Assembly (NCBI GenBank): GCA_021813505.1
Contig: JAKAKI010000069.1
Location: 1-32,773, forward strand
DNA: 32,773 bases
Direction of reading: 5' to 3'
Origin: a bacterium
GTDB lineage: Bacteria; Zixibacteria; MSB-5A5; WJJR01
Shown piece after piece: positions 1-32,773 of the stretch (position 1 is the stretch's first letter; the number at the start of each line of letters is the position of its first letter). Under the pieces are notes generated by a model. The model worked only from the letters and a program-made list of their open reading frames with translations, did no database searches and was not told the origin of the DNA. The translations under genes and the position numbers were made by a program.

Positions 1-461
1 GTCGCCAGAAAGCAGGTCTGCCGCTTCTCGCTGCTAACTGGTTTCCGCAGCACAAATGCGGAATCGTCGCGCTCGAAGGCAACGACAAACACACTCTCAC
101 TTGCCACCGGGTCATAGCAGACCTGGAAATCATCTATGGTTGCTTTGAGGGGAATTTGACTCACAATAGTTCCTGCGCTGATGTCCTGGAGAAACAGGCT
201 GGCAGGCTCGTCACGATTCGACCATCCGTTCAGAGCTTCAACTGCAAGCGCGTTCACCTCTCCGAAACGCCCCATTCGATAGAGTCGGATCGGATTCGGA
301 ACCGGACGGCGCAGCAGCGTGGGTTCCTGAATACTCGTCTGTGTGACTTCGTAGGGGAGGTACTGTTTGGAGCGCGAGTAGTCGATCTTGATCTCGTCGA
401 CCGCATACACGCGGCCCGACGGAGACAAAATAAGTACTCCAAGAATCAAGATGCGGTACAT
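1..461 (-). CDS. Secreted protein of unknown function, N-terminal part (cut by window edge)
   Basis: An open frame runs from an ATG at 461 to the window edge without a stop, giving 153 residues; the C-terminus lies outside. Residues 1-20 form a signal peptide: a short basic start (MYRIL), a hydrophobic stretch (LILGVLILSPS) and a likely cleavage after RVYA, so the product is probably exported. The mature part begins VDEIKIDYSRS and contains the segment VCYDPVASESVFVVAFERDD, whose alternating hydrophobic pattern suggests beta strands. I recognise no family. There is no clear Shine-Dalgarno sequence; an in-frame GTG lies two codons upstream. A strong sigma70-like promoter about 47 bases upstream supports this as a real gene transcribed separately from the MATE gene before it. 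Confidence 0.72.
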   Translation of the reverse strand, partial: MYRILILGVLILSPSGRVYAVDEIKIDYSRSKQYLPYEVTQTSIQEPTLLRRPVPNPIRLYRMGRFGEVNALAVEALNGWSNRDEPASLFLQDISAGTIVSQIPLKATIDDFQVCYDPVASESVFVVAFERDDSAFVLRKPVSSEKRQTCFLA

Positions 462-507
462 AGACACTGGCGGCGACGAGAGAACGAAAGCAGACTTCGC
501 CCAGCGA

Positions 508-536
508 AGTATAGCCAGGGCTGCCAACGTTGTCAA
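508..536 (-). promoter_or_regulatory. Near-consensus sigma70 promoter for the left-edge secreted protein
   Basis: On the minus strand a perfect TTGACA (-35, at 531-536) is followed after exactly 17 bases by TATACT (-10, at 508-513). Transcription would start near 501, leaving a 5' leader of about 40 bases before the ATG at 461. It lies between the MATE stop codon (570) and the secreted-protein start. Confidence 0.8.
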
Positions 537-569
537 GATTCCCTATGAACGGGAAAACACCGCGATGTC

Positions 570-1949
570 TTACCGCACCTGACGTTTCTTCCAGCGTCCC
601 AGACCGAACCAGAAGTAGAGGGAGGTGCCTTTTGCGAGCGTTGTGAGGGTGATGGCCCACCAGACGCCGTCGATGCCCCAGCCGAATACTTTGGCGAGCA
701 ACCAGGCAATCGGGATGCGAGCCAGGGCGCCGGGGATCGCGACCAGCATTGGCGGGAGTGTGTCGCCCGCTCCGGCGAAGGCGCCTTCCACGACGATCTC
801 CCAGCCCATCAAGACCTGGGAAATCGCGAGGATTTGAACGTAGTGTTTGCCGGCCTCCAGGACCGCGGGATCGTCGACGAAAATGTGCATGATCGTTTCG
901 GGAAACAGCAGGAAGAGCACCGTTGTGAATCCGGTGATGGCGCTGACCAGGAGCACCGTCTTGCGCGCCAACTGCGCCGCCCGATCGGGATTCCCGGCAC
1001 CGAGGTTTTGACCGACCAGGGTCGCCACGGCGGTCGAGAATCCGAACGCAATGAGGTAATTGACCGATTCGATGCGATTGCCGATCCCGAGTGCAGCCAC
1101 CGCCTCCGTGCCGAATTCGGCGGTGATGCGGTTGATGAACAAATAGACGACGGAGAAGACGATTCCGGAAACCGAGATCGGCAATCCGATCATCACCAGA
1201 CGGCGGATTCGCGGCCAGTCCATTGGCCCAAGGAAGGAGAACCGGAAATCGAACGGCAGCCGGCGCTGACGCAGAAACCAGATGAATACAAGGCTGGTGA
1301 TGGCGTAGGAAATTGCGGTGGCCACCGCCGCGCCGGTTGAGCCCCACTCTGGAAATGGCCCGATGCCAAAGATGAGCATTGGATCAAGTATGACATTGAG
1401 CGTCACACCAATGGACGCGACGACAAGCGGCAGGCGGGTATTCCCTGAGGCACGGAACAAGCTTGCTGCCCACTCGGAGAACACGAGAAACACACCGGCC
1501 CCGAAGTAGACCGCCATGTACTGCCGCCCCAACCGCACGACTTCCGGTTCGAGATGCATGAGCTCAAAAAGCGGCCCGCGTAACAGGAGCCCCACGGCTG
1601 CGGACGCCACCCCATAGATGAGGGCGAATCGAAAGGTCTCCTCGGCGACAGACTGGGCACGGCCGAACTCACGCGCACCGACGGCGTGCGAAATCATCGC
1701 CACGACGCCGGTTGACAGGACAGCAGTGAGCGAGATCAGGATCCACACGATGAACGTGGCCGAGATCACCGCCGCCACCGGCACCGCGCCCATGTGCCCC
1801 ACCCAGATCGCATTGGTGATGGAGAAGAGCGTGTGCAGGAGCATCGACACAGTCGCGGGCCAGGCGAGCCGAATAATCGCCCGGTAGGGATGACCCCGGA
1901 GAATGGTGTCGATATCGCGATTGCTTGTGGTGGGCCGGGAGGTTTCCAT
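570..1949 (-). CDS. MATE family efflux transporter
   Basis: The 459-residue product has the length and about 12 hydrophobic segments expected of a MATE (NorM/DinF-like) exporter, which expels drugs or metabolites in exchange for Na+ or H+ across the inner membrane. After a polar N-terminus the first helix region reads AIIRLAWPATVSMLLHTLF, with the family-typical P in helix 1, followed by a loop with WVGHMG. The second half repeats the architecture, starting around MIGLPISVSGIVFSVVYLF. Residue GLPISVSG and the QNLGAGNPDRA loop are typical of MATE halves. It lies 124 bases downstream of aroQ, so it may be read through from the aro block or have its own weak promoter; no convincing one was seen. 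Substrate cannot be inferred. Confidence 0.92.
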   Translation of the reverse strand: METSRPTTSNRDIDTILRGHPYRAIIRLAWPATVSMLLHTLFSITNAIWVGHMGAVPVAAVISATFIVWILISLTAVLSTGVVAMISHAVGAREFGRAQSVAEETFRFALIYGVASAAVGLLLRGPLFELMHLEPEVVRLGRQYMAVYFGAGVFLVFSEWAASLFRASGNTRLPLVVASIGVTLNVILDPMLIFGIGPFPEWGSTGAAVATAISYAITSLVFIWFLRQRRLPFDFRFSFLGPMDWPRIRRLVMIGLPISVSGIVFSVVYLFINRITAEFGTEAVAALGIGNRIESVNYLIAFGFSTAVATLVGQNLGAGNPDRAAQLARKTVLLVSAITGFTTVLFLLFPETIMHIFVDDPAVLEAGKHYVQILAISQVLMGWEIVVEGAFAGAGDTLPPMLVAIPGALARIPIAWLLAKVFGWGIDGVWWAITLTTLAKGTSLYFWFGLGRWKKRQVR

Positions 1950-2073
1950 CGTCAGTCAATCCGCGATCCAGAATCCGCAACCGGGCAATCAGGCCGGTGC
2001 GAGGCGGGAAGGTATCATTTTGGCGGCGGTGAATCGATGCCAATCAGTAAACTGGCAGCCATGTAATGAATCT

Positions 2074-2511
2074 TCAGCGGGGGAGTGTTGCCAGATGATC
2101 CAGCGCCAGAAGGTAGCCGTTGACGCCCAGACCGGAGATAACACCTCGGCAGGCGCCCGAAATGACGGAGGTGTGGCGGAATGGCTCTCGTGCGAAGATG
2201 TTCGAGATGTGGACTTCGATGGCGGGGATCGGAATTGCGGCGATGGCGTCGCGCAATGCCACTGATGTGTGGGCAAAGCCGCCGGGATTGATGATCACGC
2301 CGACCGACGAGTCGGCCGCGGCATGCAAGCGATCGATTAACTCTCCCTCATGATTGGACTGGAAGAACTCAACCGCCAGCCCCAGTGTCTGGGCGCGCTT
2401 CGCAATCCGGTCATTAACCTGATCGAGCGTCTCATGGCCGTAAACCTCCGGCTCACGCAAACCCAGGCGATTCAGATTCGGACCATTGAGGACAAGGATT
2501 GTTCTGGTCAT
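2074..2511 (-). CDS. aroQ: 3-dehydroquinate dehydratase, type II
   Basis: This 145-residue protein is the normal size for type II dehydroquinase, the cytosolic dodecamer that dehydrates 3-dehydroquinate to 3-dehydroshikimate. The N-terminus ILVLNGPNLNRLGLREPEVY holds the substrate-loop arginine and the catalytic tyrosine (in EVYG), and the active-site histidine and following segment appear as EVHISNIFAREPFR. GVIINPGGFAHTSVALRDA is the family's central motif. The ATG is preceded by AGGAGT at good spacing. It is the last aro gene of the cluster, separated from aroB by a 130-base gap that holds palindrome copy 1. Confidence 0.97.
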   Translation of the reverse strand: MTRTILVLNGPNLNRLGLREPEVYGHETLDQVNDRIAKRAQTLGLAVEFFQSNHEGELIDRLHAAADSSVGVIINPGGFAHTSVALRDAIAAIPIPAIEVHISNIFAREPFRHTSVISGACRGVISGLGVNGYLLALDHLATLPR

Positions 2512-2545
2512 AAGTGCGTACTCCTGTCATAGGTATTGCATGCGT

Positions 2546-2619
2546 GTGGGAGGGCGAGGCTCCCGCCGAGCCATGTCACCGTGCGGAAGCATGGCTCGGC
2601 AGGAGCCTCGCCCTCCCAC
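2546..2619. repeat. Long palindrome family, copy 1 (aroB-aroQ gap)
   Basis: Two 30-base arms (2546-2575 and 2590-2619) are reverse complements with one mismatch and enclose a 14-base loop. The arm core begins GGGAGGGCGAGGCTCC and ends in GCCGAGCC. This is one of seven copies in the window; here it separates aroB from aroQ. RNA from either strand would form a very stable hairpin. Confidence 0.95.
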
Positions 2620-2641
2620 GCAATTTCGGACATGACTTGCA

Positions 2642-3805
2642 TCATCCGTGCATCCAGTCGGCAATGTAGGTCAGAGCACCTCTGATCTCTTTTTCGGTCA
2701 CATCGCCACGGATGTCCACTCGCCCGATACCTCTGGGTAAGATCCAGATATTGCGGCCACGGACCCGTTTCTTGTCAACCGTCAGGTGACGCGCGATGTC
2801 AAAGGCCTTGAATGAGGCCAGCCGCCGGGGACGAAGAAGCGTGCACATCGCAGCCAGTCGCGCGAAATCTCGGCCGGACCACTGCCCGCGTTTCATGGCC
2901 ATCCAGCCGGCGCCGACCATTCCGAGCGCAACCGCTTCGCCATGCCGCAAGGCCCGGTAGTTCCCCCAGCGCTCGAAGGCATGGCCCAACGTATGGCCGA
3001 AATTCAGTAGGCGCCGCAGTCCGTGATCAGTTTCATCGGCGGCAACGATGCGCAATTTGATTCTGGCGCAACATTCAATCACGGAATCCGGAATCGCTTC
3101 GTCTCCGGAGATCCAGGATTCCAAGTGCCGCTCGCAGGCCCGAAACAGGGTTCGGTCCGCGATGACGCCATACTTGACGACCTCGGCGAGCCCCGAACAG
3201 CGTTCACAGATGGGCAGCGTATCCAGGACCGACGGATCGATGACGATCCCTGCGGGTTGATAGAAACAGCCGATCAGGTTTTTGCCGCGTGTGTGGTTGA
3301 TACCGACCTTGCCACCGATTGCCGCGTCGACCTGCCCAACGATTGAGGTAGGAGCCTGCCAGAAGGGGAGTCCACGCAGGAATGTTGCTGCGGCGAATCC
3401 GGTGACATCGCCGACGGTCCCGCCACCGAGCGCGATAACTGGCGTGTTGCGATCGTAACCAAGCTCGAACCAATGATTATGCAGCTTTGCCACGGTCGCG
3501 CTGGTTTTAATGTTCTCGCCGGCCGGAGTGACGGAGATGTTCACCGACCACCCTGCGTTGGCCAGTGAGTCGATGACGCGTTGCGCCAAAAGTCCGGCGA
3601 CATTCCGATCGGTGACAACCTCTATCGGATTCGTCGGGCGGGCAGAGGATTTCGCTTTAGACTTCGATTTCCCAGACGAAATACCGGGCACCGCTTCACT
3701 TTGCAGAATTATCTCACCCAGACGATCAATCAAACCGTTGGCCAGATACACGGAAACGCGACGTCCGGGGGTATGCCCAATCAAAGTCGGTGAGATTCTC
3801 TTCAC
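2642..3805 (-). CDS. aroB: 3-dehydroquinate synthase
   Basis: AroB converts DAHP to 3-dehydroquinate in the cytosol, using NAD+ and a divalent metal. The NAD-binding segment GGGTVGDVTGFAAATFLRG, the motif QVDAAIGGKVGINHTRGKN and the metal-ligand region (FGHTLGHAFERWG, with RHGEAVALGM just after) are all present. I place the start at a GTG at 3805, 7 bases past the aroK stop, giving 387 residues; the frame stays open to a GTG at 3868 and ATG at 3865, which would overlap aroK by about 55 bases and lack a ribosome site. The N-terminal domain proper begins at RRVSVYLANGLIDRL. A somewhat unusual basic insert (SGKSKSKAKSSARP) lies early in the protein. Confidence 0.95.
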   Translation of the reverse strand: MKRISPTLIGHTPGRRVSVYLANGLIDRLGEIILQSEAVPGISSGKSKSKAKSSARPTNPIEVVTDRNVAGLLAQRVIDSLANAGWSVNISVTPAGENIKTSATVAKLHNHWFELGYDRNTPVIALGGGTVGDVTGFAAATFLRGLPFWQAPTSIVGQVDAAIGGKVGINHTRGKNLIGCFYQPAGIVIDPSVLDTLPICERCSGLAEVVKYGVIADRTLFRACERHLESWISGDEAIPDSVIECCARIKLRIVAADETDHGLRRLLNFGHTLGHAFERWGNYRALRHGEAVALGMVGAGWMAMKRGQWSGRDFARLAAMCTLLRPRRLASFKAFDIARHLTVDKKRVRGRNIWILPRGIGRVDIRGDVTEKEIRGALTYIADWMHG

Positions 3806-3812
3806 TAGGCGC

Positions 3813-4391
3813 TCACTGTCCAACAGGTGCCTGCCACCAGGCTGCCAACCGGTTTGCCACTTCATCACAGGACAATTCGGACGTGTCGATCACGTGATCC
3901 GCGATTGCGTTAAAGAGTGCCAACCGGCTTTGCAGAATCAAGTCCGCATGCATCACGAAGCGCTCGAAAGGCTCGGGTGAATTGGCGGCAGAGCCACCGG
4001 TCACCGATCCCACAAGCGGACGGGAGCTGTCGTCTTTGATGCGTTGCCAGATGGCGGGCCAACTGGCCGTCATCAGAACGGTGCGTCCGGTACGGCGCAT
4101 GATGTCAGCGATCAACGGTGTGGCCGGTGCGCCACCTCCGAGTGCAATGACCGCGCCGGCGCTGCCGATGATGTAGCGCAGTGCTTTCGCCTCGTGCGTG
4201 CGAAACGCAGCTTCGCCTTCAAGACGAAATGTGGCACCGATCGAGCGGCCGGTCATGGCGATGATCACATCATCGAGATCATAGAACTGCCGGGCGAGTT
4301 TGGCCGCCAGCACCCGCCCGACGGCACTCTTGCCTGTCCCCATAAAACCGGCGAGGAATAAATGCCGCTGGCCGTGAGCGGTGACGCTCAT
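3813..4391 (-). CDS. aroK: Shikimate kinase
   Basis: At 192 residues this is a typical AroK, which phosphorylates the 3-hydroxyl of shikimate with ATP. Walker A is GFMGTGKSAVG (residues 15-25), the shikimate-binding YDLDD follows at 37-41, FRLEGEAAFR and the ALGGGAP loop (substrate binding) are present, and the lid region contains SRPLVG. The start is fixed by an ATGA overlap with the upstream Gate-domain gene, whose stop shares bases 4388-4391; a longer open frame upstream is only a shadow of that gene. The coupling suggests the kinase is co-translated with the membrane protein before it. Confidence 0.97.
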   Translation of the reverse strand: MSVTAHGQRHLFLAGFMGTGKSAVGRVLAAKLARQFYDLDDVIIAMTGRSIGATFRLEGEAAFRTHEAKALRYIIGSAGAVIALGGGAPATPLIADIMRRTGRTVLMTASWPAIWQRIKDDSSRPLVGSVTGGSAANSPEPFERFVMHADLILQSRLALFNAIADHVIDTSELSCDEVANRLAAWWQAPVGQ

Positions 4392-4861
4392 GAGTGTTTC
4401 TCCGCCTCCAACGTAACAGGCGCAGCAGTCCTGGGCCACCCCAACTTTGACAGCCCATAAACGGCACCCAAGGCGACCAGGAAGCGCGTAACGATAATGA
4501 CCAGGCCATTGGCACCGAGGGCCACAAAGAGAAAGGTGTCTTCGATGATGGCATGGCAGAGCCCCAGAAACGCCGCAATCAGAAACACCTGTTTGGCATC
4601 GAGATCGCCGGAGCGTGACTGCGGAATCAGAACGCCGGCCCCGTAGGCAATTCCGAAGAGTATCCCGATCAGAAGTGGAAAGAGCGCCTGGGGACGGAAT
4701 CCGATGGGGCGAAATACCGGGTTGGTCGCGTCGATGAATCGTCCGAACCACCGCTGGGACTTGGCCCACTCGAGGAAGATGATCAGGGGCATGACGATCA
4801 AGAAGATCTTGAGCATCAGTCCGCCAAGGCCGCCGGCGATTTCGCTGACAATTTCAGGCAC
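4388..4861 (-). CDS. Gate-domain (nucleoside recognition) small membrane protein, second of a pair
   Basis: The 157-residue product has about four hydrophobic segments (roughly residues 13-33, 60-79, 91-116 and 118-137) and the motif GLCHAIIEDTFLFVALGANG, which resembles the Gate/nucleoside-recognition domain found in nucleoside transporters, FeoB and SpmA/SpmB. The start is a GTG at 4861. It follows the sister gene by 24 bases and overlaps aroK by ATGA. The two half-size proteins probably form one membrane complex. Nothing in the sequence shows a substrate; being sandwiched between aroE and aroK, handling of a shikimate-pathway metabolite is a possible but untested idea. Confidence 0.75.
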   Translation of the reverse strand: MPEIVSEIAGGLGGLMLKIFLIVMPLIIFLEWAKSQRWFGRFIDATNPVFRPIGFRPQALFPLLIGILFGIAYGAGVLIPQSRSGDLDAKQVFLIAAFLGLCHAIIEDTFLFVALGANGLVIIVTRFLVALGAVYGLSKLGWPRTAAPVTLEAEKHS

Positions 4862-4885
4862 AGTCTCTACCCTTCAATCCGATCG

Positions 4886-5332
4886 CTAATGCGGCAGCAG
4901 GAGCGCCACCAGCCATCCCAATGTCCAACCTGCGACAATGCGCAGAGTGACCAGCACCAGGGCGGGAGCGCGCATCTGCCGAAAGATGGCCGCTTCCATA
5001 ATATGTGAGTGCGAGACTCCCAGAATCACGCCGGCAACCGTGACGGCCACCGGGTTCCACTTCCCCGCCGCGATCACCGCCACTGCGGAATAGATATTCA
5101 CACAATGGCCGAGCACCATCGCCAGAGCCGCCTCACCCGGCAGGCGCCAAGTCCCCATAAACGGTTCAAAGAAACGGGCGATGGCCGGGAGGACCGGCGT
5201 GTGGTTGAGCAAGGCGACAACGATGTACACCGGAATCATGATGCGCATCAGCATCCAAAACGTCGCAAGCCCTTTCTTGGCACCGACGATCAGGACGTTG
5301 CCGTTCACGCGCGTCAGGAAATCGTTGTTCAC
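4886..5332 (-). CDS. Gate-domain (nucleoside recognition) small membrane protein, first of a pair
   Basis: This 148-residue protein has an amphipathic start and about four hydrophobic segments (around residues 26-43, 68-90, 94-112 and 123-146). The motif GVILGVSHSHIMEAAIF mirrors the H-x-x-x-E pattern of its partner (CHAIIEDT), and GHCVNIYSAVAV is a second conserved-looking loop. The start is a GTG at 5332 that overlaps the aroE stop as GTGA, so translation is likely coupled to aroE. Pairs of about 150-residue Gate proteins occur in several bacterial groups and are usually annotated only as nucleoside recognition proteins; a function is not established. Confidence 0.75.
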   Translation of the reverse strand: MNNDFLTRVNGNVLIVGAKKGLATFWMLMRIMIPVYIVVALLNHTPVLPAIARFFEPFMGTWRLPGEAALAMVLGHCVNIYSAVAVIAAGKWNPVAVTVAGVILGVSHSHIMEAAIFRQMRAPALVLVTLRIVAGWTLGWLVALLLPH

Positions 5333-6219
5333 CGGATGTTCTCCATGGCCAGTAGCACTTTATGGACATTGCCGGGAAATCGCTTGCCGGTCCAGAGGCA
5401 AAACGATTCTTCGGCTTGGGCCACGAGCATTCCCCAGCCACCGAAGAGCCGTTTGCATCCGGCCGCGCTGGCGTCGCGTAACAACCGCGTTTGGGCGGGG
5501 CGGTACACCAGGTCAAAAACGATCGCGGATCGTGGGATGGCCACACCATGCGGAAGCGGCGACCGACCGACGAACCCGTGTCCTCCGACGGGCGTGGCGT
5601 TGACCAAAAGGCCCGCGTCGGAGAGATATTCGCTCAGTGCGACGTGCGTCAGGGGACAACTGCTCCAGGAACATCTTTGTCCCCGAAGTGCGGCAAACTT
5701 TTTGACGAGTGCGTGACCCTTGCCCGCTGACCTGACAGCGAATGTCACCTGAGACGCTCGCAGTCTCGTCGCGAGCGCGTAGGCTACGGCGCGCGCAGCA
5801 CCCCCGGTACCGATGATGACCGCGTGGGAACCGGCCAGGACTCTGGCATAGGGAGACAGGACGCTCTGAATACCGTGGACGTCGGTGTTGTGGCCGATCC
5901 AGCGCCTGCCCTCGCGAACGACCGTGTTGACGGCGCCGACGGATTCCGCGATTTGGTCAACGCCGTCCAAGAGGGGCATGATGCGAACCTTATAGGGCTG
6001 AGTGACGTTGAAACCGCGAATGCCGCAATCGCCCGCCGCTCTGAGGAACCGTGTCAGTTGCGGCGCGTCGAGATCGAATAAGCCATACACCGCAGGCCAG
6101 CCGAGGTCCTCGAAGACTCTCCGGAAGATTACCGGCGAAAGCGAATACGGAATATCGCAGCCCACCAGCCCGTAGATGCCGCCTTCAGATGCGGAGGATG
6201 GCAACAGGTGGGATTTCAT
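5329..6219 (-). CDS. aroE: Shikimate dehydrogenase
   Basis: AroE reduces 3-dehydroshikimate to shikimate with NADPH in the cytosol. The 296-residue protein shows the substrate motifs YSLSPVIF and GFNVTQPYK (containing the catalytic lysine), GAVNT, GHNTD with the catalytic aspartate, and the dinucleotide fold GTGGAARAV. NATPVGG and the C-terminal FGGWGMLVAQAEESFCLWTG complete the pattern. Two segments depart from typical AroE: the residue after YSLSP context is F-R-R rather than H-N, and the NADP-binding strand-loop reads TFAVRSAGKGHALV instead of a clear NRTxxRA motif, so cofactor preference is uncertain. The start is an ATG 40 bases past aroA. Confidence 0.95.
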   Translation of the reverse strand: MKSHLLPSSASEGGIYGLVGCDIPYSLSPVIFRRVFEDLGWPAVYGLFDLDAPQLTRFLRAAGDCGIRGFNVTQPYKVRIMPLLDGVDQIAESVGAVNTVVREGRRWIGHNTDVHGIQSVLSPYARVLAGSHAVIIGTGGAARAVAYALATRLRASQVTFAVRSAGKGHALVKKFAALRGQRCSWSSCPLTHVALSEYLSDAGLLVNATPVGGHGFVGRSPLPHGVAIPRSAIVFDLVYRPAQTRLLRDASAAGCKRLFGGWGMLVAQAEESFCLWTGKRFPGNVHKVLLAMENIR

Positions 6220-6259
6220 GAATGCGATGGGTGGAGGGTAACGGCGCCGGTTGCCATGT

Positions 6260-7657
6260 TTATCGGACCAAGGCGGTCAGGGCGGCGAAGAAGTCCGGAT
6301 CGGAGATGCTCACGATGTCGGCGTTGTGAATAGTGCTCGGTGAGTCGGCCCAGAGTGCGGCAATGGAGAATGCCATGGCGATCCTGTGGTCGCCACATGG
6401 ATCGAAGGCGGCACCGTGCCAGGACGTCGGCCCTTCGATCGCCCAACCGTCCTCGAGTTCAGCGACCTTCGCCCCCATGGCGCGGAGATTCCTGGTCACG
6501 GCTGCGATGCGGTCCGATTCCTTGTGACGCAGTTCGGCGGCACCCCGGATCACCGAAACACCGTCCGCGCGCGCGGCGAGAACGGCGAGAATCGGCAATT
6601 CGTCAATGAGCAGCGGCGTTTCGGAGGCGGTCACGTGAACCGGCTTCAGAGACTTGGCGGCACTGATGCGAAGCTGGCCCGCCGGTTCACCAGTCGTGTG
6701 GTGATCCCGCGACTGCTCGGGCTCAACGCCCATTCGGCGCAGCACTTTGAGAAAACCAGTACGCGTAGGATTCAATCCCACACCGGCAATGATCAAGTCG
6801 GATCGGCGCACTCCGAGTGCGGCTGCGATGAAAAATGATGCGGCGGAAAAATCGCCCGGGATCCGCCATTCGCAGGCGTGGGGTCGGCGTCTGGCGCCGA
6901 TCACGATACGCCGATGAAATGTTTCGGCGCTCGCGATTCCGGCCTGTACCTCGGCCAGGATTTGTTCTCTGCGATCAGCGGGGCGTGGCGGCGCCTCGCT
7001 ATGGCAGTCGACACTGGCGTGCACCAGCATTCGTTCCGTGTGGTCGCGCGTGGCATCAGGTTCGATAACAACTGTCTCGCCCTTGGCATCGAGACCGGCG
7101 AGGATGATCGCCGATTTGACCTGGGCAGAGGGAACCGGCAGACGGTATTCAATCCCGCGGAGCGGGGAACCTTTGATGTGAATCGGCGCCGTATCCTGTG
7201 CCGAGAGTTCGATCACGGCACCCATGCGGCGAAGCGGTGCCGCGACGCGTGCCATCGGGCGGCGCGAGAGCGATTCGTCGCCAATGAGTGTGGCATCGAA
7301 GCTGCGTCCTGCCAGACAGCCGGACAAGAGGCGCATGGTCGTGCCGGAATTGCCGCAATCGAGTGCCCGTTCGGGTGCCGTCCAACCATTGACGCCGGGG
7401 CTCTCAACGATCCATCCGTCTTTGGTCGTGTCAATCGAGACGCCCAACTGGCGAAGACAGGCGGCGGTCGAGCCAACGTCGGCGGATCGAGAGATGGGCG
7501 TGATTGTCGACCGGCCGGCCGCCAGTGCCGCGAGAATCAGCGCACGGTGCGCGACCGATTTGTCCGGCGGCGGTGTGTAATGGCCGGTCAGCTTGGCGGC
7601 CGGTTCGATCTTGAGGTCTGTGGTCGGGCGCGATGTCATGGTGGGTGCTTTGCTCAT
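6260..7657 (-). CDS. aroA: 3-phosphoshikimate 1-carboxyvinyltransferase (EPSP synthase)
   Basis: AroA joins phosphoenolpyruvate to shikimate-3-phosphate. The 465-residue protein has the N-terminal PPDKSVAHRALILAALA (catalytic lysine), the PEP-binding LDCGNSGTTMRLLSG, GDESLSRRPM, the PSAQVKSAIILAGL segment, TRDHTERML, the C-domain PLLIDELPILAV and the ending DPCGDHRIAMAFSIAAL. It is about 30 residues longer than usual; around 20 of these lie between TRDHTERML and IPGDFSAASFF (about residues 212-265), a basic and polar stretch. It follows aroF by 10 bases. No strong ribosome site precedes the ATG at 7657; another ATG lies 18 bases further in. Confidence 0.96.
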   Translation of the reverse strand: MSKAPTMTSRPTTDLKIEPAAKLTGHYTPPPDKSVAHRALILAALAAGRSTITPISRSADVGSTAACLRQLGVSIDTTKDGWIVESPGVNGWTAPERALDCGNSGTTMRLLSGCLAGRSFDATLIGDESLSRRPMARVAAPLRRMGAVIELSAQDTAPIHIKGSPLRGIEYRLPVPSAQVKSAIILAGLDAKGETVVIEPDATRDHTERMLVHASVDCHSEAPPRPADRREQILAEVQAGIASAETFHRRIVIGARRRPHACEWRIPGDFSAASFFIAAALGVRRSDLIIAGVGLNPTRTGFLKVLRRMGVEPEQSRDHHTTGEPAGQLRISAAKSLKPVHVTASETPLLIDELPILAVLAARADGVSVIRGAAELRHKESDRIAAVTRNLRAMGAKVAELEDGWAIEGPTSWHGAAFDPCGDHRIAMAFSIAALWADSPSTIHNADIVSISDPDFFAALTALVR

Positions 7658-7667
7658 GATGTGGCGG

Positions 7668-8684
7668 TTAGTTGAGACGGCGTCCTACGACGTTGGCGAT
7701 TGCTGTCACCTGGTGCACGAGATCATGAAATTGTTCCGGGAACAGAGACTGCGGGCCATCCGACAGCGCGCTGTCGGGATGGGGGTGGACCTCGACCATG
7801 AGTCCATCCGCACCGACCGCGATCGACGCACAGGAGAGCGGCACTACCTTGTCACGGCGGCCGGTTCCGTGGCTCGGGTCGGCGATAATCGGCAAATGGC
7901 TGGTGCGCTGGACAAAGGGGATCGCAGACAAGTCGAGGGTGTTGCGGGTGTGATCGGCGAACGTGCGAACGCCACGCTCACACAGAATGACATTCGGATT
8001 TCCCTCGTTGACGATGTATTCGGCGGCCATGAGAAGTTCTTCGAGCGTGGCCGACATGCCCCGCTTGAGCAGCACCGGCTTGCCGGCGCGGCCGGCGCGG
8101 CGCAAAAGCGAGTAGTTTTGCATGTTACGCGCGCCGATCTGGACAAGATCGGCGTAGCGGGCCACCAGTTCGAGGGATTCGTTGTCGATGGCTTCGGTCA
8201 CAACCGGCAGCTTATGCCGTTTCCCGGCATCCGCCAGAAGTTTTAAGCCGCTCTCGCCGAGACCCTGGAAACTATAGGGCGACGTGCGGGGCTTGAATGC
8301 CCCGCCGCGCAGGATGTGAGCACCGTCATCCTTGAGGATAGCGGCAATCGTGTCGATTTGCTCGGCGGACTCCACGGCACATGGTCCCGCCATGATGACG
8401 AACCGGTCGCCGCCGACCCGGACACCACTGACATCGACGAGAGTGTCCTGCTCGTGGAACTCCCGCGAAACCAGTTTGTACGGCGCCGTCACCTGAATCA
8501 CGCGGGCGACGCCCGGCATCTGCTCGAGGCGGGAGGCGTCGACCGCGCTTTTGTTGCCGGTGATGCCGATGGCAGTACGCTGGGCACCCGGCATCGGGTG
8601 GGGGGTCAGCCCCATGGCGGAGATTTCCGCGCAGACAATCTGGACCTGAGCCGGCGTGGCGTGGCTCTCCATTACGATTAACAT
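7668..8684 (-). CDS. aroF: 3-deoxy-7-phosphoheptulonate synthase (DAHP synthase, type I beta)
   Basis: This enzyme condenses phosphoenolpyruvate and erythrose-4-phosphate, the committed step of the pathway. The first 70 or so residues form the ferredoxin-like regulatory domain of the type I-beta subgroup (MLIVMESHATPAQVQIV), which in homologues mediates inhibition by aromatic products; the barrel begins near FVIMAGPCAVES. Key motifs are GGAFKPRTSPYSFQG, IGARNMQNYSLL, KPVLLKRGM, ILCERGVRTF and IADPSHGTGRRDKV (metal and substrate ligands). The 338-residue size fits. AGGAG lies 8 bases before the ATG. It sits 51 bases downstream of argS and heads the shikimate block. Confidence 0.97.
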   Translation of the reverse strand: MLIVMESHATPAQVQIVCAEISAMGLTPHPMPGAQRTAIGITGNKSAVDASRLEQMPGVARVIQVTAPYKLVSREFHEQDTLVDVSGVRVGGDRFVIMAGPCAVESAEQIDTIAAILKDDGAHILRGGAFKPRTSPYSFQGLGESGLKLLADAGKRHKLPVVTEAIDNESLELVARYADLVQIGARNMQNYSLLRRAGRAGKPVLLKRGMSATLEELLMAAEYIVNEGNPNVILCERGVRTFADHTRNTLDLSAIPFVQRTSHLPIIADPSHGTGRRDKVVPLSCASIAVGADGLMVEVHPHPDSALSDGPQSLFPEQFHDLVHQVTAIANVVGRRLN

Positions 8685-8735
8685 GACATGACTCCTGACG
8701 TTCTATGTGAGGCGCCCAAGGGCGGCCGCGCATTC

Positions 8736-10475
8736 CTACATTCGTTTGGGGGCAGACAACCCCAGCAAATACAGCCCACTTTCGAAAACCTGGCGCAGAC
8801 AGTCCGCGAGCAGAATGCGAGACGGAGCTGCGGCCGGATCACCATCGAGTATGCGAACATTCTGATAAAACGTGTTGTATGCCTGCGCCATGTCCAGAAG
8901 CGAGGCCGCAATGATCTGCGGCTCGTACTGGCGTGCCGCCTGCCGAATCCGGCGAGGCCAGTCGGCCAGAAGAAGCAGCAACTGCCGCTCTTCGTCGGTG
9001 TGAAGGCGTCCCAGGCCGGCGTCAGCGGCACCCGGAATCGGACGGCCCCACTTCGCCATCAGGGAGCAAAGGCGCGCGTGGGTGTACTGGAGATAGGGGC
9101 CGGTGCGTCCATCGAACGAAAGTACTTCATCCCAATCGAAGTTGACATCCTTCTGCCGCTTGACCGAAAGCATCCAGAAGACCACCGCGCCAACTCCGAC
9201 CGATTCGGCCACCGCTCCGGCATCTTCGAGACCCGGATTGTGTTCGGCGATGATCTTGCGCGTGAGCTGAACCGCTTCACCGATGACATCGTCAAGGAAT
9301 ATGATGTTCCCCTTCCGGGTTGACATCATCGTGTCGGCGAATTTGACCCAGCCGAACTCGACATGCACCATGCGCTCGGCCCAGTCGTAGCCCATGCGTT
9401 TGAGCGCAGCGAACAATTGCCGGAAGTGCAATGCCTGCGCGGTGCCGACGATGTACAGGCACTGCTCGAAGTTGTAGGTTTCGTGGCGGTACTCGGCAGC
9501 GGCGAGATCGCGCGTGGCGTAGAGCGTGGCGCCGTCGGCCTTGCGCAGCAGAAGCGGCGGCTGGTCCTTTTCGCCGACATCGATCACCAGCGCCCCGTCC
9601 TCCCCGACGGTGGCCAGTCCCAGTTTCTGCAAACGATCGATCAACGGCGCCAGCCGTTCTTCATAGAACGCTTCGCCGGCATACGAGTCGAATGAGACAC
9701 CCAGCCGCTTATAGACACGATCAAACTCGGCCAGAGACAAGTCGCGGAATCGCTGCCACATGGCGCGATTGGCCGGATCGCCGTCTTCCAGCTTCTTGAA
9801 CTCCGCTCGCGCTCGCTCTTTGAGTTCGGGATGCGGCTTCTCTTCCTCATGAAACCGGACATAGATGTCAAAGAGATGCTGAATCGGCTTGGTGGCGAGA
9901 AGCTCCTCGGAGCCCCACTCGCGGAAAGCCACAATCAGGGAACCGAACTGCGTGCCCCAGTCGCCGAGGTGGTTGATGCCGGCGGTTTTGTAGCCGAGCT
10001 TTTCGAGAATGCGTTTGAGCGAATGGCCGATAACCGTCGAACGCAGATGGCCCACACCGAATGGTTTGGCGATATTCGGGTGCGAGTAATCCATGCAGAT
10101 CGTCTTGCCCGCACCCTCGGCAGAGGATCCGTACTTTGCGCCCGCTTCGGCGATGATCGGGAGCACGCTTTGAGCGACGGTGCCGGCGTCATACCAGACA
10201 TTGAAATAGCCGCTGATGGCCTGCACGCGTATGACCGATGCGGGCGCGTCAAACGAATCGGCGATTAATTCGGCCACTTTCGGAGGCGGCATCTTCAAAT
10301 CTCTCGACAACAAGAAACACGGCAGGGCGGAATCGCCGAAGCCTTTGCGATTGGGCGTCTCGTACAATTCCGCAACCTGCTCCGGCCTAAGGATCTTTCC
10401 CAGTCGCGCCAGGGCAACCGATGTGGCTTCGCACACTTCGTTGAAATAGGCTGGGATTTTCGTCTCGGACACCAT
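8736..10475 (-). CDS. argS: Arginyl-tRNA synthetase
   Basis: ArgS charges tRNA-Arg. The 579-residue protein starts with the additional N-terminal tRNA-binding domain, then the catalytic core with HPNIAKPFGVGHLRSTVIG, where the first histidine of the usual HxGH signature is glycine, and the variant second signature DTMMSTRKGNII in place of KMSKS. The C-terminal anticodon-binding domain contains YLQYTHARLCSLM and ends LLGLSAPKRM, the near-universal family terminus. An AGGGAG lies just before the ATG. It sits 16 bases after trpA and 51 before aroF, so it appears co-transcribed with the aromatic genes although its role is translation. Confidence 0.97.
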   Translation of the reverse strand: MVSETKIPAYFNEVCEATSVALARLGKILRPEQVAELYETPNRKGFGDSALPCFLLSRDLKMPPPKVAELIADSFDAPASVIRVQAISGYFNVWYDAGTVAQSVLPIIAEAGAKYGSSAEGAGKTICMDYSHPNIAKPFGVGHLRSTVIGHSLKRILEKLGYKTAGINHLGDWGTQFGSLIVAFREWGSEELLATKPIQHLFDIYVRFHEEEKPHPELKERARAEFKKLEDGDPANRAMWQRFRDLSLAEFDRVYKRLGVSFDSYAGEAFYEERLAPLIDRLQKLGLATVGEDGALVIDVGEKDQPPLLLRKADGATLYATRDLAAAEYRHETYNFEQCLYIVGTAQALHFRQLFAALKRMGYDWAERMVHVEFGWVKFADTMMSTRKGNIIFLDDVIGEAVQLTRKIIAEHNPGLEDAGAVAESVGVGAVVFWMLSVKRQKDVNFDWDEVLSFDGRTGPYLQYTHARLCSLMAKWGRPIPGAADAGLGRLHTDEERQLLLLLADWPRRIRQAARQYEPQIIAASLLDMAQAYNTFYQNVRILDGDPAAAPSRILLADCLRQVFESGLYLLGLSAPKRM

Positions 10476-10491
10476 TACTCCCTTGCGACAA

Positions 10492-11298
10492 TCATTCTGC
10501 CGCCCTCACGAGCGCGCCGATGGTCCGGCCAACACCGACTGCGGCCTGAGGCTTGGGCGATTCCCGCAGGATTCTGACCAGCGCGGAGCCCACCACAAAA
10601 CCATCGGCAAACAATTTCAACGCGCGAACATGTTCCGGCTGGGATATCCCGAAGCCGACCACATAGGGCTTCTTCGCCACCCGTCGCACCCGCCGCAGGA
10701 ACCGTCGGGTCGACTCGGACACATCGCGCCGCACGCCGGTCACTCCCGCGACAGACACACAATATGAGAACACCGTTGAGCCAGCGTCAATCAATGCGAC
10801 ACGTTCATCGGGGGTTGTGGGTGCAATCAGGAAGACATTTGCCATTCCCGCCTGCCGGGACGCACTTCTCCACTCGGCCGCCTCATCGATCGGGCAGTCC
10901 GGGACGATCGTTCCAGTGGCGCCCGCGGCGCGCGCGGCACGGGCGAACCGGGCAAATCCCATCTGGCTGATGGGATTGAGATACCCCATGAGCAAGATGG
11001 GAATCGGCAGTCGCGCACTCAGGCGCGACGTCAGTTCGAGGACACGCGGCATCGTGATCCCGCTGGCCAGTGCAATCTGTGATGAGTACTGAATCGCCGG
11101 TCCGTCCGCGAGCGGATCGGAAAACGGCATGCCGATTTCGAGCGCCCCGGCCCCGGCATCGCACGCAGCCACAGCGGCGTCGACGAATCCCGATACTGTC
11201 GGATATCCGGCCGTCAGGAAGGGGATAACGGGTTTACCGGCGGTGAAGAGGTCTCGCAGCCGGTCATCGACTGCCGTGTCCTTGCGGAACTGAGGCAC
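10492..11298 (-). CDS. trpA: Tryptophan synthase alpha chain
   Basis: TrpA splits indole-3-glycerol phosphate into glyceraldehyde-3-phosphate and indole, which is channelled to TrpB. The catalytic pair is present: Glu54 in LEIGMPFSDPLADGP and Asp65 in the same motif, and PFLTAGYP, LLMGYLNPI and the phosphate-binding VVGFGIS are typical. I chose a GTG at 11298 because GGAGG lies four bases upstream and the resulting 268 residues equal the classic length. The frame is open to another GTG at 11343, also preceded by GGAG, which would add 15 residues. It is separated from trpB by a gap filled with palindrome copy 2. Confidence 0.95.
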   Translation of the reverse strand: MPQFRKDTAVDDRLRDLFTAGKPVIPFLTAGYPTVSGFVDAAVAACDAGAGALEIGMPFSDPLADGPAIQYSSQIALASGITMPRVLELTSRLSARLPIPILLMGYLNPISQMGFARFARAARAAGATGTIVPDCPIDEAAEWRSASRQAGMANVFLIAPTTPDERVALIDAGSTVFSYCVSVAGVTGVRRDVSESTRRFLRRVRRVAKKPYVVGFGISQPEHVRALKLFADGFVVGSALVRILRESPKPQAAVGVGRTIGALVRAAE

Positions 11299-11302
11299 CT
11301 GG

Positions 11303-11307
11303 CCTCC
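11303..11307 (-). promoter_or_regulatory. Ribosome binding site deciding the trpA start
   Basis: GGAGG on the minus strand sits four bases before a GTG at 11298. It favours this codon over the more distal GTG at 11343, which has only GGAG at 6 bases. Confidence 0.5.
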
Positions 11308-11380
11308 GCGGGCGTGAGATCTCGTGGCATTGGTTCGGTTCACGGGCGGCTCCGTGGAAGGGTGGAGTCAAGCCCGACGA

Positions 11381-11451
11381 GGGAGGGCGAGGCTCCTGCC
11401 GAGCCTTTTTCGCCACGCCCTAAAATGGCTCGGCAGGAGCCTCGCCCTCCC
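11381..11451. repeat. Long palindrome family, copy 2 (trpB-trpA gap)
   Basis: Two perfect 25-base reverse-complementary arms (11381-11405 and 11427-11451) surround a 21-base loop that is the most divergent of the seven. It fills about half of the 190-odd bases between the trpB stop and the trpA start, otherwise one of the widest gaps in the trp block. Confidence 0.95.
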
Positions 11452-11491
11452 AGACCATGCGAAACGTATGCCGATGGGATGTTCGTGGTAT

Positions 11492-12772
11492 TCACTCCAT
11501 CCTCCTCGAGCGCGTGGAGATTGCGTCGGCACGTAATTCTGCTGCCGCCATGACCGTTGCCAGGTCCTTGTCGCCTCGCCCCGATAGACAAACACCGATG
11601 ATCTGGTTTGATGACAGGCGGGCAGGAAGTTTCCGGACAGCCGCCAGCGCGTGTGCGGACTCCAGGGCCGGGAGGATTCCCTCAAGCTCGGATAACGCGG
11701 TGAAGGCGGCAAGCGCCTCCTCGTCGGTCACCGAAGTGTAGGTGACCCGGCGCGAATCCTTGAGATACGAATGTTCAGGGCCGACTCCGGGATAATCGAG
11801 TCCGGCGGAAATCGAGTGGGGAACGGTGATCTGCCCATCGTCGCTCTGCAAGAGATAGCCGGCGGAACCGTGCAGGATTCCGACACGCCCCGCGCTCAGA
11901 CTGGCGGCGTGTTTTCCGGAATGCAGACCGCAGCCCGCCGCCTCGACACCCAGCATTCGGACGGATTTGTCTTTCATGAATGCGGTGAAGAATCCGAGGG
12001 CATTGGAGCCTCCACCAACACAGGCGACCAGCAGATCGGGAAGCCGGCCGATTTGCAGTTTGAACTGGGTTCGGGCTTCCTCCCCGATCACGCGTTGGAA
12101 CTGGCGCACCATGAATGGATAGGGATGCGGACCGACGACGGAACCGATGACATAGAAGGTATCATCGACGCGCGCGACCCAGTCGCGGATCGCCTCGTTT
12201 GTGGCATCCTTGAGTGTCTGCGCCCCCGACTCGACCGGAATCACGCGGGCGCCGAGCAGTTTCATACGGGCGACGTTGGGCGCCTGGCGCTCGACGTCAA
12301 TCTTGCCCATGTACACATCGCACTCGAGGCCGAATCGCGCGGCAACAGTCGCTGTCGCGACACCGTGCTGGCCGGCGCCGGTCTCCGCAATGACTCGTTT
12401 CTTGCCGCCACGGACCGCCAGCAGAATCTGGCCAAGGGTGTTGTTCAGTTTGTGCGAGCCGGTGTGATTGAGGTCCTCACGCTTGAGATAGATCCGGCCA
12501 CGGCGCCAGCGAGTGGAAAGCCGCTCGGCGAAGTAAAGCGATGTGGGGCGTCCGGCAAACTCATGCATCAAGCGCCGGTATTCTTTCTGGAAAGCTGGAT
12601 CCTTCCAGGCCTTTTCGAAATCGGCCGCAAGGCGTTCCAGAGCTGGAATCAGCGTCTCCGGAACATACCGCCCGCCGTAGGCACCGAAGCGTCCGCGACG
12701 GTCCGGGCGCGGAAGGAAAGGGGCGAGGCGATTCCCAAGATCAGACGCAGGATTGTGTTTCTTATTCACCAT
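11492..12772 (-). CDS. trpB: Tryptophan synthase beta chain
   Basis: TrpB condenses indole with serine using PLP. The 426-residue protein is of the TrpB1 type that pairs with TrpA: it has [19 protein letters not shown] near the N-terminus, the PLP lysine in [15 protein letters not shown] (Lys108), the catalytic glutamate in [15 protein letters not shown], and the phosphate-cradle [22 protein letters not shown] and [18 protein letters not shown] are further family signatures. The ATG is preceded by AAGGA at six bases and follows trpF by 9 bases. The last 15 residues, rich in Arg and Ser, extend slightly beyond the usual terminus. Confidence 0.98.
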
Positions 12773-12781
12773 ACGGATTCC

Positions 12782-13423
12782 TTAGCCATCCATTCGAGTA
12801 TCGGCGGCGTGCACGGCGTTTACGAATGCGGCGATCTTGTCCGCTGATTTGAAACCCGGACTCTCCTCAACACCGGTAGAGACGTCGACTGCGAATGGAC
12901 GCACGGCCCGGATGGCATCGGCGACATTGGCTAGGTTAAGTCCACCGGCGAGCCAGACGCGCGGGAATGAACCGCCTTTTGCCAGCAGGGACCAGTCAAA
13001 TGCCCGCCCCGATCCACCTGGGAGATTCGGGTCGGCGGAGTCAAACAGATAATCAGCAACACCGTTCATCCGGTCGCCCGGCGTGGGAGGCTGATCTCCG
13101 ACTCGGATCGCGCGGATCAGAGGGATCATCTTGGCCAATGTCTGCCAATCTCCCCTTGGAAGATCTCCGCAGATTTGCGCGGCGCGCAATCCCACACAGT
13201 CGGCGGTGTCGGCTACCTCATCCGCGGTCGCCCCGACGAATACGCCGACAGATTTCACCAATGGAGACAGACAATCAATAATTTCTGTCGCCTGATCGAT
13301 GGTGACGTAGCGGGGACTCTGCGGCCAGAAAACCAATCCGATGGCATCGCATCCTGCCATCTCGGCCGCGAGCGCATCGGCCGGGCGGGTGATCCCGCAG
13401 ATTTTGATCCGTGTCCGGGGCAT
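12782..13423 (-). CDS. trpF: Phosphoribosylanthranilate isomerase
   Basis: TrpF performs the Amadori rearrangement of N-(5-phosphoribosyl)anthranilate. The 213-residue barrel begins RIKICGITRPADA, with the catalytic cysteine, continues with GLVFWPQSPRYV, and has the catalytic aspartate region and phosphate-binding end in WLAGGLNLANV and AVDVSTGVEESPGFKS. It is a stand-alone protein, not fused to TrpC as in enterics. It starts 3 bases after the trpC stop and is followed by trpB after 9 bases. Confidence 0.97.
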   Translation of the reverse strand: MPRTRIKICGITRPADALAAEMAGCDAIGLVFWPQSPRYVTIDQATEIIDCLSPLVKSVGVFVGATADEVADTADCVGLRAAQICGDLPRGDWQTLAKMIPLIRAIRVGDQPPTPGDRMNGVADYLFDSADPNLPGGSGRAFDWSLLAKGGSFPRVWLAGGLNLANVADAIRAVRPFAVDVSTGVEESPGFKSADKIAAFVNAVHAADTRMDG

Positions 13424-13426
13424 CGT

Positions 13427-14257
13427 CTACTTTGCCCCTCTCAATTGCTGCAACATCCGGGCTGGATCGTTCGAGCGAATCAGAGTTTCCCCAATGAGAA
13501 ATCCCTGGAATCCATCGGCTGCAAGTTCCTGGATTTGAGCCGGTGTCTCCAGGCCGCTTTCCGCCACGGCAATTGCACCGGGGGGGAACATCGGCACCAG
13601 CGTACGGAACCGATTCGTGTCCACTGTGAAATCATCGAGGTTGCGCGCGTTGATTCCGATCAGTTTCGGTCCCAGGGGCAGGATCTTCCGCAAGTCTTCC
13701 TCATCGTGTATTTCGAATAGCACTTCCAGCCCGGCGCCGTCCGCGGTTGCCTTCAACTCGGATAGCTGCGATCCATTCAGGATTCTCGCGATCAACAGGA
13801 TGGCATCGGCGCCTAGGGCGGCAGATTCTGAGACTTGAATTGCATCGATTATGAAGTCCTTGCGGAGGATGGGCAGGGTCACGGTGCGGCGTATCTCGGC
13901 CAGCCAGCCCGGATCACCCTGGAAGTACTTGGGCTCGGTGACGACAGAAATTGCGGCGGCGCCACCGGTTGCATAGGAAGCGGCCAGTTTGATCGGATCG
14001 AAGTCCGTGCGGAAGTCTCCCTTGGATGGAGAGGCCCTCTTGATCTCGGCAATGATTGCCGGAGCGCGTTTGGTCAGGGCTGCCAACAACGATCGCCCGG
14101 CGGGTGCTTTGACGGCTTGATTGGACCGGCACGCTGGTTGTTCGTGATGCAAACGAGCAACGCGCTCGGCGGTGGCGGCGACGATTGACTGGAGAATCGC
14201 CGGGATGGGCCGTTCACGCTGTCTGGTGAGATCGTTGGACATCGAATCGGCCATCAT
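13427..14257 (-). CDS. trpC: Indole-3-glycerol phosphate synthase
   Basis: TrpC closes the indole ring of the pathway intermediate. The barrel carries all expected catalytic residues: Glu and Lys in IIAEIKRASPSKGDF, Lys in ILRKDFIID, Glu in LFEIHDEEDL, Asn in IGINARNLDDF, Glu in AVAESGLETP and the phosphate site FLIGETLI. The start is placed at 14257, where ATGATGGCC overlaps the transporter stop in the arrangement ATGA; GAGGA lies directly before it, which would also serve the ATG three bases further in. A longer open frame to 14314 runs only through the end of the transporter gene. A third candidate start is the ATG at 14242 (MSNDLTRQ). Confidence 0.96.
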   Translation of the reverse strand: MMADSMSNDLTRQRERPIPAILQSIVAATAERVARLHHEQPACRSNQAVKAPAGRSLLAALTKRAPAIIAEIKRASPSKGDFRTDFDPIKLAASYATGGAAAISVVTEPKYFQGDPGWLAEIRRTVTLPILRKDFIIDAIQVSESAALGADAILLIARILNGSQLSELKATADGAGLEVLFEIHDEEDLRKILPLGPKLIGINARNLDDFTVDTNRFRTLVPMFPPGAIAVAESGLETPAQIQELAADGFQGFLIGETLIRSNDPARMLQQLRGAK

Positions 14258-15645
14258 TCCTCGCACGGCCGGAGCCCATCCGCTACTGAGGGCTGCCCAG
14301 CATAGACTTCGCACTTGCGGAAGTACAGGAAATAGAGCGCGCTTGAGGCCACATAGAGCCCGCTCGCAATCAAAAGCGGCATGACGTAGCCGGAATGCTC
14401 AATCATCGATCCGCCGATGGCCGCGGTCACCGCCCACGACAACGACCACGCAATCATCGACCAGCTATTGACCAATGCCCGGTCGCTCTCCCCCACTCGT
14501 TCCATCATGTAGTTGTTGGAAATCGGCACACCCATGTTCATCAACGCGCCCCGCATTAGAAACGCCATGGTCGCCAATGGCAGGTTGTGGGTGAACGCGA
14601 GGATCACCATGAATGGCAATGATGCCCATTCCGAGAAGACGATGGTTCTGACCATGCCGAAGCGGCGCGCCAGCTCCGGCCCAACGAGGACGCCGAGAAT
14701 CATCGTAGCCTGGACCAGTCCGTAGTAGACGCCGATGGTCTGCGCCGAGAGGCCGAAGCGATCCTTGAAGTACAAATTGAGAAACGGGATGATCAGTCCG
14801 GCGCCCATTCCAACCAGAAAGAACGGGAAGGTGAGCTTGAATAGGAGACGTCCCCGCGTATTCCAGAACTCGCGGAGTGGAACGCGTTTCGACCGCTGCC
14901 CCACGACGCCGCGAGGGATCTTGTAGAATGCGAATATCCCCATGACGGCAAATGAGCACCCGATCAAAAGCACAATGTGGTAGGCAGTAATCGAGGATCC
15001 GGTGACACCGATTAGGGCACTATGGAGCGAACCGGCGCCGAATTGGGTGAGCAGACCAGCGCACAGAGTCGCTGCGAAGTTCAGCGAGAAGACATGCGCG
15101 CGTTCCGATGGTGTCGAGTGATTCATCAGGAATGGTGAGCCAACCACCCGTGAAAAGGCGAGCATCCCGCCGGTTACAAACGACGCCACTAGAATGACGC
15201 CAACCTGAGGCGCCAGAGATTGCCACGCAAAGCCGACGGCGGCGCCGAGGGTCGAGAGGATCATCATGGCCCGCGCGGAAATCCGCGAAACCAGAATCGC
15301 CGCGGGAATCGCCAGGGCCACCATACCGAATGACTGGAGCGACAGGACGCGGCCGATGATTCCCTCCGGGACGCCCTGCTCCTTCAGATACAAGTTGAAG
15401 AGAAGCGAAAACGTGGACCATGCCATTCCCAGCAGGGTTGTGCCCAGCAAGAACCAGCGCGCGGGCACAGTCACCTTGCGGAAATTGTCGAGGTACACGT
15501 TGAACCAATGGCGCGTCACACCCTTGGGGTCCCCCGATAGATCGCGAGCAGGAGCCGGGTCAACGCTCCGCTGCCCGGGCTTTCCCGCCGGTCCCGAGGA
15601 TCCTGGTGATATGGTCGATGGGTGTGTCAATTCGCTCTCAAACAC
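14254..15645 (-). CDS. MFS transporter lodged between trpD and trpC
   Basis: The product has about 12 hydrophobic helices in two halves, with an MFS-like first half (WFLLGTTLLGMAWSTFSLL, then the loop ISARAMMILSTLG between helices 2 and 3) and a second half starting near LLFKLTFPFFLVGMGAGLI. It should be an inner-membrane secondary transporter. The first 50 or so residues are polar and proline/serine-rich. A GTG at 15645, 4 bases after the trpD stop, is my choice; the frame opens further to a TTG at 15687 overlapping trpD, and a shorter start near VTRHWFNVYL is possible. The stop overlaps trpC by 4 bases. Placement inside the trp genes suggests transport of tryptophan, indole or an anthranilate-type compound, but the substrate is not readable. 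Confidence 0.85.
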   Translation of the reverse strand: MFESELTHPSTISPGSSGPAGKPGQRSVDPAPARDLSGDPKGVTRHWFNVYLDNFRKVTVPARWFLLGTTLLGMAWSTFSLLFNLYLKEQGVPEGIIGRVLSLQSFGMVALAIPAAILVSRISARAMMILSTLGAAVGFAWQSLAPQVGVILVASFVTGGMLAFSRVVGSPFLMNHSTPSERAHVFSLNFAATLCAGLLTQFGAGSLHSALIGVTGSSITAYHIVLLIGCSFAVMGIFAFYKIPRGVVGQRSKRVPLREFWNTRGRLLFKLTFPFFLVGMGAGLIIPFLNLYFKDRFGLSAQTIGVYYGLVQATMILGVLVGPELARRFGMVRTIVFSEWASLPFMVILAFTHNLPLATMAFLMRGALMNMGVPISNNYMMERVGESDRALVNSWSMIAWSLSWAVTAAIGGSMIEHSGYVMPLLIASGLYVASSALYFLYFRKCEVYAGQPSVADGLRPCEE

Positions 15646-15649
15646 CGTT

Positions 15650-16666
15650 CTAGAGTTCGCCTCGCGAAGCTGCGGCGGCGGCATCAATCAGTCTGCCCAC
15701 CCGGCCATCTTTGACCGCGGCACGGGCGACGCCAATCCCCTGCCGGATGGAATCGGACTTGCCGGCGACCCAGAGCGCAGCACCGGCGTTCAGCAGGGCA
15801 ACTTCGGTCTTCGGGCCATCGGCCCCGGAGGCGATCTGCCGGATGATGGCGGCATTGCCTTCGGCGGAGTCACCTCGCAAGGCATCGACAGAGATGGCGG
15901 AAATGCCGAAGTCACTCGCATCCATGGTAAACTCGCGCACCCGACGGCTGTCCCATTCGGCGAAATGATTCACGCCGGAGGGCAACAGTTCATCGGCGCC
16001 ATCGGGACCGGAAACGACCAGGACACGTTCGGCACCGACCGAACCGAGCGCGGCCGCAATCGATGTCAGCCAGTGCCGGTCGAAGACACCGATCACCTGG
16101 CGCTTGACACGGGCGGGGTTGCACAGCGGCCCCAAAATGTTGAAGACGGTCCGCACGCCGATTTCACGCCGCGGTCCGATCGCGTGTTTCATGGCCGGAT
16201 GAAATCCCGGCGCGAAAAGGAAGGCGAAGTTTGTTTTGTGCAGCGCTCTCTTCGCTATTTCCGGTCCGGGATCGATGTTGAATCCCAGCGCCACCAGGAC
16301 ATCGGCCGATCCGCAGTTCGATGAGACGGCTCGGTTCCCGTGCTTCGCGACCGGCACATCGCAAGCCGCAACAATCAGGGCCGCCGCAGTCGAGATGTTG
16401 AAAGTGGACAACCCGTCGCCGCCGGTCCCACAGGTGTCGATGGTGTTTTCGGGAACATCATCCAGCGTCACCATCGCGCCACGCATGCCTCGGACAAAGC
16501 CGGTGATTTCCTCAGCCGTCTCCCCTTTTTGGCGCAATGCGACCAGCCACGCGGCGATTTGCGCGGGAGTCGCTTCGCCCCGCATGACAATGCCCATTGC
16601 TTCCTCGGCGCGCGCCGGATCGAGGTGCGTGTTTTCAATCGCGTGCTTGATGAATGGCTTTAGCAT
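15650..16666 (-). CDS. trpD: Anthranilate phosphoribosyltransferase
   Basis: TrpD transfers phosphoribose from PRPP to anthranilate. The 338-residue protein contains the PRPP-binding CGTGGDGLSTFNIST, the anthranilate region AKHGNRAVSSNCGSADVL, the metal-site ending KSDSIRQGIGVARAAV, and the N-terminal helical domain PARAEEAMGIVMRGEATPAQ. The ATG at 16666 is preceded by GGGAGG at 10 bases. The frame runs further upstream, but that extension only translates a short repeat hairpin (SRESGNP) and is not expected to be protein. It follows trpG by 107 bases. Confidence 0.97.
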   Translation of the reverse strand: MLKPFIKHAIENTHLDPARAEEAMGIVMRGEATPAQIAAWLVALRQKGETAEEITGFVRGMRGAMVTLDDVPENTIDTCGTGGDGLSTFNISTAAALIVAACDVPVAKHGNRAVSSNCGSADVLVALGFNIDPGPEIAKRALHKTNFAFLFAPGFHPAMKHAIGPRREIGVRTVFNILGPLCNPARVKRQVIGVFDRHWLTSIAAALGSVGAERVLVVSGPDGADELLPSGVNHFAEWDSRRVREFTMDASDFGISAISVDALRGDSAEGNAAIIRQIASGADGPKTEVALLNAGAALWVAGKSDSIRQGIGVARAAVKDGRVGRLIDAAAAASRGEL

Positions 16667-16695
16667 GGGCGACGAACCTCCCGTGTGCCGGAACA

Positions 16696-16723
16696 CTGGA
16701 TTCCCGCTTTCGCGGGAATGACG
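16696..16723. repeat. Short dispersed hairpin repeat between trpG and trpD
   Basis: On the minus strand CGTCATTCCCGCGAAAGCGG continues to GAATCCAG; the arms ATTCCCGC and GCGGGAAT (16700-16707 and 16712-16719) pair around a 4-base loop. This sequence type is known as a dispersed repeat in unrelated bacterial genomes. It is not followed by a T-run, so it is not a classical terminator. Confidence 0.8.
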
Positions 16724-16773
16724 TTTGGCAGTGCTTGGCGAATCATGGCCGAGGTATCCCAACTCCTTACTGA

Positions 16774-17340
16774 CTAGATGTGTCCAGCGAGGAAGTTCTT
16801 GAGAAGGCCTTTCCCCTCTTTCGTCAGGATTGATTCCGGGTGGAACTGTACACCGACCGTTGGATGCTTCTTATGGCACAAGCCCATGATTGTGCCGTCC
16901 TCGGATGTTGCGGTGACGTCCAGGACAGCCGGAACTGATGACGGGTCGACGGCGAGCGAGTGATAGCGTGTCGCCTCGAACGGATTGGGAATTCCTGCGA
17001 AAATCCCGGTTCCATCATGCCGAATCATCGAGGTCTTACCGTGCATCAGCCGCCGCGCGCGCGTGATCTTTCCTCCGAATACTTGTCCGATCGCCTGATG
17101 TCCGAGGCACACTCCGAGAATCGGGAGCGCACCGGAGAGATCCTTCACAATGACCGGGGTCACACCGGCATCCTCGGGGCGGCCCGGTCCCGGAGACAAG
17201 ACGACTGACTCGTATTTTGTGATGATCTGACTCACGTCAATTTCATCATTGCGGTGCACGGCCACCTTCGCACCCAGTTCGCAAAGGTACTGGTACAAGT
17301 TGTAAGTGAACGAATCGTAGTTGTCGACCAGGAGGATCAT
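16774..17340 (-). CDS. trpG: Anthranilate synthase glutamine amidotransferase component
   Basis: TrpG releases ammonia from glutamine and hands it to TrpE. It is a class I amidotransferase with the nucleophile Cys78 in [17 protein letters not shown] and the His/Glu pair in [11 protein letters not shown]. The 188-residue size is normal. [19 protein letters not shown] is the classic TrpG/PabA start. The ATG at 17340 overlaps the trpE stop by ATGA and has GGAGGG at 5 bases; the open frame extends further, but that is shadow of trpE. It could also serve PabB in folate synthesis, as in single-TrpG organisms, but no pabB is in the window. Confidence 0.97.
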
Positions 17341-18821
17341 GGTTTCCCTCCCCGTTTCCAGACTCCGCCCAGCGAGGCGAGGGGCGCGGCCGCCTTGTTT
17401 TGCGTTTCGCGGTACTCGCGCGTTGGGTCTGAGTCGGCGACGATACCCGCGCCGGCTTGCGCGTAGGCACCATGGCGATCCATGACCGCGGTACGAATTG
17501 CGATGGCGGTATCGAGATTCCCCCACCAATCTATATAGCCGATGCAGCCCGCATAGACGCCGCGCCGGTCGGGTTCGATGGTATCGATGATTTCCATGGC
17601 GCGAATCTTGGGCGCTCCGGTAACAGTTCCCGCAGGGAACGTCGCCGCAAGGACATCGAGGGCGTCCACATTGGGTCGCGGCTTGCCCTCAACCACGGAG
17701 ACCAGATGCATCACGTGAGAGAACCGGTCCACGCGGCGAAACTCGGTGGTAGCGACCGTGCCGGGGCGGCACACACGCCCGAGGTCATTTCGTCCGAGGT
17801 CGACGAGCATCAGATGTTCGGCATTCTCCTTGGCCGACGCCAGCAATTGTCGTTCGAGTTGCATGTCCTGGGCCTGATCGGCACCGCGTGGACGTGTCCC
17901 GGCGATGGGACGGGTCGTAACCCGGTTGCCGATCTTGCGAACCAGTGTCTCCGGCGATGACCCGGCGATTGCGAGATCGCCAAACTTCAGGAAATACAGA
18001 TACGGTGATGGATTGGCGCGGCGCAGCCTTCGGTATACATCGAACGGTTTCGCCGGCCCATCGACCATGAATCGTTGCGAGAGCACACACTGGAAAATGT
18101 CGCCCCGGCTGATGTGGCGCTTGATGGTCCTGACGCCATCGGTGAAATCACTCGGCGTCATGTTCGAATGGATTGTGCGCGGCTTCGGCGGCAGCAATCG
18201 CGGCAGTTCGAGCGGCTGACTTAGGATGCGGGTCAACCGGTCTAGACGCCGGGAAGCGCGGTCGTAGGATTGGCGGGGCGCGAGCTCGTGCGATTCGGCA
18301 TTCGCCCGAATCGCTACATTGATTTTCGCCGACTGGTACAAGTGATCAAAGACGACGACCTCGTCGTAGAGCCCCAATTGCACCCAAGGGTGGCCGAGCC
18401 GGTCAGGGGTACTGGCCGGCAGACGTTCGAGCGTGCGAACCCAATCGTAACCGAAGTATCCGATCCACCCACCAGAGAGACCATCGGCACTGTTGCCGGC
18501 ATCTCGATGTGACGCGCACAGACGGCTGCGAACAATCCGCGGCAGCTGGCCGATGGGAAAAACGCTCTTCTTCTTCCCGATCAGGTGCGTACCCTCACGT
18601 TCGCCGAAGCTGATGGTCTCAGTCGGGCCCACACCGATGAACGAGTACCGTCCAATCGCGCCGCCCGTTTCCACACTTTCGAAGAGAAACGAGCAATCGG
18701 CCTTATCACCACCCAACCTGAGGAAAACCGATGCGGGCGTCAGAAGATCAGATGGGATCTCAGTGCTGAGAATGACCAGCCCGTGTTCACGAAGCGAGCG
18801 GCGGAAGTCGGTGAAGGTCAT
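17337..18821 (-). CDS. trpE: Anthranilate synthase component I
   Basis: TrpE converts chorismate plus ammonia to anthranilate, the entry of the tryptophan branch. The 494-residue protein has the N-terminal tryptophan-feedback motif in variant form ([19 protein letters not shown], usually LLES), the chorismate-binding motifs [38 protein letters not shown] and [18 protein letters not shown], and the closing [19 protein letters not shown]. The start is the ATG at 18821; the frame stays open to 18998 only because palindrome copy 3 has no stop in this frame, and the extra residues (GRARLLPS...GSAGASPS) are the familiar translation of that repeat. No tryptophan-rich leader peptide or attenuator was found before it. 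Confidence 0.97.
17346..17351 (-). promoter_or_regulatory. Ribosome binding site of trpG inside the end of trpE
   Basis: GGAGGG on the minus strand sits five bases before the trpG ATG and lies inside the trpE coding end, so trpG can be initiated directly besides coupling by the ATGA overlap. Confidence 0.6.
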
Positions 18822-18862
18822 GAGTCGACCCCGAGTGTGAGACTGCTCCGTTTCCGGTGCGC

Positions 18863-18938
18863 GCCGGGAGGGCGAGGCTCCCGCCGAGCCATTCTTCCGC
18901 GCGGATACAAGGCTCGGCAGGAGCCTCGCCCTCCCGGC
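18863..18938. repeat. Long palindrome family, copy 3 (dapF-like to trpE gap)
   Basis: Arms 18863-18890 and 18911-18938 (28 bases, one mismatch) flank a 20-base loop containing CCGCGCGG. It occupies half of the 154-base gap between the DapF-like gene and trpE, so any transcript entering trpE from upstream must pass through this hairpin. Confidence 0.95.
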
Positions 18939-18975
18939 ACACCCAACAGGCTCTGTCGAAAGACCCTTGGCCCTT

Positions 18976-19782
18976 TCATCCTGTCTTCCATTCGCCAAAG
19001 CAGATAAAGTGGGTCATGGCCGATAGCCGCACCGTCTTGTGATCTTTGCTGATCTCGGCCGTCTGCTCACCGCCGGGCGACATTACCCGCACACGCGAGT
19101 CGATTAAACCTCGTGTCCAACAGGCAGAGACGGCGGCGAGAGCACCTGAGCCTGATGAGGGCGTCGGGCCAACACCCCGTTCAAAGATGCGCAGCTCAAC
19201 CTGATGGCGACTGAGTACTCGCGCAAACTCCACGTTCACTCCGTGACTCGGGCGATTGAGATCTTGCGCCCATGCACCGAGTTCCTCCCATGGGAGATCG
19301 AAATCGGCGACGACATAAATCCAATGCGGATTGCCGGCATCGACCGGGATGGGACCGATAAGGCGATTCGGCGATGACTTGCGTCCGGTTGAAATGGGAT
19401 CGCTGACGATCGGCATCGGTCGTTCGAACGATGCCAGATATCGTCCGGCGCCTTTAGCAGTCACAATCGATTCAATCGAACCAACCACGGTCAACAATCG
19501 CAGTTGGGCACGACGCTTGCGCCCTGCCAGGTGCGCTGCGGCGCAACGGACGCCGTTGCCCGACCATTCGGCGCGCGAACCGTCGGCATTAAACAACCGG
19601 AACGGCACACCCTTCGCCGACGGTTTGCCCAGAATAATCAACCCATCCGATCCAACACCACGCCGTCGATGGCAGATCTCGGCGGCCCGCCGCTGTGTCC
19701 ATCGGAATCTGGAAGAGGCCGGGCCGATCACACAGAAATCGTTCTCGAGGGCTTGGTACTTGGCGAAGTGTACGGTCGGCAT
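18976..19782 (-). CDS. DapF-family protein with both catalytic Cys replaced by Ser
   Basis: The 268-residue protein has the full diaminopimelate epimerase fold pattern: FAKYQALENDFCVIG at the start, CHRRRGVGSDGLIIL, FNADGSRAEWSGNGVRC, VDAGNPHWI and IFERGVGPTPSSGSGALAA. In genuine DapF the two acid/base catalysts are the Cys before GNG and the Cys before GSG/GTG. Here they are Ser74 (codon TCG) and Ser210 (codon TCA). The N-terminal motif is ALENDF instead of GLGNDF. The DapF name is therefore only a family label; I recall similar Ser/Ser members annotated as DapF elsewhere but cannot check. The ATG at 19782 suits the family start; the frame extends to 19851 without support. It precedes trpE by 154 bases and likely heads the operon. 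Confidence 0.85.
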   Translation of the reverse strand: MPTVHFAKYQALENDFCVIGPASSRFRWTQRRAAEICHRRRGVGSDGLIILGKPSAKGVPFRLFNADGSRAEWSGNGVRCAAAHLAGRKRRAQLRLLTVVGSIESIVTAKGAGRYLASFERPMPIVSDPISTGRKSSPNRLIGPIPVDAGNPHWIYVVADFDLPWEELGAWAQDLNRPSHGVNVEFARVLSRHQVELRIFERGVGPTPSSGSGALAAVSACWTRGLIDSRVRVMSPGGEQTAEISKDHKTVRLSAMTHFICFGEWKTG

Positions 19783-19828
19783 GGCTTCTATCTCGTACGG
19801 AGCGCCGCTGGTGTCAGCGTAATCGTTA

Positions 19829-19857
19829 ATGGTACCCCATAACCTTTTCAATCACAA
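19829..19857 (-). promoter_or_regulatory. Candidate promoter for the dapF-like/trp operon
   Basis: On the minus strand TTGTGA (-35, 19852-19857) and TACCAT (-10, 19829-19834) are 17 bases apart; an overlapping alternative is TTGAAA with TAACGA. Transcription would start near 19822, about 40 bases before the DapF-like ATG. It lies just downstream of the aminotransferase terminator. Confidence 0.45.
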
Positions 19858-19887
19858 CAGCTAATCCGCCCGCTCGGGCATGATCCC

Positions 19888-19904
19888 GTTGCCGAAACGG
19901 CAAC
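19888..19904. repeat. Small hairpin next to the aminotransferase terminator
   Basis: GTTGCCG, AAA, CGGCAAC pairs perfectly. On the minus strand it directly follows the T-run of the terminator hairpin at 19909-19929, forming a tandem-hairpin arrangement. Confidence 0.55.
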
Positions 19905-19929
19905 AAAAAACCCGTCGGATCGACGGGTT
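19903..19929 (-). terminator. Rho-independent terminator of the aminotransferase gene
   Basis: On the minus strand a 9-base stem (AACCCGTCG, loop ATC, CGACGGGTT) is followed at once by a T-run (the stem's final TT plus four more T). It lies 266 bases beyond the aminotransferase stop and before the DapF-like gene, so it separates the two transcription units. The 19783-20195 gap holds only this terminator, the small hairpin, the DapF promoter and palindrome copy 4. Confidence 0.8.
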
Positions 19930-20106
19930 CGAAAAATCACACAACGGGCACACCCACCGATCGCTAACGGGCCCTCGCCTTACGCCAATTCCAGTTGGTT
20001 CTCACGTATTTCATCACAGGTCTCATGAGTCAATTGACTCTTTTGTTTTACGCGGGGTGGAGTTGCGATGTTTGCATTGCCAGGAAAGTGCCTGAACAAC
20101 GCTGTC

Positions 20107-20180
20107 GAGGGAGGGCGAGGCTCCTGCCGAGCCTTGGTTCCGCGCGGGACAAAGGCTCGGCAGGAGCCTCGCCCTCCCTC
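20107..20180. repeat. Long palindrome family, copy 4 (after the aminotransferase)
   Basis: Perfect 29-base arms (20107-20135 and 20152-20180) around a 16-base loop containing CCGCGCGG. It lies 16 bases past the aminotransferase stop, ahead of the terminator. Confidence 0.95.
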
Positions 20181-20195
20181 AGACATTTCGATTAC

Positions 20196-21425
20196 TCAGG
20201 CTAAAGTCGAAAACACCCGCCCCAGCCGCTTGATCCCCTCGTGGATATTCTCCAGGCTCGCGTTGGAGAAATTGAGCCGCAACGTGTTGCCGCCGCTGCC
20301 ATCCGGATGGAAGGGTTTGCCGGGGACATAGGCGACCTTCTCTTCAATGGCCGAGTTGAACAACTGTGTGGCATCCGCATGCTCCGGCAGACGCACCCAA
20401 AGGAACAGGCCGCCGTCGGGCTTGGTCCAAGTAACCGTATCGGGGAAGAACTCACTCATCGCGCGCAGCATCGCGTCGCGCCGCTCGTGATAGGCGACTT
20501 TGAGGCGCTCGATGTGCCGGTCCAACGCGCCATTCTGGACAAACTCATAGATCACGTACTGCGCGAATTCGTTGGTATGAAGGTCGGTGCACTGCTTGAC
20601 ACGCTCGAAGACTCCCATGGTCTGGCGCGAGGCGGCAATCCAGCCGATGCGCAATCCCGGCGAAATAATTTTCGAGAACGTCCCCAGTTGAATCACCGCC
20701 TGTCCGCCAATCGACTTGATGGAGGGAACGTCGGTGCCGGAGTAGCGAAGCTCACCGTACGGGTTGTCATCAATAATCGGAATGCCGTACTGCTGCGACT
20801 TTTGAACCAGAAGCTGGCGGCGTTTCTCGCTCATGGTGATGCCGCTGGGGTTCTGGAAATTGGGGACGACATACATCAGGCGGGGATGGAGTTCGCGGAT
20901 GACGGGGTCGACTTTCTCCACCATCATGCCGTCGTTATCCATCTCGATGGGCGCATAACGGGCGCCGTAGAAGCTGAACGCCTGCAGCGCCCCCAGATAA
21001 GTCGGACGGCAGCAGAGAACGTAATTGCCGGGTTCAAGGAAAGCGCGGCCGACGACGTCGAGCGCCTGCTGCGAACCGGACGTCACCAGAATGTTGTCGG
21101 CGGACAATTGTACGCCGCCGCGCATCGCAACGCGTTCGGCAATGAATTCGCGCAACGGGGAGTATCCCATCGACAGGCCGTATTGCAGCGCTTTCGTGCC
21201 GTAATGCGTCAGCACACGGTCGGCGGCCTCGCGGATTTCCTCGACCGGAAACAGGTCGGGACCCGGAAGCCCGCCGGCAAACGAGATCACCCCCGGCTGG
21301 TTGGAGAACTTGAGAATGTCCCGGATGATCGACGACTCGAGGTTGTAGGCGGCCGGCGCAAAATGATGCGGTTCGAACTTGAACGGCGCCGGGCGTGCGA
21401 GGGCTGGTTTTTCTTCAATCATCAT
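20196..21425 (-). CDS. PLP-dependent aminotransferase, class I/II (2-aminoadipate/aromatic aminotransferase-like)
   Basis: The 409-residue protein is a fold-type I aminotransferase of the MocR/LysN/ARO8-like group. Typical motifs: VISFAGGLPGPDLFPVEEI near residue 50, QYGLSMGYSPLREFIAER, VTSGSQQALDVVGR, YVVPNFQNPSGITMS, the PLP-contacting IIDDNPYGELRY and the Schiff-base lysine in GTFSKIISPGLRIGW. There is no N-terminal DNA-binding domain, so it is an enzyme rather than a MocR regulator. Likely substrates are aromatic amino acids or 2-aminoadipate; the closeness to the trp/aro operon favours aromatic transamination, as an inference. The start is ATGATG at 21425, with no ribosome site but a promoter immediately upstream. 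Confidence 0.92.
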   Translation of the reverse strand: MMIEEKPALARPAPFKFEPHHFAPAAYNLESSIIRDILKFSNQPGVISFAGGLPGPDLFPVEEIREAADRVLTHYGTKALQYGLSMGYSPLREFIAERVAMRGGVQLSADNILVTSGSQQALDVVGRAFLEPGNYVLCCRPTYLGALQAFSFYGARYAPIEMDNDGMMVEKVDPVIRELHPRLMYVVPNFQNPSGITMSEKRRQLLVQKSQQYGIPIIDDNPYGELRYSGTDVPSIKSIGGQAVIQLGTFSKIISPGLRIGWIAASRQTMGVFERVKQCTDLHTNEFAQYVIYEFVQNGALDRHIERLKVAYHERRDAMLRAMSEFFPDTVTWTKPDGGLFLWVRLPEHADATQLFNSAIEEKVAYVPGKPFHPDGSGGNTLRLNFSNASLENIHEGIKRLGRVFSTLA

Positions 21426-21431
21426 GGACAA

Positions 21432-21459
21432 AAGGTACGCAGACCGGCGGGAATGTCAA
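21432..21459 (-). promoter_or_regulatory. Promoter of the aminotransferase gene, apparently leaderless
   Basis: On the minus strand a perfect TTGACA (21454-21459) and TACCTT (21432-21437) are 16 bases apart. Start of transcription 6-7 bases past the -10 would coincide with the ATG at 21425 or 21422, and no Shine-Dalgarno sequence precedes it. Confidence 0.6.
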
Positions 21460-21663
21460 GTTCCTATAGGTGTAACGCGTCAACGGGATGACAAAACCGG
21501 GTTTGATGAAACGGAATTGTCAGCGAAATGAGTCGTCTCGCGGAGTGGGATGGACGGAATGCCGTGATGTCGATACGGCCAGGATGATGTCACGTTGAAC
21601 GACAAGGGCAAGTAAGGCGAACAACTGCGACCTGTCACGTGGCTTAGCGATTGACTTCGACCT

Positions 21664-21734
21664 GTCACCCTGAACGAGCGGAGCGAGTGAAGGGTCTGCT
21701 GTCCATCCACTGGTCCAAGGGGAACAACTGCAGA
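21664..21734. repeat. Dispersed repeat, direct copy A (71 bases)
   Basis: A 71-base unit beginning GTCACCCTGAACGAGCGGAG is repeated at 21865-21935 with about five mismatches. The start resembles the widely dispersed bacterial GTCATCCTGAGCGAAGCGAAG type of element. It lies in the gene-free stretch 21426-22040 between the aminotransferase and dinB; apart from these copies and the promoter I see no gene or RNA there. Confidence 0.85.
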
Positions 21735-21766
21735 TGCTTCGCTCCCTTCGGTCGCTCAGCATGACA
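21729..21766. repeat. Dispersed repeat, inverted partial copy next to copy A
   Basis: CAGATGCTTCGCTCCC continuing to GCTCAGCATGACAG is the inverted form of the same element type. With copy A it forms an imperfect inverted pair, as is usual for this family. A related stretch lies at 25788-25815. Confidence 0.7.
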
Positions 21767-21864
21767 GCGGGTGCGCACCGCACACTCACTCTGGTCCCTC
21801 ACCCCCCCTTGCCTTCGCGAACAACGACGGCCAGTCGCCCTGTTGTAACGAACGACAACTGCCC

Positions 21865-21935
21865 GTCACCCTGAACGAGCGGAGCGAGTGAAGGGTCTGC
21901 TGTCTGTCCGCTGGTCCGAGGGGAACGACTGCAGA
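21865..21935. repeat. Dispersed repeat, direct copy B (71 bases)
   Basis: Second copy of the 71-base unit, about 66 of 71 positions identical to copy A. A truncated inverted remnant (ATCCTCAGGATGACAG, near 21983-21998) follows. Confidence 0.85.
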
Positions 21936-22040
21936 GCCTTCGTCGCTCCAACTTAAGCAGAGGCGAGCGTGCCGTGCGTGTCGATCCTCAGGATGACAGA
22001 GGATAGAGCAGAACGGAATTGTATGTGCGATGAATCACTT

Positions 22041-23240
22041 CTATCTCGCCTGCATCCGGGAGTAGGCCGATGCGATGGATCGTTCCCCGAAGCGATCACG
22101 GATTGTGTCAACCAAATGATCGATTTTGCCCGCCGGTTTCGCCAGCGGTCCGCGGACAAACATGTCCAGTTGATCGTGTGGTTGAGTGGGATGGGACAGA
22201 TGAGAGACCGAGATTCCCAGCAGTCTGAGTTTTCTTCCCGGTTTGTATGAGTGGGACAATAGAGCACACGCGACGGAATAGATTCGCAGCGTGTCATCGG
22301 TGGGAAATTCCAGCGTTGTTCGGCGGGTATGGGTCTCGAAATTGGAGAAGCGGTATTTCAGAGTGATGGTGCGTCCGGCGAATTCATGACGGCGCAGACG
22401 GCGACCGACCAGATCGGCGAGAAAATTCAGCGTCGCTTTCAGATCATCCAGACTCCCCACGTCGCTGGAGAATGTCCGTTCATGCCCCACAGATTTTTCA
22501 TCGGGCTGCTCATCGGGCGGGAGAATTTCGGAACCGCCTTCTCCCCGCGCGAGTTTGCCGAGCATCTCCCCCCATTTGCCAAATCGCTTGCGCAGGTCGG
22601 AGATGTTTCTGGTGGCGAGTTGCCCGATGGTCTCGATTCCGACAGCATTGAATGCTTTGGTCACCACCGGCCCGACACCCCAGAGTTTGTCCACGGGCAG
22701 CGGATATACCATTGCCGGGATATCCTCTGGCGTGAGGATTGTCAGGCCATCGGGTTTGAAGACTGATGAGGCGAGTTTCGCCATGATCTTGCTGGGCGCA
22801 ATCCCAACCGAGCAGGTGAGATCAAGCTGATCTTTCACCGTCCGCTTCAGATGTCCTGCCAGCACATCCTCACCACCCCATAGATGTGTACATCCGGTGA
22901 CATCGACAAATGCTTCATCAACGGAGACGATCTCCACTCGCGGCGAATAGAATTCGAAGATGGTTTTCAAAGCAGATGTTGTGCTGGTGATATGATCGCC
23001 GTCAACACCGATGAAGACGGCATCGGGACACAATTTCCCCGCCTGCGCCGACGACATGCCCGACCGAATCCCAAAGGCACGCGCCTCGTACGATGCGGTC
23101 GATACCACACCGCGCTGATCGGGACTGCTGCCCACCACCACCGGACGGTTTTGCAGCATTGGGTTTTTCATCTGCTCCAACGACGCGAAGTAAGCGTCCA
23201 TGTCGATGTGCATGATGCGGGGCATGGGTTTCTCAGACAT
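22041..23240 (-). CDS. dinB: DNA polymerase IV (Y-family translesion polymerase)
   Basis: DinB copies across damaged bases. The 399-residue protein has the catalytic carboxylates Asp13 (RIMHIDMDAYFAS) and Asp108/Glu109 (VEIVSVDEAFVDVTG), the steric-gate position Phe18, the fingers motif VVVGSSPDQRGVVSTASYEAR, the thumb helix-hairpin-helix region DKLWGVGPVVTKAFNAVGI and the little-finger domain. A beta-clamp binding motif QLDMF lies at about residue 357. The ATG at 23240 gives five residues before the methionine that most homologues would start from. No LexA-type operator I know was visible upstream. The next gene upstream is a small protein that may belong with it. Confidence 0.97.
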   Translation of the reverse strand: MSEKPMPRIMHIDMDAYFASLEQMKNPMLQNRPVVVGSSPDQRGVVSTASYEARAFGIRSGMSSAQAGKLCPDAVFIGVDGDHITSTTSALKTIFEFYSPRVEIVSVDEAFVDVTGCTHLWGGEDVLAGHLKRTVKDQLDLTCSVGIAPSKIMAKLASSVFKPDGLTILTPEDIPAMVYPLPVDKLWGVGPVVTKAFNAVGIETIGQLATRNISDLRKRFGKWGEMLGKLARGEGGSEILPPDEQPDEKSVGHERTFSSDVGSLDDLKATLNFLADLVGRRLRRHEFAGRTITLKYRFSNFETHTRRTTLEFPTDDTLRIYSVACALLSHSYKPGRKLRLLGISVSHLSHPTQPHDQLDMFVRGPLAKPAGKIDHLVDTIRDRFGERSIASAYSRMQAR

Positions 23241-23286
23241 TTACTCGGCTTTTGTTCTACAAATTTACACAGTCAATTGTGCGCGA

Positions 23287-23356
23287 GGGAGGGCGAGGCT
23301 CCTGTCGAGCCATGTGTCCGCGCGGAAAAAAGGCTCGGCAGGAGCCTCGCCCTCCC
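23287..23356. repeat. Long palindrome family, copy 5 (upstream of dinB)
   Basis: 25-base arms (23287-23311 and 23332-23356, one mismatch) around a 20-base loop containing CCGCGCGG. It lies 47 bases upstream of the dinB start. Confidence 0.95.
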
Positions 23357-23402
23357 ACTTGCGCTCGCGTGTTCTTCAATACGACGATAAACATACCACG
23401 TG

Positions 23403-23440
23403 GTCATTGCGAGTCCGCCGCGGCGGACGAAGCAATCTCC
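23403..23440. repeat. Dispersed GTCATTGCGAG-type element
   Basis: GTCATTGCGAG and CGAAGCAATCTCC enclose a perfect 16-base palindrome (GTCCGCCG/CGGCGGAC at 23413-23428). GTCATTGCGAG...CGAAGCAATC is a known sequence type of short dispersed repeats in diverse bacteria. It lies next to palindrome copy 5 in the 245-base gap before dinB. Confidence 0.75.
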
Positions 23441-23485
23441 GCCTTCCGAACGAGAGTCCTCTTCATTTGGCGATGCCCCCATCGC

Positions 23486-23743
23486 TCACTCCTGCCAGAT
23501 CTTGCTGATGGTCCACTGGCTCAGCCGTTCGTTGTAGGCCAGTTCAAAGAAATTCTCATCGGTGTCCAGCAGCGAGTAGTGGCGGATGACATAGGTCCCT
23601 TCGCGCGATTTCCATGAGCCAGTGACACGCGAGACTTTGTGCACCTTGCCGCGCCAACGGAACCGCATGGGCTTGAGGCTGTGATTTTCAAACACAGCAA
23701 TGACATCAACCGGATCGTCAAGCGTCTGATACATCGACTCCAT
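23486..23743 (-). CDS. Small protein, possibly DUF6504-like, next to dinB
   Basis: About 85 residues, starting MESMYQTLDDPVDVIAVFEN. The pattern PMRFRWRGKVHKVSRVTGSW, then YVIRHYSLLDTDENFFELAY and ending WTISKIW resembles small all-beta proteins of the DUF6504 type, which are often encoded beside Y-family polymerase genes. The assignment is from memory of the pattern and is tentative. Possible starts are a GTG at 23755, ATG at 23743 or ATG at 23734; GGAG at nine bases favours the last, so the N-terminus is uncertain by a few residues. It is on the same strand as dinB, 245 bases upstream, with two repeats in between. Confidence 0.65.
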   Translation of the reverse strand: MESMYQTLDDPVDVIAVFENHSLKPMRFRWRGKVHKVSRVTGSWKSREGTYVIRHYSLLDTDENFFELAYNERLSQWTISKIWQE

Positions 23744-23865
23744 CTCCACCCCCACTGAACTTTACGGCAGGGGGCGAATGGGGGAGTATCACTTTGTCAG
23801 ATTAGGGATTGGACGCCACTCAAGAACTTCGTGCTCCACTGAGAGACCTTGCAACGCAGCGAGTA

Positions 23866-24948
23866 TCATTTCATGGGATCTACGCCCATTGTACCTTCAT
23901 TTGTGCTGTCTTGGCTCAACACGCTACGCTGGCGGTACCACCAAGCGGCTGCATCCATCATCGTAAAATCAAGATGCATTAAATCTGGAGGTGGATTTTC
24001 GGAGAAGATCTCTCTAGTGTTCTGTTCGAAGGATACAGGGAAAATCCAGAAACTAGACAGCCAGTCCCCGACATGATCTGTTTTCACACGCCCCAACGCG
24101 ATTGCATACTTCAAGAATCCGAAGAAACCAACCAAACCAACCGCAACACCATGCAAAACCCCAAAGGCACAGAAGTGAAAGGGCTCGTAGGACAAATCGT
24201 AGACACTGCCATCCGGTATAGGGGTGGAGTAGACCGTCAGGTCGCTTGGATCATTCGCTAGGATTGAACGAACAATTCTTCTTCGATTGAACGGCCCGGC
24301 GGAAGGGAAACCGAATGCACACCACAACTCTAACGCAATCTTTGCAACAAGAGCGTATCTAATCGGAGCCCTCATATCAGGGTATCCTATTGTCACGGAT
24401 CCACCGTACCGTCGGTACCACGTCACAATCGGTTCACCAGGTTTGACCACGGGAATAAATAGATCCAGTGGTGCCTTCCTTACCACCTCTAGAAAATGCT
24501 CGCGTATTTCTTCTTCCCTCCACCCCAAGTCACGAAGTTGCTTCTTCATCCGATCTTTGAAGAGTCGGTCATCCGAGATTATAGATCCATCATTCTGCTT
24601 GGAAGGAATGATAACCGGTTTGTCGAAACCTCGTGGTACTCCCATCCTCCCGGAATGACCGAGGGGCGAGGTCCAGTCAATCTTCTGTCCTTTCAGGTAT
24701 TCTGAGCCAGCACCCAGCGATCTGCGGGCGGCGTGCACGAATCCGTTCATACGGAGGTCGCGGTCGAAACTGGAACCAAACCGGCTATTGCAGTCTCTGC
24801 ATACGAAGTCGACGGTGAACCAACCGCCGATTACTTCTGGAAACACGTGATCCTCTGACACATTCGCATGGGTGAAGGGAACGCCGCAGAAGAAACACCG
24901 ATCAAGGCCGCTCCTCAAAACCCGATTTTGATCGGGAACCTTAGTCAT
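23866..24948 (-). CDS. HNH endonuclease domain protein of unusual composition
   Basis: The N-terminal 55 residues form an HNH/zinc module: Cys18 and Cys21 (CFFCG), then [12 protein letters not shown] with His34, and [10 protein letters not shown] with Cys50 and Cys53. The remaining 300 residues match no family I know; they contain hydrophobic stretches ([20 protein letters not shown]) and [14 protein letters not shown]-like charged helices. The base composition is clearly poorer in G+C than the neighbours, with many A/T-ending codons, suggesting recent acquisition. It begins nine bases after larB, in the position where larC often stands, and has no visible ribosome site. It could be a homing-type or defence nuclease; neither is shown. 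Confidence 0.8.
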
Positions 24949-24957
24949 GGGGCGATA

Positions 24958-25710
24958 CTACTTGCTGGTAGGTGTACCTGAATTGACTCGGCACGCCGCC
25001 ACCGCTGCGCCGAAGCCGTTGTCGATGTTGACGACGGTGACGCCTGGGGCGCAGGAGGAGAGCATTCCCAGGAGAGCAGCGAATCCGCCGAGGGCGACAC
25101 CGTAGCCTACGGAAGTGGGGACGGCGATCACGGGGCGGGAGATCAGGCCGGCGACCACCGATGGGAGCGCGCCTTCCATGCCGGCGACGACAATCACGCA
25201 GCCGCAGGCATTGAGATTGTCGCGAACTGCGGCGACACGATGCAGGCCGGCGATGCCGATATCGTAGAATCGATTCACCGTGTGGCCGACAGTCTCGGCG
25301 GTGAGGGCAGCTTCTTCGGCGACACCAAGATCGGATGTGCCCGCGGAAACTATGCCGATGGGCGGGGCATCGACATGGCGTGATGGATCAAGACGGCGCA
25401 GGAGTTTTGCTTGCGCGTGATATTCCAGATCGGGTACGGCGCGCACGGCAGCGTCGGCGTGCGACTGCTCGGCGCGTGTCGCCAGGATTGCGGCTTGGGT
25501 TTTGGACTGCTGGGCGAGAATCGCGGCGGCCTGATCCGGTGTCTTCCCGGCACAGTAGACAACCTCAATGAACCCGGTACGCCAATCGCGATGAGTGTCG
25601 AGACGAGCGAAGCCGAGGTCGGAGGCCGGCCAGTGCGCGAGAAGTTTCTCGGCTTCGGCGGGACTGACGCGTCCAGCGGCGATATCACTGAGGAGGGTTT
25701 TGATGTCCAT
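24958..25710 (-). CDS. larB: Pyridinium-3,5-biscarboxylic acid mononucleotide synthase LarB
   Basis: LarB carboxylates and hydrolyses nicotinic acid adenine dinucleotide, the first step to the nickel-pincer nucleotide cofactor. The 250-residue protein ends in a PurE-like domain: [71 protein letters not shown] and [14 protein letters not shown] are all hallmark LarB motifs. The N-terminal half has [20 protein letters not shown]. Start is an ATG at 25710 without a strong ribosome site. larE lies 164 bases upstream, and a partial dispersed repeat stands between. LarC and any LarA-type racemase are not in the window. Confidence 0.95.
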
Positions 25711-25787
25711 GGGGATTTGCCAGCTCGATTACGACAACCTGGACTGAGTTGCGCACAGGCGGACGGGTTCTAGTCCAGGGGAGGACA

Positions 25788-25815
25788 GCAGATGCTTCGC
25801 TCCGCTCAGCATGAC
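25788..25815. repeat. Dispersed repeat, partial copy between larE and larB
   Basis: GCAGATGCTTCGCTCCGCTC followed by AGCATGAC matches the inverted copy at 21729-21766. It lies in the 164-base larE-larB gap. Confidence 0.7.
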
Positions 25816-25874
25816 ACGACACGGGTGCCCGAGCACGTGGAACGGTGTACGTTGCGTGCCAGCAAGACTTCCGC

Positions 25875-26666
25875 TCATTGGTTCAACCCTGCGGGTTTGT
25901 AGCCAGCGAGATCAAGAGTGACGTGTTGGTAACCAATGAGCTTCAATGCCTGGGTGATCGATTGGCGTGTAGCGATGTCATTGATTCTCACCCAGTCATC
26001 GCTCTGCAATTCAATGCGCGCAATTACCCCATGGTGGCGAACACGATGACCACGGAAACCGAACTGGGCGAGCGCGGCCTCGGCACGCTCGATCTGACGA
26101 AGTTCTTCAACCGAGATGGTTGTGCCGGTGGGGAATCGCGAAGCGAGGCAGGCGGCCTGGGGTTTGTCCCACGACGGCAGCGAGCGCGCCCGCGATAGCG
26201 CCCGGATCTCCGGTTTGGTGATGCCGATTTCGGCGAGCGGGGCGGCGACTTGAAACTCCGTGGCGGCACGCTGGCCGGGACGAATGTCGCGCTGGTCCTC
26301 GGGAATCGCGCCATACAGAATGCGCGCGATCTTCTCTTCAGCGGCCAGCCGTTCCAGCACGATGAAAAGTTCCGACTTGCAAAAATAGCAGCGATCCAGA
26401 TCGTTACGCAGCCAGCGCGGGTCTTCGGCTTCTGCTGTTTTCACCACGCGCAAATTCCAGCCTCGTTCGCTGGCCACCTGCGCGGCGAATTCAAACTCCG
26501 ATTCGGCCATCGAGGGGGATTGCGCAGTAGCGATCAGGGCCCGTGTGCCGAGTGCGTCGTGGGCCACCGCCGCCAGATAGGTTGAGTCGACCCCGCCGGA
26601 ATACGCCACGATGGCGGAGCCGTAAGACTTAATCAAAGCCAGAAGGCGGCCTTCTTTTTCCGCCAT
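25875..26666 (-). CDS. larE: ATP-dependent sulfur transferase LarE, probably three-cysteine type
   Basis: LarE thiolates the carboxylates of the LarB product during nickel-pincer cofactor synthesis. The PP-loop is AYSGGVDSTYLAAVAHDAL, followed by AESEFEFAA, the motif RCYFCKSELF and GAIPEDQRDIRPGQRAA, then PQAACLASRFPTGTTI and the end VTLDLAGYKPAGLNQ. The first sulfur-donor type characterised (in Lactiplantibacillus) uses one sacrificial cysteine and lacks the CxxC pair; this protein has CxxC plus a third Cys at AACLASR, which suggests the iron-sulfur cluster type. I use the ATG at 26666; the frame extends to a TTG at 26723 preceded by GGAG, so the start is not certain. Confidence 0.94.
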   Translation of the reverse strand: MAEKEGRLLALIKSYGSAIVAYSGGVDSTYLAAVAHDALGTRALIATAQSPSMAESEFEFAAQVASERGWNLRVVKTAEAEDPRWLRNDLDRCYFCKSELFIVLERLAAEEKIARILYGAIPEDQRDIRPGQRAATEFQVAAPLAEIGITKPEIRALSRARSLPSWDKPQAACLASRFPTGTTISVEELRQIERAEAALAQFGFRGHRVRHHGVIARIELQSDDWVRINDIATRQSITQALKLIGYQHVTLDLAGYKPAGLNQ

Positions 26667-26806
26667 TTCCGGTGTGACGGTCTCGGTGTTTTGGGATGTC
26701 GCTAATGTCGCAATCTGCTGCAATCGGTCTCCATTGTCATCGGACGCCGGCTATTGAACGTGTGAGGTAGCGGATCATTTGCGGGATTATCGAGTGCACG
26801 CGCGGA

Positions 26807-26875
26807 GGGAGGGCGAGGCTCCTGCCGAGCCATGCCCCCGCGCGCAAAGAGGCTCGGCGGGAGCCTCGCCCTCCC
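26807..26875. repeat. Long palindrome family, copy 6 (adenosine-specific kinase to larE gap)
   Basis: 25-base arms (26807-26831 and 26851-26875, one mismatch) with a 19-base loop containing CCGCGCG. It lies between the adenosine-specific kinase and larE. Confidence 0.95.
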
Positions 26876-26911
26876 ATCGCGTGTCTCGCAGTGGACAGAA
26901 TTGATGGCGCT

Positions 26912-27394
26912 TCAAAGTTTATGTCCGATCATCCTCAGGAAGGCGCGGCGTTTGTCCTGATCCGCTTGGGTCTCGATTCCCGATGGTTTGGCGCCATCGA
27001 TGACTCCGATCACTCCGCCACCCTGATTGTCGCGAACTACCAGCGCATTCACCGGGTTGCCGGTGGCGCAGAAGACATGGCAGACCTCCGGGCAGGCCTT
27101 GACGGCATTGAGCGCGTGGATCGGGAACGCATCGACCATGATGATCAAGAACGTATGGCCGCATCCGAGGCGCGCGATGTTTTCGGCAGCCTGTTGGGCA
27201 AGGGCCGGATCATTCCCCGAATGCCGGACCAGGCAGGGACCCGATGCTTCTGAAAATGCCACGCCGAATTTGATCCCCGGCGCCGATGTGGCCATGGCCT
27301 CGTGCAGGTCCTCGACGCTCTTGATGAAGTGGGTTTGGCCGAAGATGATGTTGGCACCGTCGGGGAATGTGATCGGGACGGATTCAATGTTCAT
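26912..27394 (-). CDS. Adenosine-specific kinase family protein
   Basis: The 160-residue protein matches the small adenosine-specific kinase family (pfam04008 type), described first from archaea and reported to phosphorylate adenosine. Signature stretches are NIIFGQTHFIKSVEDLHEAM, APGIKFGVAFSEASGPCLVR, AARLGCGHTFLIIM-like NIARLGCGHTFLIIMVDAFP, NAVKACPEVCHVFCATGNPV and GVIGVIDGAKPSGIETQ. The ATG at 27394 has GAGGTG at 4-5 bases; the alternative GTG at 27400 adds two residues. It stands alone between two palindromes, without an obvious purine-gene neighbour. Confidence 0.9.
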   Translation of the reverse strand: MNIESVPITFPDGANIIFGQTHFIKSVEDLHEAMATSAPGIKFGVAFSEASGPCLVRHSGNDPALAQQAAENIARLGCGHTFLIIMVDAFPIHALNAVKACPEVCHVFCATGNPVNALVVRDNQGGGVIGVIDGAKPSGIETQADQDKRRAFLRMIGHKL

Positions 27395-27479
27395 AGGCAC
27401 CTCGAATTCTCATTCACCCCACCTCACAATTGCAAGGCGGATCGATGATTAGGCCGCCGCAAGAGCCAGCCTGAGGCGA

Positions 27480-27548
27480 GGGAGGGCGAGGCTCCTGCCG
27501 AGCCATGATTCCAAGCGCAAAGAGGCTCGGCAGGAGCCTCGCCCTCCC
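27480..27548. repeat. Long palindrome family, copy 7 (HEAT lipoprotein to kinase gap)
   Basis: Perfect 25-base arms (27480-27504 and 27524-27548) with a 19-base loop (ATGATTCC...AAAGA). It lies between the HEAT lipoprotein stop and the adenosine-specific kinase start. Confidence 0.95.
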
Positions 27549-27606
27549 AACGCGCGGGTGTGTGTATTCCGAACTCGGTTTTGTTCCGCAACGGTTCACG
27601 TACAAC

Positions 27607-29601
27607 CTATATCCCCGGCGTCTGGATCTCCACCGTCCGGATGGAATCCGCGTAAGTGAGTGAGGCCGCGATGTCGAGGCCTTCGGTGACCCGGCCGAAG
27701 ATCGGAAAGCGCCAGTCCAGGTGGGGAAGCCGGTCGAGGGCGATTGAGAACGCGCCATGGCCGCTGTCACGCGACGTGATCAGCCACAGCACCGTGCCGG
27801 GCATCACGCGCTCGAGTGAGAGCTCGTCACGTACCGTTTCATCGGGCAGACCCCAACCATCAAACCGGCGATCCCCCGTTTGAACAATCGCGCCGATCTG
27901 AATGTCGTTGATGGGACAGTTGGCGTAGCTGCCATCACGCGCCATCTTGATAAACTGGCGCACGGCACGCGGCGCAAGGTCAGCACGCAGTTCGATGACT
28001 ATCGGCCCCTTGGCCGTCATCAGCCGGGCAATCGGATTCCCGGGATACGGATGCAACAGTTGCTGCACGTTGTCCGGCGTCAGGTCGGTGCGGTACGTGC
28101 CCAGTTCTTTGCGGTGATCCTCGCGGAATTTCTCCCAAACGGCGATGGTGTACCAGCGCACGAGCCGGTTGGAATCGGCCATGCCGGAGCTGTAAATCTC
28201 ACGTGCCCCCGGCTCTGCTTGAACGGAAGGTGCCATATTGGCGGTGGCGGCGATGATCGACCACTTCAGCTCGGGCCGCCACTGCGGGATGTACTTGGGA
28301 TACAATTGGTACAAAGAATCCTGATAGGCTGTAACGTGGTATGATCCGATCAGGTTGATCGCGGTTTGTTTGCATTCCGGATCGGGATCGTTGTACAGGC
28401 GATTCAAAAACGTGAGAGCGTCACTGCCTTCGAGTCCGATGTAACTCTGCACCGCCCTCGCCCGGACACGCGGAACCGAGTCCTGGGACATCTTTCTCAG
28501 CAGTGGGAAGGCAATCGCGGTATCGACCGGGCCATACTGACGGAACTGGTCGAGCACCTCGCAATACGCGATCTGAACACGGGGATCCGGATCGGTGGCG
28601 CCGGGAGCGATCAACGCCCCGTACTTGAGGTCCAGACGTTTGGCGAGCGCGGTGACAGCCGCGGCGCGGACGGCGCAATCGGGATGCTTCAGGAACTTCT
28701 GCAGGAAAGGCCGCGCGTTCATACGGAAATGGTTGCCAACTGCGGTGATCAGTGACTGCAGAACACCAGGGTCCCGTTCGCTCTCCAAATACGGAAAGAG
28801 CTTCGGTGCGAACAGAGTGTCGACCGCGTTCCCCAATGCTTCGGCGGCGCCGGCGCGGACGATCGGGCTGATATCGGACAATCCCTGCAGGACGGAATCC
28901 CTGGCCCAGGGCCATTTCGAAAGCGCGATTGTTGAGTAGGCCAGCTTGCGAAAGGTTGCCGAAGTATCGCGGATCAGCGGGAGCACGCGTTCCGCCGCGG
29001 CATCGGAGCGTGACTGAGACAGGAAGAGCAGAGTCATCCGCCGTACCGCGAAGTCGGGGGCGTTCAAAAGCGGCAGCACGGAATCAGCCACGTCGTAACG
29101 AACCAGCAGCTCGAGGGTCAGGAGTGTCTGCGTGCGAACCCGTGCGTCGGCGTGATGAATGAAGGGAAGAATCTTCTGGTAATCATCCCGCGTGTAACAG
29201 CGCCCGCAAGCCTGCAGGATCGCCATCAGGGCCTCGGGGTCGGTTTCCTTCCCCAACGCCTCGATCAAAGCCGGCATGCCTCGGTGCCAGGTCCATGTCC
29301 CAATTGCGAAAGCGGCGGCCGCCCGCACCTTGGGATCGGAATCGTTCTTCAGCACGAGTTTGATCGAATCGAGCGCGAGAGTGTCATTGACGCGCGCGAC
29401 CGCCAGAGTCGCGCGATAACGCACCGCCGCATCGCGATCAAACATCAGTTTGAGCAGTTCACCGTTGGCGAACCACCCCTGGTCCTCCCAGACAGCGATC
29501 TTGTTGAGCTTGTCCTTTGTGGTCCCACCGCCCGAACTGCAGCCCGCGAGAAGCACTGCGGCTGCCAACAAGACGATCATTCGATGGCTCAGTTGATTCA
29601 C
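27607..29601 (-). CDS. HEAT-repeat lipoprotein with a degenerate cyclophilin-type domain
   Basis: The 664-residue protein begins with a lipoprotein signal (MIVLLAAAVLLAGC, Cys21), so it should be membrane-anchored outside the cytoplasm. Residues about 40-500 are a solenoid of HEAT-like repeats with recurring DP.VR..A (SDPKVRAAAAFAIG, SPIVRAGAAEALGN, HPDCAVRAAAVTAL, DPDPRVQIAYCEVL). The last 143 residues are cyclophilin-like: GPIVIELRADLAPRAVRQFI, IGAIVQTGDRRFDG, GTVLWLITSRDSGHGAFSIA, FPIFGRVTEGLDI. The catalytic FHR motif is replaced by NDI and the SQFFI segment by GAFSI, so peptidyl-prolyl isomerase activity is doubtful. It starts at a GTG (29601); an ATG seven codons in is possible. Start and stop are 50 and 206 bases from its neighbours. 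Confidence 0.88.
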   Translation of the reverse strand: MNQLSHRMIVLLAAAVLLAGCSSGGGTTKDKLNKIAVWEDQGWFANGELLKLMFDRDAAVRYRATLAVARVNDTLALDSIKLVLKNDSDPKVRAAAAFAIGTWTWHRGMPALIEALGKETDPEALMAILQACGRCYTRDDYQKILPFIHHADARVRTQTLLTLELLVRYDVADSVLPLLNAPDFAVRRMTLLFLSQSRSDAAAERVLPLIRDTSATFRKLAYSTIALSKWPWARDSVLQGLSDISPIVRAGAAEALGNAVDTLFAPKLFPYLESERDPGVLQSLITAVGNHFRMNARPFLQKFLKHPDCAVRAAAVTALAKRLDLKYGALIAPGATDPDPRVQIAYCEVLDQFRQYGPVDTAIAFPLLRKMSQDSVPRVRARAVQSYIGLEGSDALTFLNRLYNDPDPECKQTAINLIGSYHVTAYQDSLYQLYPKYIPQWRPELKWSIIAATANMAPSVQAEPGAREIYSSGMADSNRLVRWYTIAVWEKFREDHRKELGTYRTDLTPDNVQQLLHPYPGNPIARLMTAKGPIVIELRADLAPRAVRQFIKMARDGSYANCPINDIQIGAIVQTGDRRFDGWGLPDETVRDELSLERVMPGTVLWLITSRDSGHGAFSIALDRLPHLDWRFPIFGRVTEGLDIAASLTYADSIRTVEIQTPGI

Positions 29602-29651
29602 GCTTTCCCCTCACACGAAATGATGGTTGCCGGATTCATATCTCGATTAAG

Positions 29652-30062
29652 TCAATCTAATGCCAGTCGCAGCGATTGCGGGAATTGATCTCGCTGAAAC
29701 GGAAGTCCACCGGGGAATGGTCCATGCGGTTTGGACTCGATGTAGCTTCGAATCCATGCCATCCAGTCTTTCAGATCGACTCCCCAGTGACCTTCCGGGT
29801 ATTCGCCCAGCTTTATTACCGCCTTGCTCCATTGGCTGCGGGCTCCAGCGTGGTTCTCATTCTCGAAATGGTAGGCGCCCACCGCAAGATGAATTAACGC
29901 TTGAAGATAGCGCCGGTCGGGACCGTGGAGCCGGTGCCAGAACTCCTCCCAGATGTCGTGAGCCTCAAAGAACCTCCCTGCCACAAACTCCCGGTGTCCA
30001 TCCTCGAAAAGCTGGATGGAGGATGGCGCTGGCTCAATTCGATCCTCTTTTGAGTCGCTCAT
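29652..30062 (-). CDS. DUF309 family protein
   Basis: This 136-residue protein matches the DUF309 helical domain: GHREFVAGRFFEAHDIWEEF, WHRLHGPDRRYLQALIHLAV, GAYHFENENHAGA and GEYPEGHWGVDLKDW carry the family's invariant F-E-A-H, W and Q residues. The function of the family is not known. The ATG at 30062 has no clear ribosome site. It lies 61 bases downstream of nth and 50 upstream of the HEAT lipoprotein, so the three may share a transcript. Confidence 0.9.
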   Translation of the reverse strand: MSDSKEDRIEPAPSSIQLFEDGHREFVAGRFFEAHDIWEEFWHRLHGPDRRYLQALIHLAVGAYHFENENHAGARSQWSKAVIKLGEYPEGHWGVDLKDWMAWIRSYIESKPHGPFPGGLPFQRDQFPQSLRLALD

Positions 30063-30123
30063 AAGTAACAGCCGCCCATTGGCCGCGGCGAATCGGCAAG
30101 ATAATCAGTCTCAGGCGTGGGAT

Positions 30124-30810
30124 TCAAGTCCCGGCCACGCCGCGAATTCGCGCCACTGGGAGGTAATCGCGCGAGCCGGGGCAATCCGGCATCAACGGAC
30201 ACGATTCACAGCGGGGACGGCGCGCGAGGCAGATGGCGCGGCCGTGCCAGATCATTCGGTGCGAAAACTCGATCCATTGTGTTTGCGGCAGGAGCTCCAT
30301 CAGGTCGGATTCCACTCTGACCGGATCGGTGTGCGACGTGAGACGCATCCTCCGGGCGAGCCGTCCGACATGCGTGTCGACCACCACTCCCGACGCGAGG
30401 CCGAACGCAGTACCCAGGACAACATTGGCGGTTTTGCGCCCTATCCCGTCGAGCGCAGTCAGATCCTCCAAGGAGCGGGGAATCTCACCGCCGTGTTTCT
30501 CTACCAATCCACGACTCGCCGCGATGATATGCCGGGTCTTGGCGCGGAAGAATCCGGTGGAGCGGATGATCGATTCGATATCGACCGGATCGGCATTGGC
30601 GAAGTCTTTGACTGTCTTATACTTGGCGAAGAGGGCCGGGGTCACCAGGTTGACGCGGACATCGGTGCATTGGGCTGATAGAATAGTGGCAATCAGCAGT
30701 TGAAACGGGTTGTCGTGCGTCAGGGCGCATTTCGCCGGATAAAGACGCCGCAGAGTCCGGCTGATGCGGAGGGCGCGTTGGCGGCGGTGTGTTCGGGATT
30801 CGCGTGGCAT
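30124..30810 (-). CDS. nth: Endonuclease III
   Basis: Nth is the DNA glycosylase/AP lyase for oxidised pyrimidines. The 228-residue protein has LLIATILSAQCTDVRVN, the helix-hairpin-helix LTALDGIGRKTANVVLG with the catalytic lysine at 126, the aspartate in VVVDTHVGRLARRM (145), and the C-terminal iron-sulfur cluster cysteines at 194, 201, 204 and 210 with the classic 6-2-5 spacing. The ATG at 30810 (MPRESRTHRR) is the best start; an open extension to 30885 overlaps the promoter. It is divergent from alr. Confidence 0.97.
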   Translation of the reverse strand: MPRESRTHRRQRALRISRTLRRLYPAKCALTHDNPFQLLIATILSAQCTDVRVNLVTPALFAKYKTVKDFANADPVDIESIIRSTGFFRAKTRHIIAASRGLVEKHGGEIPRSLEDLTALDGIGRKTANVVLGTAFGLASGVVVDTHVGRLARRMRLTSHTDPVRVESDLMELLPQTQWIEFSHRMIWHGRAICLARRPRCESCPLMPDCPGSRDYLPVARIRGVAGT

Positions 30811-30874
30811 GGAGATCTCGAGATGGCTGCACAGAGCCGGAGTCAACTCGCTGTGCAATCGTCGAAGCCGCGGC

Positions 30875-30904
30875 AAGATAGACAACCGTGACCGGCGTGG
30901 TCAA
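30875..30904 (-). promoter_or_regulatory. Candidate nth promoter
   Basis: On the minus strand TTGACC (30899-30904) and TATCTT (30875-30880) are 18 bases apart; transcription would start near 30868, about 58 bases before the nth ATG. The 283-base nth-alr gap otherwise holds only the alr promoter. Confidence 0.5.
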
Positions 30905-31024
30905 ATCGACCGAGCGGGACACGAAGAATCGAGTGGCACGCAACTGTTCCGGCGTGTAAAACACTTTGATTCAACGGTGGCGCAAACCGATAAGACAGAA
31001 TGTGGGCCGTCGGGAACTTACTTC

Positions 31025-31053
31025 TTGTCAACACCGTACAGGGCGGGTACATT
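31025..31053 (+). promoter_or_regulatory. Candidate alr promoter
   Basis: TTGTCA (31025-31030) and TACATT (31048-31053) are 17 bases apart, giving a start near 31060 and a leader of about 34 bases before the alr ATG. Confidence 0.55.
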
Positions 31054-31093
31054 CGCGGCCATTGCGAGACGACCAATGAGGCGGCATCGGGAA

Positions 31094-32305
31094 ATGAGCA
31101 AACAAATTCTGCAGAAGACATGGGTTGAAATCGATTGTGACGTGCTGCGCAACAATCTGCGGTTGCTTCATCAGGCGATCGGCACCCAGCGCGCGATCGT
31201 GCTGGTGGTAAAATCGGATGCGTACGGTCACGGCGCGTGCACGGTGGCCAACATCGCAGCCGCCGAGGGCGTGCGCCATTTCGCGGTCGCTGCAGTCGAG
31301 GAAGGCGCGGCGCTCCGCCGGGCGGATATCAACGATGAGATTATCCTGCTTCATCCGCCGCTCGATTTTGAGATCGGTCCCGCCCTCGAAGCGCGCCTCT
31401 CCCCCACCATTTCGGACTTGCAGACCGCTGTCCAGATCAGTGAGAAAGCCACCAAACAGGCTGTCGGCGTGCATGTCGAAATCAACACGGGCGTCAACCG
31501 GCTGGGATTCGACTGGCAGACTGCGCCCGACACGATCGCACAGATCGCCGCCCTGCCGAAGCTTCGCATCAACGGCGTTTACACGCACTTTCGCTCGAGC
31601 GATGGCAGCGATGGAGCGAGTATCAAAGACCAACTGGCCCGATTCCAGCAGGTGCTGGCTGCAGTGGAGCGCAAGGGCATTCCGGTTGGGCTGCGTCATG
31701 CGGCCGCCAGCCTGGTAGCGGCGCGCTTCCCCGACTGCCATCTGGACGGCGTGCGACCGGGGCTGATTGTCTACACGGGCGCGAAGAGCACCTACGAGGA
31801 GCCCGGCGGGCATGATGAATCCGCTACCCGTCTACTGACGCCACTGGAGCAATCCGGCAGTGTCATGTCGGTTCGGACGCGGGTGTTGCACGTCCGCACC
31901 GTGGAAGCGGGCGAGTGGATCCACTACGGCGAAGGATATCGCGCGCCGCGGCGCATGACGATCGCGGTTCTGCCCATCGGTTACGGGATGGGATACTCGC
32001 GGCTTCTGACCAACAATGCCGATGTGCTCCTGCGTGGCCGACGGGTGCCAGTTGTGGGCACGGTTGGCATGGACATGACGATTGTCGCGGTGGATGATAT
32101 CGGCCCGGTGGCGACCGGTGATGTCGCCACGGTGATCGGTCGCGACGGCCAGGAAGAAACCACCGCCGCGGAGCTGGCCGCCCGCGCGGGTACCATCCCC
32201 TATGAAATCCTCTGCAGTCTCGGAAACTCACTGCCCCGTTGTGTGATCAACGAACGGGAATCGCCGACGCACTCAGCGAAAGTCGCCCGGTCGGTCGCTG
32301 GCTGA
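31094..32305 (+). CDS. alr: Alanine racemase
   Basis: Alr makes D-alanine for peptidoglycan using PLP. The 403-residue protein starts ILQKTWVEIDCDVLRNN, binds PLP via Lys40 in LVVKSDAYGHGA, has EINTGVNRLGF, GVYTHFRSSDG and RHAAASLVA in the barrel, and the second catalytic tyrosine, Tyr278, in WIHYGEGYRAP. The C-terminal beta domain carries IAVLPIGYGMGYSRLL, VPVVGTVGMDMTIVAVD and PYEILCSLGNSLPR. This is the only clear plus-strand gene. The ATG at 31094 fits the family; an ATG at 31076 would add six residues, and the frame opens much further upstream, but through the nth-alr intergenic region and promoter. Confidence 0.97.
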   Translation: MSKQILQKTWVEIDCDVLRNNLRLLHQAIGTQRAIVLVVKSDAYGHGACTVANIAAAEGVRHFAVAAVEEGAALRRADINDEIILLHPPLDFEIGPALEARLSPTISDLQTAVQISEKATKQAVGVHVEINTGVNRLGFDWQTAPDTIAQIAALPKLRINGVYTHFRSSDGSDGASIKDQLARFQQVLAAVERKGIPVGLRHAAASLVAARFPDCHLDGVRPGLIVYTGAKSTYEEPGGHDESATRLLTPLEQSGSVMSVRTRVLHVRTVEAGEWIHYGEGYRAPRRMTIAVLPIGYGMGYSRLLTNNADVLLRGRRVPVVGTVGMDMTIVAVDDIGPVATGDVATVIGRDGQEETTAAELAARAGTIPYEILCSLGNSLPRCVINERESPTHSAKVARSVAG

Positions 32306-32352
32306 TCTCGCGGCGTCGCGGCCTTCGGCTCTATTGATCCCAATCGATTGGA

Positions 32353-32667
32353 TTATTCCGGCGACGTCTCCATCTGCCGCGCCAGTTCGTGCAGTCGTTC
32401 CCAAGTGTAGATGCCGGTGTTGTGGCCGTCGCTCCAGAGAATCTGGATTGCGTAGCGGCCGACCGGCTGAATCGACAGTGGTTGAACGTCCTCGGGGACA
32501 TCGGAATCGGCGATCATCACGCGGCCGGTCATTTCTTCGACACATCCGGCACAGGGACAGGACAGGCGCAGTTTGCGTGCAGGGAAGATCGTCTCACGGC
32601 CGTCGGCCCATTTGACACGGACGTCGTGATCGTTGGCGCGGCCGATTTCGAGTGGGGTGAGAGTCAT
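32353..32667 (-). CDS. DUF971 domain protein
   Basis: The 104-residue protein begins MTLTPLEIGRANDHDVRVKW and has the DUF971 signature LRLSCPCAGCVEEMTGR with three cysteines, then VGRYAIQILWSDGHNTGIYT and a closing helix YTWERLHELARQ. Related domains form the N-terminus of gamma-butyrobetaine hydroxylase-like proteins, and stand-alone forms are often near iron-sulfur cluster genes; the stand-alone function is not settled. It converges with alr, 47 bases apart. The ATG at 32667 matches the family start; six further codons are open upstream. Confidence 0.9.
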   Translation of the reverse strand: MTLTPLEIGRANDHDVRVKWADGRETIFPARKLRLSCPCAGCVEEMTGRVMIADSDVPEDVQPLSIQPVGRYAIQILWSDGHNTGIYTWERLHELARQMETSPE

Positions 32668-32682
32668 GAGTTTTCGAAGGCG

Positions 32683-32703
32683 CAAGGGGCTGGAAGCCCC
32701 TTG
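32683..32703. repeat. Short hairpin near the right edge
   Basis: CAAGGGGCT, GGA, AGCCCCTTG pairs perfectly. It is a dispersed-repeat-like hairpin 16 bases upstream of the DUF971 start. Confidence 0.6.
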
Positions 32704-32753
32704 TCGGCAGGGTTGGGGTCTTTGCCAAGGGTTGTCAGTTGTGCGGGGGGACA

Positions 32754-32773
32754 GGGCGTATGCAATACGCCCC
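32754..32773. repeat. GGGCGTAT palindrome at the right edge
   Basis: GGGCGTAT, GCA, ATACGCCC pairs perfectly. The element reaches the last base of the window and may continue beyond it. Confidence 0.6.

What the first reader, a model, noticed from the sequence alone, without database searches (positions are those of the whole stretch)
18976..19782. DapF-family protein with both catalytic cysteines replaced by serine, at the head of the trp operon
Seen: Ser74 (TCG, 19561-19563) and Ser210 (TCA, 19153-19155) occupy the places of the two Cys acid/base catalysts, while the rest of the fold motifs (VGSDGL, NADGS, GNG, GNPH, ERGVGPT, GSGA) is intact. Two different codons make a single sequencing error impossible. 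Known: Cys73 and Cys217 carry out the two-base racemisation in DapF, and Cys to Ser mutants are strongly impaired. Inference: the protein is a paralogue with another activity (a different isomerase or lyase), or acts on another amino acid; its site before trpE hints at aromatic metabolism. I recall other Ser/Ser members in databases annotated as DapF, so the subfamily may be widespread but functionally undescribed.
Basis: partly seen in the sequence, partly recalled or inferred. Interest (0 to 1): 0.68.

Follow-up and report, generated by a model that had tools for sequence, protein, structure and literature searches.

The report
Cell-wall epimerase missing both cysteines
A bacterial gene for an enzyme that normally flips a cell-wall amino acid with two cysteines carries serines at both spots; it is not a stray copy but the only such gene in its genome, and the same double swap is the only version found in two soil Acidobacteria genomes that appear to make this amino acid, so nature may run this reaction without thiols.

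Summary
The protein at 18976-19782 (-) scores above the DapF cut-off and has Ser74 (TCG) and Ser210 (TCA) where DapF has its two catalytic Cys. The window is from a Zixibacteria genome.

The "paralogue" idea fails. This is the only PF01678 gene in the genome. It sits at a position conserved across much of the class (aminotransferase - dapF - argS). In 52 of 58 class relatives that gene is present, and its catalytic pair is Cys/Cys, Cys/Ser, Ser/Cys or Ser/Ser depending on the lineage; the sister family holds Cys/Cys and Cys/Ser. All 22 Ser/Ser proteins keep every residue that grips the distal end of diaminopimelate.

Two Acidobacteria genomes also carry Ser/Ser as their only DapF. There it lies beside mpl and an LD-carboxypeptidase-like gene; both genomes have dapB, and one has a dapB-dapA-dapD cluster. 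The best reading is a DAP-type epimerase working with serines; no activity was measured.

Two complications: the class lacks detectable DapA and DapB, so its DAP source is unknown; and in most trp-linked genomes a Trp-codon leader peptide precedes dapF, making it the apparent first gene of an attenuated trp operon.

The parts
18976..19782 (-). dapF homologue, 268 aa, with Ser74/Ser210 in the two catalytic Cys positions
19561..19563 (-). codon TCG, Ser74, catalytic site 1 (Cys73 of H. influenzae DapF), at the N-terminus of helix 75-86
19153..19155 (-). codon TCA, Ser210, catalytic site 2 (Cys217 of H. influenzae DapF), at the N-terminus of helix 211-223
19964..20026 (-). candidate trp leader peptide MRPVMKYVRTNWNWRKARAR, upstream of dapF
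   Evidence: similar Trp-rich short ORFs upstream of dapF in 11 of 15 trp-linked genomes against 4 of 41 others
19902..19930 (-). terminator-like hairpin plus T run between the leader peptide and dapF; an alternative (antiterminator-like) pairing is the MFE fold
   Evidence: the scan finds no more terminators than shuffles, and the fold z-score is only -0.45, so the attenuator rests on anatomy and recurrence
20196..21431 (-). LysN/PH0207-like class-I aminotransferase, neighbour of dapF in most families of the class
17337..18821 (-). trpE (ATG at 18821)
10492..17340 (-). trpG, trpD, an MFS transporter, trpC, trpF, trpB, trpA
   Evidence: and synteny; trpF and trpA were named from position, not scanned by family model
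8736..10475 (-). argS, downstream anchor of the conserved locus

Best explanation
The gene is the orthologue of DapF at this locus in Zixibacteria, in which both catalytic cysteines have been replaced by serines. The protein most likely still binds a DAP-like substrate (LL/meso-DAP, or an analogue such as lanthionine) with its distal end held by Asn65/Asn151/Asn183/Glu201/Arg202. It inverts or exchanges the alpha proton between Ser74 and Ser210, which sit at the N-termini of the two opposed helices. Shown: Ser/Ser, the fold (predicted), the intact pocket, single copy, orthologous position, recurrence, and sole-DapF status in two DapB-bearing Acidobacteria genomes. Inferred: that it is catalytic, that serine is the acid/base, and the substrate.
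For: One PF01678 gene per genome in 52 of 58 class relatives. Same AT-dapF-argS locus whether the pair is CC, CS or SS. Family f1 (SS) is sister to f2 (G007 CC, G008 CS) with support 97/97. At least 4 changes at site 1 and 3-6 at site 2 on the two trees. All 22 SS proteins keep N14, N65, G75, N76, N151, N183, E201, R202 and G211; N65, N151, N183, E201 and R202 align with the residues that bind the distal amino acid of DAP in Anabaena DapF (PMC12039745). AlphaFold model pLDDT 94.1, and DAP epimerases are the best PDB matches (E 2.6e-25, against 3.6e-15 for PhzF-like and 3.5e-14 for HisR). In Acidobacteria G058 and G059 the SS gene is the only PF01678 gene over the cut-off. It lies next to an LD-carboxypeptidase-like gene and mpl (456 and 447 bits, cut-off 388.7). 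dapB is present in both, and G058 has dapB-dapA-dapD adjacent. Precedent: a Ser/Cys 4-hydroxyproline epimerase and a Ser/Thr dehydratase in the related proline-racemase superfamily (PMC4113996).
Against: Cys-to-Ser mutation greatly reduced HisR turnover (PMC11602996) and is used to hinder catalysis for crystallography in this fold (PMC12039745). No characterised Ser/Ser epimerase was found. The window's genome has no DapA, DapB or Ddh over cut-off, so no known DAP supply. Four relatives (family f4) lack dapF yet keep mDAP-type MurE, so the gene is dispensable there. Another epimerase or Ddh in the Acidobacteria was not searched for.
Confidence: 0.5

Rival explanations
1. Recruited enzyme of tryptophan/aromatic metabolism: Ser at site 1 marks a new isomerase or lyase activity that is co-expressed with the trp genes under tryptophan attenuation.
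For: dapF precedes trpE in families f1, f7, f8, f10, f17; all 15 trp-linked genomes have Ser at site 1 and none of the 31 Cys-at-site-1 genomes is trp-linked. A Trp-rich leader peptide lies upstream of dapF in 11 of 15 trp-linked genomes against 4 of 41 others, Fisher p 9e-6. The window continues into DAHP synthase, aroA, aroE and aroB.
Against: Nine Ser-at-site-1 proteins are not trp-linked, including the Acidobacteria in a peptidoglycan context. Only 2-3 independent contrasts on the tree, not significant. The DAP pocket is intact. TrpB, C, D, E and G are all present, with apparent trpA and trpF, so no Trp step is obviously missing. The Fisher test ignores relatedness.
Confidence: 0.15
2. Catalytically dead DapF kept for binding (a DAP sensor or a partner protein, as E. 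coli DapF binds RppH).
For: Both thiols lost in lineages that lack DapA/DapB, so selection on epimerase activity could have lapsed; a binding pocket alone would explain the conserved residues. Moonlighting precedent: RppH-DapF complex (PMC4227774).
Against: Ser/Ser is the only DapF in dapB-bearing Acidobacteria. Across 22 genomes the sites are always Ser, and the catalytic-helix glycines and Asn76 are invariant in this group, which is unexpected for a dead site (though the group was defined by Ser/Ser; no Ala, Gly or other residue was seen at either site in any of the 56 proteins, one gapped site aside).
Confidence: 0.15
3. One-base lyase or dehydratase: one Ser abstracts the alpha proton and a leaving group on the beta carbon is expelled, as in Ser/Thr trans-3-hydroxyproline dehydratase.
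For: Precedent for Ser as sole base in the related superfamily (PMC4113996).
Against: No candidate beta-substituted substrate or pathway is nearby; the Acidobacteria context needs an epimerase.
Confidence: 0.1
4. The organism uses a DAP analogue (for example meso-lanthionine) in its wall and the enzyme epimerises that.
For: Class lacks DapA and DapB but keeps DNPR-type MurE, like Fusobacterium, which lacks the DAP pathway and uses lanthionine (PMC11602996); the pocket fits any L-amino-acid distal end.
Against: No lanthionine synthase was looked for; the Fusobacterium homologue turned out to be a histidine racemase; does not apply to the Acidobacteria.
Confidence: 0.1

Closest known systems
Diaminopimelate epimerase DapF (TIGR00652, PF01678, EC 5.1.1.7)
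   Same: Scores above the curated cut-off, same two-domain fold, both catalytic residues at helix N-termini, all distal DAP-binding residues kept.
   Different: Both catalytic cysteines are serines; in the window's genome the DapA/DapB steps that feed DapF were not found.
Proline-racemase superfamily Ser/Cys 4-hydroxyproline epimerase and Ser/Thr 3-hydroxyproline dehydratase (PMC4113996)
   Same: Related fold in which serine stands in for a catalytic cysteine in active enzymes.
   Different: Different family (no other Pfam family matched); the pairs described there are Cys/Cys, Ser/Cys and Ser/Thr; Ser/Ser was not among the passages read.
Orphan DapF homologue HisR of Fusobacterium nucleatum (PMC11602996)
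   Same: A DapF-like protein in a bacterium without the DAP pathway.
   Different: HisR is Cys/Cys, lacks basic residues in the pocket and is structurally further away (E 3.5e-14, 13% identity).
PhzF family
   Same: DapF-like fold; works on a chorismate-derived substrate, which would fit an aromatic context.
   Different: No family match to PhzF and a much weaker fold match (E 1e-13 to 4e-15).

Membership tests
DapF (TIGR00652) | Profile score over the curated cut-off | tested here: met
   153.4 bits, cut-off 114.65
DapF (TIGR00652) | DapF fold with catalytic residues at the N-termini of two opposed helices | tested here: met
   Model pLDDT 94.1; helices begin at 75 and 211; DAP epimerases are the top PDB hits
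DapF (TIGR00652) | Two catalytic cysteines (thiol/thiolate pair) | tested here: not met
   Ser74 and Ser210
DapF (TIGR00652) | Distal DAP-binding residues (Asn66, Asn164, Asn197, Glu215, Arg216 in Anabaena) | tested here: met
   N65, N151, N183, E201, R202 conserved in 22 of 22 Ser/Ser proteins
DapF (TIGR00652) | Works in a genome with the upstream DAP pathway | tested here: not met
   No dapA or dapB in the window's genome; dapB present in the two Ser/Ser Acidobacteria
DapF (TIGR00652) | LL/meso-DAP epimerase activity | not testable with these tools
   needs purified protein
Proline racemase superfamily (Ser/Cys type) | Match to the proline racemase family model | tested here: not met
   Pfam scan lists only PF01678 at E<=1
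PhzF | Match to the PhzF family model | tested here: not met
   not listed in the Pfam scan
Bifunctional DapF/glutamate racemase (NF038284) | Score over cut-off 350 bits; genome lacks MurI | tested here: not met
   60.5 bits; MurI present in all 25 genomes tested, G000 included

The most novel reading that the evidence does not exclude
A thiol-free Ser/Ser DapF is a fully working amino-acid epimerase and the sole DAP epimerase of some Acidobacteria. Cys and Ser have been exchanged repeatedly at both catalytic positions within one orthologous gene in Zixibacteria, in organisms that obtain their cell-wall diamino acid by a route without DapA and DapB.
Probability: 0.35. Interest if true: 0.82.

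Novelty: new variant of a known kind. Interest (0 to 1): 0.6.

Why it matters
DapF is a textbook case of an enzyme that needs a cysteine thiol/thiolate pair to move an alpha proton of pKa about 29, and it is an antibiotic target attacked through those thiols. A natural Ser/Ser version that is the only DapF in DAP-making bacteria would show that the thiols are not essential. The Zixibacteria series (CC, CS, SC, SS in one orthologous gene) is a ready-made set for measuring what each thiol contributes. The apparent absence of DapA and DapB from a whole class that keeps mDAP-type MurE is a second, separate open question.

Tried and rejected
Second dapF in the genome: none (the third hit, 12.4 bits on C70, is below the cut-off). 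DAP dehydrogenase bypass: none over cut-off in 26 genomes. DapL (TIGR03542): no match over the cut-off. LysA: absent from G000, over cut-off in only 3 of 26 genomes. Glutamate racemase role: MurI is present. Relatives in viral contigs: none. Known RNA families in the window, trp leader included: none at gathering threshold. Test that all Ser/Ser proteins form one clade: not rejected, p 0.053, so several origins of Ser/Ser are likely but not shown. Literature searches for Ser-type DapF, DAP synthesis in Zixibacteria and Acidobacteria wall composition gave nothing direct.

Full report
THE OBSERVATION. The reading frame 19782-18976 (-) encodes 268 aa. It passes the curated cut-off for DapF (TIGR00652, 153.4 vs 114.65 bits) and PF01678. 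Ser74 (TCG) and Ser210 (TCA) stand in the two catalytic Cys columns. The nearest relative, a separate genome named Candidatus Zixiibacteriota (L034 = G001, 88% identical), has the same two serines, so this is not a sequencing error.

NOT A PARALOGUE. G000 (3.89 Mb, 97% complete) has no other PF01678 gene over the cut-off. In 58 relatives, 52 have PF01678, one gene each as far as seen. The gene order aminotransferase - dapF - (trp operon, MFS gene, or nothing) - argS recurs across families with CC, CS and SS pairs; in some families (f3, f9, f10, f13) the aminotransferase lies elsewhere or was not seen beside dapF. The catalytic pair differs by family. SS: f1 (own), f5, f7, f8, f17. CS: f6, f9, f12, f14, f16 and G008 of f2. 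SC: f10. CC: f3, f11, f13, f15 and G007 of f2. On the dapF tree, built without the two catalytic columns, f1 groups with f2 (97/97); the fewest changes are 4 at site 1 and 6 at site 2. On an independent tree of the neighbours (aminotransferase + ArgS) they are 4 and 3. That all SS proteins form one clade is not formally rejected (p 0.053).

WHAT THE ACTIVE SITE SAYS. In Anabaena DapF the distal amino acid of DAP is held by Asn66, Asn164, Asn197, Glu215 and Arg216 (PMC12039745). The equivalents N65, N151, N183, E201 and R202 are present in all 22 SS proteins, as are N14, G75, N76 and G211. The predicted structure (pLDDT 94.1, pTM 0.91) starts helices at 75 and 211, immediately after the two serines. 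Its best PDB matches are DAP epimerases, some ten orders of magnitude in E-value ahead of PhzF-like proteins and HisR. The residue before site 1 is Met or Phe in most Cys proteins but Trp, Lys, Arg, Ile, Val or Leu in SS proteins, a hint of compensating change.

ACIDOBACTERIA. L036 and L037 lie in G058 and G059, whose only PF01678 gene over the cut-off is SS. The gene is followed by a muramoyltetrapeptide-carboxypeptidase-like gene (164 and 161 bits, below that model's own cut-off of 378) and by mpl (456 and 447 bits, cut-off 388.7). Both genomes have dapB. In G058 dapB, dapA and dapD are adjacent; in G059 dapB lies beside an aspartokinase (the G059 dapB was found by PF05173). A succinylase-type pathway needs an LL/meso-DAP epimerase (established knowledge), and the SS protein is the only candidate of the known family. 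I did not test these two genomes for Ddh or other epimerases, and their completeness is not stated.

THE PROBLEM IN THE HOME CLASS. No dapB in any of 58 genomes (TIGR00036; PF05173 also negative in G000), no dapA over cut-off in 25, no Ddh over cut-off in 26, lysA over cut-off in only 3 of 26, although controls ring. Yet all 26 genomes examined keep MurE with the DNPR motif, whose Arg binds the D-centre carboxylate of mDAP (PMC3829189). The dapF neighbour is a LysN/PH0207-like aminotransferase, which fits, but does not prove, lysine synthesis by the aminoadipate route. Family f4 has MurE but lacks dapF; in three of its four genomes the aminotransferase is followed directly by argS. So in the window's organism the substrate and its source remain unknown.

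THE TRP LINK. Upstream of dapF lies a short ORF, MRPVMKYVRTNWNWRKARAR, followed by a terminator-like hairpin. Short ORFs with clustered Trp codons precede dapF in 11 of 15 trp-linked genomes and 4 of 41 others (Fisher p 9e-6, relatedness ignored). They include QWWWM in G002, WYWYS in f10 and YWYSWW in f8. dapF therefore appears to be the first gene of an attenuated trp operon in several families. The fold itself is not unusual (z -0.45), so this rests on the peptide and its recurrence. All 15 trp-linked genomes have Ser at site 1, but 9 Ser-at-site-1 proteins are not trp-linked and the independent contrasts are too few.

MECHANISM. Most likely Ser74 and Ser210 replace the thiols as the two acid/base groups at the helix N-termini. 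Serine acting as base in related enzymes is documented: a Ser/Cys 4-hydroxyproline epimerase and a Ser/Thr dehydratase (PMC4113996). Against this, engineered Cys-to-Ser mutants in this fold are greatly impaired (PMC11602996). Natural Ser/Ser proteins may have compensating changes; this is inference. I put catalytic competence on a DAP-like substrate at 0.5.

VERDICT. Real, conserved and unexplained. It is not filed as a DAP epimerase, because a defining feature (the cysteine pair) is not met; it is a variant of the DapF family that probably works like one.

Noticed in passing
G000-G057 (58 Zixibacteria genomes): No dapB in any, no dapA over cut-off in 25 tested, no Ddh over cut-off in 26, while MurE keeps the mDAP motif DNPR in all 26 tested: the source of the cell-wall diamino acid is unknown.
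   Followed up: partly
window 19902-20026 (-): Candidate trp attenuator (leader peptide with TGG AAT TGG, then hairpin and T run) upstream of dapF rather than of trpE; similar Trp-rich leaders in families f1, f8, f10 and f17. G004, which lacks trp genes here, still has a GWSWKARR-like ORF, perhaps a remnant.
   Followed up: partly
window 2548-2617, 11382-11451, 18866-18935, 20109-20178, 23287-23356, 26807-26876, 27480-27549: Seven copies of a 70-nt near-perfect palindrome (GGGAGGGCGAGGCTCCTGCCGAGCC...GGCTCGGCAGGAGCCTCGCCCTCCC); the copies checked lie between genes: a REP- or MITE-like family; one copy separates dapF from trpE, another the aminotransferase from dapF.
   Followed up: partly
window 21645-21741 and 21846-21942: A 97-nt direct repeat (CACCCTGAACGAGCGGAGCGAGTGAAGGGTCTGCTGTC) in two copies.
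   Followed up: no
G010, G019, G025, G032 (family f4): dapF missing; in three of the four (L110, L111, L112) the aminotransferase is directly followed by argS, a clean gene loss.
   Followed up: partly
window 2642-10475 (-): The trp run continues through argS into DAHP synthase, aroA, aroE and aroB, an aromatic supercluster; an alanine racemase domain protein lies at 30764-32305 (+).
   Followed up: no
L050, L051 (family f2): The GNG motif after catalytic Cys 1 is changed (TCLNG, TCVNG) in the sister family of the window's.
   Followed up: no
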